DNA of 64,000 bases. Origin: a virus. The DNA lies in the IMG/VR virus record IMGVR_UViG_3300010354_000053, positions 40,758 to 104,757 of that record, one strand, 5' to 3'. Each line of letters begins with the position of its first letter. Position 1 is the first letter of the stretch. This document shows, one piece after another, positions 1 through 64,000 of the stretch. The notes under the pieces are model-generated. The model was not told the origin of the DNA and ran no database searches. It saw nothing but the letters and a program-made list of their open reading frames with translations. Both the position numbers and the translations under genes were made by a program.

Positions 1-91
1 GAATATCTGGTGCCGGTCGTCGGCCATAACCGATTGCATAGCCACCGACTAAACACAAAACTGCTGCAACGATATATTTTTTTTCAAACAT
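1..91 (-). CDS. Partial small membrane-anchored protein (spanin-like candidate), runs off left edge
   Basis: The reading frame begins with ATG at 91-89 and stays open to the window edge, giving the first 30 residues. The start overlaps the end of the endolysin gene by 8 nt, the usual coupling within lysis cassettes. After a short MFEKK start there is one hydrophobic segment (about residues 6-22, YIVAAVLCLVGGYAIGYG) followed by RRPAP, which looks like a signal anchor. Position directly downstream of endolysin and a putative holin, plus the N-terminal anchor, suggests an inner-membrane spanin or another lysis accessory protein. This is inference; the body of the protein is outside the window. 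Confidence 0.5.
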   Translation of the reverse strand, partial: MFEKKYIVAAVLCLVGGYAIGYGRRPAPDI

Positions 92-530
92 ACGGGTTCT
101 TCTTTTGTAGATCTTTCCATGTTAGATTTTGAGGATTATATTCAAAATGGGCGGTTTCTTTAAATTTCTTCCAATTACCAGCCCACCTTAGACCCTTTGA
201 TTCAAGTATAGGCTTTACAAGACTCCAAACTTTACGATAAAGCTTTTCATCCCAAATAATCGCCCCCTTTTTGTCAACAAAATGAAAATCGCCGGCTAAA
301 CGATAATTGTGCGTAGACTGACCGCCTTTTGCATTTGTAACAATTTTTCCTGGCTCGGTTCGACCTAGTGCATAAAGCTTGTCTTGATCTTCAGGCGCTC
401 TATAGCCAGAATGACACTGCATGTTTAGCCCATTAGCATATGCAGTTTCTAGCATTCGAGACATAACTTCTTGGGCGGGCGGAATCAACTCAGCTAGAAG
501 TTTTTTTGTTCTTTTGTCCATTTCCAGCAT
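84..530 (-). CDS. Endolysin, M15/VanY-type L,D- or D,D-peptidase (L-alanyl-D-glutamate peptidase-like)
   Basis: 148 aa. It should cut the peptide part of peptidoglycan at the end of infection. The zinc site of the M15 family is visible: STHNYRLAGD (H74, D81) and ETAHFE (H128), with the preceding HSGYRAPEDQ segment typical of these enzymes. There is no signal peptide, so release needs a holin. ATG at 530 is chosen over the upstream TTG at 536 because a GAGG lies 9 nt before it and only 3 nt before the TTG. The gene overlaps the small membrane protein upstream and the possible spanin downstream. Family assignment is firm; the exact bond cut is not. Confidence 0.88.
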   Translation of the reverse strand: MLEMDKRTKKLLAELIPPAQEVMSRMLETAYANGLNMQCHSGYRAPEDQDKLYALGRTEPGKIVTNAKGGQSTHNYRLAGDFHFVDKKGAIIWDEKLYRKVWSLVKPILESKGLRWAGNWKKFKETAHFEYNPQNLTWKDLQKKNPYV

Positions 531-729
531 ACTCAATATCCTCTTTCTGGTTCATGCGAGGTTCTTTGTATGCTTTTTCTACACCATTCACAGCAGCCAA
601 TGCAATGGCTACAGACGCAATCGAGTTTGCAACATCCACATCATTAACAAATCCTAGAATTGCTAAAATTGTGATTGTATAAAACGCAATTGCAGTCCGC
701 CTGCAACCATTAAATGGTGTTAATAACAT
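490..729 (-). CDS. Small membrane protein, putative holin
   Basis: 79 aa with two hydrophobic stretches (about residues 12-27 and 33-50) and a charged, lysine-rich tail (QKNKKTSS), the profile of a small phage holin. Its start overlaps the stop codon of the upstream gene by one base (TAATG) and its end overlaps the endolysin gene by about 40 nt, so the two would be co-translated. A holin would permeabilise the inner membrane and let the signal-less M15 enzyme out. There is no sequence motif that proves the function; the call rests on membrane segments and position. A second candidate holin-like gene is at 58412-58744. Confidence 0.5.
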   Translation of the reverse strand: MLLTPFNGCRRTAIAFYTITILAILGFVNDVDVANSIASVAIALAAVNGVEKAYKEPRMNQKEDIEYAGNGQKNKKTSS

Positions 730-1226
730 TACTTATATTTCTTCTTTAATAAAGAATGAGCCTTTTTAAGAGCTTCTGCACTTCCAAACCCTTGTTTTTT
801 AACTGGTTTGTCGTTTACAGATTTTTCTTCGCCCATTCTTTCAGAATAATCACCTATCACATCAGACTCTGGAATTTCTCCGGCGACGGCGCCTTCTTTT
901 GGTTTTTTTGGCAAAGCTGGATTTTTTGTTTGCTCTGCAGATTTTTCCATATCTTCTGTTTTTGCCATTGCAGTTTGTGATGACGTTTGCACCAAGGCGG
1001 GATTAGGTTCCATGCCTGGCATTGAACCGCCGGCTGGCATAGCCTGTTTTTGTAATTCTGTAGCTTTTTCCATACGTAGTTTATTAAAAACCTGAGCACG
1101 ATCTTCAGCATCAACTTTTGGGATAACTTCATTAACTTTAGCAGGGCCTTTAATTTCTTCTACCGCTTGATCAACCGACAATCCTTTGCACATTTTGTGC
1201 ATTTTTTTAAGATGTTGAACGCTCAT
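729..1226 (-). CDS. Unknown protein, lysine-rich, disordered middle
   Basis: 165 aa. The N-terminus (MSVQHLKKMHKMCKGLSVDQ) is helical, the middle is low-complexity with many P, K, E and M residues, and the C-terminus is basic (KKAHSLLKKKYK). ATG at 1226 is preferred because GGAG sits 7 nt upstream; the longer reading from 1271 has no such site. First gene of the lysis string, ending one base into the putative holin. No family recognised; the low complexity suggests a flexible virion or DNA-associated protein, but that is a guess. Confidence 0.6.
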   Translation of the reverse strand: MSVQHLKKMHKMCKGLSVDQAVEEIKGPAKVNEVIPKVDAEDRAQVFNKLRMEKATELQKQAMPAGGSMPGMEPNPALVQTSSQTAMAKTEDMEKSAEQTKNPALPKKPKEGAVAGEIPESDVIGDYSERMGEEKSVNDKPVKKQGFGSAEALKKAHSLLKKKYK

Positions 1227-1321
1227 TTTTTTCTCCAAAAAAACCTTGACTTTTAATGAAATTAATGCCATTGTCTTATATTAGCAAATCGCTAGTATAA
1301 ATTATACACTTGGAGTCGCCT

Positions 1322-2245
1322 ATGGCAATTGATTTAAGCAAAATGACGTTTGGCGCTGAACTAGAACTTGGCGATGTTGATACAAAAATTATTCTGCCGC
1401 TAGGTAATAGATGGTGTGATAAAGATGGATCTATTTGTAATTCCAATGGAACTGCAAACGATCCGAAAAAAGTTTTTAATCGGTATGGTGGTGAGATTCA
1501 AATGAAGCCTGAAAACTCTCCGGAAGAGTTGCTTCGAGCCACTAAAGAAATCTACGACCTTCTGCCTAAAAAACACTTTAACTTTACCACTAATTTGCAT
1601 GTTCATATTCGTATTCCCGGACTTAAGGATGACTTAGAGGCCCTAAAGAAAATTGCTGCGTATCTTCGTAAATATGACGAAGAAATTTATGAACTTATAG
1701 ACCCAAATCCATTCCCAGAACGACAACTTAAATTTTCCAATCCTGACTTTTACAACGGCGCAGTCTCGAGATGGCGTCGTCGTAATAAGTCACATAGGTA
1801 TCGGGTGACAGAAAAAGTTCATAAATTAATGATGAACGCAAAATCACCACGCGAGTTCTACGAGGCTCACGCCCCTAAAAATCGTTTTGGACAACCAATG
1901 TGGCATGTTGTGGTCAGAGCCGGTGTGAATCTCAAACAAGTATTTGAAGATACTGAAACTATTGAGTTTCGGCATTTTACAATGTCACCAGATCTAAATA
2001 AGATGTTGTCGGCATATAAGTGGCCTAGGCTTCTTATGGAAGCAATTTTTGTCACGGGGCACACACCGAAGCAGATTTTAGAAAACAATCCAGACTTGGT
2101 ATTCCAAAATTTTCATCCGTATGATCACGAACTAGATAAAATCTTTAGGCAAACCAATGTTTACCATAACAAACGTTCCGAAGTGCGGGAAAACTATAAA
2201 CGTTTAATTGAGCAGGGCCTAGTTGACGAACAGACTCTTTATTGA
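1322..2245 (+). CDS. Amidoligase-family enzyme (glutamine-synthetase-like fold)
   Basis: 307 aa. Looks like the amidoligase_2 family: an opening FGAELELGD motif (Glu pair for metal/ATP), then GGEIQMKPE, NLHVHIRIPG and IEFRHF, in the order known for these enzymes. The family is predicted to join carboxyl and amino groups using ATP, making peptide-like tags on proteins, cell wall or small molecules. The start ATG at 1322 has GGAG 6 nt upstream; a TTG at 1310 would place that GGAG inside the gene. It is followed after 7 nt by a phosphatase gene. A -10-like GTATAA (1295-1300) lies just upstream, in the divergent gap with the lysis string. In this phage it might add amino acids to the hypermodified base or to a protein; neither is shown. 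Confidence 0.72.
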   Translation: MAIDLSKMTFGAELELGDVDTKIILPLGNRWCDKDGSICNSNGTANDPKKVFNRYGGEIQMKPENSPEELLRATKEIYDLLPKKHFNFTTNLHVHIRIPGLKDDLEALKKIAAYLRKYDEEIYELIDPNPFPERQLKFSNPDFYNGAVSRWRRRNKSHRYRVTEKVHKLMMNAKSPREFYEAHAPKNRFGQPMWHVVVRAGVNLKQVFEDTETIEFRHFTMSPDLNKMLSAYKWPRLLMEAIFVTGHTPKQILENNPDLVFQNFHPYDHELDKIFRQTNVYHNKRSEVRENYKRLIEQGLVDEQTLY

Positions 2246-2252
2246 GGATTGC

Positions 2253-2705
2253 ATGAAAGTTTTATTTATTTGTACGGGTAACAAGTTTCGTAGTCCAACT
2301 GCGGAACATATTATGAAATGCCTAGCCCCGCATTTAGAAGTTAAATCGGCTGGAACAGCGGAAGGCGCTCATAAAAACTATTTAATGGCCAAAAAAATGC
2401 GTCGTTGTTTAATTGAATTAGGTTATCCTGAGCCCGCAATACGTTCTCAGCATCTGACGGCGGAATTAATGGAGTGGGCAGATATTGTTTTATATATGGC
2501 CCCTACACATTTCAACTATATGTACAAAAATCATGTCCAATTTATACATAAATGCAGGCCGCTCTACACCGTCCTGCCAGACCTTGATTTAAAACGAATT
2601 GAAGACCCTGCTTTTATTAAAAAGCATGAAGATGTTATGGAAGTAACTAAAATTATTGAAGATTCGATTAAAAAAATACTAAACGATGAAGCAAAACTAA
2701 TTTAA
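2253..2705 (+). CDS. Low-molecular-weight protein tyrosine phosphatase-like enzyme
   Basis: 150 aa. The N-terminal FICTGNKFRSPTAE is the LMW-PTP signature loop C-x5-R with the nucleophilic cysteine and phosphate-binding arginine; the second cysteine common in the family (CTGNxCRS) is F here. An acidic DP pair near residues 119-120 (IEDPAF) is a candidate for the general acid. ATG at 2253 is chosen because GAGG (2244-2247) precedes it; the upstream in-frame start lies inside the amidoligase. The two genes form a short + operon. It might remove phosphate from host phosphotyrosine proteins or from a product of the partner amidoligase. The 3' end overlaps the oppositely oriented neighbour by 4 nt. 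Confidence 0.75.
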   Translation: MKVLFICTGNKFRSPTAEHIMKCLAPHLEVKSAGTAEGAHKNYLMAKKMRRCLIELGYPEPAIRSQHLTAELMEWADIVLYMAPTHFNYMYKNHVQFIHKCRPLYTVLPDLDLKRIEDPAFIKKHEDVMEVTKIIEDSIKKILNDEAKLI

Positions 2706-2896
2706 ACTTCGGAATTACCGATCTTATTCTTTTGACGAGAACCTGTTGGAATAGATGTACCCGGAAGTTTAGGAGCTTCTGGCATTTTTATTTCTGAAGT
2801 TTTAACTGTAGTTTTTTTAGAAGTAGAAGATACAGAACCGTCAAGAATTTTGTACATTCTGTCTTGTACAGTTTCTGCAGGTGTGGATTTAGTCAT
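2702..2896 (-). CDS. Unknown small protein
   Basis: 64 aa from ATG at 2896, which overlaps the stop of the deaminase gene (ATGACTAA junction). A TTG at 2935 with a better spaced GAGG would add 13 residues, so the start is uncertain. The protein is rich in K, T, P and S with no recognisable domain. Last gene of the long minus-strand string. Confidence 0.5.
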   Translation of the reverse strand: MTKSTPAETVQDRMYKILDGSVSSTSKKTTVKTSEIKMPEAPKLPGTSIPTGSRQKNKIGNSEV

Positions 2897-3425
2897 TTTC
2901 TTGCACAGTTCGACTATTTCTAACAGTTTGTTCAAGTTCGGCCTCTGTTACAATCCAAGGTGGTACGCAAACCATTTTATGCTCTATTTTACCATATTGG
3001 ATATTAGATAAAAAAGGCTTCATGAGTTCTTGTTCATCTTGATGGCGATTTTCTTTAATATAACCAATGTTATCGATATTTTTATCCAGTAATTTAGACA
3101 TACAAGCCATACAAGGCTGAACACTCACAATAAATTGGTATTTATGGATATTGATTGTTTGAATCATCTTTTCCAGAAGATCTGTCTCCGCATGGCGAAT
3201 TAAGAATTTTTTAGCAGGATTTTTATCAATATTTAACTCGGCAAGAGCTTTTGAATTTTTTTCAAAAGCAGAAATTATCTTGTTAACGCCATAAGCAATA
3301 ACAGAATTTGTGGATGTATCTACAGCAATTGCGACTACCTGAACTAGAGGATCACTACTTCGTTTTTTAAGAACGTCAAATAGGATCTCGGTACTAACTA
3401 CAGGGAAGGAGCCGTAGACAAACAT
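2889..3425 (-). CDS. dCMP/cytidine deaminase-family zinc enzyme
   Basis: 178 aa. The zinc and proton-shuttle signature of the deaminase fold is clear: RHAETD (H78, E80) and QPCMACM (C105, C108). The likely reaction is dCMP to dUMP, the precursor from which 5-hydroxymethyl-dUMP or dTMP is made. The N-terminal third is less typical of phage dCMP deaminases, so another cytosine or nucleotide substrate is possible. ATG at 3425 has AAGGAA 7 nt upstream and lies 28 nt inside the kinase gene. Its placement at the end of the predicted thymidine-modification block supports a role in supplying dUMP for modified thymidine synthesis. Confidence 0.75.
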   Translation of the reverse strand: MFVYGSFPVVSTEILFDVLKKRSSDPLVQVVAIAVDTSTNSVIAYGVNKIISAFEKNSKALAELNIDKNPAKKFLIRHAETDLLEKMIQTINIHKYQFIVSVQPCMACMSKLLDKNIDNIGYIKENRHQDEQELMKPFLSNIQYGKIEHKMVCVPPWIVTEAELEQTVRNSRTVQEND

Positions 3426-4036
3426 TCTTTAATTCCTTGTTGTAGTTTTTGTACTACTTGTTCGGGTGAATCTTCAAAATCTACTTTTACGAGAGTAACA
3501 GGAGCGCGACATAAATCCAAGAAATAACCTACGCACATCTTTGCCCTATCCATAAACACTTGAACATTATTGAATGTCAAGTCAGGAAGTCTTTCTTCAA
3601 CAATACCAGCATTTTTTCTTCGCAAAGAAAGACGTTCTCTAATCTTTTCTACAGTAAAATCGTAGTGTACAACAACGACTTTAATGTCTTCTTTATGGCG
3701 ATATTCATTAACCATTTCTACCCAACGAGACGTAGACATAACGCCATCGATAATAACTGTATCTGACAGCTCGAGAGCATCAAAGAAACCTGTTCTAACT
3801 AGCGATGGTGTAGTTATGGAATCTGTGCCAGAATTTTTATTACCAACCAAAACACAATTATCATATTGAACAATACTATATTTCTGCTCAATTGTAGCTC
3901 CCCTGTTGGGCATACGTTTTTTAATAAATTTACCCATTTTAGAAATTTCTTTGCCATCTCCTTGGCAAAAAGTATTTCTGGTGGTGGTTTTGCCGGTTGC
4001 ACCTGCGCCCATTAGAAAAATTGCTACTTTAGTCAT
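3398..4036 (-). CDS. P-loop kinase, probable 5-hydroxymethyl-dU DNA kinase
   Basis: 212 aa. Walker A is LMGAGATGKTTT (about residues 9-19). A following SGTDS (69-73) and an IIDGV strand (95-99) match what I recall of the HMUDK kinases, which phosphorylate 5-hydroxymethyl-dU in DNA to the pyrophosphate that is later displaced by an amino acid. ATG at 4036 is preferred over 4114: GAGGG is well placed and the start overlaps the upstream stop as ATGACTAA. It lies two genes downstream of the pyrophosphorylase-like gene in the same overlapping string. A general polynucleotide or nucleoside-monophosphate kinase is the main alternative. Confidence 0.65.
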   Translation of the reverse strand: MTKVAIFLMGAGATGKTTTRNTFCQGDGKEISKMGKFIKKRMPNRGATIEQKYSIVQYDNCVLVGNKNSGTDSITTPSLVRTGFFDALELSDTVIIDGVMSTSRWVEMVNEYRHKEDIKVVVVHYDFTVEKIRERLSLRRKNAGIVEERLPDLTFNNVQVFMDRAKMCVGYFLDLCRAPVTLVKVDFEDSPEQVVQKLQQGIKECLSTAPSL

Positions 4037-4403
4037 GAAAGCCCTCAATATACTCTTGATTTGTTTTATGGCATTTAAAACAAATTCTGTTTCCGTTTGG
4101 TGAAAAGAAAACATTGTTGCATTTTAAACAATTTCTATTTTTTGCAATGGCAGAACCGTGTTCTGAAAAAAACTTCTCGTCCGCTTTTCGTAGTTCTTCC
4201 ATAAGCTGTTTGTGTCGCTCTTTACGTCTATTTGACGTTCGCTCTTTATTCTTTTTTATTTTTTCTGTTAAATCAATCCAGTTTAAATTATGTTGAATAA
4301 CATAATTTTGCATGAATGATTCATGATTATCAATGGATGGTACTGGAATATTGAGAGTTTTGCAAAACATTTTTAATGTAATTTTAGTTTCATTAACAAT
4401 CAT
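4029..4403 (-). CDS. Small protein with C-terminal zinc ribbon
   Basis: 124 aa. A basic, helical middle (KKNKERTSNRRKERHKQ) precedes a four-cysteine zinc ribbon, CLKCNNVFFSPNGNRICFKC, at the C-terminus. Such ribbons bind nucleic acid or hold protein contacts. An AAGGG lies 7 nt before the ATG. It sits between the pyrophosphorylase-like gene and the kinase, overlapping the kinase start, so it could be a DNA-binding partner of the modification enzymes; this is inferred from position only. Confidence 0.65.
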   Translation of the reverse strand: MIVNETKITLKMFCKTLNIPVPSIDNHESFMQNYVIQHNLNWIDLTEKIKKNKERTSNRRKERHKQLMEELRKADEKFFSEHGSAIAKNRNCLKCNNVFFSPNGNRICFKCHKTNQEYIEGFHD

Positions 4404-4413
4404 TACTCTGCCC

Positions 4414-4743
4414 TTATTCTAATTCAGCACCCATGTCTACGATACCTTCTTTCTGCAACAACGAAAGGGCTAACACTCGTTTAGAATCTGCAAAATTTCT
4501 TGTTTCATTGAAGGCACTGCGAAAAGTTTGCAGAACTTCTTGAGCAGCTTTAAATTCCGAATTAGCTTCCATTTCTTTCTTTGCCTTCAAAACATGCGCA
4601 TTCTGTTCTGCAATGATCTGTTTTAGTTTATCGACGTTATAAGTTTTTAGCATTTGCAATTCATCGTAAGAATAATTCTTTACAAACGCTTTTTCAATAT
4701 CACTCAGATGGCTGTACTTATTTGACTTACTCTTCTTTCTCAT
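4414..4743 (-). CDS. Unknown helical protein within the modification block
   Basis: 109 aa, charged and predicted almost wholly alpha-helical, with a basic start (MRKKSKSNKYS) and coiled-coil-like middle. The start codon overlaps the stop of the upstream gene as ATGA, so translation is coupled to it. No family recognised. It may be a subunit or accessory factor of the adjacent enzymes. Confidence 0.6.
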   Translation of the reverse strand: MRKKSKSNKYSHLSDIEKAFVKNYSYDELQMLKTYNVDKLKQIIAEQNAHVLKAKKEMEANSEFKAAQEVLQTFRSAFNETRNFADSKRVLALSLLQKEGIVDMGAELE

Positions 4744-5603
4744 TTAACATCCTCCACAAAAAGTAATTGTTTCGTTTTAATGTATGCAGTTTTTTCTTTT
4801 ACTGAAAAATGGTGTTGTAAAAACTTATGATCAAATTCACATTCATCTATTAAATTCCAAAATACGTTATCTGAATACAATTCTGGTTTTTTAAGAACTA
4901 AAAATTCATTAATGTCATGTCCAACTACATAACTCCCCTTGTGCAGTATTTTAGGCACTTTACACAAACAGCTTTCTACTTGACCAATCGGCGCGTTCCA
5001 AATTTTTGATAAATTCCAACCCAAAGCTTCCCATTCTGGGATTATGTCTTTAGTAAATTTTTGATTAATACCATATAGGTAACGAAGTCCAAATACTGGT
5101 CCAGTATTTTTGTTAGGATCAGAGCTTTCGATTCCTAACCCATTAATACGAAAGCTTTTATATCCAAGCGTTTGATCCATGAGTTCACAAGTTTTATAGC
5201 AGGCCCAATCACCAAAATATGGAATAGTCTTGAATAACTCTCTTCCGCTGTTAAAATCTAACTGCTCTGTTTTAAGCGTTGATTCAACTGTTAACCATCT
5301 ATCAAAAGCTTTTTCAAAATTTTCAGTTCGTCGCACTTGTGGTGTTCGACCACGTTCCATTCCAAACTTACTGATTTTTTCAAACATCTGAATGGGTGTT
5401 TTACCTTCAGCAATTCCCCGCATGAATAAAACCATGCTTTCGATAGAATAGTAATATACGTACATGAAAATTGCGGTTTCGGGGTCAAATTTTTCGTGAT
5501 TAATAATTGATTTTAGAAAAGGATAAACAGGGTCAACATCTTGTGTGCGAATTAAAGCTAAGCTAGCCTTCTCGAAATCAGAAAAGTTAAATAGATGTTG
5601 CAT
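4740..5603 (-). CDS. Alpha-glutamyl/putrescinyl thymine pyrophosphorylase-like protein (DNA base hypermodification)
   Basis: 287 aa, all-helical. PYFGDWACYK (128-137) followed by a conserved helical stretch, and QVESCLCK (208-215) with GHD (228-230) toward the C-terminus, resemble my recollection of the helix-hairpin-helix-like aGPT-pyrophosphorylases. These replace pyrophosphate on activated 5-hmdU in DNA with an amino acid or amine. The ATG at 5603 has an AGAG about 10 nt upstream and overlaps the flavoprotein gene by 17 nt; the longer reading from 5654 has poorer support. The flavoprotein gene overlaps upstream and the kinase follows two genes later, which strengthens the call. Certainty is moderate because the family is divergent. 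Confidence 0.6.
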   Translation of the reverse strand: MQHLFNFSDFEKASLALIRTQDVDPVYPFLKSIINHEKFDPETAIFMYVYYYSIESMVLFMRGIAEGKTPIQMFEKISKFGMERGRTPQVRRTENFEKAFDRWLTVESTLKTEQLDFNSGRELFKTIPYFGDWACYKTCELMDQTLGYKSFRINGLGIESSDPNKNTGPVFGLRYLYGINQKFTKDIIPEWEALGWNLSKIWNAPIGQVESCLCKVPKILHKGSYVVGHDINEFLVLKKPELYSDNVFWNLIDECEFDHKFLQHHFSVKEKTAYIKTKQLLFVEDVK

Positions 5604-6492
5604 ATAAATACTCTTGAACGCCGTCAGCAAGTTCTTTAATGTATGTTGGAGCATGGCGTAAGCCGTTTGCAGATTTTGGAGTTACATACATACAATTACC
5701 TTCTTGAATAAACGCATGTAAATAGTCTTCCATATAAGCTGGCCTCCAGCCTGTTTTTGGCTCTCCCGTTATTTCAATACTTACCTGGCCATTGGTTACT
5801 TTAGAAATATGCTCAATAATTTTTTGAATTTTATCTTTAATTTCTAAATCTTTTTGTTCTTTTTGATAAATAAAATGAGTACCAAGATAATAGGCATCGG
5901 TAGTGGGTTTTGGATATAGATACGCATTAATAAAACGACCTTCTTTTGCATTTAAACAAAATCTTGGATAACGATCAAATACTTCTCCGCTTGGCTTGCA
6001 CTCTACCGACCATCCCCAACGATAATCGGTAGGTTTATATTTATGAAAACCATTAGCGTGAATAATAAGGCGATTTGTTGGAGTTTTATTTATGCGAGAA
6101 GAAAAGAAAAAATCTTGGGTAAACTGCACAAACGCTTGTACATTAACATGCATTGATTGTTTGTTTAAAACTTTAATATTACCTATAGTTTGCACGTACC
6201 TGAGTTCTTTAGAATTATTATGATGCGGAATGCTTTTTTGGGTATATCCGTAAGGGACAGCTTCTGAAAAAAGAATAATTGGTCTGCGGTCTGTTTGGCT
6301 GAACGATTGTAGCCAAAGGTTATAATTAATTGCATCTAGCTCTTCACCTGATGGGTAAATACACCCAGTACTTGCCTTCCATGCACCGGGTGAATCGTCG
6401 TCTTCCCACGAAAACATAATTTTTCTACTAGTAAGCTCCCAAGCAAGAAGTGAACCAATCAATCCAAAGCCTTTAATATGTACTGTAGACAT
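5587..6492 (-). CDS. FAD-dependent oxidoreductase of the glycine/D-amino-acid oxidase type
   Basis: 301 aa. The N-terminal dinucleotide-binding motif HIKGFGLIGSLLAWEL (GxGxxG at residues 8-13), the STGCIYPSGEE segment, and the C-terminal GWRPAYMED and ANGLRHAP stretches follow the order seen in DAO-type flavoproteins. In some phages with hypermodified thymidine a flavin-dependent lyase of this class acts on glycine attached to 5-hmdU and leaves 5-aminomethyl-dU. The gene overlaps the pyrophosphorylase-like gene, as expected for consecutive steps. A stand-alone amino-acid oxidase is the alternative. GGGA lies about 9 nt before the ATG. Confidence 0.7.
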   Translation of the reverse strand: MSTVHIKGFGLIGSLLAWELTSRKIMFSWEDDDSPGAWKASTGCIYPSGEELDAINYNLWLQSFSQTDRRPIILFSEAVPYGYTQKSIPHHNNSKELRYVQTIGNIKVLNKQSMHVNVQAFVQFTQDFFFSSRINKTPTNRLIIHANGFHKYKPTDYRWGWSVECKPSGEVFDRYPRFCLNAKEGRFINAYLYPKPTTDAYYLGTHFIYQKEQKDLEIKDKIQKIIEHISKVTNGQVSIEITGEPKTGWRPAYMEDYLHAFIQEGNCMYVTPKSANGLRHAPTYIKELADGVQEYLYATSI

Positions 6493-6508
6493 TTTTTAAT
6501 TCCCGATT

Positions 6509-6979
6509 TTAGTACGGACCAAATGCTCCTCCGCCTCCGCGGCGCCGCGATGGCACTGCATTCTGGCGTTGTTGTTCTTCCCACTCCCTCTGCAACTCCT
6601 CTTGTGTTGCCGTTAGTACTGGCGACGGCGTGCGTTGATTCGCCGCCGTTGTCCCGTTTCCCACAGGTTGCTGCTGTTTTGGTGTAGGAGAAGAAAGATT
6701 TTGGTTAATTCGTTGCAATACTTCCACTACAGGATTGCTAGAAATTTCTTTAAACAGAGCCGCTAGCTTTACTGCCTTTTCTTCTACTTCGGATATTGCT
6801 TTAGCCGTTTCTGGATTGTTATTTTCTAGTAATTGCTCCAGCACAATGTTTAGGCTTTTTTGAATATGCCCCCAAAGAAATTCTCCGCTAGGAAGGGTCA
6901 AAATGCCCTCTTTAAGAGCTTCATTCTCGAGAGCCGATTGAACATCGCTCAGTAATTTAATTTTTTCTTTCTTGTCCAT
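6509..6979 (-). CDS. Unknown protein with glycine/arginine C-terminal tail
   Basis: 156 aa. The N-terminal two thirds are helical; the C-terminus is low complexity, rich in Q, P and T, and ends SRRRGGGGAFGPY. ATG at 6979 has GAGGG upstream and follows the recombinase stop codon directly. Gene order (SSB, UvsX, this gene) and the basic tail suggest a recombination mediator or other nucleic-acid partner, but no motif confirms it. Confidence 0.6.
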   Translation of the reverse strand: MDKKEKIKLLSDVQSALENEALKEGILTLPSGEFLWGHIQKSLNIVLEQLLENNNPETAKAISEVEEKAVKLAALFKEISSNPVVEVLQRINQNLSSPTPKQQQPVGNGTTAANQRTPSPVLTATQEELQREWEEQQRQNAVPSRRRGGGGAFGPY

Positions 6980-6980
6980 A

Positions 6981-8069
6981 TCATCCCTCGTAAATATCAG
7001 CATTCATAGCAATACCCATGTTTTTTGAAGTAAATACTTCTTGCTTGATTTTGGCGTATAGGTTTTCATCCATTTTGACCAAATCTACAAACTTAGACAT
7101 ATTTCCCCCCTTGATTCCAAGCTCCTCCGGGCCAAAATAAATTGTGTTTCCTGTTTCTTTTTTATAGAGAACACCGAGATTAAGAGCTAGCTCAACAAGT
7201 TCTTCGTATTGGTTAGCTAGTTCGCCACTTTCCATATTTAACCAGAATTCAGCAGCTTTGCCCTCGACAGTAAGGCGCGTTTTATTAACTTTGCAGCGAA
7301 CCTTAGAACCGACTGCAATATTCTTGCCTTGGCCGTCTTTGGATTCGGAGACCAGCTTGTCCTTCATGCCAGTTGCCTTTTCCAAAAAAATAATAGTCGA
7401 GCATAGGTGTTTTAGCCGTTGACCGCCAGTAAGCACCCATGGATAGTACTTAGCCATACGGGTATCGAGGTTTGCCATAGCATGGTTAGTAAGCACGACC
7501 AACACTTCGCACTCGTTAGCAATACGGTTTAATACGTTTAAGGCTGGATTGATGCTTTTAGAAATACCACCGTATCCATTAGCAGCACCGCTAACATCGC
7601 CTTCTTCCATTGCCCCCTGTTCGCCAAGTGCAGTAAGAGCTTTAACGGAATCAAGGACAATTGCGCAACAATCCTTGTTTTTTTTGATTTCCTCTTCTGC
7701 CTTAGCTAGAGGCTTAATAGCACCTTCAAACGTGTTTGATTGAATAACTACCAGACGGTCGAGATCAACACCTAAACTGGCTGCACGTTCGGGGTTAAAC
7801 GCATATTCTGTGTCGATAAATATGCCGTATTTAGTTGGATTCATCCGCTGTTCTTGTGCAAGCAGCTTTAGAGCCATAAGACTTTTACCCGAGCCGGGTG
7901 AACCCCACAGCATAACTAGTTCACCGACCGGAATACCACCGCCTACGGCCCAGTCAAATGAAACCGAACCGGTAGAGCGAACTTGTTTTTGTTTATTAGA
8001 AAATTCTTTGGCTACGGCTACTCGCTCCATTTTTAACATTGACGATAAATAACTTGGTAGTTTTGACAT
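6981..8069 (-). CDS. uvsX: UvsX/RecA-family recombinase
   Basis: 362 aa. Walker A is GSPGSGKS (56-63), Walker B is in AIVLDSVKAL, and the following EEGDVSGAANGYGG and VVLTNHAMAN segments are RecA-core motifs. The length suits phage UvsX rather than cellular RecA. It would form filaments on single-stranded DNA and catalyse strand exchange for recombination-dependent replication and repair, working with the gp32-like SSB three genes upstream and the SbcCD-like nuclease. GAGG precedes the ATG. The ATP-binding core is intact. Confidence 0.9.
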   Translation of the reverse strand: MSKLPSYLSSMLKMERVAVAKEFSNKQKQVRSTGSVSFDWAVGGGIPVGELVMLWGSPGSGKSLMALKLLAQEQRMNPTKYGIFIDTEYAFNPERAASLGVDLDRLVVIQSNTFEGAIKPLAKAEEEIKKNKDCCAIVLDSVKALTALGEQGAMEEGDVSGAANGYGGISKSINPALNVLNRIANECEVLVVLTNHAMANLDTRMAKYYPWVLTGGQRLKHLCSTIIFLEKATGMKDKLVSESKDGQGKNIAVGSKVRCKVNKTRLTVEGKAAEFWLNMESGELANQYEELVELALNLGVLYKKETGNTIYFGPEELGIKGGNMSKFVDLVKMDENLYAKIKQEVFTSKNMGIAMNADIYEG

Positions 8070-8077
8070 TTATTACC

Positions 8078-8548
8078 TCATGCACGGATGCTGATATTGT
8101 TAAAGTTAGTACGGCCATAAATATTTTTCTTAACATCATCTATGGAAATTGATAGCACTGAACGGACTGAAGATAAATAAGAATAAACGCTCTCCCAATA
8201 TGCTTCATCCTCTTGTGCCATTTGATATTCTGGTTGAATACAAATAAATGCCTGTTTATCTTTTTCTGTGGGTTTTTGTAGATTTTTTTCAGCCGCCCAT
8301 TCGGGGAATTTTTCAATTCGTAATACCGATTCAATTCGTTCCTTTTCAATCTTTGATTTAGACAAAGAGTATTGTGCTTTAGTCATTAGCTCAGAAATGG
8401 CAAGCAGTCCTTCACGCATTGACTGTAAAAACACAGGAGCGTCGTGTTCGCTAACTTGCACAGATTGTTTGCTCTTTGCAATAAAAGGAGCAAGTTGATT
8501 AGCGATCATGTTCATTTGATCGCGCTTAGAAACAACTTCTGATGCCAT
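8078..8548 (-). CDS. Unknown helical protein between SSB and UvsX
   Basis: 156 aa, largely helical, no recognised motif. ATG at 8548 is chosen because AGGTGG is well placed; the longer reading to 8602 would run into the terminator hairpin. It is the first gene after that terminator and 8 nt upstream of the recombinase, so it may share the recombinase promoter region. Function unknown. Confidence 0.65.
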   Translation of the reverse strand: MASEVVSKRDQMNMIANQLAPFIAKSKQSVQVSEHDAPVFLQSMREGLLAISELMTKAQYSLSKSKIEKERIESVLRIEKFPEWAAEKNLQKPTEKDKQAFICIQPEYQMAQEDEAYWESVYSYLSSVRSVLSISIDDVKKNIYGRTNFNNISIRA

Positions 8549-8565
8549 ATGTCCACCTAATATAT

Positions 8566-8593
8566 AAAAAAACCGACCAAATGCATGGTCGGT
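8566..8593 (-). terminator. Rho-independent terminator downstream of the SSB gene
   Basis: Perfect 7-bp stem ACCGACC (8572-8578) / GGTCGGT (8587-8593) around an 8-nt loop. Read on the minus strand it is followed by seven U residues (A-run at 8566-8572). It would separate abundant SSB transcription from the UvsX-to-modification genes, possibly with partial read-through. Confidence 0.8.
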
Positions 8594-8616
8594 CAAAAAC
8601 AAATTATTGAGTACTA

Positions 8617-9534
8617 TTAGAAGGGATTCCAGTTCTCATCATCTGTGCTGTCAAAATCAACAGATGCAGAACTTGCAGCCGGCTTACTACTACCTTCTTC
8701 TCCACTGTTAGCAGATTTGCGGAGTAAACGTTCAGGAAGTTCTGTGCCACCAGACGCAACAAATGCAGCCATTTCATCTTCACTCCAAAGGCGAGAAGCA
8801 AACATTTGCACTAAATCGATCATCTTTTCTGGATCTTTGAGGCGATCTTTAACAGAATTAGGGAGTGTTTGCTCATAAAGCATTTCGGTTTTTTGGCGAC
8901 CAACCATCTTTGATTCAACGCAAAGATCTGCGGAATAACGAGTGTCGAGCTTTTCTCCAGTTTTATTTAATACCATCCAACCAGTAGGCTCAGAAGGATT
9001 GTAAACTTGTGCGTTATAATCTTTAAATTTATGCACAACACCACTGATTTTTTTGCCGGCGTCACCAAAGATAGACTTGATCAACGAAGTTTTAGCATCA
9101 AGTACCGAAATCTTGTCGTCGCCGCGAAGAACAACAAGAACAGAGAATCTACGTTTTTGCTCAAAGGATTTAGCAAGCGTAGAGTGGTTCAAGTATTTTT
9201 CATGCATCTTATGACCAGGGGCTTTAGCACCCATTTCTTCGAGCTTGACGGCTTCATCGCGGTGCTTCCAATGAGCATCGCAGATAGAACACGTTTTGCC
9301 AACAGAGCGAGGGCATGGAATACGCATGTATTCACCATTCAAAGTGTATTCATGGAAATGGTTTTCTGCGTATGGACGAGGTTTACCAACATGTTGATTA
9401 ACAACTACACGCAACGTAAGTGGCCAAGTAGTGTTTTTAGCACCGCCAACATAGTTGATTTTTTCGCGTTGTTCTTTTTGTTTACCAACAGAGAAGTCTT
9501 CATTTTCAAGAAGTGAATAATCAAAATTTTCCAT
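8617..9534 (-). CDS. gp32-like single-stranded DNA-binding protein
   Basis: 305 aa. The T4 gp32-type zinc site is present: C74, C82, C85 and H88 in the segment CPRSVGKTCSICDAHW. The C-terminus is a serine-rich linker then an acidic tail (DFDSTDDENWNPF), the usual docking tail for replication partners. It coats single-stranded DNA during replication and recombination. A GGAG lies upstream of the ATG and a strong terminator follows, in keeping with high expression. Family assignment is good even though overall sequence is divergent. Confidence 0.85.
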   Translation of the reverse strand: MENFDYSLLENEDFSVGKQKEQREKINYVGGAKNTTWPLTLRVVVNQHVGKPRPYAENHFHEYTLNGEYMRIPCPRSVGKTCSICDAHWKHRDEAVKLEEMGAKAPGHKMHEKYLNHSTLAKSFEQKRRFSVLVVLRGDDKISVLDAKTSLIKSIFGDAGKKISGVVHKFKDYNAQVYNPSEPTGWMVLNKTGEKLDTRYSADLCVESKMVGRQKTEMLYEQTLPNSVKDRLKDPEKMIDLVQMFASRLWSEDEMAAFVASGGTELPERLLRKSANSGEEGSSKPAASSASVDFDSTDDENWNPF

Positions 9535-9547
9535 TTTACGGCTCCTT

Positions 9548-10174
9548 TTAACGGTATTGAAATTTAGCTAGCGACGGATTCATTGAATTATTAGCAGCAG
9601 CGGTTACTCTTGATAACTCGATGCCTTCTTCGATTGTTTTGATCACGGTTGCAATTTTTTCTTCTTGCGACTTTTTACCACCCCCTTTTGGTACGGCAAT
9701 TACGGTTCTTGACAAACGACTATTAAGTGGTGTGCGTCGAAATGTGTAAAATACGTTTGATTGTAGCTCACCAGTTCTAAAAATTTGAGAAACGCTAATG
9801 TTATCTTGTTGCAAAGTTAGATCTTCTACGATTCGCATAAAATCACGATTGCTTTCAATTTTTTTAGAAACTCGACTCGTATCAGGGGTTCTGCGAAGAG
9901 CTGTCGTGCCGGAAAATAATTTAAGGCAATTAGCAAAAAGGACGTTCGCTTCAGTTGCAGAAATTTCAAATGGCATCTCTCTACTTAGAGATGCCGCGTA
10001 TCCTTTTGTTTTCATTTCTTCCGCCATTTGAATTGCGTAATCAGAAACGTATCCAAGTTGGATGGGTGAATATTTTTCAACACCTTGAATAATAACTTGA
10101 GCTTCATCTTCTTTAAGATCTGATAAATCTATGATTACTGGAATTGAATAAGAACGGTCGTACATAACGGTCAT
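9548..10174 (-). CDS. Unknown protein upstream of SSB
   Basis: 208 aa, no recognised family. The ATG has an ideal AGGAG six bases upstream and overlaps the end of the HNH gene. It contains a KGGGKKSQ stretch near residue 160 that does not read as a Walker A motif. Consistent placement between an HNH protein and SSB suggests a DNA-metabolism role. Confidence 0.65.
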   Translation of the reverse strand: MTVMYDRSYSIPVIIDLSDLKEDEAQVIIQGVEKYSPIQLGYVSDYAIQMAEEMKTKGYAASLSREMPFEISATEANVLFANCLKLFSGTTALRRTPDTSRVSKKIESNRDFMRIVEDLTLQQDNISVSQIFRTGELQSNVFYTFRRTPLNSRLSRTVIAVPKGGGKKSQEEKIATVIKTIEEGIELSRVTAAANNSMNPSLAKFQYR

Positions 10175-10626
10175 TTTTTTCTCCTAGACGGTTTCTTTGG
10201 TTTTCGCCTTGCTTTATTTTCAACAATACTTTTTTGTTTATGACAAGGAATACATTTTACGGTTAGTCTTGATAATATGTGTTGTTTGGTTTCATCAGTT
10301 ATGTTTTCCTCATCAAAAAAATCTATGCCAACAAACATTCGATCAACATATGTATTCCAATCTTTCCATCCAGAAATCTCAATTACTGGATCTTCATGAT
10401 CTACCTGTATTTCTTTATAATCGAAAATTTTATTACAGGAGCAACACTTATACTTAACTCTTTTTGCCTTGCTCTCTGTTCCGTCTTTTTTAGATGCTTT
10501 ATATGGAATTTTGGCATTTTCTAAAACAAGTTTTTTGATTGGACTAATAGAAAATAAACGCCGAATTGCAGAAATTAACGACGCTCTTAATACCCACTTA
10601 CGTTTCTTTTTAGATTTCTTTGCCAT
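10171..10626 (-). CDS. HNH-type nuclease with zinc-binding cysteines
   Basis: 151 aa. Cysteine pair CCSCNKIF, then IQVDHEDPVI (the HNH metal-binding histidine), then CIPCHKQKS match an HNH core in which two CxxC pairs bind a structural zinc. Both ends are very basic (MAKKSKKKRKW and KPKKPSRRKK), suited to DNA binding. Because it sits in the recombination string without disrupting a gene, it may be a working phage nuclease rather than a free-standing homing endonuclease. Confidence 0.72.
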   Translation of the reverse strand: MAKKSKKKRKWVLRASLISAIRRLFSISPIKKLVLENAKIPYKASKKDGTESKAKRVKYKCCSCNKIFDYKEIQVDHEDPVIEISGWKDWNTYVDRMFVGIDFFDEENITDETKQHILSRLTVKCIPCHKQKSIVENKARRKPKKPSRRKK

Positions 10627-10644
10627 CTATTGATGGTAATAAAT

Positions 10645-11448
10645 TTAAATTGAAAAGTCGATGATATCTTGTAGATTAAAATATGGTTTTTTCGTAAAAC
10701 TACTTACGCCAACTTTTCCCACAAATAAACAAAGTTTATGGCGATAAGAACCTAGCTTTTTACTTATTTTAGGATCGTATTCAAATACTTTCTTTTTTAT
10801 ACCAGAAACTGGATCATCGACTAGCCGATCTTTTGGCCACATACGCACTCGAACATCATCGCTGCCATCAAAGATAGAAACTTCAATAAATTCTTTACCA
10901 TCATACTTTTTAGTGGCATATCCATTAAAATAACCAAAAAATGCTTTACGCCACATGCCAGTTTTTACCGAAAATTCAGATATTGTCCCCTTGTAGTTTT
11001 TAGCTATTGCTACACGGTCTTCTACTTTCTGGCCATTTTGATCAATAGTAAATTGGCGAGCGAATGGAAACACTTCGGCAAATTCTTCTTTAGTAGGTTT
11101 AAAGCCCAGTTGCTGTAGCGCAGATTGATATACATTACAAAAGTTAATGGAAAAAATTGGATTAAAATCAGCCAACCACAGCTGACGATCAAAGTCAGAC
11201 GTGATTTTTTCCATAGGAATGCGTTGGTCTTTGATCTTTGGAAAACCGGCGGTAGACTTACACGCCTTTTTAAGTTGCTCAACAGCCGCAAATCTCTGGT
11301 CTACTGTAAGTGGTTCTGGAAAGCAGTCGTCAAATGCACCACTCATGATCATAGTTATAATTGGCGAAACCATAATTTTAATTTCGCCGGTTTCATAATT
11401 CTGTTTTACGTCCTTAACTTTCGCTAAAAAGTCTTCCCATTTACTCAA
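10645..11448 (-). CDS. Putative nucleic-acid-binding protein (HhH plus OB-like regions)
   Basis: 267 aa from a TTG at 11448 that has GAGG nine bases upstream; an ATG at 11463 is the alternative start but lacks a ribosome-binding site. The segment IITMIMSGAFDDCF resembles helix-hairpin-helix turns seen in the C-terminal part of bacterial replicative polymerase alpha subunits, and the C-terminal beta-rich part (about 180-267) could be an OB fold. No catalytic motif. It overlaps the SbcC-like gene, so a recombination or repair role is likely. Confidence 0.55.
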   Translation of the reverse strand: MSKWEDFLAKVKDVKQNYETGEIKIMVSPIITMIMSGAFDDCFPEPLTVDQRFAAVEQLKKACKSTAGFPKIKDQRIPMEKITSDFDRQLWLADFNPIFSINFCNVYQSALQQLGFKPTKEEFAEVFPFARQFTIDQNGQKVEDRVAIAKNYKGTISEFSVKTGMWRKAFFGYFNGYATKKYDGKEFIEVSIFDGSDDVRVRMWPKDRLVDDPVSGIKKKVFEYDPKISKKLGSYRHKLCLFVGKVGVSSFTKKPYFNLQDIIDFSI

Positions 11449-13438
11449 TGTAAACAACCTCATCAAAGTAGTAATCTTGCGTATGATGCTCAATCATCAG
11501 CACAAGCTTACGATCTGAAATTTCTTTAATCGCGCTGATGCAGATTTCCTGTGTAGCAAGATCGCAACCTTGCAGGCTTTCATCAAGCATCAAAATCGGG
11601 CTATTATACATATCTGATAAAGCTAATTGAAACGCTAAAACCAAACGGCTAAATTGACCACCAGATAAATCATCTTCATTGAGTGTTTCTAATACTTGTC
11701 CATCACATGTTAGCTCTAAATTAATTGCGGAAATTTCTTTATCTTTAGACTTTAGCTTTCTAGTAGTTTTTAATTCGGCTTTAACTCGACCGTCTAACAG
11801 TAGATCTAGCCAATATGTAGCACGGAAATTAATTTCATCGATAATACTTTCTAGCGATTCCAACATTGACTTCTGCCAAACTTCGCCAATTTCACTGCAG
11901 CCAGAATATAGTTCTTTAGCGTCTTGCTTCTGTTTTGCAATCTCTACTAAAGATTCTGTTAACGCATTTAATTTTTGCTCGTACTCATTAATTTTATTGC
12001 TAATTTCTGCATTTTTATTAATCTGATCAAGCTTTGCTTGCAAAGCATTCTTCTTAGAAGTTTCTTTGCTTAGTTCATTTGAATATGTTTCTATTTTCAT
12101 AAACGCAGATTGAATTTTGCTTTCTAGTTCAGCCATTGGAATCAAATTAGCGTTTGTGTTAATAATTTGGTCAGCTTTTTGTTTCTTTTTCTGTAGTCCC
12201 AAAATGTTATTTTCAACATCATCTGATAAAACTTTGTACTTTCGCATTTCTTTTAAATGATCACCCAATTGGCTTGCGGCCAACTCAAATTTTTGAATAT
12301 TGTTTTTATGTTTAAGAATTTTTGTATTAATTTCAGATTCAAAATTAGTGACTGAAATTGATTCTACAGCATCGTGATGGCTAAGAAACTCTTCACAAAT
12401 TATTTTTAAATCTAAAATTCTGTCTACAATCTCTGGTTCGCCGTATAGCTCAATATTCTGTGTGAGATTAAATATTTTGCCCAAAGACAACTGTTTTTGT
12501 TCTTGATATCTTTCTAGGTTTTGCATCTGCGAAAGCAGCCATTCCATTTTGTTTAATTCTTGCTTCAGTTTTTTGGCTTGCTCTAAATATTCGTTTATTT
12601 GTTTGCTAACATAATCTTCTTTGAAATCAAGCAGCTTTTCTTTATATTCGGCTTGTTTTACTGTTAATTCTTGAAGGTTTTCTTCATATTTAAATAAAAA
12701 ATCGGAGGCCGATTGAAATACGTTACGTGCTGGATGATTTTTGTTTTCATTAAATTCATCTCGAGCTTTTTTGAGTTCATCAATCTTACGAGTTAACGTA
12801 TAAATGTGACCTTCTGTCGCAGTAATTTTTTTCTGTAAATCTTTTGGCGCACCTTGTACATCAAACATAGTTTCCGACAGAGAGCTGATTGTGTTTTTAG
12901 CTTCTTTTATTTTGTCTTGGATGTTTTGTTCTTTGTGTTCTAATTGGCTAAGTAAATTACCCACTTCCTTAGTTTTTTCGGTAATTTCTTCTTTTTGTTT
13001 AAATGGATCAGAGCCTTTAAACGCAAGCTCGTTAATTAATTCCATTTGCTCTGAAGGAGACAAATTAATCAAACTATTCTTTTGATTTTGAGCAACATAT
13101 GAACAAATATCAAATTCGGTTTTATTCATACGCAAAATATTTTCAATTTCATTCTGCGCGGTAGATGAACTAAGCCCGTTTACCTTGAGTATGTTTGGGC
13201 CACGACCTCTAGTTATTGAGAGATCAAAACCGTCGAATTGTACCGATGTAGTTTCTTCATTCCATGTCGTAATCTTATTCTGTTTACCATAAAAAGCGTA
13301 GCTAATAGCTTTAAAAACAGACGACTTTCCCACACCGCTGCGCCCATGAATACGCACCATGCCAGTTTCGGGTAGAGAAAAAGATACGTCGTTATGATTA
13401 CGGAAGTTTGTCAAAGATAAATTGATACGATTTTTCAA
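11441..13438 (-). CDS. SbcC/Rad50/gp46-like recombination nuclease ATPase subunit
   Basis: 665 aa. Walker A is HGRSGVGKSS (about 31-40), the ABC signature is LSGGQFSRL, and Walker B is ILMLDES, followed by an MIEHH switch. Long coiled coils fill the middle (about 150-560). With the SbcD-like partner it processes double-strand ends. No CxxC zinc hook is visible at the coiled-coil apex. The start is a TTG with AAGGA eight bases upstream, and the gene overlaps the SbcD-like gene by about 40 nt. Divergence and the missing hook match a shortened phage version. Confidence 0.87.
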   Translation of the reverse strand: MKNRINLSLTNFRNHNDVSFSLPETGMVRIHGRSGVGKSSVFKAISYAFYGKQNKITTWNEETTSVQFDGFDLSITRGRGPNILKVNGLSSSTAQNEIENILRMNKTEFDICSYVAQNQKNSLINLSPSEQMELINELAFKGSDPFKQKEEITEKTKEVGNLLSQLEHKEQNIQDKIKEAKNTISSLSETMFDVQGAPKDLQKKITATEGHIYTLTRKIDELKKARDEFNENKNHPARNVFQSASDFLFKYEENLQELTVKQAEYKEKLLDFKEDYVSKQINEYLEQAKKLKQELNKMEWLLSQMQNLERYQEQKQLSLGKIFNLTQNIELYGEPEIVDRILDLKIICEEFLSHHDAVESISVTNFESEINTKILKHKNNIQKFELAASQLGDHLKEMRKYKVLSDDVENNILGLQKKKQKADQIINTNANLIPMAELESKIQSAFMKIETYSNELSKETSKKNALQAKLDQINKNAEISNKINEYEQKLNALTESLVEIAKQKQDAKELYSGCSEIGEVWQKSMLESLESIIDEINFRATYWLDLLLDGRVKAELKTTRKLKSKDKEISAINLELTCDGQVLETLNEDDLSGGQFSRLVLAFQLALSDMYNSPILMLDESLQGCDLATQEICISAIKEISDRKLVLMIEHHTQDYYFDEVVYIE

Positions 13439-14375
13439 GTTTACGTTCCTTCACATAGTCAGAAAAACGTTCGGTAAAACTTTTTGTATTTGCCTGTAAC
13501 TTGCGCTGTGTTTTTTCTTGATGATCTTCCGCAATGAATTTAAACTTAACTTGCTTAGCCAATTTTTTATATTCTTTTGTTTTCTTAAACGCAATAATGT
13601 TAAACGATGTATCCTTGATAACAATGCGATATTCGTTTACAGGATCAATCTGGAATTTATTGACGTCTTCAATTTTTATTTCACGTGTAACAAACTTTGG
13701 CATTTGTAAGTCAATAGCCTGAATAACTTTATAATTTTCATTTTTAATGTCAATTAAAAAAACAAACTTTTCTTCATCTTCACTAAATCGATGTTGGCAT
13801 GGAGTTCCGGGGTACCAAATTAAATTTCCTACGGTGTGTTCACCATGGATGTGTCCACTAATCACCTTGCACGATGGAAGCTCATCGCCATGTTCACTTT
13901 TTAACCCAGCTTCCATCAAACAGCCTTTGAATTCTTGATGAGCAAACAATAAAGTTTCTCTTCCTGATAACATCTCCATGGCTTTATGGAATGCTCCGGG
14001 AGGGCAATAAGGAATAAAACCGACGTGTGTATCATCAATACAATCATATATAGGATGATCAACCACAACGTAATTTGGAGTGTTTTTAAATGGCGCAAGA
14101 GCATGAAATCTAGGTAAGAAAGTCTTGCTATCGTTCATTTCATGGTTGCCAAGAATATGGACAATCTTTACATGGCTGTTTGCGCTTAAAAACTCAGAAA
14201 AAATAGTGAGGCAATCATTACGAACAATATCGTGCTCGTCAAACACGTCACCTAGTAAAACTACCATCTCAGGGTTAACTGAAGATATAGTTTCAGTTAA
14301 CCGAGATAACAGCAACTCTGAACGCTTTAATCTGCGGTGTGTTAGATGGATGTCCCCGACTACTAAACAATTCAT
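13398..14375 (-). CDS. SbcD/Mre11/gp47-like nuclease subunit
   Basis: 325 aa calcineurin-like phosphoesterase. All metal-binding motifs are visible: GDIHLTH, GDVFDEHD, GNHEMND, and VISGHIHGEH. Forms the nuclease head with the SbcC-like ATPase encoded immediately downstream (40-nt overlap). First gene of the long minus-strand string; the gap to the divergent primase (14376-14510) must contain its promoter. Confidence 0.9.
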   Translation of the reverse strand: MNCLVVGDIHLTHRRLKRSELLLSRLTETISSVNPEMVVLLGDVFDEHDIVRNDCLTIFSEFLSANSHVKIVHILGNHEMNDSKTFLPRFHALAPFKNTPNYVVVDHPIYDCIDDTHVGFIPYCPPGAFHKAMEMLSGRETLLFAHQEFKGCLMEAGLKSEHGDELPSCKVISGHIHGEHTVGNLIWYPGTPCQHRFSEDEEKFVFLIDIKNENYKVIQAIDLQMPKFVTREIKIEDVNKFQIDPVNEYRIVIKDTSFNIIAFKKTKEYKKLAKQVKFKFIAEDHQEKTQRKLQANTKSFTERFSDYVKERKLEKSYQFIFDKLP

Positions 14376-14510
14376 AGCACCTCACTTTAAAGCTAGCGTA
14401 CCAAAATTAATAAAATTGAAAACAAAAAAGTTCAGTTGTCATCCGATAGGTGTTTTCTTATTTCTACGATTGTGGTTTTATTTAAAAACAAACCCAAAAA
14501 AGAAGACGCT
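14376..14510. promoter_or_regulatory. Divergent intergenic region between SbcD-like and primase genes
   Basis: 135 nt, very AT-rich, from which both the minus-strand recombination/modification string and the plus-strand primase string must be transcribed. I see no unambiguous -35/-10 pair. No coding signal beyond a weak upstream extension of the primase frame from a TTG at 14436. Confidence 0.35.
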
Positions 14511-16436
14511 ATGGCAAAAGCGCAAAATATATATTTTCCATTCTTTGTCAGAAGACGATGGGAAAAAGATACACAAATCATTCCATACTTTAAAATCAAT
14601 AATCTTTTTCTTGATCAAAACAAAGATAAAGATAAAAAATATCTAGTTTTTTATAATAAGAAAAACATTGAAAAAATCAAACAGATAAAAACTAATCGAT
14701 ACATACCGTTTGTGCAGCCGACGAATGACTTTTTGCCACAAACTACATTTGTGATTGATTTCGATTTAAAAGAACATTTGCCAGAAATCACGCAAAAAAT
14801 TGTGAATGGTTTTTCTAAACTTAATTCAATTTTAAACGGTAAATGTCTGTTAGTCAACAGCTCTAGTGGTGTCGGCTGGCATATTATTTTTGTAGCGAAC
14901 GGAAATATAGAACCTAAAAACTATCAACAGTTACAAAAAGATATAATACAAAGTTTATTTAACGATATTCAAGATTATATTGATTTCAACGCATCGTTAT
15001 CTAAAAAACAAGGTTTTTATCATCTTGCGTATTTTCCAGAGTGGATTGAGAATGGATATATTAATATCACTAAACGAGAGCAGGGAAGAAATAGAAACTT
15101 TTGGACTTCGAAGATTGCGCTTGATTCTTTTGAAATCCATTCTTTGCAAGATAATTTAATCCCATTTGAAAAACGCGATTTCTATAGATTAGATAATGAT
15201 CTGAAAAAAACTATAGAATTTATAGAACGAGCATCAACATTTAATAATCAAACTGTAAAAAACCAATATGCGAGTAGATTTATTAATATTATTGGTTGTA
15301 TTTCTCAGTCTTCAAATTTTCAAATTAGATCTTTGCTTAGTAAGCATAATGTTTCAAATATTCGAAAAACCCATCCACTAAGTGCAGATTTTTTATCGAA
15401 GGCTGCTCTATCTATTTCTAGATACACTCAATATTATAGAGAGTTTGATAGTTTTCTAAATCCAGAAGAACAAATTGAACCCGTTGAAGACTTCAGCCGG
15501 TTAATACTCTTATCTAAAGAGATCAATTTTAATAAATCGGTAAACAAATATTTTGGGACTGGGAAAATAGATAAGGCGTTTTATTTTGAATCGGAAATCA
15601 AATTCTTAGATAATCTTTTTATTGATTGTCTACAAATTTCATTAATCAAAAATCCAGAAAAATGCCTACAGATTTTAGAAAAAAACATTCAACTTATTGA
15701 TGAAAAACAGATTGTTGTTGAGGCTCAAACAATTAAGCGATTCATTAAATTTGTGTTTGAAATAAAACAACTTGAGAAAAAAATTCATACTCAAAAAAAT
15801 AATTTTATTCTGAATGATGAATTGGTTGAAGATTTTCTGAAAAAAGTTTTTGAAAATGATTACAAAAACCTTTCTATTTCTAAACAAAACGAACAAACTT
15901 TAAAAAAAATCTGGCGTGTAGAAAAAGAATGGCTAATGAAAGGTTTTAAACAACTTTTAGCGTTTATTTTACATTTAAAAATGGCCGAAAATAATCTTTT
16001 TATTGATATTGGTCTAGAAGATTTTAAACAATTTTGGAATACACATGAAAGAAAAGCCACTGCGTTACGCCAATTGCTTATGCCTAGCCTATCAAAAGAT
16101 ATTAATGAGTATAAAGCACACTGGAAACGCCGGGGTTTCATGATTGATTGGAAGTTGATAGAAAATTTCTGCTCTACGGGATTTGTTTTTACACCGCAAT
16201 ATCTAGCAACAAGATTAGGCAATGGTAACACGTGGAGTATCATTCGCGTTTATGCTAAACCCTTAGTTATCAATCACGGTTTACATGAAGCTTGCAAAAT
16301 ATTTAATGAGGCTTTATGGTTATCAGAGGCAAAGAATAAAAAACAGCGGATCAGAGAATTTGCTCTTTTCGCTAGAAAAATATCTAGGCAATTACAGGAA
16401 CAGCGATGCAAATCACAAGTGCAGACGGCAGAATAG
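14511..16436 (+). CDS. Archaeo-eukaryotic-type primase (PrimPol-like)
   Basis: 641 aa. The three AEP motifs are present in order: FVIDFDLKE (D83, D85), SSSGVGWHIIF (H124) and YIDFNASLS (D158), the metal-binding and nucleotide-binding residues of this polymerase fold. The remaining 450 residues are helical, with no helicase Walker motif. It would make primers or short DNA. ATG at 14511 is used (AGAAG upstream); the longer reading from TTG 14436 has no clear ribosome-binding site. A second, unrelated TOPRIM primase is at 29542-30642. Confidence 0.72.
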   Translation: MAKAQNIYFPFFVRRRWEKDTQIIPYFKINNLFLDQNKDKDKKYLVFYNKKNIEKIKQIKTNRYIPFVQPTNDFLPQTTFVIDFDLKEHLPEITQKIVNGFSKLNSILNGKCLLVNSSSGVGWHIIFVANGNIEPKNYQQLQKDIIQSLFNDIQDYIDFNASLSKKQGFYHLAYFPEWIENGYINITKREQGRNRNFWTSKIALDSFEIHSLQDNLIPFEKRDFYRLDNDLKKTIEFIERASTFNNQTVKNQYASRFINIIGCISQSSNFQIRSLLSKHNVSNIRKTHPLSADFLSKAALSISRYTQYYREFDSFLNPEEQIEPVEDFSRLILLSKEINFNKSVNKYFGTGKIDKAFYFESEIKFLDNLFIDCLQISLIKNPEKCLQILEKNIQLIDEKQIVVEAQTIKRFIKFVFEIKQLEKKIHTQKNNFILNDELVEDFLKKVFENDYKNLSISKQNEQTLKKIWRVEKEWLMKGFKQLLAFILHLKMAENNLFIDIGLEDFKQFWNTHERKATALRQLLMPSLSKDINEYKAHWKRRGFMIDWKLIENFCSTGFVFTPQYLATRLGNGNTWSIIRVYAKPLVINHGLHEACKIFNEALWLSEAKNKKQRIREFALFARKISRQLQEQRCKSQVQTAE

Positions 16437-17104
16437 TGATAATGATCACGGACGATATTTATAATAAAAGCATTTATCCGCAGTGCGATTTTAGCATCAT
16501 TGAATTGCCCCTTGAGTCCAAAGACGCTAAAAAAATGTACCAGCAGCTGTATAAAACTCAAAAAAATAACCATATTTCCCTTCAATACAGCAGACTTCCA
16601 AAAAAACTGCGCCTCAAAGCTATGAGCAATGTTTATTTGGGCGATGAAATTGGTTTTAAATTTTATGATTATATAACAATTGTTTCGCAGCAGCCGTGTA
16701 GGCAGCCTCCTAATCATTTATCCCCACTTGGAGAAGTCGGCATCTTATTTACTAAGAACGAAGAGCCGAATACTAAAACAACCAACTGGTTTAATCCCGA
16801 AATTGGCGATTGCACAAACGTTTGGGATGTTAGTTTTCAGCCAAAAGAGGGAAGCGGGCAGACTGTATCAAAAAAATTTGCGTGGGAGATAGGTTATCTT
16901 TTAGCAAATTTAGCGAGTCCGCTCATTTGTAGAAAATTTTTAATACTGGGTCTGCCTGAGTTGTCAATGGCAAGGTTTGCATTACATTCAAACTTGCAAA
17001 TGTATGCAATAACTTCAGATGAGTTTACGGCTAATAAAATTATCAAAGATTATGATAAGGCGTGTAAAAGCGAGGTACAGGATAAATCATGGCAAAAGAA
17101 ATAA
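16406..17104 (+). CDS. Unknown protein, possible degenerate DNA methylase
   Basis: 232 aa. Several stretches have the order and spacing of a permuted (beta-class) N4/N6 DNA methyltransferase: GILFTKNEEP near EYIL-like strands, GDCTNVWDVSF, a helix after GSGQTVSKK, and a closing strand like those around the SAM site. The catalytic DPPY and the glycine-rich SAM loop are not present, so activity is unlikely. This is a weak resemblance; unknown is the safe label. AGGAA precedes the ATG, which overlaps the primase gene by 31 nt, and its end overlaps the chaperonin start. Confidence 0.55.
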   Translation: MQITSADGRIVIMITDDIYNKSIYPQCDFSIIELPLESKDAKKMYQQLYKTQKNNHISLQYSRLPKKLRLKAMSNVYLGDEIGFKFYDYITIVSQQPCRQPPNHLSPLGEVGILFTKNEEPNTKTTNWFNPEIGDCTNVWDVSFQPKEGSGQTVSKKFAWEIGYLLANLASPLICRKFLILGLPELSMARFALHSNLQMYAITSDEFTANKIIKDYDKACKSEVQDKSWQKK

Positions 17105-18699
17105 AATATGGACACGAGGCAAGAAATAAAGCCGTTCAAGCATTGGAAGAAATTTCCTATATTGTTGGCAGTACTCTTGGGCCTGGTGGTAAAACTGTTC
17201 TTTTAAGTCGTCGTAATTCTGCCGATGAAATTTCTGTTTCTCATACTAAAGACGGGTTTAATGTATTAAACAGTTTGCGTTATACCGATCCGGTATTTGA
17301 CGCCGTGCATAAACTTTGCCTACAGGCTAGTGCAAACTCGGTTGTGTCATCCGGAGACGGCACAACTTCAACTATTGTAATGGCTGCAGCTTTTGCTAAG
17401 GCTCTGGTCAATAGTGGAAATAATCCACAGGCGGCAGCTCGAAAGTTTCGCAAAGAAATTCAAAATGCTATAGAGGCTATTAAAAGCGAAGCTGTGGCTA
17501 GTGATGAAGCAGTTTATAAAGTGGCGCTTACTAGTGCTAACGGAGATGAGGAGCTTACTAAGTTTGTAATGGATGCAGTATCTCAAAGCTCAGCTTATGG
17601 AACTGTAATTGTAGAAAAGAACCCTATGTCTAAAGATCCTTATAGGATTGATAAGGAATACGGTTACCAAGCTGGCACAGGATACAGCTATTATCTGCCA
17701 TTTGCGCAAAGCATTCGACCAAACTTAGCAAATAATGCCGAGTTTACTCTTAAAAAATGCCATGTATTGCCATATAACGGCGACCTAATGATGATGTCTC
17801 AAGTTAAGCCAATGCTGGAGTCTTTAGCAAGAAATGCAACCGGTGGATGGAACTTATTGATTATTTGTCATCAGATTGCTGAAGATTTGGCTGCAAATTT
17901 GGCATTTTTTAATCGACAAAACCCTAATGCAAAAGTGTTTGTTGTAAGAACCACGCCCTCGGCAGAGCTGAATGGGCAGGTCCAACAACTTAATGATATT
18001 GCCTCGTATACTGGGGCAAAAGTTATGGATGGGGGCAGTTTAACTCACTTGGTGATAGAAGATTTTGGCGACTGCCAGTCAGTTCGGATTGGACCACATA
18101 AAACTTTCATCTTAGGCAAATCTGAACGTAATTGGATTATTGAGCGAGCAGAACAAAATGAAGAATCGGCTCGCCTAGCACCAAGCCAAATGGATCGTGA
18201 CATCATTCATTCCCGTAATGCATCGCTGACTGGTGGTTGTGTCAAGCTTATTATTGGCGGTTCGTTAATGAGTGATCTACAAGAACGAGCCGACCGTGCT
18301 GATGACGCTATTAAAGCTTCGCAAGCTTGTTCACGCTCAGGAGCTCTGCCGGGCTGCGGTGCATCGTACATGCGAGCGGGGCAGCAAGCTAAGGTTTCTG
18401 AATCCGTACAGACAGCGCTTGCGAGCATTCATAATGTGATTATGACAAATTTTGGCGAAACGCCTATGAAGCATTTTGATAAAAATCAAACATATTATAT
18501 TACCGACAATGATATCCAAAAGGTCGAAAACTTTTTAGACCATGGAGTTGCTGATAGTTTTGAAACTATTCGGTCAGTTATCACAAACGCCTTTGAACTA
18601 GGTTTGTTGGTGACAAATTTAGGTGGATATAGCCTTGAAGCAGATTTAGATCAAATGGAGCAGGCGGCAAGGGCTAAAGAAATTTTAAGAGGCGTATAG
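17089..18699 (+). CDS. Phage-encoded GroEL-type chaperonin
   Basis: 536 aa, near the usual GroEL length of about 545. Signature pieces are present: TLGPGGKTV (29-37), SGDGTTSTIV with the ATP-site aspartate (88-97), ADDAI containing the equivalent of the hydrolytic aspartate, and ALPGCGASY in place of GVVPGGG. The C-terminal GGM repeat is missing (ends ILRGV). It should fold phage proteins in an ATP-dependent barrel, as reported for jumbo-phage chaperonins such as that of phage EL. No GroES-like gene is recognisable in the window, so it may work alone or with host GroES. Start overlaps the previous gene by 16 nt. Confidence 0.88.
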   Translation: MAKEIKYGHEARNKAVQALEEISYIVGSTLGPGGKTVLLSRRNSADEISVSHTKDGFNVLNSLRYTDPVFDAVHKLCLQASANSVVSSGDGTTSTIVMAAAFAKALVNSGNNPQAAARKFRKEIQNAIEAIKSEAVASDEAVYKVALTSANGDEELTKFVMDAVSQSSAYGTVIVEKNPMSKDPYRIDKEYGYQAGTGYSYYLPFAQSIRPNLANNAEFTLKKCHVLPYNGDLMMMSQVKPMLESLARNATGGWNLLIICHQIAEDLAANLAFFNRQNPNAKVFVVRTTPSAELNGQVQQLNDIASYTGAKVMDGGSLTHLVIEDFGDCQSVRIGPHKTFILGKSERNWIIERAEQNEESARLAPSQMDRDIIHSRNASLTGGCVKLIIGGSLMSDLQERADRADDAIKASQACSRSGALPGCGASYMRAGQQAKVSESVQTALASIHNVIMTNFGETPMKHFDKNQTYYITDNDIQKVENFLDHGVADSFETIRSVITNAFELGLLVTNLGGYSLEADLDQMEQAARAKEILRGV

Positions 18700-18706
18700 T
18701 ATTATA

Positions 18707-18958
18707 ATGAAAAAGAAATTTTCTGCAAAAATTGAGTTTTTGTTACCAGATGATTTTGAAGGCTCGTACCTTGAAGCGTTGAGAGAATATGTTGGGTATT
18801 TAGAGAAGAACGGATCGGAGGAAACAAACATTCCACAGTTTCTGCCAGAAGATTGGCACTTTGCGTTTTCATTAGGGCAGGGAAAGAAATCCTGCCATAG
18901 CTATTCAATAGAATTATTCGGAGTAGATGTTCAGGAATTAGAAGAATATCTCGATTAA
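18707..18958 (+). CDS. Unknown small acidic protein
   Basis: 83 aa, acidic, with no recognised motif. It follows the chaperonin after 7 nt. The size and position made me consider a co-chaperonin, but the GroES mobile-loop pattern is absent, so I do not call it one. Confidence 0.55.
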   Translation: MKKKFSAKIEFLLPDDFEGSYLEALREYVGYLEKNGSEETNIPQFLPEDWHFAFSLGQGKKSCHSYSIELFGVDVQELEEYLD

Positions 18959-19021
18959 TTAATAAAAAGATGTGATATACTTTTATAGTGTTTTTTCACA
19001 CACACAAAGGAGTATTTTGTT

Positions 19022-20869
19022 ATGCAGATTAAAAAGAAGTTTATTAAGAATAATGCAGTTGATGGTGCGAAACTGCTTCTTCTTAACGATCAATCCGTTC
19101 GCGCCCTAGACGCTAGCGATAACGTTGTTGAGCTCATGAAGCTAGATGCTTCTGGCGATCTTCGTATGCTAGTTCTTCCAAAGGCATCCGTTGACCCTTC
19201 AGATGCAGAGCATCTAGCTCGTAAAGGCTATGTTGATACCGAAGTTTCTGGTGCGTTAAGCTCCGCAAACAGCTATACAGATGCACAGATTGCAGCAACT
19301 GTTGGTGCAGCTCCTGATCTTCTAAATACATTGCAAGAACTTTCAGCAGCTCTTGGCGATGATGAAAACTTTGCTTCAACAATCGCAAGCCAAATTAGTG
19401 CTCTTGATGGCAGACTAGATACACTAGAAGGCGACGAAAGCGTTGCTGACTCTGTTGAGCAACGAATTTCTGAGCGTCTTAACCCATCTGATTCACGCAG
19501 ATTCCTCTATGTAGACCTTACTGCTCCCGGCGGTTGGCATAAAGAATCTGAAAGTCTTTCATATACGCCAGATGGTACTGTTTTTAAGCCATTCAATACC
19601 ATCCAAGCCGCTATTAACCATGGCTATACTCAACTAGATGACATGACTTACGGAAATAGTGATGCAAATCATGACTTCGTAGTCGTTATTCGTGCGCTTG
19701 CTGCTGGAGATAGCACTGGTGCAAACGTAAGTATGCAAACTGGTAATAACGCTAGACCTCTTAGTATTAGTATTGACCCAGATGCAATTCGTACTGCGGC
19801 TGGCCTGAATGCTCTTTCTGCTGCTGGCGGCGGAAAATGTACAATCATGGTCGAAGATGGTTTAATTAACGGTATTATTCCAATTAAACTAGTTGGTACA
19901 ATCACAATTGCTGGTGCAAATACTACTCGTATTAAAATGAAGAATATCTTCATTGAAGCTCCGGGCGGTGTTAATAATACAGTGCTAACTATCAACGGTA
20001 CTGCTGGTCGCCACTATTTCGAAAATTGCGGTTTTTCTGGTACCGTCCAATTTTCTGGTGCATGGCGCCGTTGGCATGATTTCACAAATGGCTACCACTA
20101 TGGTCTAAAAATGCAAGGTACTCCTGCAGCAGACCAGAGTGTTTCGTTGAATCAAGAACAAGCTCTTGCTCAACAGCTTGTAGACTGCGGTACTCTTGTA
20201 GTTAATAACTGTGAAAGAATCCACTCTGTTGTTCATAATGCGGGTATTGTTTCTATTGCAAAATCTGCATTTACAAACGTTGCTGGTTTGGTGTCTTCGG
20301 CTGCAAGCCCTGGTGCTCTCTACCTAAGAGACGTTATGTTACATAACGGAGCTGCTTATTGTGCATTAACAAAAACCGGTTCTGCTCCTTATTTGTTCAC
20401 CAACGTCACAAGATCAGCCGCTGCAGAAAATGTTGCCGCTGGTACGCGAATGGCTCTTGGTGCATCTGCAGGCGACTTTAAATTCGTTCCAGCTTCTGTT
20501 GGCGATTGGACAGTTGCAGCGGGCGGAGAAGCTTCTGTTAAGTCTGCACTTGATGAGCTAAAATCCCAAGTTGTTTCTTCGTTGAATCAATTGGCAGATA
20601 TTACGTGGGTTTCAGGAAGCTTTGAAATCACTGCACAAATGATTGCTGATGGATATGTTGATTTAGGATTTGGCGCAGAATATGCAGAGGGCTCTCTAGT
20701 AGCGTTTATAGACAGACTAGCTATCCATGAAGGCGATGATTTTTCTTTGATCAATCTTGGCGACAATTGGAGAATGGCGTTTGATGGAAGTTTACTACCC
20801 GGTGGCGAGGAAGCACTTGCTGAGGGCGATAAAATTCGCATTAAATACCAGACCAGATCTGTTATCTAA
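19022..20869 (+). CDS. Tail fibre / receptor-binding virion protein
   Basis: 615 aa. The N-terminal region has KGYVDTEV and YTDAQI spacers and APDLLNTLQELSAALGDD, typical of phage tail-fibre stalks, followed by a coiled coil (TIASQISALDGRLDTLE). The middle is rich in beta-strand and glycine and looks like a right-handed parallel beta-helix (about 190-450). It likely contacts the host surface. Codons are strongly biased (many CTT, GCT, GGT), as in other abundant virion genes here. AAGGAG precedes the ATG; a strong terminator follows. Confidence 0.78.
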   Translation: MQIKKKFIKNNAVDGAKLLLLNDQSVRALDASDNVVELMKLDASGDLRMLVLPKASVDPSDAEHLARKGYVDTEVSGALSSANSYTDAQIAATVGAAPDLLNTLQELSAALGDDENFASTIASQISALDGRLDTLEGDESVADSVEQRISERLNPSDSRRFLYVDLTAPGGWHKESESLSYTPDGTVFKPFNTIQAAINHGYTQLDDMTYGNSDANHDFVVVIRALAAGDSTGANVSMQTGNNARPLSISIDPDAIRTAAGLNALSAAGGGKCTIMVEDGLINGIIPIKLVGTITIAGANTTRIKMKNIFIEAPGGVNNTVLTINGTAGRHYFENCGFSGTVQFSGAWRRWHDFTNGYHYGLKMQGTPAADQSVSLNQEQALAQQLVDCGTLVVNNCERIHSVVHNAGIVSIAKSAFTNVAGLVSSAASPGALYLRDVMLHNGAAYCALTKTGSAPYLFTNVTRSAAAENVAAGTRMALGASAGDFKFVPASVGDWTVAAGGEASVKSALDELKSQVVSSLNQLADITWVSGSFEITAQMIADGYVDLGFGAEYAEGSLVAFIDRLAIHEGDDFSLINLGDNWRMAFDGSLLPGGEEALAEGDKIRIKYQTRSVI

Positions 20870-20889
20870 TTCGGTATAGTAAAAAAAAA

Positions 20890-20918
20890 CCCCACCAAGA
20901 AATTGGTGGGGTTTTTTT
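20890..20918. terminator. Bidirectional terminator between convergent tail-fibre genes
   Basis: Perfect 9-bp stem CCCCACCAA (20890-20898) / TTGGTGGGG (20903-20911) with a GAAA tetraloop, flanked by A9 on the left and T7 on the right. It can end transcription of both the upstream + fibre and the - fibre. Confidence 0.93.
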
Positions 20919-20937
20919 GTTTATGAAACACTTCAAA

Positions 20938-22092
20938 TTAGCTGGCTGAAATCAAGTCAATCGAAAAACAAGAATCCGGCATCATTTTAATAAGATGCGC
21001 CCCTTCCGATCTCATTTGAATCGAAATCGTCCCGGCGGATGTTATTCTAAAAACACCATCGCCTATAACCAAAAAATTTGTGTTTGCAGCTGGCGCTGAT
21101 TGAGAAACAACGTTTGTTGTTAAACCTGTTTGGTCATAAGAAAATGTACTATTTGTTCCGTCGGCAGCTTGTGAAATATTCCAGAACGCGAAGCAGGTAG
21201 AAATACCCGCATCTGTTCCGTCAATACGCACACCAACGCCATTTGTTGCTGTGCTGCTCTGCATCAATCCCCAGAATTTAAATTTATACAGACCTATTGG
21301 CAAACTAGCAGAAGTCAATTCGCTGATCGAGCTGTAAGATGTTGAAGATGTAGTAATTTCGGTATTCAAAAAATAATTATAACGTTGCCCGAATCCAGTA
21401 CCACCAACTTTGTTATCTACATAGGCTTTAATGGCATCAACAGATGGAGACTGATCTGTTTCGTTACCAGAAGTTGAATTCACAACAACCGCTTCGGTTG
21501 CCCTGGTAGCAGAGAAGTACAAATTAGTATCGCCTTCTGAAATATTATCTGTATTAATAGATACGTTATTACTTACCGGCAATACGTTATTTACACTTTT
21601 TACTACATCGACATCATTAGCTTTTAAAGCTAGAGCGTCAAAGACTGCGTTTTGCGACGGGGCAATATTAGTTACGCCGTCAGTGATACTATCTGATATT
21701 GCGGTATCTCCGGTGGCAATTATTACATCTCCGGTCAGTCCGTTTACAGAAGTTACTGGTGCGGATGGATATGGAGGAAGTTGTTCTACGGGTACAAAGC
21801 CTGTTGAATCCAGTGTAGCTACACCATTTGCAACTCCCTTTTCACTTGCTTGAACTGTTCCGTCAGCAGTATTTAGGCGCTGCCACTCTGTTCCACTAAA
21901 AATAATCCAATCCCCAACCTCCCAATTTGATTCATTATCTATAGAGGTTGAGCCGGCTTGAGAAACTATGTAATAATTTCCTTTTTTCCCAATTCCCGAT
22001 GTTAACTCTGGATTATTAGATGAGGCGTCCCAAGTCCCTTTAAAATCAAAAACTCCAAGTTTATTTGCTCCAAATTTTTGAATAAAACTCAT
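20938..22092 (-). CDS. Tail fibre protein
   Basis: 384 aa. An N-terminal YIVSQAGST and WEVGDWIIFSGTEWQRL pattern is common in fibre and baseplate-attached proteins, then NGLTGDVIIA and FSATRATEAVV stalk motifs, ending in a beta-rich C-terminal domain (about 250-384) with TNFLVIGDGVFRI that looks like a trimeric binding head. It is convergent with the preceding fibre. Probably a second adhesin or an alternative receptor-binding protein. Confidence 0.72.
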   Translation of the reverse strand: MSFIQKFGANKLGVFDFKGTWDASSNNPELTSGIGKKGNYYIVSQAGSTSIDNESNWEVGDWIIFSGTEWQRLNTADGTVQASEKGVANGVATLDSTGFVPVEQLPPYPSAPVTSVNGLTGDVIIATGDTAISDSITDGVTNIAPSQNAVFDALALKANDVDVVKSVNNVLPVSNNVSINTDNISEGDTNLYFSATRATEAVVVNSTSGNETDQSPSVDAIKAYVDNKVGGTGFGQRYNYFLNTEITTSSTSYSSISELTSASLPIGLYKFKFWGLMQSSTATNGVGVRIDGTDAGISTCFAFWNISQAADGTNSTFSYDQTGLTTNVVSQSAPAANTNFLVIGDGVFRITSAGTISIQMRSEGAHLIKMMPDSCFSIDLISAS

Positions 22093-22173
22093 TTTTTGCC
22101 TCTTATCATGTTACTAAAATATAAATATCATAAATATGATATCATTAAATAATAAAAAAAAGGATTTACTGAA

Positions 22174-22578
22174 ATGTTTGGAATCCAACCAATTGAGTAT
22201 TTTAGCAACATAAATGATTTTACTTTCATAAAAAGTTGGGAAGTATCTAGTGGTAGTCCGACCACTTTATACTTCATTTTAACAAAAACCGACGGTTTAG
22301 GGAATAGAAGATTTATTATAGACAATTCAACGACAGTCAACGTTGCGTTTTTACGATCTAGGCCGGCAAAAAGCGGGGAAACCGCTAAAACTATTTCAAA
22401 AACTGCAACCGTAGTATCACCTAATGATAAATCGTTATTTCAAATAACTTTATCTGCAGATGACGCGGCTACTATTCTTTCGGGTTCTGTACAGTTAATT
22501 GTGACAATCGGTGGCGCTCAAAACAAGAGTAGTGTGCCGTATATTGTGAAAAAGAGCATTTCTTCCCCAGGATTTTAG
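22174..22578 (+). CDS. Unknown beta-rich protein, probably virion-associated
   Basis: 134 aa, rich in beta-strand residues, S and T, without recognised motifs. Divergent from the tail fibre and followed by abundant virion genes, so a small fibre-associated or baseplate protein is likely. Few cysteines and no membrane segment. Confidence 0.55.
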   Translation: MFGIQPIEYFSNINDFTFIKSWEVSSGSPTTLYFILTKTDGLGNRRFIIDNSTTVNVAFLRSRPAKSGETAKTISKTATVVSPNDKSLFQITLSADDAATILSGSVQLIVTIGGAQNKSSVPYIVKKSISSPGF

Positions 22579-22586
22579 TGTATAAT
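22578..22586 (+). promoter_or_regulatory. Candidate promoter -10 element
   Basis: GTGTATAAT, consensus TATAAT at 22581-22586, lies 43 nt before the ATG of the next gene and directly after the previous stop codon. No good -35 box at 17 nt. The same GTG-TATAAT pattern precedes the capsid gene. Confidence 0.4.
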
Positions 22587-22628
22587 TTTTTGTAGTTTAA
22601 CACTCTTTCTTTACAGAGGTATTTTAAT

Positions 22629-23156
22629 ATGGCTAGTCCACGTTTTTCCAAAGTTGCTAAACAGCTCGAAGACAATCTAAAAAACCTTGGCTATTCAAAA
22701 GCTAAGGCTAAAGTTGTTTCTCTTGATTCTGATGGCAATGTTATTGCTTGGTTGAATCTTTCTTCTGCAGGTTCAGCGGCTGGTGATCTTCAATGCTTCC
22801 TCCGTTTCAAGGCTTGGGAAGTTGCTGGTCTTCAATGGCCGGATTCAATGAAAACTCAACTCCATGCTGCTGGCCAATTTGCTGAAGGTGCTGCTTTAGT
22901 TGAACTCATCGTTGAATCTCCAGCGGCAACGCCTGCTGCTGGTGGACTTCATAAGTTCCTTCCAGATGTACTTCATGTTCTTCGCGGCCAAAACGGCGCT
23001 GCAGTTAAGTTAAAACAAACTGCTGCCGGAACTGCTCCTGCTCTTGCTCCAAGTGGAGCCCTTGCAACTGCTGCCGCAACATGGGATGCTGCAGGTGTTG
23101 AAGTCGGTGTGCTTATGCCTTATGGCCGCGGCACTGCTCCTGGTTCTTTGGCCTAA
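22629..23156 (+). CDS. Unknown abundant virion-type protein
   Basis: 175 aa, alanine- and glycine-rich (AAAGGLH, AGTAPALAPSGALATAAATW), with no recognised family. Codon use is as biased as in the capsid and fibre genes, and it has its own -10 element and a terminator, suggesting a highly made structural protein such as a decoration or internal head protein. Confidence 0.6.
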   Translation: MASPRFSKVAKQLEDNLKNLGYSKAKAKVVSLDSDGNVIAWLNLSSAGSAAGDLQCFLRFKAWEVAGLQWPDSMKTQLHAAGQFAEGAALVELIVESPAATPAAGGLHKFLPDVLHVLRGQNGAAVKLKQTAAGTAPALAPSGALATAAATWDAAGVEVGVLMPYGRGTAPGSLA

Positions 23157-23161
23157 TTTAG

Positions 23162-23186
23162 TGGGCCGAAAGGCCCATTTATTTTT
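23162..23186 (+). terminator. Rho-independent terminator
   Basis: TGGGCC (23162-23167) GAAA GGCCCA (23172-23177) followed by TTTATTTTT; a 6-bp GC-rich stem with GNRA-type loop, just after the preceding stop codon. Confidence 0.8.
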
Positions 23187-23206
23187 AAAACATGAGGTAG
23201 ATAAGC

Positions 23207-23494
23207 ATGGCTCTTTTAACCCCTGAAGTAAAAAAACTTCTAAATGATTTTTCAAAATCACAGCCTGCGCTAAACCTTCCCGGCCTTCCTGCGGATCAAT
23301 CTGGTATCAAACTAGGTGATCTAATTGAAGCGGCTGCGGCTGGCGAAGTGGCAGATCAATCCGCAGCAATTGCAGCTCTTCAAGCAGCAGTTCTTGCTCT
23401 TCAAGGCGCTGTTACTACGCTACAGGGCCAAGTCAGCACTTTAGAATCAACCGCTGCTGATCACGAAGCTCGCATTACAGCTCTTGAACCGTAA
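23207..23494 (+). CDS. Small coiled-coil virion-type protein
   Basis: 95 aa. The second half is a heptad-rich coiled coil (AALQAAVLALQGAVTTLQGQ and onwards to ALEP). The alanine richness and biased codons match its neighbour. It might be a trimeric stalk or scaffold component. No family recognised. Confidence 0.6.
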   Translation: MALLTPEVKKLLNDFSKSQPALNLPGLPADQSGIKLGDLIEAAAAGEVADQSAAIAALQAAVLALQGAVTTLQGQVSTLESTAADHEARITALEP

Positions 23495-23507
23495 GAAGAG
23501 GTGGTAG

Positions 23508-24467
23508 ATGAAAAAAAGTGAACTGTTTCAGAACATCGATACACTGATGACTGAAGTTTTAGATCTCAAAAAATCTTGGGATTCTAAAATGGAAAAAGCG
23601 GAAGATGAGCCTAGTGATGCGCAAGAAGACGCAGTTCATATGGCAGATCATGGAGAAGACGAAGAAAGCCTTGCTGGATATGCAAAAAAACTTTCTGACG
23701 AAGAACTCCATGAATTAATTTCTTCTTTAGTCGAAGAAGCTGAAGGTCGTGGTAGCGATGAAGGCGGCGAAGAGCCATCCGAAGAGCCAGAAATGGAAAA
23801 GGCCGAAGATGAATCTTCCGAAGAAGAAATGAGTGATGAGGAAGAAGAAGACAAGGAAGATTCTGAATCCGAAGAAGCCGAAAAATCAGAAGACGGAGAC
23901 CTCGATTCCAAAGTAGCGGAACTTTCTGACGAAGAAATTAAAACGCTTATGTCTGCTGTTCAGGCTGAACTTGCTAAGCGAGGCGGAGACGCTGCTGAAA
24001 AATCTATGGACCCGTCAAAAATTAAGGCCGATCCTAAAGCCCCTTCCGAAGAGCAAAATAAGAAACACGAAGAGTGGCTTGCTAGTAGAAAGAAAGAAGA
24101 AGATGAGTCTTCTGAGAAAATGGAAAAAAGCTTAAAGGCAGCTCTTAAAAAGATTGATGACCTAACTGCACAAGTTGCTGCTCTTAAAAAGAGCAGTGCA
24201 AAAAAAGTCGAGCAAGGTTCTGTTGTTCCTGCTCAAAAATATGCAGATCCAAAAATTACTGTTCTTGAAAAATCATCATCTGATTCTTCAAAAGAAGTAA
24301 TGACTGGTGCAACTTTGGCGAACTGGCTCATCAGCGAGCAGGCTGCTGGTAACAAGAAAGTTAATTCTGACCTAGTTACTAAAGCCAACCTATCCAAGTC
24401 TGTTGAAGACGCTAGCGAGTTCTATAAAGAACTTGAAAGAATTGGTATTAAAGCTCCTCGTTCATAA
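23508..24467 (+). CDS. Highly acidic scaffold- or core-like protein
   Basis: 319 aa with a very acidic first half (long runs of E, D and S) and a lysine-rich coiled coil (about 205-235, LKAALKKIDDLTAQVAAL). Two copies of a helical unit, LSDEELHELISSLVEEA (about 62-78) and LSDEEIKTLMSAVQAEL (about 138-154), indicate an internal repeat. Composition and size resemble phage prohead scaffold/core proteins that are later removed by the prohead protease; this is inference. A strong terminator follows. Confidence 0.55.
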   Translation: MKKSELFQNIDTLMTEVLDLKKSWDSKMEKAEDEPSDAQEDAVHMADHGEDEESLAGYAKKLSDEELHELISSLVEEAEGRGSDEGGEEPSEEPEMEKAEDESSEEEMSDEEEEDKEDSESEEAEKSEDGDLDSKVAELSDEEIKTLMSAVQAELAKRGGDAAEKSMDPSKIKADPKAPSEEQNKKHEEWLASRKKEEDESSEKMEKSLKAALKKIDDLTAQVAALKKSSAKKVEQGSVVPAQKYADPKITVLEKSSSDSSKEVMTGATLANWLISEQAAGNKKVNSDLVTKANLSKSVEDASEFYKELERIGIKAPRS

Positions 24468-24499
24468 TCCTATCCCTCCCCTATGAACTAGGAATTTCG

Positions 24500-24533
24500 C
24501 CCCTAAGATTTTTTCTTAGGGGTTTTCTTTTTT
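24500..24533 (+). terminator. Strong Rho-independent terminator
   Basis: 9-bp stem CCCCTAAGA (24500-24508) / TCTTAGGGG (24514-24522) with a T5 loop, followed by TTTTCTTTTTT. Confidence 0.9.
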
Positions 24534-24568
24534 GTTAATTATGCGTAACATTATCGGCAGAGGTGGAT

Positions 24569-24841
24569 ATGGAACCGAAACTTATACGTTTATTGTGCAA
24601 ATCTTGTAGGCATTCGTTATTATGTTGGGAAGACAAAAAACCTACTAATTGCCCAGAGTGTAATGCTGCCGAATTAAAACCTGTAATTTCTGCGGCAACA
24701 GTTCCGGTTACAACTGGACATATGGTGGAATACCTGTACGACAATGTAGATACAATAGACTCATTTGTTTCCGAGCAAGCTAGTATCGAAGAGCAAGAGC
24801 GAGATTTGGATAAATTAGGGAAGGGACGAAGAAACGTATGA
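24569..24841 (+). CDS. Small zinc-ribbon protein upstream of helicase
   Basis: 90 aa. Two cysteine pairs, CKSC near residue 10 and CPEC near 30, form a zinc ribbon; the C-terminal half is acidic then basic. ATG at 24569 is favoured because AGAGG precedes it. It overlaps the helicase start by 4 nt, so it may be a helicase loader or regulator. Function not shown. Confidence 0.65.
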   Translation: MEPKLIRLLCKSCRHSLLCWEDKKPTNCPECNAAELKPVISAATVPVTTGHMVEYLYDNVDTIDSFVSEQASIEEQERDLDKLGKGRRNV

Positions 24842-26202
24842 GCTCCGAAATTAAAGATAATATTGTTAATTTTGATGCTAGGTTTCTCAAAGGGGCAATT
24901 CTTCGTTTAGTGTTGCAGCCAGCAATGATTGACAAATACCGTGAATATTTATATCCGGAAATGTTTGATATTGGCGACGAAAATCAGTCATTATTTCGTA
25001 TTGCAAAAGTACTGCTAGATCGCTCTAAGAATGAACCTGTATCTATGGAAGCACTATTAGGCTGGCTAAACCTACAGCCTTCGGGAGATGGGCGCGATGC
25101 AAGTATGCAGCTGGCCGAAAAAATGCGATTAGATGCAGATTTGTATAAGTTTGCACAAAACGACGGCTATTTTGCTGAATTCTTGCGATACCTCAAGGCA
25201 CAAACTTTTATTAATTCACACAAATCGGTTACTAAAAAATTTAAAAATACTGATTTTGATTCCGCTTATCGAGATCTTGAAGTAACACTTAGCAAAATCA
25301 AGTCGATTGGTACCGAAGAAGAAGAAACTGTAAATTGGGAGACTGCCCATAAATTTTTAGAAGAAAACTCACAAAAACGGTATAAACGATTTAAAATTGG
25401 TATTACTGATTTTGATACTATGGCTGGCTTTGAAGAACAGTCTATGAATTTGTTTATCTCTACTTCTGGTGGGGGCAAGAGCATGATGTCCATCCACCTA
25501 ATTGTTCAAGCTGTTCGACAGCAAAAACACGTGCACGCAATCTTTGTAGAAGATCGCCAACCAACTATTTTGCGTCGTTTATATGCAAACATGACTGGCA
25601 TTCCTATTAATGAATTATCTAAATATACTGATCTATCTCAAGACAAAAAGAATGCTATTCGTGCAGCATCTGTTGAGTTACAAAAATATGTAACGATTGA
25701 TTTTGTATATCAAAATCCACCATCTTCTATTTTGCAAAAAATATCTGAAAAAAATCGTGAACGCAGAAATCAAGGATTACCAGAAAATAAAGTTGTAATC
25801 ATTGACTACATTCAACATATTGGACATATGGCCCCGGGCGATAGCATGCATGAAAAACTCCATCGTGCTATGGCAGATTTTAAGGATTTTTGTTTAAAAC
25901 ATCATATGATTGGGTTTACGCACTTCCAAGTAAATCGTTCTGGCGCTGCAATGCTGCGCAATAACGACGAAAATCAATTAATTGACATGAGTATGATTTC
26001 GGGTTCATATAATGCTTGCTTTGTGGCCGATAATATTATTTCTATTAATAGAACCCCACAAATGCGTATCGATAATGAAGCAGTCCTGTACGTTATCAAA
26101 GGGCGGGAAGGATGTAATGAAAATAAATATAAAGTTAAAACAGACTTTGCCTACGGTATTTATCGTATGGAAACTGCTGAAAAACTGGAAGATGTTCTCT
26201 GA
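24838..26202 (+). CDS. DnaB/gp41-type replicative helicase
   Basis: 454 aa. Walker A is STSGGGKSMMS (about 205-215), Walker B is VVIIDYIQHI, and the FTHFQVNRSG and RDD-like regions match the RecA-type core of DnaB helicases. The N-terminal domain (about 1-180) is helical and unlike bacterial DnaB-N. It unwinds the fork 5' to 3' and would interact with a primase. First strong gene of the replication/nucleotide string (helicase, NrdB, NrdA, primase). Confidence 0.87.
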   Translation: MSSEIKDNIVNFDARFLKGAILRLVLQPAMIDKYREYLYPEMFDIGDENQSLFRIAKVLLDRSKNEPVSMEALLGWLNLQPSGDGRDASMQLAEKMRLDADLYKFAQNDGYFAEFLRYLKAQTFINSHKSVTKKFKNTDFDSAYRDLEVTLSKIKSIGTEEEETVNWETAHKFLEENSQKRYKRFKIGITDFDTMAGFEEQSMNLFISTSGGGKSMMSIHLIVQAVRQQKHVHAIFVEDRQPTILRRLYANMTGIPINELSKYTDLSQDKKNAIRAASVELQKYVTIDFVYQNPPSSILQKISEKNRERRNQGLPENKVVIIDYIQHIGHMAPGDSMHEKLHRAMADFKDFCLKHHMIGFTHFQVNRSGAAMLRNNDENQLIDMSMISGSYNACFVADNIISINRTPQMRIDNEAVLYVIKGREGCNENKYKVKTDFAYGIYRMETAEKLEDVL

Positions 26203-26312
26203 AGTGTATTTGCATAATCAAAACAATGTTTTAAATATTTTAGTATTAAATTTTTAAATACCCGAGCGACAATAGAACTCTAGTCTAGATTTCTAATGGG
26301 AGCATTTTTTCG

Positions 26313-27293
26313 ATGCAAGCTTTGCCAAAAATTTTGCAGAAGCGGACGAATTTTAGACCATTTATATACCCAACAGCCTTCGATATTTTTGAAAAACAGC
26401 AAAAAGCACATTGGAATCCTTCAGAAGTTGAAATGGATGCTGATGTCCACCAGTACCACACTGAATTTTCTGAAAAAGAAAAACATGCAATTACAACTAT
26501 CTTAAAAATTTTCACGCAAACAGAAAATATTGTAGCTGATTATTGGACAAATGTTGTTGCCAAATGGTTTGTCCAGCCGGAAATTTGTATGATGGCAAAC
26601 ACATTTGCTTCATTCGAAGCAATTCATGCACAGGCATATGACAAGCTTAATACTGCTCTTGGTCTTGATACAAAAGAATTTTATTTGTCGTTTCTTGATG
26701 ATGAAGATTTAAAACATAAAACAGAATTTATTGAATCTAAAATGAAGATCAACGACGTAACTGACCTGCCGTTATCCCTTGCCGTTTTTTCCGGCTTTAC
26801 TGAAGGCGTATCGTTATTTAGCTCATTTGCAATTCTATTAAATTTTCAACGTTTTAATAAACTAAAAGACGTAGCAAATATTATTAGTTGGTCTATTCGA
26901 GATGAGAGCCTTCATTCTTCTGCCGGATGCTGGCTATTTAAAACACTTGTCGCTGAAATCAACTATTCTAAAGAACAGATAGCTGTTCTTGAAGAAGAAG
27001 TAAAAACTGCAGCAGAGCATATTCACGATATGGAAATGATTTATATCGATAAAATCTTCTTGGAAGACGAACTTGAAGGATTGAAAAAAGACGATATGAA
27101 AAACTTTATCAAACATCGTATCAATCAAAAAATGCGCGATCTTGGATTTAATGACATTTATACTAATCTTCCAACAGATAAAGTCGGTTCGTGGTTTAAT
27201 CCTCTGAACCAAGCCGTAGAATTTGTAGACTTCTTTGAAGCTAGGTCTACAAATTATGTCAAAGGTTGGAATTTCGGCAACATTAGCTGGTAA
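26313..27293 (+). CDS. nrdB: Ribonucleotide reductase small subunit (class I)
   Basis: 326 aa. Diiron ligands are seen as TENIVADYW (E71), FEAIHAQAY (E102, H105, radical Y109 in the position of E. coli Y122), FTEGVSLF and RDESLHSSAG (E, H). It generates the tyrosyl radical used by NrdA to reduce NDPs to dNDPs. The radical tyrosine is kept, so a standard class Ia/Ib mechanism is expected. A GGGAG lies upstream. 30 nt before nrdA. Confidence 0.93.
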   Translation: MQALPKILQKRTNFRPFIYPTAFDIFEKQQKAHWNPSEVEMDADVHQYHTEFSEKEKHAITTILKIFTQTENIVADYWTNVVAKWFVQPEICMMANTFASFEAIHAQAYDKLNTALGLDTKEFYLSFLDDEDLKHKTEFIESKMKINDVTDLPLSLAVFSGFTEGVSLFSSFAILLNFQRFNKLKDVANIISWSIRDESLHSSAGCWLFKTLVAEINYSKEQIAVLEEEVKTAAEHIHDMEMIYIDKIFLEDELEGLKKDDMKNFIKHRINQKMRDLGFNDIYTNLPTDKVGSWFNPLNQAVEFVDFFEARSTNYVKGWNFGNISW

Positions 27294-27323
27294 GCATCAC
27301 CCTCCTACAAGAGAATATAAATT

Positions 27324-28991
27324 ATGAAACTAAAAGACCTAAAGTCTTCCCTCGAAGCTCCCCAATGGCTTACTGAAGAAGGATTCATTACTCTTTCTAA
27401 GGGATATTTACTACCAGAAGAAACGCCAAAGGGTATGTACAGGCGTGTTGCTAAGGCAGCTGCCTCTTATTTGCCGAATAATCAAAAAAAATGGGAAGAA
27501 GATTTCTTTAACGTTATTTGGAATAATTGGCTTTGCCTCGCCACTCCGGTTGCATCTAACTTTGGCGCTGAGCGCGGACTACCAATCAGTTGTTTTGGTA
27601 GTTATGTTGACGACAGTATTTATTCTATCTTCGATAAAAATCTTGAAGTTGCAGTTCTTAGTAAGCATGGTGGTGGCACTTCTAGTTTTCTTGGTGACGT
27701 GCGTGGGCGCGGTTCTTTGATTAATGGCGGTGGTTCTAGTAACGGAACCACTAGTTGGGTCGAAGTATTACGCACAACCGTTAACCAAGTATCACAAAAC
27801 GGCATTCGCCGTGGTCAACATGCTACATACATTCCAATCGATCATGATGATTTTGATGAATTTGTTGATGTAAGAAAACACTTAGATGGTATCCATCTTG
27901 GCGTAAGTATTACTGATGAATTTTTGCAAAAATGCGAAAACGGAGACCAAGAAGCGCTTCGTCGTTGGTTCAAACTATTAAAGGCAAGAATGGAAACTGG
28001 CGAGCCTTACATTCTTTTTATTGATCGTGTTAATAAACAAAACCCCCCTATGTACGCAAAAAATAATCTAAGCGTCAAAGCAAGCAATCTTTGCTCAGAA
28101 ATTGTTTTGCACTCCGATGCAGAACACTCTTTTGTTTGTTGTTTGTCTTCTATGAATCTAGCAAAATGGGATGAATGGAAAGATACCAATGCAGTGTTTG
28201 TGGCGACCGTATTTTTAGATTGTGTAATGGAAGAATTTATTCGAAAGGCTTCTAAAATTCGAGGAATCGAAGCGGCGGTGCGCTTTGCGCAAAAATCAAG
28301 AGCGCTTGGTTTGGGTGTATTGGGCTATCACACATATTTACAGCACAATATGATTTCGTTCGATAGCTTGCAGGCAAGAATATTCAACCACACTTGGGCT
28401 AAATATATCAAAACTGAAGCGCAAAAAGCTACTGAATGGATGGCGCAAGAACTTGGCGAACCAGAATGGTGTAAAGGGTTTGGAGTTCGCAACACACATT
28501 TGCTTGCAATTGCACCTACAACATCCAATGCAATTATTTCAGGAGGTGTTTCTCAAGGAATTGAGCCAATCGTGGCTAATGCGTATGTACAAAAAACCGC
28601 AAAAGGGACTTTCATTAGAAAAAACCCTACTCTGGTGCAATATCTAGATAAATTAAGTCTAAACACTGATGATATTTGGGAAAAAATTATCGATAATAAC
28701 GGTAGTATTTCAGATATCATTGGTATTAGCGAAGAAGCTAAAGAAGTATTTAAAACTGCTTATGAAATTAACCAAAAAGAAATTATTTTTCAGGCTAATC
28801 AAAGGCAGAAGTATATTTGCCAGGCACAGTCCTTAAATTTATTCTTTGATGCTAATGAAAGTCCTGAGTGGATTCATAAAATCCACAAAGAGGCTGCGTT
28901 AATGCCAAACATTAAATCTTTATATTACGTAAGATCGATGGCTGGTATTAAAGCTGAAAAAGCTGAGGCTTGCAAAAGCTGCGAGGGTTAG
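27324..28991 (+). CDS. nrdA: Ribonucleotide reductase large subunit (class I), lacking ATP-cone
   Basis: 555 aa, short against about 760 in E. coli NrdA. Active-site cysteines are found in LPISCFG, SNLCSEI and CCLSSMNL, with the SGGVSQGIEP phosphate-binding loop and a C-terminal CKSC tail that is re-reduced by a thioredoxin-type protein. The N-terminal ATP-cone that gives dATP inhibition is missing, so the enzyme is probably free from that control, as is common in phage reductases. Coupled to nrdB. Confidence 0.93.
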   Translation: MKLKDLKSSLEAPQWLTEEGFITLSKGYLLPEETPKGMYRRVAKAAASYLPNNQKKWEEDFFNVIWNNWLCLATPVASNFGAERGLPISCFGSYVDDSIYSIFDKNLEVAVLSKHGGGTSSFLGDVRGRGSLINGGGSSNGTTSWVEVLRTTVNQVSQNGIRRGQHATYIPIDHDDFDEFVDVRKHLDGIHLGVSITDEFLQKCENGDQEALRRWFKLLKARMETGEPYILFIDRVNKQNPPMYAKNNLSVKASNLCSEIVLHSDAEHSFVCCLSSMNLAKWDEWKDTNAVFVATVFLDCVMEEFIRKASKIRGIEAAVRFAQKSRALGLGVLGYHTYLQHNMISFDSLQARIFNHTWAKYIKTEAQKATEWMAQELGEPEWCKGFGVRNTHLLAIAPTTSNAIISGGVSQGIEPIVANAYVQKTAKGTFIRKNPTLVQYLDKLSLNTDDIWEKIIDNNGSISDIIGISEEAKEVFKTAYEINQKEIIFQANQRQKYICQAQSLNLFFDANESPEWIHKIHKEAALMPNIKSLYYVRSMAGIKAEKAEACKSCEG

Positions 28992-29033
28992 TCATAATAC
29001 CCTCGATTTGGCATTATTGTCGCGGAGGGTGTT

Positions 29034-29561
29034 ATGAATTTATTTGTTATTGGGAACCAAAAAGAAAGCGCTCAAGCTCTTGATGACCGTCGTTTGGTAA
29101 AAATGACAGTTGAAACTTTACAGTTGTTTGCATACGCTATGAACAACTTGGAAATTTCCGACTCGTTTTATCCAATTTCAAAAGAAACTGGCCTGCCATA
29201 TAAGTCAAAAAACTCCCACACTAAACATCCGGTAACCTTGTGGCTACAAAAATCTGTTGGAAACTTTGACTGGATGTTTATTTATCTGCAAGAAATGATG
29301 GCAGAATACGAGCATCGCTTTAATAAGCCGTCATTCGTTGACCCAATTAACTTAGAGCGCATCCAATCTGCTAGAGGCTTGTGGCCAGTCGGTCAACTCA
29401 CACCTTTTGCAAACTGTTCATTACACCAAGATATCGAAGATACTCTAGTTGCCTATAAGAAAACACTAGTGGACAAGTGGAAAAAAGGAGAACTTTCTAC
29501 TAAAACCATTCCACGGTGGACAAAGCGGGGGCGACCAAACTTTGAGCTCACATCATGCTGA
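29034..29561 (+). CDS. Conserved phage protein of the LDDRRLVKM family
   Basis: 175 aa. The opening LFVIGNQKESAQALDDRRLV and following KMTVETLQL, HTKHPVTLWLQKS, and EYEHRF segments match a family found in many phages. Automatic annotation sometimes labels it as pyrimidine-dimer glycosylase-like, but I do not see the T4 endonuclease V active-site sequence. Its place between NrdA and primase suggests a nucleotide or DNA-repair role. It overlaps the primase start by 20 nt. Confidence 0.65.
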   Translation: MNLFVIGNQKESAQALDDRRLVKMTVETLQLFAYAMNNLEISDSFYPISKETGLPYKSKNSHTKHPVTLWLQKSVGNFDWMFIYLQEMMAEYEHRFNKPSFVDPINLERIQSARGLWPVGQLTPFANCSLHQDIEDTLVAYKKTLVDKWKKGELSTKTIPRWTKRGRPNFELTSC

Positions 29562-30642
29562 AACAGCAATTATAAACATCCTAGATAAATATGCGATTGA
29601 TTATAAAGCCAATCGCAGATCTTTGATTTTGAAGTTTTGTCCTAGCTGCGGCAAAAGTAAGTATTCTGTTTGGCTATTAAAACCTGAAGACGATGAAACT
29701 AAAGTATTTGGTCAATGCTGGGTTTGCGGTGCAAAGTTCTCACTACTTAAATATCTTGTTGATTGCGGTGCCGATAGTTATAAAAAAATTCGTTCAGAGT
29801 TATTTGGACGACAAATATCTAAACCAAATGCGGGCATGTTTGATCTTGATGAACCTATGCCGCATACACCGATTAATCAACCTCATGAAACTTTAAAACT
29901 GCAGCATTGTCCTATTCCTGGAACATTTCATAAAGTATATGATTGGCCAAGTAATCCTGTATCTGTTTACGCAAGACGGCGCGGTGTTGTTGGTGATTTA
30001 ACACATGAAGTATTTATTGATCCATTTGCAAGAGCTGTTGCATTTCCTATTTACTGTTTTGATACTTTAGTTGGTTTTCAAAAACGTTTCATTTCACCAG
30101 ACGCAAGAATAAAAGTTCATACTGACGCAAATCTGCCTAAAGCTCATGCATTTGTAAAATTTGGCGAAATACAAGATCCAATATGCGTAGTAGAGGGACC
30201 GTTCGATGCTATTTCAGCAGTATGGTTTGGGTATTATGGGATAGCTACAATGGGAGCGCAGATATCTGCATCTCAGGCAAGGCAAATTGCAATGATGGCC
30301 ATGGAACAGAATCCAGATAACCCAAAGGTATATATAGGTCTAGATCCTGATGAAGCCGGGGAAAATGGCTCTTGCAAACTCGCCAGGTTCTTAGATTTTT
30401 ATGGTGTGAAGTATGAACGCGTTGTTCCTAGAATTGAGACCGAGGATTTCAACTCTATGCTAGTCAAATATTCAGGATTAGATCTTGAAACACAAGATAA
30501 ATTGCTAAAAATTACAAATCTGGTAGAATCAAAATATTGGTGGACTCCAAATGTATTAAGAATAGATGATATTTTTGAACAACAAAAAGTGCAGAAAATG
30601 AACAAAATGCTAAAAGACTTAGGAGAACAGAACAAAAAATGA
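29542..30642 (+). CDS. DnaG-type primase (zinc ribbon plus TOPRIM)
   Basis: 366 aa. N-terminal zinc ribbon with CPSC (33-36) and CWVC (59-62), then the TOPRIM domain with VVEGPFDAIS and GLDPDEAG metal-binding motifs. It synthesises RNA primers for lagging-strand replication with the DnaB-type helicase. The start is TTG at 29542 with GGGGG upstream; there is no ATG before the zinc ribbon. Compact, like T4 gp61. The phage also has an AEP-type primase, so their division of labour is an open question. Confidence 0.85.
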   Translation: MSSHHAETAIINILDKYAIDYKANRRSLILKFCPSCGKSKYSVWLLKPEDDETKVFGQCWVCGAKFSLLKYLVDCGADSYKKIRSELFGRQISKPNAGMFDLDEPMPHTPINQPHETLKLQHCPIPGTFHKVYDWPSNPVSVYARRRGVVGDLTHEVFIDPFARAVAFPIYCFDTLVGFQKRFISPDARIKVHTDANLPKAHAFVKFGEIQDPICVVEGPFDAISAVWFGYYGIATMGAQISASQARQIAMMAMEQNPDNPKVYIGLDPDEAGENGSCKLARFLDFYGVKYERVVPRIETEDFNSMLVKYSGLDLETQDKLLKITNLVESKYWWTPNVLRIDDIFEQQKVQKMNKMLKDLGEQNKK

Positions 30643-30878
30643 ACCCACAACGTTTTATTTATCAAGTCCGTAAAAACGATACTGAACACTATATTGCAAG
30701 AATGGACTTAAATGCTAATTCTGAGCTACAAATGCGAAAAATTGGCGAATTAGAATGGTTTGTTGTGTCCCCTTGGGATGAACTATCAAATAAAACTAAG
30801 CCTATTAGCGACTGGCTTGGACAAAATGAAATAAAAAATTTTCTTTACAACAACGGGCTTTCAAACTCAATATTATGA
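30639..30878 (+). CDS. Unknown small protein
   Basis: 79 aa; starts 4 nt inside the primase gene (ATGA overlap). No motif recognised. Contains an ELEWFVVSPWDEL stretch. Co-expressed with primase. Confidence 0.6.
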   Translation: MNPQRFIYQVRKNDTEHYIARMDLNANSELQMRKIGELEWFVVSPWDELSNKTKPISDWLGQNEIKNFLYNNGLSNSIL

Positions 30879-31168
30879 ATTATTTGTATAAAGTTTATCA
30901 AAAATTAAATTTTAACAAAAACACAAACGCCTATGAGGTAGAGTCTTGGGAGGTACATAGATTAAATCCCGAGACACTTGAAATTTTTTATTTATCAGGT
31001 TTAACAAGTACAATAGGTCGTTTTGACCTTTGGCTCCCTGTGTATCCTTCCATGCTAATCAATCTAGCCGCTATGACGGAAGACTTTCTTTCAATAGAAG
31101 ATACTATTTATTTTTTAGAGAAAAATGAGCAAAAAAAGCTGTCCGCTAAGCTCATGAATCATATTTAA
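30875..31168 (+). CDS. Unknown small protein
   Basis: 97 aa, coupled by ATGA overlap to the previous gene. Beta-rich N-terminal half, no motif recognised. Last gene before the long gap ahead of the capsid gene. Confidence 0.6.
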   Translation: MNYLYKVYQKLNFNKNTNAYEVESWEVHRLNPETLEIFYLSGLTSTIGRFDLWLPVYPSMLINLAAMTEDFLSIEDTIYFLEKNEQKKLSAKLMNHI

Positions 31169-31438
31169 AGCTTATCTATCAACAATAAATATTACTCATG
31201 AACCATTTGTTGTTAATGCAAAACAATCTCATTTTATAATATTGATATGAATAAAATCTAATTATATTAGATATTTAACTTTGAATGTCATTTTATTTAA
31301 AAAAACTGGACATTTAATTAAATTGTCACTTTTTTTGTTTATGAATCTGTGTGTATAATTACTTTAACTCCATGAGTTTAAGCTTTTTGGTGTAGAATTG
31401 TATAAGAAATTTGTTTAACTCTTTAAGAGGTGTTATGT
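31169..31438 (+). promoter_or_regulatory. 270-nt non-coding leader region of the capsid gene
   Basis: No gene seen. It contains a hairpin ATCTAA/TTAGAT around 31256-31272 and a near-palindrome GACATTTAATTAAATTGTC at 31309-31327 followed by a T7 run, which may end the upstream operon. After it come a -10-like TATAAT at 31354, and two related TTTAACTC repeats (about 31363 and 31414) in the leader just before the ribosome-binding site. It is one of the longest intergenic stretches in the window and likely controls capsid expression. Confidence 0.55.
31348..31359 (+). promoter_or_regulatory. Candidate capsid-gene promoter -10 element
   Basis: TGTGTGTATAAT with consensus TATAAT at 31354-31359. 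No clear -35 box, so an extended -10 or activator-dependent promoter is likely. The predicted 5' leader is about 75 nt. Confidence 0.45.
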
Positions 31439-32944
31439 ATGTCAGGTTTTAGTCCACTTAATCAGCAAGAGCTTCAAATGATCGCTCAGAAGCTAGAAAG
31501 CCTCAACAAGTCTTTCGCTGCTGGCTTCCCTGGTCTCAACAACGCAGGAAGAACTGGTACTTCTGCAATTGCTATTGATAGCCTTGAGCCTACCGTGCGT
31601 TCATTGACTCTTGAGGACGAAGACTTCCTCTTGACCAAAAACGTTCAAACTCTCAAAGCTACACAAACTACATATAGCTATGTAGTTAAGACAGCAGTTC
31701 GTAGCGGTATCGACACATGGGGCGTCGAAACATTCCTTCCACAAGAAGATGTTTCACAATACATGCGCGTTGCTGAAGTCCTTCGCGTTCAAGGTATTCG
31801 TAAAACAATTACTCACCTTGCACAAACCGTTAACTCTGCTGGCGGCTATATGCTTGACCTCGAAGCAGAGAACGACAAGAACGCAGCTATGTCAATGGCT
31901 GAAGGTCTTGAGCGTGCAATGTACATCGGTGGCGACATGTATCTTGACCAAAACGGTGAGATCGACAGCACTCTTGCTGCTAATCCCAACGCTCCTATGC
32001 GTATGCCACGCGGTATCCAAGCTCAAATCCGTGAAGGTAACAAGTCTGCTCGCGGTATCATCGGCGACTTCGTTGGCTACGGTAACAACCGTGTAACTTT
32101 CGCTGATGCTAAGGGCCAAGTTCTTACTAGGGGCCAAGTTGACAAGCTTGTTTCTGCAGTTCGCGAAAACCGCGGTCGTATCGTAGAAGCTCACTGTACT
32201 GTTGACCAACTTGTTCACTTCCGTGCTACATTCTTCCCATTTGAGCGCGGTGATCTTGGCGCAGCTTACGCTATTCGTGGTGCAAACGTTGAAGCTGAAG
32301 CTAAGTCTGGTTTCCCACTTCAAACAGTTGTTGGTACAGTTGATTTCATTCCTTCTGTATTCAAATATACTCGCGCTTATCCAGAGCCTGTCATGAGTTC
32401 CAGCGGAACAATTGCAACTCCTGTTATCTCAGGAACTGCTCAAGTTGCTGGTAATACATCATTCAAGGCTGGCGATGTTGTTAAATATGTTGTTCAAGCT
32501 GTTAACATCCACGGCATTTCAATGCCTTCAGCTGAAGTTTCTGTAACTATTGCTGCTGATGGTAACAAAGTTCAGCTTACAATCGGTGCTGTTCCTGGCG
32601 CTGAAGAGTTCGCTCTATTCCGCACTGCGGTTGGCGGCGCTTCTGGTACATGGAAAGCTTGCGGTCGTGTAATCGCTGCTCGCGCTGGTGCAACTACTGC
32701 GGTTGATGCACAAGCTATCCTTCCTGGCCTTGACAGCGTTGTGTTCCTACCAAAAGCTCAGTTCCGTGCTAAGCTTGCGGTTCTTGGCGAAATGCTTTCA
32801 AAGATGAAACTCGGCCTTCGCGGTCTTGTTGAAGAAACTCTTTATGTAAGTTACCTCGCAGTTGTTCTTGAACATGTACGTCATCACGGCCTCCTTGATA
32901 ACGTCTACCATGAGCTCAATGACGAGACCTACGGAAGCGTCTGA
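31439..32944 (+). CDS. Major capsid protein, with Ig/fibronectin-like inserted domain
   Basis: 501 aa. N-terminal LNQQELQMIAQKLESLNKSF and central ALEGYMLDLEAEN-like region read like SPO1/A511-type HK97-fold capsid proteins. An Ig/FN3-like domain is inserted at about residues 320-420 (DVVKYVVQAVNIHGISMPSA). ATG at 31439 has AAGAGG at the right distance; the GTG at 31430 falls on that site. Very strong codon bias, its own leader and a strong terminator fit the most abundant virion protein. No cleavage site was identified, though a prohead-protease-like gene is present at 54399. Confidence 0.75.
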   Translation: MSGFSPLNQQELQMIAQKLESLNKSFAAGFPGLNNAGRTGTSAIAIDSLEPTVRSLTLEDEDFLLTKNVQTLKATQTTYSYVVKTAVRSGIDTWGVETFLPQEDVSQYMRVAEVLRVQGIRKTITHLAQTVNSAGGYMLDLEAENDKNAAMSMAEGLERAMYIGGDMYLDQNGEIDSTLAANPNAPMRMPRGIQAQIREGNKSARGIIGDFVGYGNNRVTFADAKGQVLTRGQVDKLVSAVRENRGRIVEAHCTVDQLVHFRATFFPFERGDLGAAYAIRGANVEAEAKSGFPLQTVVGTVDFIPSVFKYTRAYPEPVMSSSGTIATPVISGTAQVAGNTSFKAGDVVKYVVQAVNIHGISMPSAEVSVTIAADGNKVQLTIGAVPGAEEFALFRTAVGGASGTWKACGRVIAARAGATTAVDAQAILPGLDSVVFLPKAQFRAKLAVLGEMLSKMKLGLRGLVEETLYVSYLAVVLEHVRHHGLLDNVYHELNDETYGSV

Positions 32945-32963
32945 TAAGACGCTAAAAAGAAGA

Positions 32964-32991
32964 AGGCTGGGTTTCCCCAGCCTTTTTTTTT
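32964..32991. terminator. Bidirectional terminator after the capsid gene
   Basis: 8-bp stem AGGCTGGG (32964-32971) / CCCAGCCT (32976-32983) with a TTTC loop and T8-9; the left side gives a U-rich run on the minus strand, so it also serves the convergent GMP-reductase-like gene, whose stop codon overlaps it. Confidence 0.9.
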
Positions 32992-34012
32992 ATTTCCTAA
33001 AATGTGATCCGTTTTCTTTTACGCCATTTGCAGTAACTAAAACAAACTCAGCAATGCTATGGAATTGCTCTAAATTAGCCGCGCCGCAATAAGAAAATGC
33101 TGATCTAAGACCACCATTAATTTGTTGCAATATAGTTTGTGTTTCTGTAATTGAAGAAATTATATGAGAAGAGCCCTCTGGCGCTCTGTGACTAGCTTCT
33201 TTATTTTGGTCTTTATAAGAGCTGAGGCTTGCAGAACCTCTAAATTCATTAGGACGCTCACAAGCTGTTGAGCCGGCTAACATTCCGCCAATCATAACTG
33301 CTTTTGCACCAGCTGCTAATGCCTTAGCAATATCTCCGCTTGTTTTACAACCACCATCGGCAATTAATGGATATTTATCTGGAGAATTATTCATTATGGC
33401 TGACAGCTGAGGAAATCCGCATCCGGTCACAGTTCGAGTTTCGCAGACAGAACCTGGGCCGATTCCAATTTTGTAACCAATAATATTACTTGGTTTTCTG
33501 TGTAAAACTGATCCATTGTCTGTTACCGATTTTAAAAATGGAAAAATATCAATAAAATTACCAATTACATAATCAATGTGAGGATGATCTTCTGCAATAT
33601 CTGCAAGAAACTCTGCAACTTGCGATTGAGCGGCGTGTGCAACATCAATAACAAACGTTTTGACTCCTAATTTTTCTAGCTCATCGTGCCGCTCTCTACT
33701 TTTTTTATCAATACCGATAGATGCCCAAAAATTTATACCCTGTTTAAGTAAACTTTCGGCAATAATACAGTTTTCTTCGACACTCATAAATCGATGGAGA
33801 CAGCCGATTCCACCCGCTTGGTGCATTGCTATACACATATTATGGCCAGTAATTGTGTCCATGTTTGCAGAAATAACTGGGAGTGTAAGATTAGTATAAC
33901 GGCCAATCTTGGTTGATAAATCAACTTCTGACCTAGAAGTAATTGTCGAAAACTTTGGGACAATTAAAACATCATCAAACGTATATCCTATTTTTTGACT
34001 TAAAAATGCCAT
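32990..34012 (-). CDS. guaC: GMP reductase/IMP dehydrogenase-family enzyme, probably GMP reductase
   Basis: 340 aa. The catalytic-cysteine loop reads GIGPGSVCETRTVTGCGFPQ, and TGxGFPQLSA is closer to GMP reductases than to IMP dehydrogenases. There are no CBS domains, again like GuaC. Also conserved: FDDVLIVPKFS at the start and DGGCKTSGDIAKALAAGA for phosphate binding. GMP reductase would convert GMP to IMP with NADPH and shift purines toward adenine nucleotides. ATG at 34012 has GAGG. The substrate preference cannot be settled from motifs alone. Confidence 0.78.
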   Translation of the reverse strand: MAFLSQKIGYTFDDVLIVPKFSTITSRSEVDLSTKIGRYTNLTLPVISANMDTITGHNMCIAMHQAGGIGCLHRFMSVEENCIIAESLLKQGINFWASIGIDKKSRERHDELEKLGVKTFVIDVAHAAQSQVAEFLADIAEDHPHIDYVIGNFIDIFPFLKSVTDNGSVLHRKPSNIIGYKIGIGPGSVCETRTVTGCGFPQLSAIMNNSPDKYPLIADGGCKTSGDIAKALAAGAKAVMIGGMLAGSTACERPNEFRGSASLSSYKDQNKEASHRAPEGSSHIISSITETQTILQQINGGLRSAFSYCGAANLEQFHSIAEFVLVTANGVKENGSHFRK

Positions 34013-34034
34013 TTTGTCCTCGTTATGCACGCCA

Positions 34035-34379
34035 TCAAAGTTCTCCAATCAAATAATCAACAATAAACTTATACTTTTTTCTTTTATCTTTAGATGAAGA
34101 CAATAATTTAATTAAATCATCGAGGCTATCAACAGTTTTTGTTCTATAGTAGCCGTTTGTTTCGGCTGCATGCATAACAACCCAGTTAGATATTTCCGCT
34201 TCGCTTAGAATGAAATCGTCCCAACGACATTTTTGTAAAAACTTATCGAAAGACAATGGTGCGTAATAGGTTTGTGTTGTGTGGAATTTTGGAATTACTT
34301 TCTTGTATATACGAATATCTCTGTCAAGAGATAACAATAAGTAATTATTTTCGTTATTTTTTGTTTGTTGTGTTTCCAT
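34035..34379 (-). CDS. Unknown protein
   Basis: 114 aa, charged, with no recognised motif. It lies 22 nt upstream of the GMP-reductase-like gene in the same direction, so it may be co-transcribed. Confidence 0.55.
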   Translation of the reverse strand: METQQTKNNENNYLLLSLDRDIRIYKKVIPKFHTTQTYYAPLSFDKFLQKCRWDDFILSEAEISNWVVMHAAETNGYYRTKTVDSLDDLIKLLSSSKDKRKKYKFIVDYLIGEL

Positions 34380-34417
34380 AACAATGTTATATTTGCATTA
34401 AAAATGGTAGACAACGC

Positions 34418-34651
34418 ATGGAATTTCAGGGCAAAGAACATAAAAAAAGAGTTCGAACTGCATTGCGTAAGTATAATGAAGACGCACGAAAGCCTGTTTA
34501 TTGTATAGATATGATTACCGGAGAGATTGAATCATTTGAAAGTAAATATGACGCAGAAAAGGCGGGCTATAAACGGTATCGTATAGATCGGTGTTTAAAT
34601 GGGGAGCGACGTAGCTACAAGGGAAAAATGTGGTATGAGGGAACGCTCTAA
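34418..34651 (+). CDS. Small NUMOD1-like DNA-binding protein
   Basis: 77 aa. KPVYCIDMITGEIESFESKY followed by DAEKAGYKRYRI and SYKGKMW reads like the NUMOD1 helix-turn-helix module of homing endonucleases, but there is no nuclease domain. It is a lone + gene between two - genes and abuts the next one. Could be a remnant of a homing endonuclease or an independent DNA-binding regulator. Confidence 0.6.
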   Translation: MEFQGKEHKKRVRTALRKYNEDARKPVYCIDMITGEIESFESKYDAEKAGYKRYRIDRCLNGERRSYKGKMWYEGTL

Positions 34652-35500
34652 TCACTGTTTTTGTTTTCGTTTCTCTTGAATAATACTGTCTAGATGATGA
34701 ACATCTGGATTTTCTTGTAATATCTTTAAACCATATTTAATTCGATGTCCATAATCACTGTTTTCTTTATTTCCAGATCTTACTGCTTCCAAGCTACCAT
34801 TAAATAATTGTGCGGCTAATAACCATTTTTCTTCTTCAGTATTTGCCATGCCAACTACTCTCGGATCGTTATTCTTTTTCCAATTATTAATACGATTAAT
34901 ATTATCTTTTAAATGAAGAGCTGTGGCGTGAATTGCGCTTTTTGTGTCTTTATATGCGTCAACTTTATCGCGTTTTAAAAACGCATTTCTGGTAGATTCT
35001 CTAAATTGATAGGGAGTTAATGTATTAAATTTAGACCTATCATTCCAGTTAGACAGCTCTCCGGCAACTCGGATGGCCGTGATCATTCGGTGTGGAATAC
35101 CAAACTTTTTCTCAGCGGCTTCTTCTTCGGGAATATGCCGCGGATCTCGATAATTATGCAAAATCTGCCCTGGTTTAAGAGGGTGGTTTTCCATAATTTT
35201 TTTATCTTGAGGAGTCAATATTTTTAACGGTATGTTTTGTTCAAAGACAGAATAGGGGGAAGTCTCTGGAAATGCAAATTTTTGTTGTTGTGTTTCTGTT
35301 TTAGGCGCAATTTGTTCAGCTTTTGGAGCTGGGGTATTGGGCGCCTGTGGTCTGGGGGATTGATTGTTTAAAAGAGTAGACGCTCCAACCAGTCCAGCTT
35401 TTATTTTATCAGAAAAAGAACTTTTTTCTAACATTTCATTGATAGATTTTTTTAAATCTATCAATTCTTTTTCTATTTTTTGAAATTTATTTGCATCCAT
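34652..35500 (-). CDS. Putative virion transglycosylase-like protein
   Basis: 282 aa. An N-terminal coiled coil (about 1-25) and a Pro/Gln-rich linker precede a domain (about 130-245) with the pattern FGIPHRMITAIRVAGELSNW, TPYQFRES and ATALHLKDN, reminiscent of soluble lytic transglycosylase folds (catalytic Glu, then YQ-containing helix). It may be a tail-associated muralytic protein. The canonical ES motif is replaced by GELS, so activity is uncertain. Little ribosome-binding signal precedes the ATG. Confidence 0.45.
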   Translation of the reverse strand: MDANKFQKIEKELIDLKKSINEMLEKSSFSDKIKAGLVGASTLLNNQSPRPQAPNTPAPKAEQIAPKTETQQQKFAFPETSPYSVFEQNIPLKILTPQDKKIMENHPLKPGQILHNYRDPRHIPEEEAAEKKFGIPHRMITAIRVAGELSNWNDRSKFNTLTPYQFRESTRNAFLKRDKVDAYKDTKSAIHATALHLKDNINRINNWKKNNDPRVVGMANTEEEKWLLAAQLFNGSLEAVRSGNKENSDYGHRIKYGLKILQENPDVHHLDSIIQEKRKQKQ

Positions 35501-35525
35501 AACATGAATTATACATGTTTTTTAT

Positions 35526-36869
35526 TCAAAAGAGCTTTTTATTTAAACTCGATTTAACGATTTCGCTTTCTGGTTTTTTAAGCCAGACCATATTTTTAAC
35601 ATCAATTGCTGCAACTCCTGGAAGTTGGAGCAAAGTTCGGAAATCTACTCCATATCCCCTATTCGCAGTGATGTTTTTAGCGTTATGATAACCGTTACCA
35701 TAATATCCTTTAGACAATGCTGATCTCAATTCTTCATTATCGGTATCAAGAATGAATAAATAGCTCGATTTATACCCATAAATCGCGTAAATTTCAGTGT
35801 TTTGATGTCCGGCCTGTCTAAATCCTCCTGCTTTGGACTGTCCACTGGACGATGCCCCTTTATGCATTTCGATGAATACATTAGGAGAATCTGTCACTTT
35901 GCCTTCTTCGTTATAGACCTTATCTTGGCAAACTGCATTAAAAATACCATCGCTTTTTATTTCTACACGACCACCATTTGGTAAACCAATGTCCATAGAA
36001 ACCCTGCGCTCGTTTCCTCTTGCAAATGCACCGTCAGCAAAAACTGGCAATAAAAGAGTTTCTAGTTTATTAGCCAATGCATATTTTTCTTTTTTCGATT
36101 CTGTTTTTTTAAGCTGTTCGGCAGTTTTATTAATTTCCACAACGTTTAGTTTCAGTTTTTCTGCAGTTATTTTAATAACTTCTGTCTGAGAAAATGCTGC
36201 GGGCTTTTTAGAAATAACTGTGGTCTTTTTAGGTTCTGTCTTTTCAGCTGTTAGCTTAGCCGCGGGCAGGAGTTTGGCGGAAGAAAATTCTTTTTGATTT
36301 CTTTGTAGAGCAAAGGAAAACGTTCTAAGCATCAAAATATTATCCTCATAGGCATTATGAGGAACGATCTCATTAATTCCGCTACGCTCGGCACATACTT
36401 GCATAGACGGAGTTCCGTATTTATCAGAAGGGGTCGAAAACATGACCGCAGGGTCAACTACCTGAAAGGGGCTTACGCATAAAGCTTCTTTGATTTCACG
36501 GGGTATAAAATGCCAATCAAAAGAGGGGTTGCGAATTAAAAACTTCCAATCTTTGGCAGTTTTTGTGTGATCTTTGATAAACGCAATACTATATTTAGTC
36601 CATTCATCTAACGATACGACTGGAAATTCTGCAGAACCGGAACGTATTTTTTTAAGCAGCTCAATGGTCTGCAGTTTTTCCGTTAGAAGAGTATCTAACT
36701 CCACTAGATACTTATCCTGCTTAACATAAGCAGAATAATGAGGCAATTCTGAAATTGCCGCCGTAGGTTTTGCAGAATCAAAAACAACCCAAGATGCATT
36801 AATTAGAGCCTCAGGTGATCTGTGGTTGAGTGACGTAGTTTCACAATCAAATGCTATGTAAATAGTCAT
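35526..36869 (-). CDS. DEDDh 3'-5' exonuclease fused to a PD-(D/E)XK-like domain
   Basis: 447 aa. The N-terminal half is a DnaQ-type exonuclease: FDCETTSL (D8, E10), NPSFDWHF and HNAYEDN (HxAxxD). After a K/P-rich linker (about 185-260) comes a second domain with GGRVEIKSD and FIEMHKGASSSG, which may be a restriction-endonuclease-type fold. GAGG precedes the ATG. It could proofread, degrade host DNA or process recombination ends. The first domain is secure; the second is a suggestion. Confidence 0.7.
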   Translation of the reverse strand: MTIYIAFDCETTSLNHRSPEALINASWVVFDSAKPTAAISELPHYSAYVKQDKYLVELDTLLTEKLQTIELLKKIRSGSAEFPVVSLDEWTKYSIAFIKDHTKTAKDWKFLIRNPSFDWHFIPREIKEALCVSPFQVVDPAVMFSTPSDKYGTPSMQVCAERSGINEIVPHNAYEDNILMLRTFSFALQRNQKEFSSAKLLPAAKLTAEKTEPKKTTVISKKPAAFSQTEVIKITAEKLKLNVVEINKTAEQLKKTESKKEKYALANKLETLLLPVFADGAFARGNERRVSMDIGLPNGGRVEIKSDGIFNAVCQDKVYNEEGKVTDSPNVFIEMHKGASSSGQSKAGGFRQAGHQNTEIYAIYGYKSSYLFILDTDNEELRSALSKGYYGNGYHNAKNITANRGYGVDFRTLLQLPGVAAIDVKNMVWLKKPESEIVKSSLNKKLF

Positions 36870-36926
36870 GTTTTATCCTCGATAAGTTTATTTACAATAA
36901 ACAGTTTTATATTAATTGAATATAAT

Positions 36927-37277
36927 TCATATACGTTCTACTAAAGAATTGATAATTAAATCATATTCTTTATCTCTAAAACGAGTCGCATCTTTGCAGA
37001 TAATTTTAAGAAATGGTATCAAGTCTGGTATATCGACGCTAGACCACAATAATGCATAGTGTTTATATTCTGGATATCTTGTGTAATAATTTGAAATAAA
37101 TTTAACGCTGTCTAAAAAAGACAGTTTTAATAACTTACATAGCTTGTACCGATCTCTAAATTTCAGATAGGAAATAGGCTCGCTAATAATAGTTTGCCTA
37201 TTATACATAATAACAATATGATTCCGATAATTAGACCAATCGGAAAGTTGTGTTAAATGGAATATTTCGATTTTCAT
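36927..37277 (-). CDS. Unknown protein
   Basis: 116 aa, rich in I, Y, K and R, no motif recognised. First gene of the minus string that ends with the exonuclease fusion and the GMP-reductase-like gene; divergent from the next + gene. Confidence 0.55.
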   Translation of the reverse strand: MKIEIFHLTQLSDWSNYRNHIVIMYNRQTIISEPISYLKFRDRYKLCKLLKLSFLDSVKFISNYYTRYPEYKHYALLWSSVDIPDLIPFLKIICKDATRFRDKEYDLIINSLVERI

Positions 37278-37329
37278 ATTGTCAACTATTGCTCAGTTAG
37301 CATAAACGATTATTATGTATTAAATACCT

Positions 37330-37338
37330 AAAGGAGGT
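37330..37338 (+). promoter_or_regulatory. Perfect Shine-Dalgarno sequence
   Basis: AAAGGAGGT, fully complementary to the 16S rRNA 3' end, 9 nt before the ATG at 37348; unusually strong for this genome. Confidence 0.8.
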
Positions 37339-37347
37339 CTGTTCGCA

Positions 37348-37857
37348 ATGGCAAAAAGTCTAGAATTACGCGCATCTGTGAAATCTTTTTTATCTTCTAA
37401 TGCAAAAGAAAAATTAGCTTCTGGTGTTTCTGACGAAACTCTTGAAAAAGAACTATCTGCAGTGAGGGATTTTTTTAAGGTGAGGGAGGTGGACTCTGTC
37501 ATCAGCCTAAAACTTTCTCTAGAGAATATGCTTTGGAAACTATTTGAAAACGTAAAAGTACCAGAAAGCCCTCTTCGACTTAAAGCACACGAACGTTTTC
37601 TAGGAAGAGTCGCAGAAAGTTTGAAGGCAACTCTGGAAAGCGAAGAAATTCCAAAACTAGAAACTGCGGATTTAAAGCAAGTAATACATATGGTTGAAGA
37701 TCCTGAAGAATTTTCTAAACTAGAAGTTCCGTTTGAGTACACAGCCGAGGATGGAACTGTACGAGTACTGCCTCTGCCTGCAACCAATATTCTTCAAAAC
37801 GAAGGTTTTGTAAGTACTTTAGATGAAATTTTTCTTCCCTGCGTGGAGAGTAAATGA
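37348..37857 (+). CDS. Unknown protein with very strong ribosome-binding site
   Basis: 169 aa, helical, acidic, no recognised family. Preceded by a full Shine-Dalgarno, so probably well translated. It overlaps the following gene by 4 nt. Its convergence with the portal region gives no clear hint of role. Confidence 0.65.
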   Translation: MAKSLELRASVKSFLSSNAKEKLASGVSDETLEKELSAVRDFFKVREVDSVISLKLSLENMLWKLFENVKVPESPLRLKAHERFLGRVAESLKATLESEEIPKLETADLKQVIHMVEDPEEFSKLEVPFEYTAEDGTVRVLPLPATNILQNEGFVSTLDEIFLPCVESK

Positions 37858-38210
37858 CGGTTATTGATTTTAATGAATATGTGAAGAATAAAAAATCTAT
37901 TGCACACGCGCCTTTTGAAAAAAACGAAGAAATGTTTAGGTCGGCGCTGTGTTTTCAGATTGAATCTTTGCTCAGATTAAATGGCTATCCATTAGTACGT
38001 GTTTTGTATCACAAAACAATGTATGTGTTTGTACTAAATATTAGTATTTGGGCATACCTGAAAATAAAAATGGCAGAATTTTTGGGTATTTTTTCATGGA
38101 AAAAGTCAATTTTAAATACAATAAAAACGCTTGATACAAATGCTTCAGAAATCAAAGTATTTCGGACTTGGCCTACAAATTATAGTATACAAAAAATACT
38201 CAATCTTTAG
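37854..38210 (+). CDS. Unknown protein, possibly membrane-associated
   Basis: 118 aa with a hydrophobic stretch around residues 60-85 (MYVFVLNISIWAYLKIKM) that could be membrane-interacting. Stop codon overlaps the convergent gene by 4 nt, and its terminator is embedded in that gene. Confidence 0.55.
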   Translation: MTVIDFNEYVKNKKSIAHAPFEKNEEMFRSALCFQIESLLRLNGYPLVRVLYHKTMYVFVLNISIWAYLKIKMAEFLGIFSWKKSILNTIKTLDTNASEIKVFRTWPTNYSIQKILNL

Positions 38211-38770
38211 GGGTGCTTTTTCTTGCGCCCCTTTTTCTTTTTTGCAGTGATGCTGCTAATTAAATTTTCGTCAATTTCTTCTTCAGCCGTCGAGGGCATA
38301 AAACCTTCTGTTACAGAATTAATTGGAAAATAAATATAATCATCGTCAACATCTTCTGTTAAGATTCCGCCTTGTTTTTTATGTATATCCATTATTTCTT
38401 GGATGTTTTTTTGTTTTCTAAGTTTTTCTAGGCCAGCCTCGTAGGCAGTTTTCACTTGTTCTTTAGTGATTCCAAGTCTTTTTGCAATATCATTTTCTGT
38501 AAACTGTTCATTTTCATGAATAGACATGAATTTAAAAAAACAATAACTAGCTTCATCTTCAGAAATAATACCCCAAATACACCCACCAGAATTAATATCT
38601 TCTGACATCATATGCCCTGGGTTATCTTTGTACCATTGAGCTTTTTGTAGACCGAGATTACAAATGCTAGTGGGATAACCATCTAGCTTAAGCGGACAAC
38701 ATTTTTTAAATCGAGACTTATTATCATCCTCAGTCTGAGACTGGCATGATAATTTCTTGTTGTTGTCCAT
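38207..38770 (-). CDS. Cysteine-rich helix-turn-helix protein, possible transcription factor
   Basis: 187 aa. N-terminal cysteine cluster (CCPL, ICNLG, GGCIW, ASYCFF) is followed by a helix-turn-helix, FTENDIAKRLGITKEQVKTA (about 90-115), resembling sigma region 4. The C-terminus is basic (KKKKGRKKKHP). This combination suggests a metal- or Fe-S-binding DNA-binding protein, perhaps a phage transcription factor. It sits downstream of the portal module. It starts inside the next upstream gene, overlapping it by 41 nt. Confidence 0.6.
   Translation of the reverse strand: MDNNKKLSCQSQTEDDNKSRFKKCCPLKLDGYPTSICNLGLQKAQWYKDNPGHMMSEDINSGGCIWGIISEDEASYCFFKFMSIHENEQFTENDIAKRLGITKEQVKTAYEAGLEKLRKQKNIQEIMDIHKKQGGILTEDVDDDYIYFPINSVTEGFMPSTAEEEIDENLISSITAKKKKGRKKKHP
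38210..38236 (+). terminator. Terminator embedded in the 3' end of the opposite gene
   Basis: Stem GGGGTGC (38210-38216) / GCGCCCC (38225-38231), one G-T pair, followed by T5. It lies inside the coding end (KKKGRKKKHP) of the convergent minus-strand gene. Confidence 0.75.
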
Positions 38771-38975
38771 TTTCTCCTACCTTAGCTTCCTGTTGCGCTA
38801 AACTAGCATTAAACGCCGCCATCCACTCTTTATCTTTGGATAAAAGATAGGCAACAGCCTTCTCCAGTTCCTCCAATCGAGCAAACAGTTGGTATGAGTT
38901 TGCAATAAACTCATTTAACGTTTTTGCAAATTGTTCTGAAAGTTGTTCTTGTGTTTCTTGTGTTTGATCAGTCAT
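38730..38975 (-). CDS. Unknown small coiled-coil protein
   Basis: 81 aa. ATG at 38975 is chosen because AAGGAG is ideally spaced. Helical and Q/E-rich (LEELEKAVAYLL). Overlaps both neighbours; probably part of the portal-associated string. Confidence 0.6.
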   Translation of the reverse strand: MTDQTQETQEQLSEQFAKTLNEFIANSYQLFARLEELEKAVAYLLSKDKEWMAAFNASLAQQEAKVGENGQQQEIIMPVSD

Positions 38976-39432
38976 TGTTTTCTCCTTTTTTATCATCAGA
39001 AACGTTTTCTATATCAATTTTATCTAGATAATCTTGAATATCCATACCAGCATACGTGGTAAGAAAAATATCTGCAATAATATCTTGTTTCATTGTTTCA
39101 AATTGTTCTAATTCAATATCTTGAAGAGAGCCTATAAATGATATCTGGGAAACAAGAGATGCGGTTAATGCTTTTACTGCTAAAACACTGAATTTTTTAT
39201 CATCTTCTGCTTTGTCAGTGTATTTTAATACAATCCCATCAATTTCTCGAATCATATCCGAGAGCCAAACAATCCATTTAGCGGCTTGGGTCTTATCTAT
39301 GCCTAGTTTATCAATATTTCCTGATAATTCTTTGTCAGATTGAATCATTTGTTTTGCTAAACTTAATTCGTAGCTTGAGTCGTCTTCTTTTTTTGATTTA
39401 TCTTTTTGTTTAAATTCAAAAATATTGGACAT
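38968..39432 (-). CDS. Unknown helical protein downstream of portal
   Basis: 154 aa, acidic, helical, no recognised motif. It is the first gene after the portal in the string and could be a head or connector accessory protein. Confidence 0.6.
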   Translation of the reverse strand: MSNIFEFKQKDKSKKEDDSSYELSLAKQMIQSDKELSGNIDKLGIDKTQAAKWIVWLSDMIREIDGIVLKYTDKAEDDKKFSVLAVKALTASLVSQISFIGSLQDIELEQFETMKQDIIADIFLTTYAGMDIQDYLDKIDIENVSDDKKGENND

Positions 39433-39483
39433 GTTTTTTTTCCTCTTAAAAATTATTTATTTATAAAAGGAAATAAAGCAAGG

Positions 39484-41502
39484 TTATTTAGGCTTAGAAG
39501 CTTCTTCTAGTAATTGTTTTAAGGATTTACCCATTGATTTTTTATTTTTTGATTCTAAACTAACGGCGTGTTTTTCTTCGGCATGTTTGAGTTTTTGCTC
39601 ATGTTGCTCTTTTTTTATTTCCATCATCTGTTGATGCTTTTCTTGCATTTGTTTTAATTCTTCTTCATTCATGTTTTGTTCATTCTCAGCAAGATCTTGT
39701 TCTCCTTGCTGCTCGCCTTGCTGCTGCTGTTCAGCTTGTTGTTGTTGAGCCTGCATTTGTGATTCCATTTGATGCGCTTGTAGCTCTAGTTGTGCTGTTT
39801 GTAACTTCATTTGTTCTGCTTGCATTGCCGGGATTTTTCCCTTTTGCTTTTGATAAGCATCGTTGATGGCTGGATCGATAAAAAAATCGAGTGATTGGTT
39901 TTTTAATGCATCTTTTTCTTTAAAGAAATAATGCCTTATTTCGGACATCTTCATGTATTTAGCAACTGATTGATGAAAAATTGGAGATGTGGGGACGTCA
40001 CCTCCGAACGGGAATACATCAAGTCTTTCGCTGTCAGACCAAATTTTGCCAAATGTACCAGAAGTTTGTAATTCTTCCTTATAAATAGCTAAATCGGCTT
40101 CTTTTGTATTTTGCCCTAATCCAATAGGCTCAATTCTCAAAATATCTTTAGCTTGAGGAAATGAATCTGCTATTAGATCATTTAATAAATCAAATAATGT
40201 TTCGGTTAATTGTCGAAGCCCGCGTTCTTCGCCTTGTACAATTTGTTCTTGTTTACCTGTGTCTCCCATAGTTGGTTTAGCGGAATCTAAGGCACCAAAG
40301 CCAATTTCTTGGGGTGAAATCTGAAAAGCGCCACAAACAATCATGAGAACGCGTTGGTATAAATTATTAAATTCTAGATCTTTTGCGGTAATGTTAAGAG
40401 GAACAAACTCTACATCAATTGGGCCTGCAACAATTGGAATTGTTGCGGAATTATCATTTCTAGCAACATAGTTGCTGAAAAGTTTTCTAAAAGCTTCTGC
40501 TTGTTCTGGACTTACCACACCAGTTTCTTGGGTTTTTAAATTAATAATACCTTTGGTTGCCAAGCCTTTAGTAAATGAGTTTTGTAGATATTGTTGAGCA
40601 TAAAAATGCATTGACACTGCATAAAACGCTTTTTCAATGGGGGCCATTGGATAGCCGTCTAAGTTTTCGTGAGCCTGTTTTTGAAGATAAGTCACGATTA
40701 AATCGTCTTCAGTGAAGAATGCAACATTTTTTCCGTCAATTCTTTGAACATATGCAATCGGACGACGACCTTTTTCAATATTTTTATAATCTTTTAAATC
40801 GTCTTCAGATTGATCTGCGACGTCTTTATCATTTCCAGATAAAGTTACATCTGCTTGGTCTAAAACTCTAAAAACTGTTTCTACGGGGACTGGTCTGAAC
40901 AGAACGGGCACACCTTCTTTTGATCTAATTATTTGAGTTGCACATCTTCCATAAACTAAAAGATTTCTAGCCTGAGCCCCTAAAAATTCTGCTAAATTAC
41001 ATGTTTTAAACGTAGTATCTGAACCTTGAAACACATGATCAAGAATTGTGCGATTGGTGGTTCCACAATTCAAAATATATTTGAAAATAATATTAGAAAG
41101 TTCTGTGCGAAATTTAATTTCTTCAGCTTTTTCTGTTTCATTTATTAAATTATCAATTTGTACTGGAATAACTTCTCTTAAAACAAACCCTCTATCATAT
41201 TTATTGGCAGATTTTCTGCCAAATGCCATAGATTGATTGGCACGAGTGTCGATAATTAAAGAAATAATTGAATCATAGTAGGCTAATTCCCGCAACTCTT
41301 TATCAGACATTCGCCCCTTTTTCTCAAAGAGGCTGTTAGAACTTGCATTTCTAGATTCAAGACTAAAAACAGCTTTACTCTGTTCAATTTTATCTTTAAT
41401 CAATTCGTTATTTTCTAACGGTTTAACTGATTTGGATAAATCGTCTACGTAAAAAGAGACTTGTCCCTGTTTATCTTTTTTGAAGAAATCGAAAAGTCCC
41501 AT
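39484..41502 (-). CDS. Portal protein
   Basis: 672 aa. Start MGLFDFFKKDKQ, then RNASSNSLFEKKGRMSDKEL, IDTRANQSMAFG, FKTCNLAEFLGAQARNLLVYG and VPVLFRPVPVETVFRV are typical of phage portal proteins that form the dodecameric head entry ring. The C-terminal 120 residues are a Q/E/K-rich coiled coil with QQQ runs. Neighbours are the terminase genes three genes upstream. The call is confident from motif order and gene order. Confidence 0.85.
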   Translation of the reverse strand: MGLFDFFKKDKQGQVSFYVDDLSKSVKPLENNELIKDKIEQSKAVFSLESRNASSNSLFEKKGRMSDKELRELAYYDSIISLIIDTRANQSMAFGRKSANKYDRGFVLREVIPVQIDNLINETEKAEEIKFRTELSNIIFKYILNCGTTNRTILDHVFQGSDTTFKTCNLAEFLGAQARNLLVYGRCATQIIRSKEGVPVLFRPVPVETVFRVLDQADVTLSGNDKDVADQSEDDLKDYKNIEKGRRPIAYVQRIDGKNVAFFTEDDLIVTYLQKQAHENLDGYPMAPIEKAFYAVSMHFYAQQYLQNSFTKGLATKGIINLKTQETGVVSPEQAEAFRKLFSNYVARNDNSATIPIVAGPIDVEFVPLNITAKDLEFNNLYQRVLMIVCGAFQISPQEIGFGALDSAKPTMGDTGKQEQIVQGEERGLRQLTETLFDLLNDLIADSFPQAKDILRIEPIGLGQNTKEADLAIYKEELQTSGTFGKIWSDSERLDVFPFGGDVPTSPIFHQSVAKYMKMSEIRHYFFKEKDALKNQSLDFFIDPAINDAYQKQKGKIPAMQAEQMKLQTAQLELQAHQMESQMQAQQQQAEQQQQGEQQGEQDLAENEQNMNEEELKQMQEKHQQMMEIKKEQHEQKLKHAEEKHAVSLESKNKKSMGKSLKQLLEEASKPK

Positions 41503-41513
41503 TCAAACACCTA

Positions 41514-42500
41514 TCATTCAATAGTACAGCTTTGTACCGAGACTGTAATTGGCTCAGAATTTTTATTCGTTGCGGCAACGCTAATTAAGTTAGTTGTTGC
41601 TGAAAACAATGCAGAACCCGTATTTCCATTAATAACTGGAAATTGATTCCCTGATGCATCAAAATCTAAATATATCGTACTATCTGCCTCAATACAGACA
41701 AAATTTATTAATCTTGAATAGAACAAAAATGGCGTATTGACTCCGCTAATTTTTGTTTCTGGAATAACTTGTGGATTATAAAAAATAATATCTCTATCTG
41801 TAACATCAATTACCTGAAAATCCTTTGATTTATTTTCGGAGTTGAATGCAGAGTTTGCTGCAATTCGGATTTTATCGCCAATTTGTACGCCTTCAGAAGA
41901 AAAAAATCTAATTACTGAATCAAAATTAGATCCTAAAGAAATATTAACTTCCTCAGAAATCATGCCATTATCACGAACTATTACCGAATTTCCTTCTATT
42001 GATAATACTGTATAGCCGTGACCAGTTGATGATGGATTAAGAGGAGATGCAAAGCTGGCGTCATTCTCTTGTAAATAAATAATATCTCCATTTAGAACAG
42101 AACTCAAATTTACGCCACCACCAGATAATGTAATTTTAATTGCCGTGGGGCTCATTCTTTGAGCGGAATACAGGGTTGTGGCAGAACACAAAATAGAACG
42201 GCCTATCCTAAAATTTGGAGGATTCCCAATACCAGTCCAACGCAGCCTACTAAGATCTACACCAATTTTTGGTAGAGAAATTTCAAATTCTGATGAATTC
42301 AAATTAGTGGCCACTGATCTAGCTGTTGATTGTAATAGAACAGTCTGGCCAGGTAAAATAGATCGTGTTTCACTAATCGGATTAGTAACAGAAAGTCCTT
42401 CCGACGAGGAAAGAAGATCAAAATTGCGTTGTTTTGGACTTTGTGACGCATTAGCGTCGTTATAACAAAGCCTTGAAATATAAAAGTTTAAAAGAGCCAT
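41514..42500 (-). CDS. Virion structural protein between terminase and portal
   Basis: 328 aa, beta-rich, without catalytic motifs; the C-terminal part (VCIEADSTIYLDFDASGNQF onwards) is typical of small beta-sandwich virion domains. Located 8 nt from TerL and 11 nt from the portal, so probably a head or neck component. No family named. Confidence 0.65.
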   Translation of the reverse strand: MALLNFYISRLCYNDANASQSPKQRNFDLLSSSEGLSVTNPISETRSILPGQTVLLQSTARSVATNLNSSEFEISLPKIGVDLSRLRWTGIGNPPNFRIGRSILCSATTLYSAQRMSPTAIKITLSGGGVNLSSVLNGDIIYLQENDASFASPLNPSSTGHGYTVLSIEGNSVIVRDNGMISEEVNISLGSNFDSVIRFFSSEGVQIGDKIRIAANSAFNSENKSKDFQVIDVTDRDIIFYNPQVIPETKISGVNTPFLFYSRLINFVCIEADSTIYLDFDASGNQFPVINGNTGSALFSATTNLISVAATNKNSEPITVSVQSCTIE

Positions 42501-42508
42501 GATTGCCC

Positions 42509-44428
42509 CTAGAATAAAATAGTTGCACTACCCGATTTTAACATTTTTTCTGCGTCTTCTTCGTTCTTTTTCTTAATATCTATATTGTATTCAGAAGCAT
42601 AATGAATACGCAATGCTTCTTGCATGCCTTCTACTGTAGTAAAACTAGGCTTTTTAGTATAATCAAACTGATCAGCCTGCGAAGCCTGAATTACCGATGC
42701 ATTGCTGGTTATAAATGGATCGATTGCATATCGAAGAGCGTCAGGACCATGGGTGAAATCGTCATCAGCAAATCGCGAGTAATCATACCCCATTGCCCCC
42801 TTAGCGTATGTCCAGTTTTCCATGCATTTAATTAAAAACAAATTTTTGGGGTCATCTAATATGATGAAATGCGCCTGTTGTCTCATTGCGTTCCATAATT
42901 TTGAACGAATCCATGATACGCCAGTATCAATAGTTAATGGTTTTTCTCCCCTAGCAGGCATATTCATGCTCCCCGCTACAGAAGTTGAAGATTTGTCGGC
43001 TGTGTCTGGACACAGGAGGTCAAATCCGTACTTAAGATAAATGTTTTCTTTCACAAAAGCAAGCCAGTCCGGATTTGCGTAACCGGTTGAATGTTCTGTA
43101 TGGAGAACAAGCATTTTATCGTCTGATTTTTTATATGCTATCAAAATAGCTACTGCTGGGTCAATGAATCCAAAGTCAACACCACAATGCAATCGCCAGC
43201 CATTTGCTCTTAGTTCTCTAATTAATTCATCTTTTGAAATATCACGTATGTTGCCAAATCGATCTGTAGGAAAGGTACTGAAGGCAAAGTTCCAACATTC
43301 TTGGACTGTCTTTACATGAATATTACGATTGAATTTATTGAACACAATACCCGAAGACTCAGGTTTTAAGTTAAGAATCTGTGCGTTAATCTTATCTGGA
43401 TCGCCGGCATTGAGCAGAGTATTCTTAACAAAGCCTAAGTCGCGTAGCATTTTTGATTTAGATTGTTGTTTAACTGATTTTGTTCGACAAATAGAAAATA
43501 CAGGACATGTTTTGCAGCCTTCATATGCCAATATAGATGAATATACAGCCTTAGATTCCGGATTAAGAGCATTAAATGCATTATTTGGCAATACTTCTAG
43601 CGTCTCGGGATGGACATGGAGCATACTTTGCGGTAAATCGGGCTTATGGCGCTCGGGTGGACATGTTTGCATCCAATCTACAATAGACCATTTGTGTAGT
43701 CTGATGCCTGAATTTGGCATATCTGCTTCGTCAATTTTTTGCTGGATTGGTCCAGAACCAGATTTTCTGGACGACAAGTAAATAAAGATTGGCGGTTTAC
43801 CAGAGCGGTCAGGGTCAGCAATGAAAGTTGCCTCAGAAAGAATATCTTTATCAATGAGGTCTAGCTCATCGAAAATGAGGCATGATGCACGTTGGGCGTT
43901 TGCAGACTTTTTAGTTGATACAACGACTTGTAGTTTGCTATATCCAACGGGACGATGAGGTGATGGTGGTAATCTATTAAGCTCTTTTATTCGTTTACTA
44001 TCAGTTTTTGCGAAATTAGAAATAATCGGCAAAGCGAGGTGCTTGTCCAAATAACGAATTGCGGCCAAAGATTGGTCTAAAATTGCTGCCATGTGGACTA
44101 TATCTCTGGCAAAATGAACCATAAGTAAGAATTCAATAATAGAAGATGCTAATGTTTTTGCTGAGTTACGGCTTGCAGCTACAACGAACGTTGTTCTGTT
44201 GGGATCGCCGTCTTTAGCGGCAGAATAAACGTCCCAGATAAAATCCATTGGATTAGAATTACTATTATCATCTACGGTGCAGTCCGGTAAATCAATATCT
44301 AAAAATGTCTTAATCCACTGCTTAAGCTGAGCTTTACTTTCACAAACAGCAAAAAATTGCTCTTCATACAGCTGATTTAACGCTGCATTAAGCTGATTTT
44401 CATTTGTTAATTGCTGTTTTTTATTCAT
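42509..44428 (-). CDS. Terminase large subunit (TerL)
   Basis: 639 aa. Packaging ATPase: Walker A variant VVAASRNSAKT (about 82-92) and Walker B CLIFDELDLID (about 185-195). The RNase H-like nuclease has CGVDFGFIDPA, GFDLLCPDTADK and FADDDFTHGPDALRYA. A cysteine group CKTCPVFSIC near residue 315 separates the domains and probably binds a metal. It pumps DNA into the prohead and cuts it. Its start overlaps the hypermodification gene by 4 nt, unlike usual terS-terL coupling. Confidence 0.92.
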   Translation of the reverse strand: MNKKQQLTNENQLNAALNQLYEEQFFAVCESKAQLKQWIKTFLDIDLPDCTVDDNSNSNPMDFIWDVYSAAKDGDPNRTTFVVAASRNSAKTLASSIIEFLLMVHFARDIVHMAAILDQSLAAIRYLDKHLALPIISNFAKTDSKRIKELNRLPPSPHRPVGYSKLQVVVSTKKSANAQRASCLIFDELDLIDKDILSEATFIADPDRSGKPPIFIYLSSRKSGSGPIQQKIDEADMPNSGIRLHKWSIVDWMQTCPPERHKPDLPQSMLHVHPETLEVLPNNAFNALNPESKAVYSSILAYEGCKTCPVFSICRTKSVKQQSKSKMLRDLGFVKNTLLNAGDPDKINAQILNLKPESSGIVFNKFNRNIHVKTVQECWNFAFSTFPTDRFGNIRDISKDELIRELRANGWRLHCGVDFGFIDPAVAILIAYKKSDDKMLVLHTEHSTGYANPDWLAFVKENIYLKYGFDLLCPDTADKSSTSVAGSMNMPARGEKPLTIDTGVSWIRSKLWNAMRQQAHFIILDDPKNLFLIKCMENWTYAKGAMGYDYSRFADDDFTHGPDALRYAIDPFITSNASVIQASQADQFDYTKKPSFTTVEGMQEALRIHYASEYNIDIKKKNEEDAEKMLKSGSATILF

Positions 44429-45348
44429 AGCCCATAATACTTGCGGTTTCTTCCTTTTCCTTCAAGGAGACTGCAATATTTTCTAAACTCGCAAGCAATT
44501 CCTTCAATATTACAAGTTGTGATTAGTATTTTTTTATCATCCTTAGCTAAATAAGGAAAACTATCAACTGGTTGGTGTTTCATCAGAGTGAAGGCAACGT
44601 CTTCAGGTTTAGCTTTAGGATTGAGTATCTTACAAGTAGGGGCTGCTCCGCGACCCATTTCTAAATATTTAAACTCATCAATATATTCGGGAAATTGATA
44701 ACCAAAATCCATCATAATTTCTGTCATATGGAATGGATTTTTAAACCCTAGAATACTATGAATGCTATTTGTAAGATACTGTATGCTGTGTTTTTTGTTT
44801 GACATCAACAAATCATAAATAGGATGAACAAGTTCTGGTAATTTTTCATACAAAAATTCTTCGCGATTTTTAGCCCCAATAATTGACAATCCTGCTTGCG
44901 GAAACAAATAGGCTGTATTAAATTTAGGACCTTCTATTGAAGAAAACCTAGTTCTGGATTCTAAATTTTCAGATTTATCTAGGGAAATATTACCAGTAAT
45001 TTGAAGAGTGCTAGGCATATTAATATATCTAGCAAACATTATATTAAGTAATGCTAGTTTTTTATCGTGAAGGCACGGTTGTAGCCACTCGTGAATCCAC
45101 AATGAAACCTTATCAAGTTCTCTATAACAATTAGTGAAATAATTTCTGTTTAAAATTACATCTTCAGTCCATGGTCTAGGTTGTCCACTATCCTTAAGAT
45201 GAAAGATTTTCATTCTTTCGATTGCAAAATCCCAGTACCTTTGCTCAATCGCTGAATCTATTGCAACTTCTCGACCGTTCATCCATCCAAATTCTTGGTA
45301 TTGGTCAAAATGTTTATATAAATTTAAAGCTTTAGCTTTTGCACTCAT
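44425..45348 (-). CDS. Putative DNA base hypermodification protein (HMUDK-helical / thymine pyrophosphorylase family)
   Basis: 307 aa, helical. The N-terminal half reads RYWDFAIERMKIFHLKDSG, PRPWTEDVILNRNYFTNC and YRELDKVSLWI, matching my recollection of the family signature FWxFxxERxxI...PPWTxDPIL...FxNVxRExDRVT. The C-terminal part has FRKYCSLLEGKGRNRKYYGL, matching the family's CEF-x-KY...G-x-GR-x-K-x-x-Y end. This family acts on DNA carrying activated or modified 5-hmdU. Its location between TerS and TerL, with 4-nt overlaps on both sides, means it would be made with the packaging motor. Which step it performs is unclear. Confidence 0.72.
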   Translation of the reverse strand: MSAKAKALNLYKHFDQYQEFGWMNGREVAIDSAIEQRYWDFAIERMKIFHLKDSGQPRPWTEDVILNRNYFTNCYRELDKVSLWIHEWLQPCLHDKKLALLNIMFARYINMPSTLQITGNISLDKSENLESRTRFSSIEGPKFNTAYLFPQAGLSIIGAKNREEFLYEKLPELVHPIYDLLMSNKKHSIQYLTNSIHSILGFKNPFHMTEIMMDFGYQFPEYIDEFKYLEMGRGAAPTCKILNPKAKPEDVAFTLMKHQPVDSFPYLAKDDKKILITTCNIEGIACEFRKYCSLLEGKGRNRKYYGL

Positions 45349-46049
45349 CTAGTTTTAACCTTTTCCAACAATTCTAACAGCTCTAATCTATCTTTATCAG
45401 ATTTTTCTTCAATTAAAATGGGATCTATTGGTTGTGCTTCAATCGTTTCAACTTTATTTTTTGCAGGATTATTTAAATTCGCAACGTTCACATTAACCAC
45501 GGTGCCACTTGCCGACTTACCTTCAGCTTCTTTAGTTTGTAAAGATTGCAACATATCGAGTAGAGTCATAAAATCTCTATAGTTTTTTGGTATGAGCGGA
45601 CAGTTTTTTGCCTGTGTTGGATCTTTAATAACTTCGGCTAGTTGCTGCTTGTATAGTGCGGCTGTTGCAACAATTGCGTCGGTCACCAAATCGATGGCGG
45701 CAGCGTCCGCCCTTGTAACCTTTTCGCCTGCACGAACACTCGTGACCAATTTTTTTCGATCTTGCCATTTATAAAAAATACCGGTGTATAGCAAAATCCC
45801 CAAGGGAATGTTTAGTTTGTTAGCAATTTCTTCCCAACTTGCTCCCATATAGTAAAAATAAAAAGCGGATTGCTCTACCTGCGAGGGTAATCGACTACCA
45901 ATATTTTTAGCTGTTGTTTTTGCAAGTTCAAACTCCTCTACAGTCATATCTACTGGTCGTTCATCAAAACAACTTAATGGGTCTTCTCGTTTAATAAATG
46001 AAGATTCAGAATAGTTTGGTGTGATTGCATTTTTATTATTCTTTTTCAC
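45345..46049 (-). CDS. Terminase small subunit-like protein
   Basis: 234 aa. A helix-turn-helix (ASWEEIANKLNIPLGILLYT, about 70-90) and a helical C-terminal region fit small terminase subunits that bind packaging sites. Basis is mainly position upstream of TerL plus the HTH; sequence identity to known TerS cannot be checked here. First gene of the packaging string. A -10-like TACTAT reading on the minus strand lies about 30 nt upstream. Confidence 0.65.
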   Translation of the reverse strand: MKKNNKNAITPNYSESSFIKREDPLSCFDERPVDMTVEEFELAKTTAKNIGSRLPSQVEQSAFYFYYMGASWEEIANKLNIPLGILLYTGIFYKWQDRKKLVTSVRAGEKVTRADAAAIDLVTDAIVATAALYKQQLAEVIKDPTQAKNCPLIPKNYRDFMTLLDMLQSLQTKEAEGKSASGTVVNVNVANLNNPAKNKVETIEAQPIDPILIEEKSDKDRLELLELLEKVKTR

Positions 46050-46099
46050 GGCTGAACCTCGAATTTGTTTAAATATATAGTATTTTTAAAGAAAATAAA

Positions 46100-46140
46100 A
46101 TGGCTCTGAAGACTTTTTGTCCCCAGAGCCATTGTTTTTT
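46100..46140. terminator. Terminator between sheath and terminase operons
   Basis: 9-bp stem ATGGCTCTG (46100-46108) / CAGAGCCAT (46124-46132) with a 15-nt loop. The plus side has T7 and the minus side ATTTTATTTT, so it would end the sheath transcript on the minus strand. Confidence 0.8.
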
Positions 46141-46160
46141 TCAACAACTTACTAAAACAA

Positions 46161-49013
46161 TTAGGCAGTTACGCCGGTTGCTCGACGAGCGAGAACATCA
46201 ACCGTAATAAATTCAACTGCTTCCACAGGAAATACGCTAATTGTAACTTTGTACGTATTGCCATCAAGAATAATTGAATCAACGCTGAACTGGCGCAATG
46301 CTCCTTGGCCAACAAAACTCAATAAGATATCTTGCACTGACTTAGATACTACAGAAGGAGAAACGTCTGTCGTTCTTTCGCCAATAAAATTATCTAGAGT
46401 TGAGCGTAGTGTTTTTACGACTTCATCGACTACAAACTGAACATTTACACGTTCGTAGTACCATCCTTTTGGATCATTTTGCCTTGAACGGGTTGATAAA
46501 TCTGGAGATTCCATACGAACACCAAAACCTGTAACTGATTTAAGAACAATCAGTCCAGCTTCGATTGCTTCGTCTAATTCTTTTGTATCTGCATCAAAGT
46601 CTGGCACAAATACGTCAGAATAGAGGCTTAGATCTCCAATATGTTTTACATTTGAAACTTGGAAACTTTTTCTAAGAAGGGAAGTTCCAAGGATTGCCTG
46701 AGCGCGGCCCGCAGCAAGAGCACAAGCAAGCATCCATGGTAAAAACCACTGAGCATCGCCATTAGAGTTAATTGAACGAACCTGTTGAAATGCCATTTGA
46801 ACACGTTCGCTACTAAGTTCCGCGGCTTTTTGTTTAGCTACTGAAAATGAGCTATGGATACTGCACAACGCAAACCGTTCACGTTGAAATTGAATGCTGC
46901 TAGCAGTTTGAACATGGCCTCTAACGGCAGAATTAACTGCGTCGATTGAATATTGACTTGCTTGATCGGTTAAGCCATCTTCAATATCTTTAGTAGAATC
47001 ACGACTAAAGAGAGGAATGACCTGTGATACATCAATTTTCAGCGCAGCGTCGAGTGCTGATTGAATAGAAACTCCGGATGTTGCGCCGATTGAACCCCCT
47101 TCCAAGAATTTAGGAGAAGAAGTCACATCTGGTAGGCCAACAAGAGATGGAGATGCTGAATTCTCAACAAAGCTAATAAGTCCAAAGTTATTATCAATCA
47201 AAGATTTAAAGTCAAAATAGTCTGATTTTAAAAGACCGGGAAATGAATTAACTTCATGGCCGGTACAAATACCAACTGCCTCAACCTGATCAAGAACAGA
47301 TGGGCTAAGACTGCGCCATCTCGCATCTGGAACTCTTGCTGAATAACCAGTTTTTGTACTGATGAATGCAATCAAATCACCGATGGTGTTGTATTTTGAT
47401 AACATTACATCAAGATTAACACCAGAACCACCTGTAACAGAAGTTTTGAGCTTTTTGTCTTTTGTGATAGTAACTGAAGCTGTTGTACCCGCATAACCTA
47501 GTTCAAGAACAATACGACCACCAACAGGTGTGTTAGGAAATTGCGCCCCATCTGACAAACGAGATGCTAAAATTCTTACTCGTTTTTCAGATGCAGATCG
47601 CAAGATTACTGGTCCTACAACAGAACTAATGCCGTTTTCTCTGATATAAAAGGGCATAGTTTGACTATCAAGAGCAGTTGCTGCAACAGATACAGGATTA
47701 TTTACTGAAGAACCGGTAATGCATTTTACGGCTTTGATAACCGCCGCGCCGGCAGAAGTCACAAGCCACGCACCGACGTTTTTAGAACCTGCGCCTTTTA
47801 AAACACTATCAGAAGGGACAACAAGCAATTCACCAATCTTTGGTGCTACCGCAAATGCACCACTGCTAAGAGCGAACGTTCCTTCAGATCCATCTACAGT
47901 TAATGAAACAGAAGCGGAGAGTGATACGTTGGAAGAAACGGCTGCCTTTTTAGCAGACGTCGCCATGAATTTAGAAGGAGCCCAAATTTCTCCGCCCGGA
48001 GCATAGATCTCTGCACACGCGGCTGCACCATTTTTTGTAGTTTCTGTAACTTCAAAAGAAACAGGGGCAAAAACCATCATTTCTGCGGTAGCTGTTGCAG
48101 ATTGGTCTCCAGAAACCGCACCAGAAACTGCAACACACTCTTGAATTGTTCTTTGTCCCGCTGAAACGCAGGCGTCTAAACGATCTAGAACCATTGAAGA
48201 AGAAGTAATTGTTTGGATTTCGTAGTTACCACAATTTTCTTCGCCAGCGCCGGAAAGAACAGATGCTACTGGAATATAGACAATGTCTCCAGCAACAATA
48301 GAAGATGGGAAGGCTCCAGCAGATCTTGAAATTGTAATTTTTGTTGGGTGGTCTACGTCTGGAGAAAGGGACAAGGTTTGTCCGTCAACAAGAGCTAATG
48401 ATTTTAATTCACCACCAGAAGCAGAAAACCCAACTGCGGAAGCATTAAAAATTGCTACTACTTCTGCAACAGTCGCTTCTGGGGGAGCCAGAAATTCTTG
48501 CTCAGCGCCGCCGGATACACGAACTTTATATGCACCACCACTTGTACCCATTAGAGCTCTAGCGGTTGATTTAGGTTTAATCTCGGCAGAAGCTTGTTCG
48601 ATTTTTGCAGAAATTGCATTGCCATCTTCACCGTATTCAGCGGCAGCAATCGTCGCATAAAGGCTAGCTCCACGCATGATATTCATAGAAGCTAGGCCGG
48701 ATTCATTTGTTTTGTAAACAAAAAGGCTGTTAAGAGATCCGGTGAATGCTGGACTAGCTTGATTTGAAAACAGCATTCTTGCCGCATCAACAATTGGACC
48801 AGAACCGTAATAGTTTTTAACTGATTGATAATCCGTGAAAAAAGTACGGCCGAGGTCAAGAAGAGACCCAGGAACACCTTTTGAGGCTTCACCGATAATT
48901 AAAATATTGCGCGGGCCAGGAGCAACATTCGCTAGGTTATCTTCTACCTTTACAGAAGAATAAACACCAGGAACTACAACTCTGGTTCCGTTAATCACAG
49001 CAGATAAAGTCAT
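46161..49013 (-). CDS. Contractile tail sheath protein
   Basis: 950 aa, longer than the T4 sheath (659). N-terminal VPGVYSSVKVEDNL with NILIIGEASKGVPG, and the C-terminal domain with GWYYERVNVQFVVDEVVKTL, DNFIGERTTDVS and TYKVTISVFPVEAVEFITVD, are typical sheath features. The middle carries a large beta-rich insertion. It shows that the virion has a contractile tail. A -10-like element is 41 nt upstream of the ATG; terminator follows. Confidence 0.88.
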   Translation of the reverse strand: MTLSAVINGTRVVVPGVYSSVKVEDNLANVAPGPRNILIIGEASKGVPGSLLDLGRTFFTDYQSVKNYYGSGPIVDAARMLFSNQASPAFTGSLNSLFVYKTNESGLASMNIMRGASLYATIAAAEYGEDGNAISAKIEQASAEIKPKSTARALMGTSGGAYKVRVSGGAEQEFLAPPEATVAEVVAIFNASAVGFSASGGELKSLALVDGQTLSLSPDVDHPTKITISRSAGAFPSSIVAGDIVYIPVASVLSGAGEENCGNYEIQTITSSSMVLDRLDACVSAGQRTIQECVAVSGAVSGDQSATATAEMMVFAPVSFEVTETTKNGAAACAEIYAPGGEIWAPSKFMATSAKKAAVSSNVSLSASVSLTVDGSEGTFALSSGAFAVAPKIGELLVVPSDSVLKGAGSKNVGAWLVTSAGAAVIKAVKCITGSSVNNPVSVAATALDSQTMPFYIRENGISSVVGPVILRSASEKRVRILASRLSDGAQFPNTPVGGRIVLELGYAGTTASVTITKDKKLKTSVTGGSGVNLDVMLSKYNTIGDLIAFISTKTGYSARVPDARWRSLSPSVLDQVEAVGICTGHEVNSFPGLLKSDYFDFKSLIDNNFGLISFVENSASPSLVGLPDVTSSPKFLEGGSIGATSGVSIQSALDAALKIDVSQVIPLFSRDSTKDIEDGLTDQASQYSIDAVNSAVRGHVQTASSIQFQRERFALCSIHSSFSVAKQKAAELSSERVQMAFQQVRSINSNGDAQWFLPWMLACALAAGRAQAILGTSLLRKSFQVSNVKHIGDLSLYSDVFVPDFDADTKELDEAIEAGLIVLKSVTGFGVRMESPDLSTRSRQNDPKGWYYERVNVQFVVDEVVKTLRSTLDNFIGERTTDVSPSVVSKSVQDILLSFVGQGALRQFSVDSIILDGNTYKVTISVFPVEAVEFITVDVLARRATGVTA

Positions 49014-49053
49014 TGAAAAAACCTCATTTAAGGTTAAGATTAGTATCTAAAAT

Positions 49054-49059
49054 ATTATA
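49054..49059 (-). promoter_or_regulatory. Candidate -10 element for sheath gene
   Basis: Minus-strand TATAAT, 41 nt before the sheath ATG, within an AT-only inverted repeat (ATTATATT/AATATAAT). No -35 assigned. Confidence 0.35.
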
Positions 49060-49090
49060 TTCAATAATATAATGATGCTTTTATTCTTAA

Positions 49091-49357
49091 TTACTTAAGA
49101 ATATATCCATACTGTTTCATAACATCAAGCATTTGTTCAGATGTTCCGCTTGTTGCATAACCCTTGTTATTACAAAATGCGATTAATCCGCTAAGATGAC
49201 TTGGTTTATATTTAGGAACAAGTTTATCAGCAAACATACTAGCAACTTGCTCTAATGAAAGAAGTTGCGGCAGTGAGGCTTCTGCTTCACTGGCTTTATT
49301 TTCTGGTACCTCGACTAACTCCTCGGCAACTTTTTTAGATTTCTTTTCTTTAGCCAT
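49091..49357 (-). CDS. Unknown small virion-string protein
   Basis: 88 aa. ATG at 49357 is used since GAGGAAAAGACCG precedes it. The start is lysine-rich; the C-terminal 50 residues (LSLEQVASMFADKLVPKYK onwards) are helical. Overlaps the ClpP-like gene by 8 nt. May be a tail or head-tail joining protein; no family identified. Confidence 0.6.
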   Translation of the reverse strand: MAKEKKSKKVAEELVEVPENKASEAEASLPQLLSLEQVASMFADKLVPKYKPSHLSGLIAFCNNKGYATSGTSEQMLDVMKQYGYILK

Positions 49358-49922
49358 CGGTCTTTTCCTCGTAATAAAAAGGTTCAATAATACCAATTCG
49401 ATTAACTATATTATAATCCACTGCTTTTTTAGCGTCAAAAAACATATCCACAGATCCATTCTTTTTAAAATCCTGAATAAATTTTTTATAATTTTTAACG
49501 CCAATGTATTTTTCAACGTATTTTAAAAATACTTTTTCTTCGTTTTCAAGATTTTGTATATCTTTTTTGACCTTTTCAAAATTAGCGTCTTCGTAACTCA
49601 CAATGTAATTATGATGCATGAATTGAGCTTCGGGCCATGCAACACGCTCTTCGCCAATACAGGCGAGGACAAGGCCGTAACTTTGAGCAACTGACATAAC
49701 TTGTGTTTTAATAGGCTTTTTGCTGCTGCTGAGCAAATGATAAACAGGTTTGGCAAATTCTACGTTTGAAGATCCCGAACAATTAATGTTCATGAGTATC
49801 CATGGAATCTTTGGATCGTTTTGTAGCTCATAAAAACGATTATAGACAGATTGAAGATCTTTATAAGTCTCAATATCTTCTGGAATCCAAAGTATGTTAT
49901 TTTTTATAACCACTTTTGCCAT
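49350..49922 (-). CDS. ClpP/SppA-type serine protease-like protein
   Basis: 190 aa with a crotonase-like fold. The serine is in VAQSYGLVLA (S81), the histidine in QFMHHNY (H103), and the acid likely in the FFDAKKAVDYNIV segment (D in the ClpP MSAEEAKEYGLID position). In some phages such a protein acts as a prohead protease; here a different prohead-protease-like gene is at 54399. The oxyanion-loop motif SGSS replaces the usual SPGG, so the fold is secure but activity is only likely. Confidence 0.7.
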   Translation of the reverse strand: MAKVVIKNNILWIPEDIETYKDLQSVYNRFYELQNDPKIPWILMNINCSGSSNVEFAKPVYHLLSSSKKPIKTQVMSVAQSYGLVLACIGEERVAWPEAQFMHHNYIVSYEDANFEKVKKDIQNLENEEKVFLKYVEKYIGVKNYKKFIQDFKKNGSVDMFFDAKKAVDYNIVNRIGIIEPFYYEEKTDG

Positions 49923-50836
49923 TAGATAGTTTCCCGATTTAAAACAAAAATGCTATCTGTATCGACTTTCTGTTCAGCTTTAACTGTTAATTCGACACAA
50001 TCTACACCATTTGATTCTGTTATAATCCACTGTTCTTGTAAAGAACCATTTATAGAATGTTGTGTAATCCAAACGTTAGATTCAGGAAAATCTACACTGC
50101 GGCTTAATGCAGAATGAGAAAATGTAACTTCTTCCATGCCGTTATTCATCAAATACATTCTACTTTGCTTTAATAAATATCTAAGAACACAGGAGATTGT
50201 TTCTGCAAGTTCTGGATCTCCCGCAATATTGAGGTAAACAGAAATTTTTACTCGATCAAATGAAGACCCTATTAGCCGATTTTTTGATTTTAATGGACTT
50301 ACAGCTTTCCAATTCGCCAAAGGTAGAGTTTTATCCGCTTTTATACTCAAAACTAAAACTAAATCATCGTTTTCATCTGCTTGAAAATCGATTATTTGTG
50401 ATTCAAACTTTTTATTTTTGACTAAAAGTCTTCTCCAAATTTTATTTCTTAGATTTAAATCTTTGCTAACAACAATATTTCCGTCATTATTAATATTTTT
50501 AATGTCAAAAGACGCATAAGTTTTTGGATTTATGGCAACTTTTTCGATTCCTGCATAGTCTCCAATAAATTGCTGTTCCTCAGAACCGCCCTCATAGGTA
50601 ACGCATATATTCGGCAATTTATCTAAATCAAGACGATAGCCTAAAACAAAATTAAAGTCGTTTTCTGAAAACCATTTGATAGCTTTATCAATATATTGCG
50701 CACCATATATATCTGTCATTTCGCTGTTAATATCAAATCCACCAAGAAGAAACTCTAAATGTTCTGGTTTTTCTCGTAAAAACGCGAATTGCTTTTTAAG
50801 ATATTGAAGAACATATAGATGAGGAAGAAGAATCAT
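49922..50836 (-). CDS. Virion structural protein (tail/neck type)
   Basis: 304 aa, mixed alpha/beta, no catalytic motif. Placed between a protease-like gene and other connector-like genes upstream of the sheath, so a neck or tail completion role is expected. No family recognised. Confidence 0.6.
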   Translation of the reverse strand: MILLPHLYVLQYLKKQFAFLREKPEHLEFLLGGFDINSEMTDIYGAQYIDKAIKWFSENDFNFVLGYRLDLDKLPNICVTYEGGSEEQQFIGDYAGIEKVAINPKTYASFDIKNINNDGNIVVSKDLNLRNKIWRRLLVKNKKFESQIIDFQADENDDLVLVLSIKADKTLPLANWKAVSPLKSKNRLIGSSFDRVKISVYLNIAGDPELAETISCVLRYLLKQSRMYLMNNGMEEVTFSHSALSRSVDFPESNVWITQHSINGSLQEQWIITESNGVDCVELTVKAEQKVDTDSIFVLNRETI

Positions 50837-50845
50837 AGTGGTTTC

Positions 50846-51700
50846 CTATTCCGGCACGGCGCTAAACGCTCTTTCTAACAAATTTTCAAGAGTGCTTTCA
50901 AAAATAGCCTTTTCGTTTTCGTTCTGCCAATCTAAAACTTTAGAATAGATTTCTTTTCCTGAAAAGCCAGGGTGCATCCACTCAGATGTTCCTGGTTTTG
51001 CGCTCATAGTTCGAAAAATAACATACTTTGTTTTAACAACCTTAGTTTTTCGCCCAGTTGTTTCAAAAGTTTGTTCTCTTATTAGTGTCCCGACCTCGTC
51101 GCTTCTCGTTATAGATTTTTGTATGGTTCGACCTTCGGCGTCTCTTGCTTCTTTCAAGAAAGAAAATTTGGCTTCCTGCAAAACAGAATTTAATTTAGCT
51201 TGCACTTCAATTTCTTTAGACGTAAGAACTGTCTGCTGTGCAGAAAATGGCACAGCTCTTTTCTGTAGTGTCCTAAGAGTGTCTAGTTTTACATTTTTAC
51301 CAGGCATTTCTCGTGACAATGGGATCGTTTTATACGGAAATCCTTTCTTAGAAATTTTTACATTTCCTGATCCAAGAATTTTTTCTTTCATATTAAAAGG
51401 CTTTGCTCCAGCTTCAATGATTCCAATAGCGGGAGAAGATGGAGAAAAATATATATTGTTTGTATTTCCGACGGGAAAAATTTTGAATGAGGTGATGTAA
51501 GCATCTATGACATCTGGATCATCAACGCTTTGTAGAACAATCGCAAAAACCGCCTGTTCTAGACGCGTTTTTACAATTTCTCTTGTAATTTTTTCTAGAT
51601 TCTTTCGTATTTCTGCCTGCTCGAATGATTCGATATATTCAATATACTCGTCATAGAAAGACATGTCCTCGTAGAGCTCGTCTAGCTTATCCCTTCCCAT
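50846..51700 (-). CDS. Virion protein, HK97-gp10/neck-like
   Basis: 284 aa. The C-terminal SEWMHPGFSGKEIYSKVLDW and following ENEKAIFESTLENLL resemble the end of head-tail joining proteins that carry a WxHPGF...K...F motif. ATG at 51700 is chosen because AAGGA is 7 nt upstream; two other ATGs upstream are less well supported. Confidence 0.6.
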   Translation of the reverse strand: MGRDKLDELYEDMSFYDEYIEYIESFEQAEIRKNLEKITREIVKTRLEQAVFAIVLQSVDDPDVIDAYITSFKIFPVGNTNNIYFSPSSPAIGIIEAGAKPFNMKEKILGSGNVKISKKGFPYKTIPLSREMPGKNVKLDTLRTLQKRAVPFSAQQTVLTSKEIEVQAKLNSVLQEAKFSFLKEARDAEGRTIQKSITRSDEVGTLIREQTFETTGRKTKVVKTKYVIFRTMSAKPGTSEWMHPGFSGKEIYSKVLDWQNENEKAIFESTLENLLERAFSAVPE

Positions 51701-51775
51701 GTCCCTTTCCTTATATATATACCCCATATTACTTAAAGCCAACTGTGAAGAAAGACTAAAGAAAGGGAAAACTTA

Positions 51776-52375
51776 TCAAGACATACTCAAAAGATTGTTC
51801 TTAACTAGATCTAGAACTTGCTTCTCTTGGTCCGATAATCCAGAACAGCTGTCAATAATTTTTTGATAAATATTATCACCGGCATCAGCAGAAGCTTCGA
51901 CTCCAATCATTGCTGAAACAGCCTCGAGAAGAGACTGTGGTTTTATTTCTTCTACGTTTTTTACCATTGGTTCAGCGGTCGTAGATTGTGCTAGCTCTTC
52001 CGGTTTTGGGGCTGAAATTTCAGCCATGGCTTGCTCGTGGGCCTTCTTTTCTTTAGACATCGTTCGCTTGAGCATATTAACTTCGCGTTTTAAATCTTGA
52101 ATTTTATTGAAAAGAATTTCTAAATCTTTTGGCATCAGTTCGCTATCTCTTAATGCCTTGAAATCGTGATAATTTAGTTGATCGTGAAGGATTAAATCGC
52201 CTAAATCCTCTGGCATAACGTCACGAGATTGCAGCAAGTTGAAAAACATAGGAATTGGAACATGTTTCTTTTCTAAAAGACTGTAAAGGCCATCTTCGTT
52301 TTCGCCATGACCATAATAAACCGGCTTGTCGTGCATGGTGTAAATTTTCATAGAAAGGATTTTAGGCTCTTTCAT
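51776..52375 (-). CDS. Unknown virion-string protein with coiled coil
   Basis: 199 aa. A coiled coil lies near the middle (FNKIQDLKREVNMLKRTMSKE) with a P/T-rich linker after it. GAGGAG is 12 nt upstream of the ATG through an A-run. No family recognised; position suggests the head-tail connector. Confidence 0.6.
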   Translation of the reverse strand: MKEPKILSMKIYTMHDKPVYYGHGENEDGLYSLLEKKHVPIPMFFNLLQSRDVMPEDLGDLILHDQLNYHDFKALRDSELMPKDLEILFNKIQDLKREVNMLKRTMSKEKKAHEQAMAEISAPKPEELAQSTTAEPMVKNVEEIKPQSLLEAVSAMIGVEASADAGDNIYQKIIDSCSGLSDQEKQVLDLVKNNLLSMS

Positions 52376-52381
52376 TTTTTT

Positions 52382-53254
52382 TTAGCTCCTCGAATTCTTT
52401 GTTCTCTCAGGTTCTATGTTTTTTGGCCATTCGGGCAAATCAATACCAGACGAATCTATCCATAACATTTTTAACACAGCTGATCCCGCAATGTAAGTAG
52501 GAAAGCTGGGTTTTGAGTCATTTCCTGTTTCATTTGAAAATACAGTTCTGAAGACTCTGGGCGTAGATAACACAGAAAAATAAGGTTTGGTCCAATACAC
52601 TATTGATAAAGTTTCACCGCGGCCTTTTCCGGAATCCCATAGCGGTCTTTTTCCGATCCATTCAATCATATGTTCTGTGATAATAAAATCAACGCCATTT
52701 TCATAACGATTATTGCGACCATCGACTAAATAATCAATATCTAAAATAGGAAATTTTAAACGTTGTAAACCATTTGGTTTATATTCAAACAGCTCTTGTG
52801 TTAAAACAGTAACGCCATTGTCGATAGTAACAATATCATTTTTTCTTAAATAGACGCGTTCTTTGTCAGAGCGATCTTCTTCATAATAAGAAGTGTAATT
52901 AACGGACGAAATGGCATGGGTTCCGTGAACGCCTTGAATAATGTATTGGTCTTGCCAGTTAAGTTGCTGGATGGCAATATAAAAAGGTTTAGGATCATAG
53001 AGGTTGTAGCCAGGAATGTCTGTTTTTTCATCCAAAAATACCCCGGCTGCGGGGGTTTCTCTACTGGCTACTAGCGCATGCCTCCAGTGCATAGCCTTGA
53101 ATCCCTTAGATCTAACTAAGTTATCATGTGCTTCGTCACTGAAGATACCACCCGGAACTGCAGGGCCATATGGATGGATACCTCCCGGCAGACCTTTGTA
53201 TTCACTCGAAGTCTTTGATCCAGTCAAAAAATTTGGCGGTTTTTTATCGACCAT
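52382..53254 (-). CDS. Virion structural protein, neck/baseplate-like
   Basis: 290 aa. Opening proline/glycine-rich stretch (PGGIHPYGPAVPGG) and a beta-rich core with FIITEHMIEWIG and TLSIVYWTKPYFSV. First gene of the structural string that ends with the HTH protein. No precise family. Confidence 0.6.
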   Translation of the reverse strand: MVDKKPPNFLTGSKTSSEYKGLPGGIHPYGPAVPGGIFSDEAHDNLVRSKGFKAMHWRHALVASRETPAAGVFLDEKTDIPGYNLYDPKPFYIAIQQLNWQDQYIIQGVHGTHAISSVNYTSYYEEDRSDKERVYLRKNDIVTIDNGVTVLTQELFEYKPNGLQRLKFPILDIDYLVDGRNNRYENGVDFIITEHMIEWIGKRPLWDSGKGRGETLSIVYWTKPYFSVLSTPRVFRTVFSNETGNDSKPSFPTYIAGSAVLKMLWIDSSGIDLPEWPKNIEPERTKNSRS

Positions 53255-53273
53255 GAATTACCTCTTATTTTCT

Positions 53274-53286
53274 ATTATCACACACA
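53274..53286 (-). promoter_or_regulatory. Candidate promoter for the structural string
   Basis: Minus-strand TGTGTGTGATAAT, 20-32 nt before the ATG at 53254; similar to the capsid TGTGTGTATAAT motif on the other strand. Confidence 0.4.
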
Positions 53287-53367
53287 ATTTATCAGGGGGC
53301 CGGTATTTATTTTTGTTGAGAATGATACATACTATTAGAAATCAACTCTCTAACTGGGGGTACCGAA

Positions 53368-53925
53368 TTGTCCTCAAAGCCTTCTTTCGAAATTTATCTT
53401 ATTCGCTCAAATCCACTCTATGAAAATTTACCGAGGGTTTTTATCACAAAAACAAAAAACGAAAAAATAATATGGGCGTATGAAATTGACGAAATCCAAG
53501 AAGCTCTTTTTGATAATGAATTTTGTTTAGAAGAAGCTGAATTATTAGGAACAATACAAAGTTTAAACCAAGAAACTGAATCTGTAAATCTATCTACACC
53601 AGAAAGAAAAGAACTTTTTTCAGTAGAGCTCACTAAGAAAATTCTATGGACAGTTGAGACACTTATGGGTGATCATCTAATTGCAAAGATGGGTAGTGTA
53701 GTTTATGCCGCAAGGCCAAAAAAAGCTCAAAGAACACCGGAAATCGACCAAGCCGAACAAAATGAAATTAAATCAAAAATAGAAAAGCTGGAATTTAAGA
53801 ACAAAACTAATAAAAAACAACGCCACGAAGATATGTTCATAGATGAAGATGAGGTAGAAGAATATGTACTCAAAAATCGCAAAGGCAGTCGCGGCGTCTA
53901 TAATTCAAAAAACGAAAGGCATTGA
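53368..53925 (+). CDS. Unknown charged protein
   Basis: 185 aa, TTG start with GGGGG 7 nt upstream. N-terminal beta-rich part, C-terminal charged part (KKAQRTPEIDQAEQNEIKSK). Overlaps the next gene by about 60 nt. No family recognised. First gene of the right-hand + string. Confidence 0.6.
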   Translation: MSSKPSFEIYLIRSNPLYENLPRVFITKTKNEKIIWAYEIDEIQEALFDNEFCLEEAELLGTIQSLNQETESVNLSTPERKELFSVELTKKILWTVETLMGDHLIAKMGSVVYAARPKKAQRTPEIDQAEQNEIKSKIEKLEFKNKTNKKQRHEDMFIDEDEVEEYVLKNRKGSRGVYNSKNERH

Positions 53926-54358
53926 TTCGGCACCTGTACTTGAAGAGTTGCAAGCATCCGGGGTGGATAACGATCTTTTGCAAGAAATTGTTCATCTTTT
54001 AGACAGATGCAATTTAATTTATGAATCGGGCGTTCCTGATTATGCAACGGATATTGCAAAAAATAATATTTCTTCTCTAAAACGCAAAATTCTTCTCGGA
54101 AAAACCGATAAATGTATTGAAGAAGAATTAAGATTGTTGAATCAACCCGTAAAAATTTATTTAGGAATAAATTATAGTCGAAATACAGAAAACATGTATG
54201 TGAAATCTGATAATGGAGAAATTTTGACAATAAAAAAAATGAGTAACGTTGCCGATCTTAACAATCATATTGCAACGCATTCAGATAAAGTGGTATATTT
54301 TAATGATGAATTAGTATTTATTGATAAAAATACTTCAGGGCATATTAATCTGCAATAA
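53864..54358 (+). CDS. Unknown protein upstream of prohead protease
   Basis: 164 aa with a GAGG-type site 8 nt before the ATG. Helical N-terminus and beta C-terminus; no motif recognised. Confidence 0.6.
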   Translation: MYSKIAKAVAASIIQKTKGIDSAPVLEELQASGVDNDLLQEIVHLLDRCNLIYESGVPDYATDIAKNNISSLKRKILLGKTDKCIEEELRLLNQPVKIYLGINYSRNTENMYVKSDNGEILTIKKMSNVADLNNHIATHSDKVVYFNDELVFIDKNTSGHINLQ

Positions 54359-54365
54359 TTCCTGA

Positions 54366-54371
54366 TATAAT
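54366..54371 (+). promoter_or_regulatory. Candidate -10 element for prohead protease gene
   Basis: TATAAT preceded by CTGA, 28 nt before the GTG start. Perfect hexamer, -35 not assigned. Confidence 0.4.
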
Positions 54372-54398
54372 ATTATTGGGAATAATCAAGGAGAAGCC

Positions 54399-55160
54399 GT
54401 GCATATTTATGGTATTGCCGCCACTGAAACAAAAGATCGCACCGGTGAATCTATTGATTTGAATGGAATGGATATTTCAGACGTTCGTCTTTTAAACGAT
54501 GAACATAGCTCTGATAGATTTTTTGAAATCCTAGGATATATTAGCGAATCAAAAAAGATTTTCTCAGAAAAAGATTGTGAAGATGAATATCAACTTAGAT
54601 GTTGGAATTCATTAAAAAAACCTTTTTTGTATATTGCTGGTAAGCTCATGGACGACCACCCAAATGCTCAAAGCGCATCAGCGCTTATCAAATATAGCAT
54701 TCAAAATCCTAATTATCCAGTCGGTTTATCGGTAGAAGGGATGACGGTTGAAAGGCAAGGGAACAAGCTTTTAAAAACAAAAGTAAAAAATGTTTCTTTA
54801 ACTATTAAGCCCGCAAATCCAGAGTGTAAAATCTTTGCTAAGACCGATTTGACTAAAAATTTTGAAAAAATTGATCTTCCAGAAAAATATAAAAATGTTC
54901 ATGATGGTCGTAAACAGTTCCGTGAATTGCCGTCTAAAGAAAAAAGACTATTGGCAAAAAGCGAGTTATTAAAAGAATTAACAGATCTCGCTAAATCAAA
55001 TAATGAACCAGAAATTTTTGGTGCTACTGTAATGAAGTGTTGGAACTGTGGAGAAGGAAAGATGTTCATGAAAAGCAGACTCCCTAATAGGTGTTCTGCG
55101 TGTAATGAACGATTTACCATGTCTGATATTTATAAAGCTATGTGCCAAAAAGCTGATTAA
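54399..55160 (+). CDS. Prohead serine protease with C-terminal zinc ribbon
   Basis: 253 aa. TKDRTGESIDLNGMDIS, NDEHSSDRFFEI (H36), IAGKLMDDHPNA and PVGLSVEGMT (S111) match the herpesvirus-assemblin-fold prohead proteases (T4 gp21-like), which mature the capsid by cutting scaffold and shell proteins. Past residue 210 a zinc ribbon CWNCGEG...CSAC is added, unusual for the family. GTG start with AAGGAG. Its substrates would be the acidic scaffold-like protein (23508) and capsid protein, located elsewhere in the window. Confidence 0.7.
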   Translation: MHIYGIAATETKDRTGESIDLNGMDISDVRLLNDEHSSDRFFEILGYISESKKIFSEKDCEDEYQLRCWNSLKKPFLYIAGKLMDDHPNAQSASALIKYSIQNPNYPVGLSVEGMTVERQGNKLLKTKVKNVSLTIKPANPECKIFAKTDLTKNFEKIDLPEKYKNVHDGRKQFRELPSKEKRLLAKSELLKELTDLAKSNNEPEIFGATVMKCWNCGEGKMFMKSRLPNRCSACNERFTMSDIYKAMCQKAD

Positions 55161-55173
55161 GAGGATTAAAAAA

Positions 55174-55578
55174 ATGTCTTCAGGATTATTTATTAAGGAC
55201 AACTCGCAAATCAGAAGTGAATATGCAGAGTTATGGGCTCCAGGCGCCTCTTCCGTTCCGCCCTCAGCAGCTCTTTTACCTCTTACATCAGTCGATGCAG
55301 CTACGGCAAAACGTCTATTAAAAACTTCTCAAGAATCTAAAATTCTGTATATTCACAATGGTATGAATGTCGAATTAGATATTTGGGTGGTTGCGGCAGA
55401 TCCCGATAGAACAAAACAAAGATGGCTTTCTATTGGTCCTGGTCAAGCGTTTAATTTTGATTTAGCGTCAAATAACCTCCTACTGGAAGCCGGAACAGAA
55501 ATTTATGTCAGTTACAGTGGTGGCGGTTCTGCCATTTCTTTTCCTAATACTCGTCTCCGTCTTTTTACATGGGGTTAA
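55174..55578 (+). CDS. Virion structural protein
   Basis: 134 aa, beta-rich with RLLKTSQESKILYIHNG and TEIYVSYSGGGSAI. ATG at 55174 has GAGG upstream. Resembles small adhesion or decoration modules of jumbo-phage virions, though no family is named. Confidence 0.6.
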   Translation: MSSGLFIKDNSQIRSEYAELWAPGASSVPPSAALLPLTSVDAATAKRLLKTSQESKILYIHNGMNVELDIWVVAADPDRTKQRWLSIGPGQAFNFDLASNNLLLEAGTEIYVSYSGGGSAISFPNTRLRLFTWG

Positions 55579-55581
55579 AAA

Positions 55582-56322
55582 ATGGGCGGTTATGCTATAA
55601 ATATTCCGCCAAGCTTTGAGCTTACCCAAGCTAACAGCTCCACGATAGGCGGGTCATCAGACCAAATAGTATTTAATTGTACTGGCTTAAATGCATTACG
55701 CATACAAGCAGTTGGTGCACAAGCTACAGATAGCGTTTCTGTTTTAGTTTCAATGGATGGAATTAATTTTATGGCAGTACAAACTGCCTTGGGTGATACT
55801 CCATTTTTTTGTAGCGTACATAACTGGGTTTATGCCAAAATTAAACCAGATAACTTTTCTGGTACGCCATATAAAATCTATTGGAAGGGTGACGCAACTA
55901 ACCCATCGCCAAAAATCAACCAAGATGGTTCGTTTAACGTCAATATTTCTGCAACATCTGTAGAAGATTCTGACATTTCACGAAATTTTTTTGGATCAGT
56001 AACTGGTGTTCCAGCAAATATTGAAACTCAAATAGTACAATACACAGTACCACTCGGTAAAAGAGCTGTTGTTGTGCGGGCCGAATATTCTGGCGAACAA
56101 ATTGCTTTGTATAAAGTGTATATTGATAATATTCAACAAGCGGCGCGAAGAACTCATCATGGCATTGGATTAACTGGACAATTTGACTTTACGGATGCGA
56201 TTTCTTCCGGTATGATTGCCCCACCTGGGTCGACAATAAAAATTGCAGTAATACATAATAGACCTGGGCTTGGCCAGTTTGATGCTAGAATCCAAGTCGT
56301 TGAACAAATTCAAGTTGTATAG
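55582..56322 (+). CDS. Virion structural protein
   Basis: 246 aa, beta-sandwich-like in two halves separated by a DGSFNVNIS linker. Coupled to the previous gene (3-nt gap). Aromatic and glycine patterns suit capsid-surface or tail-surface proteins. No cleavage or enzyme motif. Confidence 0.6.
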   Translation: MGGYAINIPPSFELTQANSSTIGGSSDQIVFNCTGLNALRIQAVGAQATDSVSVLVSMDGINFMAVQTALGDTPFFCSVHNWVYAKIKPDNFSGTPYKIYWKGDATNPSPKINQDGSFNVNISATSVEDSDISRNFFGSVTGVPANIETQIVQYTVPLGKRAVVVRAEYSGEQIALYKVYIDNIQQAARRTHHGIGLTGQFDFTDAISSGMIAPPGSTIKIAVIHNRPGLGQFDARIQVVEQIQVV

Positions 56323-56333
56323 GATAAAAAAAT

Positions 56334-56510
56334 ATGTCTGTAGAAATTCAAAAAAAGAAAGCTTCAGCAGAACTTGCTAGGGTAGTTGCCGCACGACTAG
56401 AAATGGAAGTTAAGCTTTGTGAATTAGAAGAAGCTATCGAAAGAATTAAAAAAGAAATTAATATTCAAAGCCAAAAAGAAGAAGAATTAAAACAAAAAAT
56501 GAATTCTTAA
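56334..56510 (+). CDS. Small coiled-coil protein
   Basis: 58 aa: MSVEIQKKKASAELARVVA, then two heptad-rich charged helices (MEVKLCELEEAIERIKKEI). AGGA lies about 9 nt upstream. The gene fills a gap between two structural genes on the same strand; it is likely a small oligomerising protein. Confidence 0.65.
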   Translation: MSVEIQKKKASAELARVVAARLEMEVKLCELEEAIERIKKEINIQSQKEEELKQKMNS

Positions 56511-56564
56511 TTCATCATATGTTATGATGCTCTAGATATTTTTTCACTTAGGAGATTAATTTAA

Positions 56565-57326
56565 ATGGCTGATTACAATTCCAGTTTACCTATTAGAACC
56601 GAAGGCGATCCTCAGGAGAAAGTGCAGTCTAAGATTGTAGACTTTACTGACCCCTCAAAAGGCCAGATTGTTGATACAGATGGCAATGCTCATGTAGAAA
56701 TGCACGGCAATGATCCATCATCAACAGATCAAGTTCTTAGACTAAGTGAGCTTGGCGCTCTTACACCGGACGGCGTTTATCATGCTGCTGATAATAGCAA
56801 ACCTGGTAACGTTGGTCTTATTGCTAGCCAACGAGACGCTTCTCCTAGTGATTCTACGCAAACAGAAAGACTAACATCTGTAACTAATGGATCTAAACGC
56901 CTTCTTGACGTTTCTATCCATGACGAAAACGGACAGGTTTTCTCAGCATCCAACCCTCTTCCTGTTACCTCAGTAGATTCTGAAGGTGATGAAGTAAATG
57001 CATTTGATAGCGCAGCTTCTGTTGCAGCTGGTTCTTCTGCAGATATCGAATATGTAGTCTCTGCTGGTAAACTACTTAAATTATCACAAATTCATGTTTC
57101 GGCATCTGGAAAAGTTAAGGCAGAAATTAAAGTAGAATCTGCTGCTGGCTCAGGAACGTTTGCAACGAAATTTGTAATGTTCAATTCATCTGCAAATCCT
57201 AATATTCTTGCTAGCGTTTTTGAAAACGTTTCAGTTGCCGCCGGCGCCAAAGTTCGCGTTACAATTACTAATAGAGATACTTCTCCTATGGATTTGTACT
57301 GCACAATCTGTGGCCACGAAATTTAA
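56565..57326 (+). CDS. Virion structural protein
   Basis: 253 aa. The N-terminal part contains DGNAHVEMHGNDPSSTDQV, a spacer found in jumbo-phage structural proteins, and the C-terminal half is a beta-rich domain (AAGAKVRVTITNRDTSPMD). Codon bias suggests good expression. Role not known. Confidence 0.62.
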   Translation: MADYNSSLPIRTEGDPQEKVQSKIVDFTDPSKGQIVDTDGNAHVEMHGNDPSSTDQVLRLSELGALTPDGVYHAADNSKPGNVGLIASQRDASPSDSTQTERLTSVTNGSKRLLDVSIHDENGQVFSASNPLPVTSVDSEGDEVNAFDSAASVAAGSSADIEYVVSAGKLLKLSQIHVSASGKVKAEIKVESAAGSGTFATKFVMFNSSANPNILASVFENVSVAAGAKVRVTITNRDTSPMDLYCTICGHEI

Positions 57327-57359
57327 TAGTCATTAATTTTCAATTAATGCAAAAAGTAG

Positions 57360-57384
57360 TAGCCGAGGAGAAATCACTCGGCTA
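57360..57384 (+). terminator. Attenuator-like hairpin
   Basis: TAGCCGAG (57360-57367) / CTCGGCTA (57377-57384), 8-bp perfect stem with a 9-nt loop, but weak T-tract. It lies between structural genes with no promoter seen, so partial termination is likely. Confidence 0.5.
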
Positions 57385-57410
57385 TAACTTTATTGAAGGG
57401 TTTTAATTCG

Positions 57411-57797
57411 ATGGGTGATTTAAATTCTCTAGAATCTTCCGATACCATAAAAATTGCCGGCGCCGCCGCCTCCGGCCAAGAAACTAATTTTGTTAATGCT
57501 TCTCCAAATGGCGATTTACAAACCACAGATATTATGAATACCGCTGCAGTTGGCGGTGTTATTTCCCTCACGTCTACCCCCGTACCGCTGCGCATCAATA
57601 TTTCTAATTTAGAAAACAGAAAATATATAATTCTTCAGGGGTTAACTAATTCTGTTGTCTGGGGTTTTTCAGAATCAAGTCAGCCGTTTGATATCTTTAA
57701 AAACCAATTTGTAATGTTGCCCTGCGGGTCAAACATTACTCTTTACGCTAAAGTTATAACAGGAACGGGACAGATTTCTGTTGGAGAACTTAGCTAA
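57411..57797 (+). CDS. Virion-type protein
   Basis: 128 aa, beta-rich. ATG at 57411 with GAAGGG upstream. Shares one base with the next gene (TAATG). No family recognised. Confidence 0.6.
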   Translation: MGDLNSLESSDTIKIAGAAASGQETNFVNASPNGDLQTTDIMNTAAVGGVISLTSTPVPLRINISNLENRKYIILQGLTNSVVWGFSESSQPFDIFKNQFVMLPCGSNITLYAKVITGTGQISVGELS

Positions 57798-58354
57798 TGC
57801 CAGCTCCGTTTATAACATATGCGATAAATCCCAGTTTGTTTAATACAACTGAGCAATCGCTTATCTATATAACAGAAGAAGATGCAAATTCTGGAAGAAT
57901 TGATATCACTTATTTTAATGATATCACTCCGTTATTTTTGACTCTAGATAGGTTATGCCTAGTTCAAGGCATTGATTATGAAATAATTAAAGAAAATTCT
58001 TCGACATTCATTCAATTTATGAATGAGGTAGCGCCTTCCGGTATCTCCGCATTAGAAGCTGGAGAAGTTCTTACCTTCGTATATAATTCTGTGGCAACAG
58101 AATCCAATACACGGCAGCTGCAATATATTCTTACGCCTGAGCAATGTGCCGAAAATAGAATTGATGTCACCCAAGATGGGAATTTTTCTATTTTGATGTT
58201 AGCTCTAGATAGAGTTTGTTTGGCACAAAATATAGACTATGAATTACAGATTCTAGGTTCTAGAAAGTACCTTTATTTTATAAATGATCTTGCTCAGAGC
58301 GGAAATCAAGCGGTAGAACCTGGAGAAGTTATTACCATAGTTGTAAAAGATTAA
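57797..58354 (+). CDS. Virion-type protein with internal tandem duplication
   Basis: 185 aa made of two similar halves. IDITYFNDITPLFLTLDRLC of the first half corresponds to IDVTQDGNFSILMLALDRVC of the second, and AGEVLTFVY to PGEVITIVV. Each half is about 85-90 residues. The protein likely forms two copies of the same beta domain; function unknown. Confidence 0.68.
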   Translation: MPAPFITYAINPSLFNTTEQSLIYITEEDANSGRIDITYFNDITPLFLTLDRLCLVQGIDYEIIKENSSTFIQFMNEVAPSGISALEAGEVLTFVYNSVATESNTRQLQYILTPEQCAENRIDVTQDGNFSILMLALDRVCLAQNIDYELQILGSRKYLYFINDLAQSGNQAVEPGEVITIVVKD

Positions 58355-58411
58355 TCACAATTAATTATTATGATATTATAACTAATAATTAATTGCATGT
58401 GGGCTAATAAT

Positions 58412-58744
58412 ATGGAAAACAATTCTGTTAACAACTTGGTTCTTGCAGAAAAAATTTCTAATATTTCCGGAAAAATCAATAACATTGATGAACAATTATT
58501 TAAAATTAATGAAACAATAAATACATTAGCAATTCTTGGCGTAAAACAAAATACTATTCTTGAGCAACAAGAAAAAATTCTAGAACAGAATACCGAGTCG
58601 TTAAAAGAACATATGCGCCGTACTGATTTGTTAGAGAGAGATACTCTTCAATTTAAATCAGTAATTGGATTTATCAAATGGGGTGTCGGCATTCTTGTTT
58701 CAGGCGGTGTGGCCCTTGTTATAAAATTCTTTTTCGGTGTTTAA
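58412..58744 (+). CDS. Coiled-coil membrane protein, XhlA/holin-like
   Basis: 110 aa with a coiled-coil N-terminal part (INNIDEQLFKINETINTLA, then EQQEKILEQNTESL) and one C-terminal hydrophobic helix (KWGVGILVSGGVALVIKFFF). That plan resembles XhlA-type lysis proteins. ATG at 58412 has GTGGG upstream. It may be a lysis accessory or a membrane-anchored superinfection protein. Confidence 0.5.
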   Translation: MENNSVNNLVLAEKISNISGKINNIDEQLFKINETINTLAILGVKQNTILEQQEKILEQNTESLKEHMRRTDLLERDTLQFKSVIGFIKWGVGILVSGGVALVIKFFFGV

Positions 58745-59587
58745 ATGACTATCACCATAGATTCTACATTTCCTCATTACTCTAATACTGATGATAATCA
58801 GTTTGTAGAAATCGAAGGTAGTTTTAAACGTTTTAAAGAAATGGTCACGCCTAGCGATGTTTTACAGTTTGGTCTTGTGGGAATACCAAAAGTATTTCCA
58901 ATGACTAATGAACAAATTACTGAAGAATACGTTGGTTTTCATTTGCAGGCTGCGATTTCTCAATTAGAAATGCAGGGCATGATTCTTAGCCCAATCATTA
59001 CTTATATGATTGAAGACTTCAATGACGAAGGTTTAGGAGGAACTCGTTTCTTCCCAATGTTGCCTAAGAAGTACCCACTAAGAAAAATTGAATATATTGA
59101 ATTGCGGTTCCCTAACGGCACACGCGATCCTTCTACTCTTGTTTATAGGATTCCAGACTCTTGGATTAGTTGGGAACCTAATATCAGCAAAGTAAATGTG
59201 ATCGCTACTACGGGTGTTTTAGCACCAACTGTCGTACAGGGAAGCGCAAACATTCCAATGTTTAATCTCTCGCTCACATCCTATCGGCCTTCTGGCATCC
59301 GCATGGCTTATCAAGCAGGCTTTGATCAAGATAAACTGCCTATAGTTGTGTGGCAGCTTATTTTGGATCTAACAACATACAATATGTTGTCCGAACTAGG
59401 GCCGCTGTTGTTTCCAACAACAGGAATTACTGTAAGTATGGATAGCCTTTCGCAATCTGGTCAGCTACCTGGTCCTCGAATCTTTGAGGCTCGGTTAAAT
59501 TCGCTACTTATGCGAATCGAAAAGAACAAACAGCTGATTGCCGGCTACTACGGAAAACAGATTACCTGCGAGTTTGCGGGGATTTAA
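58745..59587 (+). CDS. Virion/neck-type protein
   Basis: 280 aa; directly follows the previous gene and shares one base with the RNase H gene. No enzyme motif. It contains KKYPLRKIEYIELRFPNGTR and a long helical C-terminal part (ARLNSLLMRIEKNKQLIAG). Possibly a head-tail completion protein. Confidence 0.6.
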   Translation: MTITIDSTFPHYSNTDDNQFVEIEGSFKRFKEMVTPSDVLQFGLVGIPKVFPMTNEQITEEYVGFHLQAAISQLEMQGMILSPIITYMIEDFNDEGLGGTRFFPMLPKKYPLRKIEYIELRFPNGTRDPSTLVYRIPDSWISWEPNISKVNVIATTGVLAPTVVQGSANIPMFNLSLTSYRPSGIRMAYQAGFDQDKLPIVVWQLILDLTTYNMLSELGPLLFPTTGITVSMDSLSQSGQLPGPRIFEARLNSLLMRIEKNKQLIAGYYGKQITCEFAGI

Positions 59588-60057
59588 TGTTCATTATATA
59601 TACGGATGGATCATCTTCTCAAGGGCATCATAACTCTTGGACGGGCGGGTACGCATTTATCATATTAAAAGAAGATGGCAGTACCCTCACGGAGGGTACG
59701 GGTCATCATGAGCACGCTACGAACAACCGTATGGAAATAGTCGCGGTCCTTGAAGCTCTTAAATGTCTACCTAAAAATAGCTCTGTCGTTATTAAAACAG
59801 ATAGTCAATATCTTATAAGAGCATTTACAAATAAATGGGTAGAACGTTGGGAAAAGAACGAGTGGAAGACTTGCAATGGCAAACCGGCGCGTAATAAAGA
59901 TTTATGGCAACAACTCTTACCTCTTGTTAAATCCCAAAATGTAAGCTGGGAATGGGTCAAAGGCCACAGTGGCGTGTACCATAACGAGTACGTTGACCTG
60001 CGAGCTAAGGAGTCGCGTACAAATGGCCACAAATCAAAACGAAAACGAGTTGGTTGA
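59587..60057 (+). CDS. rnhA: Ribonuclease HI
   Basis: 156 aa, the standard RNase H fold. Catalytic residues are seen: IYTDGSS (D7), NRMEIVAV (E50), KTDSQYLI (D72), and KGHSGVYHNEYVD (H127, D137). It removes RNA from RNA-DNA hybrids, e.g. primers. It overlaps the previous gene by one base and the following gene by about 35 nt. C-terminal tail is basic. Confidence 0.93.
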   Translation: MFIIYTDGSSSQGHHNSWTGGYAFIILKEDGSTLTEGTGHHEHATNNRMEIVAVLEALKCLPKNSSVVIKTDSQYLIRAFTNKWVERWEKNEWKTCNGKPARNKDLWQQLLPLVKSQNVSWEWVKGHSGVYHNEYVDLRAKESRTNGHKSKRKRVG

Positions 60058-60244
60058 ACTAACTATTTATTCTCCAGACCCCATAAAAAATGGGGATGAT
60101 CTAAATTATAATCACATCTACGCCTCAATCGAAGAATGCATTTCAAATTATGAAATGTTGGGAATAAACGAAGTATATAAATATAGCGTGTGGATTGTTC
60201 AGTCTGAAATAATTCGGCTGCCCAAGGACGGCAGCTGTGGATAA
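60023..60244 (+). CDS. Unknown small protein overlapping RNase H
   Basis: 73 aa, acidic and rich in E/N; no family. The ATG at 60023 has GGAG upstream within the RNase H gene. Confidence 0.5.
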   Translation: MATNQNENELVELTIYSPDPIKNGDDLNYNHIYASIEECISNYEMLGINEVYKYSVWIVQSEIIRLPKDGSCG

Positions 60245-60551
60245 ATATAATATAGTCTTTTTGCAAGACTCTCTAAATTTAAATTACAATCAAATACTTT
60301 TGGTTAAAAACTATCCAAAGGGCCGGAACGACGATGATGTTCGAGAAACTCTTACTAAAAGAGTATGTTTTGCACAAAAAGCTCCAGAGTATGCATATCT
60401 TTTTACAAAAGATACAACATTGTCTATAGAAGAAGGAATTTCTTTACTAGCAAAAATGGAAGATGCGGTGTATTTTCAAAATTGGAATACGCCAACAAAA
60501 AATCGGTATTCGGTTAAATTATTTATTAAATTTTGCATGGAGCTATTATGA
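60237..60551 (+). CDS. Unknown protein
   Basis: 104 aa. GTG start inside the previous gene's end. Charged; no motif recognised. Confidence 0.5.
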   Translation: MDKYNIVFLQDSLNLNYNQILLVKNYPKGRNDDDVRETLTKRVCFAQKAPEYAYLFTKDTTLSIEEGISLLAKMEDAVYFQNWNTPTKNRYSVKLFIKFCMELL

Positions 60552-60775
60552 AAAATAATAAAAGATATGAAAATAATCAAGAGGACACATTTATGATGAA
60601 AACAACAATCATAATTGAACACCGAAATTTAAATAATCAAACTACTGAAAAATACACTGCAGAAAACTATAACGAATCTCTTCACGAACTCATTCGTTGT
60701 TTTGAACAAACATTGCGTGGCGCGGGTTTTCTTTTTGATGGTACATTGCAGATTATAGACGAAAAAGAAATTTAA
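60548..60775 (+). CDS. Unknown small protein
   Basis: 75 aa from ATG at 60548 (GGAG 5 nt upstream); a second ATG at 60593 with AAGAGG at 8 nt may be the true start. Contains IIIEHRNLNNQTTEKYT. No function assigned. Confidence 0.5.
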   Translation: MKNNKRYENNQEDTFMMKTTIIIEHRNLNNQTTEKYTAENYNESLHELIRCFEQTLRGAGFLFDGTLQIIDEKEI

Positions 60776-60803
60776 AGTGAAAAGAATAAGTAAGGTGGAA
60801 AGA

Positions 60804-61832
60804 ATGAGTGCAGATTTACTGATTGGAGCCCCAGACTTATTTAAAGAATATCTTCAGTCTAACCCCTATTTATTTGAGGCGGGGGCTAGTAAATCTATTA
60901 AAATGCACGAACTCATGCCGTATAACAAAACTGGGATTTTACCAGAACTAGAGCTACAGATTAGGCAACTCCATAAGAAGTATCATCCGAATATAATCAC
61001 GCCAAGCACTAAAATCGTTGTGTCAAATGGCGCAACACATATGTTAATGGCTCTACTCGGCTTGGCCGCCGATTCTTATTCTTCTGTTTATGTGCCAAAA
61101 CCATATTGGTTTAGAATTCCAGATATGGCAAAAATGCAGCATGCTAATATTACAGATCAGATTCAAACAGAAAGTCAAGTGCAACTAATTACATATCCAA
61201 ATAATCCCGATGGAAAAATTTTAAGTAATTTTGGAAGTTGGCCAAACGTATGGTATGACGCTGTTTATCACTGGCCATGGTATTTCAGAAGTCAATCAGA
61301 TTGGGAAAATAATCCGCTTCCTTCAATACCAGAAATTGCTATCTTTAGCCTCTCAAAATGCACAGGGCATTGTGGCTCTCGAATTGGATGGGCGCTAATT
61401 AATAGCGATCATCATTTAGCTAACTATTTAAATTCGTATGTTGAATATGATACGAGCGGAGTGTCAGTAGAGGCTCAGGCTCGTGCCGCAACGGTATTAG
61501 AAGTGTTTATGGCAAAAGATATCGGAAGTGAATATAAAAAACTTTTAGATGCAAGAAAAGATGAGCTACGCGAAGTGTTAAAAAAATTTTCCGATATTCA
61601 TGGAATAGAATTCAGTAATAAAAATTTTATGATTGATAATGGTATGTTCGGTTGGATTAACGATGAACACAATGCATTTTTGTATTCTGAAATCAATTTC
61701 ATGGACGGTCGAAAATGTGGGGCCGATAAAAAAGGGTTTTTACGTATAAACCTATGCGCCTCGTCAGAAAATTGGAATGAGGCTATGTTTAGATTAAACA
61801 TGTACCTATTTAATTTATGTGAGTCAATATGA
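60804..61832 (+). CDS. PLP-dependent enzyme, alliinase/tryptophan-aminotransferase (TAA1) type
   Basis: 342 aa, fold-type I. SLSKCTGHCGSRIGWALI holds the PLP lysine (K185) and closely resembles the alliinase/TAA1 motif SKxTGHxGSRxGWA. VSNGATHML (phosphate loop), TYPNNPDG (132-137 region) and WYDAVYHWPWY (150-160; compare YDxAYYWPxY) are further signatures, and the late FLRIN arginine should bind a carboxylate. ATG at 60804 is favoured (AAGGTGG upstream); a GTG at 60777 lacks a site. In plants the family splits cysteine sulfoxides or transaminates tryptophan; in this phage it could tailor an amino acid attached to thymidine. No such substrate is shown. Confidence 0.85.
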   Translation: MSADLLIGAPDLFKEYLQSNPYLFEAGASKSIKMHELMPYNKTGILPELELQIRQLHKKYHPNIITPSTKIVVSNGATHMLMALLGLAADSYSSVYVPKPYWFRIPDMAKMQHANITDQIQTESQVQLITYPNNPDGKILSNFGSWPNVWYDAVYHWPWYFRSQSDWENNPLPSIPEIAIFSLSKCTGHCGSRIGWALINSDHHLANYLNSYVEYDTSGVSVEAQARAATVLEVFMAKDIGSEYKKLLDARKDELREVLKKFSDIHGIEFSNKNFMIDNGMFGWINDEHNAFLYSEINFMDGRKCGADKKGFLRINLCASSENWNEAMFRLNMYLFNLCESI

Positions 61833-61906
61833 CAGATATTTTTGCCGTATTTATGATTCTTGTAATAGCGGTAATATTGCGGGAGATTTTTCGTGAATCT
61901 CTATAA
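61829..61906 (+). CDS. 25-aa membrane microprotein candidate
   Basis: ATG overlaps the PLP gene stop (ATGA) and the frame ends in the next gene's start region. The peptide is almost one hydrophobic helix (IFAVFMILVIAVILREIF). It could be a real coupled small membrane protein or an accidental frame. Confidence 0.4.
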   Translation: MTDIFAVFMILVIAVILREIFRESL

Positions 61907-62180
61907 GAGAAAAGCGGTGAGGCTACGTCAAAACATGGCACGTGGTGTGTTGTTTTCTATGTTTGGCGATCCGGACTTGCCCGAAAGTCAAATGGAAGAA
62001 CTATTTCGCATATACAGAGCATGTACATCATTCACGATCATTAAATATTTGTATCGTCATGGATATATAACCAGAGGCAAATGTGCCAGTATGATTGGTT
62101 GTTCCTTGAACGAATTGCATGTTTTTTATGGCAAATATTTATATGAGGAACAAAGCTATGAAAGCTATTTTGGAGTTTAA
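61893..62180 (+). CDS. Unknown small protein
   Basis: 95 aa, GTG start with GGGAG upstream. The middle shows helix-turn-helix-like hydrophobic spacing (YITRGKCASMIGCSLNELHV), so a regulator is possible. Unproven. Confidence 0.55.
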   Translation: MNLYKRKAVRLRQNMARGVLFSMFGDPDLPESQMEELFRIYRACTSFTIIKYLYRHGYITRGKCASMIGCSLNELHVFYGKYLYEEQSYESYFGV

Positions 62181-62403
62181 TCTTCCGGAAGACAACGATG
62201 AATATATATTAACAACTCGTGCCAGAAATCTTTATATTTCGCTATATGATATAAGTCAAAAAATCCGAGCATTTGATAAATATGACATGGGAATTGAGCC
62301 GCCAGAAGAAGGACAGGATTTTAACGAATGGGCTCAAAAAATGTCTAAGATGGTAGAAGAAATTTGGAAAGAATGCAATAACGCAACATCTGACATTCAT
62401 TAA
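62158..62403 (+). CDS. Small conserved-type phage protein
   Basis: 81 aa beginning MKAILEFNLPEDNDEYILTT, a pattern seen repeatedly in unrelated phage genomes as a short uncharacterised family. GAGGAAC lies upstream. Role unknown. Confidence 0.6.
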   Translation: MKAILEFNLPEDNDEYILTTRARNLYISLYDISQKIRAFDKYDMGIEPPEEGQDFNEWAQKMSKMVEEIWKECNNATSDIH

Positions 62404-62417
62404 TTTTAGAGATTCAT

Positions 62418-62672
62418 ATGTCTTTTGCAGATAAACATTATTACAAAATATTTAATATCAGATATGCATCAGAAGACTATCTTGAAACTGTAGGAATGAG
62501 TCAGTTTCCAACTAATGACGAAATTTTTCAAGCAATTAAACCTCATTTAAGGTATTACACCGACCCGAGCGATTACAGGATTGAACGTGTTGACGATAAA
62601 TGGTTTAAGCCTATTATAAATATTTATGATTTACAAAATAACGGAACTATATTTCTTCGAGTGAGTCCATGA
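62418..62672 (+). CDS. Unknown small protein
   Basis: 84 aa, no recognised motif. Followed by a gene that overlaps it by 4 nt (ATGA). Confidence 0.55.
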   Translation: MSFADKHYYKIFNIRYASEDYLETVGMSQFPTNDEIFQAIKPHLRYYTDPSDYRIERVDDKWFKPIINIYDLQNNGTIFLRVSP

Positions 62673-62872
62673 GAATACATATGTTTTGCACTCTATGCGT
62701 TGATACTCAAAAAACAAATTATGAAATTTCTGTGAGTTTTACTCACTGGAATTGGTATGTTCGTCGTGGAGAATGCCTCAAGATATATGCACTAGGCCCA
62801 CTAAGCGTTGTCGTTTACGATAATGAAATGATCGGCAAAAAAACTGCCAAAATTTTAGATATAAAGGAGTGA
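62669..62872 (+). CDS. Unknown small protein
   Basis: 67 aa. Two cysteines near the N-terminus (MFCTLCVD). Coupled upstream by overlap; its stop overlaps the ribosome-binding region of the next gene. Confidence 0.55.
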   Translation: MRIHMFCTLCVDTQKTNYEISVSFTHWNWYVRRGECLKIYALGPLSVVVYDNEMIGKKTAKILDIKE

Positions 62873-62874
62873 GT

Positions 62875-63177
62875 ATGCCATTAGTTGCGGCAAAATTAAA
62901 AGCAGCCATGAAGGCACGCCTGCTACAGTCTTTTCAATCACAATTTCAAGGCGACCAAGCAGAAAATAAAACTGCTGCTGCATCTTGGGAAAAGATGGCC
63001 ACCGCTATTTCTGAAATTGCAGAAGATATTGTTCTTGCGTTGCAAACAGATGCAGAAATTCTTCCCGGTATTGCAGTTACAGTTAATCCAGGTATTCCAA
63101 CAGCAGGCTCTCCCGCTAGTCAAGTCACTGTTGGTCCTGGTACTGGTATGACAACCGCACCCGCAAAAATTACATGA
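62875..63177 (+). CDS. Small virion-type protein
   Basis: 100 aa from ATG at 62875 with AAGGAG directly upstream; strongly biased alanine-rich composition (AAKLKAAMKARLLQ) and a G/P/T-rich tail (TVGPGTGMTTAPAKIT). It resembles short structural proteins of large phages. Confidence 0.6.
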   Translation: MPLVAAKLKAAMKARLLQSFQSQFQGDQAENKTAAASWEKMATAISEIAEDIVLALQTDAEILPGIAVTVNPGIPTAGSPASQVTVGPGTGMTTAPAKIT

Positions 63178-63184
63178 GGCACAA

Positions 63185-63337
63185 ATGCTAGATTTTTTTG
63201 GTAAAAAGAAAAAAGAAATTGAAGTTTTAAACAAAATTATTGCTCATTTGTCTCTTCTTTTGATTCAAAAAGGAGTAAGTCCAGCAAAAGTGGAAGAGAC
63301 TATTAAACTTGTGAGAGATGCGAAAGAATCTAAATGA
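63185..63337 (+). CDS. Small protein
   Basis: 50 aa (MLDFFGKKKKEIEVLNKIIA...). GAGG is 6 nt upstream and the stop overlaps the next gene as ATGA. Helical, basic start. No family recognised. Confidence 0.6.
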   Translation: MLDFFGKKKKEIEVLNKIIAHLSLLLIQKGVSPAKVEETIKLVRDAKESK

Positions 63338-63699
63338 AAATTGATGGCAATAAAATAGACTACGCAGTTGTGCAATATTTAGAATTCAAACAAAATCATC
63401 CAGATTTGTACAAAAAACATATAAATGGTGCCGGTCCAGAAAAATTTGGTAGTCTTGTCCGTGATAAGTGGTTTTTTGGATTTTCAGTAACGCTCGGCGC
63501 TAATGTTCATGACTATTTATATAGTGTTTATTCGGATGAATCAGAGTTTTCGCGTGATGATGCCGATAATATTTTTCTAGAACTCATGAAAAAAAATTTG
63601 GCTCAGCATAAATGGTACTCAAGGGTGGCAAATACACCAATTATTTATTCATATTGGGCTGCAGTTAGGATGTTTGGCGGCACTTTTTGGAAAAAATAA
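63334..63699 (+). CDS. DUF1353- or phospholipase-A2-like protein
   Basis: 121 aa. The HDYLY motif (ANVHDYLYSVYSDES), followed by an aspartate-containing ADNIFLELM helix, resembles the His-Asp catalytic layout of secreted phospholipase A2 and also of small phage DUF1353-like proteins. It may act on membranes during entry or assembly. Cysteines and the calcium-loop pattern of true PLA2 are absent. Confidence 0.5.
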   Translation: MKIDGNKIDYAVVQYLEFKQNHPDLYKKHINGAGPEKFGSLVRDKWFFGFSVTLGANVHDYLYSVYSDESEFSRDDADNIFLELMKKNLAQHKWYSRVANTPIIYSYWAAVRMFGGTFWKK

Positions 63700-63963
63700 A
63701 TGATTCCAAAACAAATCAAAGAGCAACAAATGCATTTCATTGCTAAAATGATGAACGAGCAAAATGTTCCTGCGTCGTTTATATCTGAATTGATAATTTA
63801 CGCAATGAATTACGATCATTTTTATGATCTTGCTCGCGCTTGGGTTTGTGAACCAGACTTAAATCAAAAATTAAGAATTATAGAAATACTTAACGATACA
63901 TTCTTGTCAATAAAAACAGATGCAAATCTTTACTTAGCATTGAAAAATAACAATATCTTGTGA
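63700..63963 (+). CDS. Unknown small protein
   Basis: 87 aa; starts one base after the preceding stop. Helical, no recognised motif. The 37 nt after it (63964-64000) show no feature. Confidence 0.55.
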   Translation: MIPKQIKEQQMHFIAKMMNEQNVPASFISELIIYAMNYDHFYDLARAWVCEPDLNQKLRIIEILNDTFLSIKTDANLYLALKNNNIL

Positions 63964-64000
63964 GTAGTCATTTATTTACATTTATTTATAGATAGTTATA

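Follow-up and report, generated by a model that had tools for sequence, protein, structure and literature searches.

An HMUDK_hel gene directly follows the putative small terminase subunit (TerS) gene in the phage analysed here, and the terS-HMUDK_hel pair is the conserved unit across its viral lineage. The protein family is a known one, but the gene lies outside the usual modification cluster and is read together with the putative terS. We favour, at a probability of about 0.5, a model in which a catalytic base-modifying protein is co-produced with TerS and, with the phage's own kinase and transferase, modifies DNA late, near packaging. The DNA analysed (the window, 64,000 nucleotides) comprises bases 40758-104757 of the 104,757-base IMG/VR virus record G000. 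This record is partial; ~54 kb found in a 169-kb relative (G002) are absent from it.

Table 1. Packaging and base-modification features of the window (positions are those of the window).
Feature	Position	Strand	Description and evidence
HMUDK_hel (PF18723) gene	44425-45348	minus	307 aa, ATG start; Pfam, 15 invariant residues, AF2/Foldseek
Putative TerS gene	45345-46049	minus	234 aa, GTG start, HTH-like region; position and weak HTH matches
TerL gene	42509-44428	minus	639 aa; motifs and weak PHROG terminase matches
terS/HMUDK_hel stop/start overlap	45345-45348	minus	4 nt, ATGA
HMUDK_hel/terL stop/start overlap	44425-44428	minus	4 nt, ATGA
P-loop kinase, remotely related to 5-hmdU DNA kinases	3398-4114	minus	Kinase HMM, Foldseek
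aGPT/ADDT-type amino-acid:DNA transferase homologue	4740-5654	minus	Family profile, hhalign, conserved motifs
dCMP deaminase, overlaps kinase gene	2889-3425	minus	PF00383, E 3.5e-7
109-aa ORF lying between the kinase and transferase genes	4414-4743	minus	Conserved in G002 and G021

A sequence-only reading of this DNA had described an open reading frame overlapping both terminase genes by 4 nt and had placed its product in the HMUDK_hel family. The open reading frame and both overlaps are real, the sequence motifs quoted in support are found in the 307-aa protein, and the family call is correct. Pfam returned a single family for the protein, PF18723 (HMUDK_hel), with an E-value of 1.8e-21 and 77.2 bits against a cut-off of 25; the same search gave no match to PF18724. 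All 15 positions that are invariant among 54 homologues (20-93% identity to the window protein) are retained: R45, P59, W60, F71, N73, R76, D79, R107, F206, D214, G232, G234, C286, E287 and K290. The gene is therefore predicted to encode an intact family member. The significant match in PHROGs was phrog_2396, a family without annotation. Estimates of dN/dS against close relatives were ~0.03-0.06, like those of TerS and TerL and approximate because dS is near saturation, and show that the HMUDK_hel gene is under purifying selection. Searches of genome_contigs with clade-specific patterns found no cellular relatives.

The AF2 model of the protein is confident (pLDDT 91.7, pTM 0.89). Its best matches among the viral models of BFVD were the HMUDK_hel proteins of phiRSL1, SP10 and PhiW-14 (E 4e-9 to 3e-7), with models of amino-acid:DNA transferases (ADDT) lower down, and its top PDB match was the 5-PmdU glycinyltransferase gp46/PUGT (8z2n; probability 0.90, E 0.25, TM ~0.45). 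Comparison of the HMUDK_hel and ADDT profiles was not significant (E 0.36), and any tie of HMUDK_hel to the amino-acid:DNA transferases would be weak and by fold only. An unrelated terminase accessory family, which the sequence-only reading had named as the result that would speak against it, did not turn up as a significant match in Pfam, PHROGs, NCBIfam, PDB sequences or BFVD. The family name derives from kinase fusions, and we know of no established reaction for stand-alone HMUDK_hel proteins.

The neighbouring genes were assigned with differing support. TerL carries a deviant Walker A motif (AASRNSAKT), DELD and VDFGF / DDDFTHGPDA, and has weak profile matches to phrog_6672 (E 7.7e-4) and phrog_5653 (E 1.3e-3). 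Profile searches gave no TerS match for the putative TerS, which is labelled from its position and an HTH-like region detected via weak sigma-factor matches. Directly upstream of terS lies the gene for an unusually long tail sheath protein (46161-49013, 950 aa), an order kept lineage-wide.

A search that started from TerS and made no use of HMUDK_hel gave 11 loci, and HMUDK_hel was directly downstream in every one (11/11). Identity among these loci falls to ~50% for TerS and ~36% for HMUDK_hel, and the gene stays behind TerS in both close (85-93%) and remote (35-41%) relatives. The TerS-side search also recovered the pair at locus L155 of a 187-kb phage, G021, which was absent from the results of the HMUDK_hel searches. 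The stop codon of terS overlaps the start codon of HMUDK_hel in every sequence inspected, giving ATGA or GTGA. All relatives in the terS-linked clade are metagenomic contigs of uncultured viruses of bacteria, representing ~8 independent lineages, as the contigs L007-L009 probably come from one phage, and likewise L016-L018.

The terL side behaves differently. TerL follows HMUDK_hel directly or almost directly in the window, L016, L122 and L155; in other relatives a 2OG-Fe oxygenase gene (L006, L007 and L012, with a broken remnant in L005), an RNA ligase gene (L045) or a small ORF (L044) intervenes, which rules out TerL as the conserved partner. The 2OG-Fe oxygenase is likewise ruled out as an essential partner: a protein search found none in G005 and at most a chance-level stretch in G000, and L005 keeps the remnant. 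Thus the proposed terS-hypermodification-terL order stands for terS-HMUDK_hel, which is fixed in the lineage, but not for the spacing to terL, which varies. The earlier suggestion of co-translation with the packaging motor needs the same narrowing, since the TerS-side overlap is conserved but the 4-nt terL-side overlap of the window phage is not, and the gene is coupled to TerS, not to TerL. The oxygenase genes lie at 6842-7495 in L007, 6842-7492 in L006 and 528-1184 in L012, with the L005 remnant at about 4560-4757; the L045 RNA ligase (4915-6069) has a PHA02142 OB-fold domain. TerL of the remote relatives is itself interrupted by intein-like insertions (L045 6132-8888, L044 5564-8896, L155 7745-10741), apparently two each in L044 and L045, near the Walker A and Walker B motifs; the L155 insertion has Hint and LAGLIDADG matches.

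In a phylogenetic tree, the terS-linked HMUDK_hel genes form a single long-stemmed clade (SH-aLRT 99), and the terS location is a lineage trait. A single insertion event suffices to explain one clade, and the oxygenase and RNA ligase genes enter the same operon too; moreover, the presence of a kinase gene and an ADDT-like gene in the genome points to a standard pathway. An ordinary genome-wide base-modification enzyme, whose gene came to lie behind terS by chance, was retained there through descent and bears no relation to packaging, is accordingly a possibility that we take seriously, although we consider it somewhat unlikely: the 4-nt coupling has outlasted divergence to ~50% (TerS) and ~36% (HMUDK_hel) identity, while the neighbouring inserts are gained, lost and degraded.

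At other HMUDK_hel loci the surroundings are mostly those of a modification cluster. A dUMP-hydroxymethylase homologue lies within 4 kb of HMUDK_hel in 37 of the 47 tree rows that are not terS-linked (54 rows in total), and in the annotated phages CN2, Sonora and RHph_I65 the HMUDK_hel gene is located among kinase and hydroxymethylase genes. TerL was detectable with the phrog_2 profile in 15 of 46 records of these other loci (phrog_9 added no record, and records without a TerL match are uninformative), and the nearest lay ~8 kb from HMUDK_hel, as measured from contig ranges.

The window phage carries further candidate modification genes. An HMM built from 24 canonical-locus kinases was run against 614 proteins from four phages; below E 0.01 its only matches were the P-loop kinase (E 6e-7) and the G002 orthologue of this kinase. 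The kinase has no clear Pfam match; its model (pLDDT 84) matches the 5-hmdU DNA kinases of PhiW-14 and SP10 in Foldseek, and a dTMP-kinase reading is disfavoured, as dTMP kinases rank far below these. It also matches phrog_800 (E 5.8e-5), which is labelled terminase small subunit and is probably a mislabelled P-loop family. For the transferase homologue, the PF18724 match is marginal (E 0.055; G002 orthologue, E 0.0021) and a two-sequence comparison with ADDT is not decisive; similarity becomes significant once relatives are added. The family profile including remote relatives matches canonical-locus aGPT/ADDT genes (E 2e-20 to 1e-12), and profile comparison with hhalign gave a probability of 99.2%, with conserved motifs kept. 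The 109-aa ORF between these two genes matched no family above its curated cut-off. Gene content indicates that the window phage has a split system, with kinase and transferase clustered and HMUDK_hel 40 kb off in the terminase operon. At locus L176, HMUDK_hel, the kinase and a transferase of the same type occur all together.

Other genes of related interest were also seen in the window. Since some hypermodified thymines are tailored by PLP enzymes, a role in modification is conceivable for a PLP enzyme of the alliinase/aminotransferase type (60777-61832). Within the ranges 17089-18699, 26313-28991, 32990-34048, 2223-2705 and 1310-2245, the window further encodes a Cpn60-type chaperonin, both ribonucleotide reductase subunits, an IMP dehydrogenase, a low-molecular-weight phosphatase and a possible amidoligase.

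The location of the HMUDK_hel gene among head and tail genes and its deep divergence from canonical members could suggest that the protein has been co-opted for packaging or head assembly and has lost any connection with DNA bases. We regard this as very improbable, as the invariant residues are retained, the protein matches no packaging family in Pfam, PHROGs or BFVD, and a kinase, an ADDT-like transferase and a dCMP deaminase are present in the same genome.

The identity of the modified base was approached through the hydroxymethylases. No dUMP-type hydroxymethylase was found in G000, a partial record. The G002 contig looks near complete, as genes of G000 span its ends. One thymidylate-synthase homologue each was found in G002 and G021, and Thy1 was not found in either. 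T4-type dCMP hydroxymethylases have Asp at a position that is Asn in thymidylate synthases and dUMP hydroxymethylases; in alignments, the G002 and G021 homologues have Asp there. At other HMUDK_hel loci, the residue is Asn in 72 homologues and Asp in a single one (L133), two added reference loci with Asp being excluded from this count. The substrate in the terS lineage may therefore be hydroxymethylcytosine, as suggested by one residue in two genomes. The link to 5-hmdU drawn in the sequence-only reading holds at the level of the HMUDK_hel family, but thymine chemistry cannot be assumed, the hydroxymethylase of these two large relatives being of the dCMP type. A search for T4-type glucosyltransferases gave no matches, but its controls were equally silent.

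The G021 phage argues against a simple pathway role, as it keeps the terS pair and an Asp-type hydroxymethylase with no detectable kinase or ADDT-like gene in its 187 kb. These genes may have diverged beyond detection or lie outside the contig; alternatively, HMUDK_hel acts alone there, which would favour a base-reading protein, non-catalytic or self-standing, that serves as a terminase accessory and helps TerS to identify modified DNA, for instance at a pac site. Coupling to TerS and the long stem of the terS clade are consistent with such a reader. We nevertheless consider it unlikely, because all of the family-wide invariant residues are retained and are not obviously needed for reading alone.

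In the model of a catalytic enzyme co-produced with TerS, the HMUDK_hel protein would act on hydroxymethyl-pyrimidines of replicated phage DNA, with the phage's own base kinase and aGPT/ADDT-like transferase as partners. The gene would have departed from a replication-linked modification cluster and become fixed behind terS with a stop/start overlap. Because this overlap is fixed, the enzyme would be made together with TerS, and DNA would be modified late, shortly before or during packaging. Catalysis, a DNA substrate, late timing and a functional tie to packaging are what we infer. In PhiW-14, modified bases are required for packaging full-length DNA, and in SP-15 they are apparently needed for packaging (PMC5977210); in P1, methylation controls pac cleavage (PMC6449724). 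These precedents make a packaging role plausible, and packaging-specific action of HMUDK_hel is plausible though unproven. A narrower version, in which the TerS-coupled enzyme modifies hydroxymethylcytosine and not hydroxymethyluracil at the time or site of packaging, and so marks or condenses DNA for the motor, is doubtful and a little less probable still than a base reader.

Why some phages (PhiW-14 and apparently SP-15) need hypermodified bases for full-length packaging is a question that goes back decades. With a modification protein tied to TerS lineage-wide, this group offers a concrete system for testing the link between base modification and packaging. Kinase/transferase hypermodification is known on thymine, and the dCMP-type hydroxymethylase of the relatives hints that it may occur on cytosine too.

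Comparison with known systems shows what is shared and what is distinct. The HMUDK_hel proteins of CN2, Sonora and PhiW-14 (gp72) have the family, invariant residues and fold in common with the window protein; however, in CN2 and Sonora the gene adjoins those for the kinase and the dUMP hydroxymethylase, whereas the window gene lies between terS and terL and is fused to neither. In contrast to the canonical thymine hypermodification locus, the window HMUDK_hel is neither fused nor adjacent to a P-loop kinase, the kinase-like gene being 40 kb away. The SP10-type 5-hmdU DNA kinase, also seen in Goe26, is a fusion of a P-loop kinase and HMUDK_hel whose helical domain matches the window protein, but the latter has no kinase domain and the phage encodes a separate, remote kinase. 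The gp46/PUGT (8z2n) and ADDT transferases may resemble the window protein in overall fold, with no significant profile similarity to ADDT. Finally, HMUDK_hel genes next to portal genes (L070/L072 and L077) provide a second instance of base-modification genes beside head genes; these portal-linked loci span 2165-6575 in L072, which also has an ADDT transferase and a methyltransferase there, and 3872-8031 in L077. They differ from the window gene in forming a separate clade (SH-aLRT 98), in being linked to portal and in showing no terS overlap.
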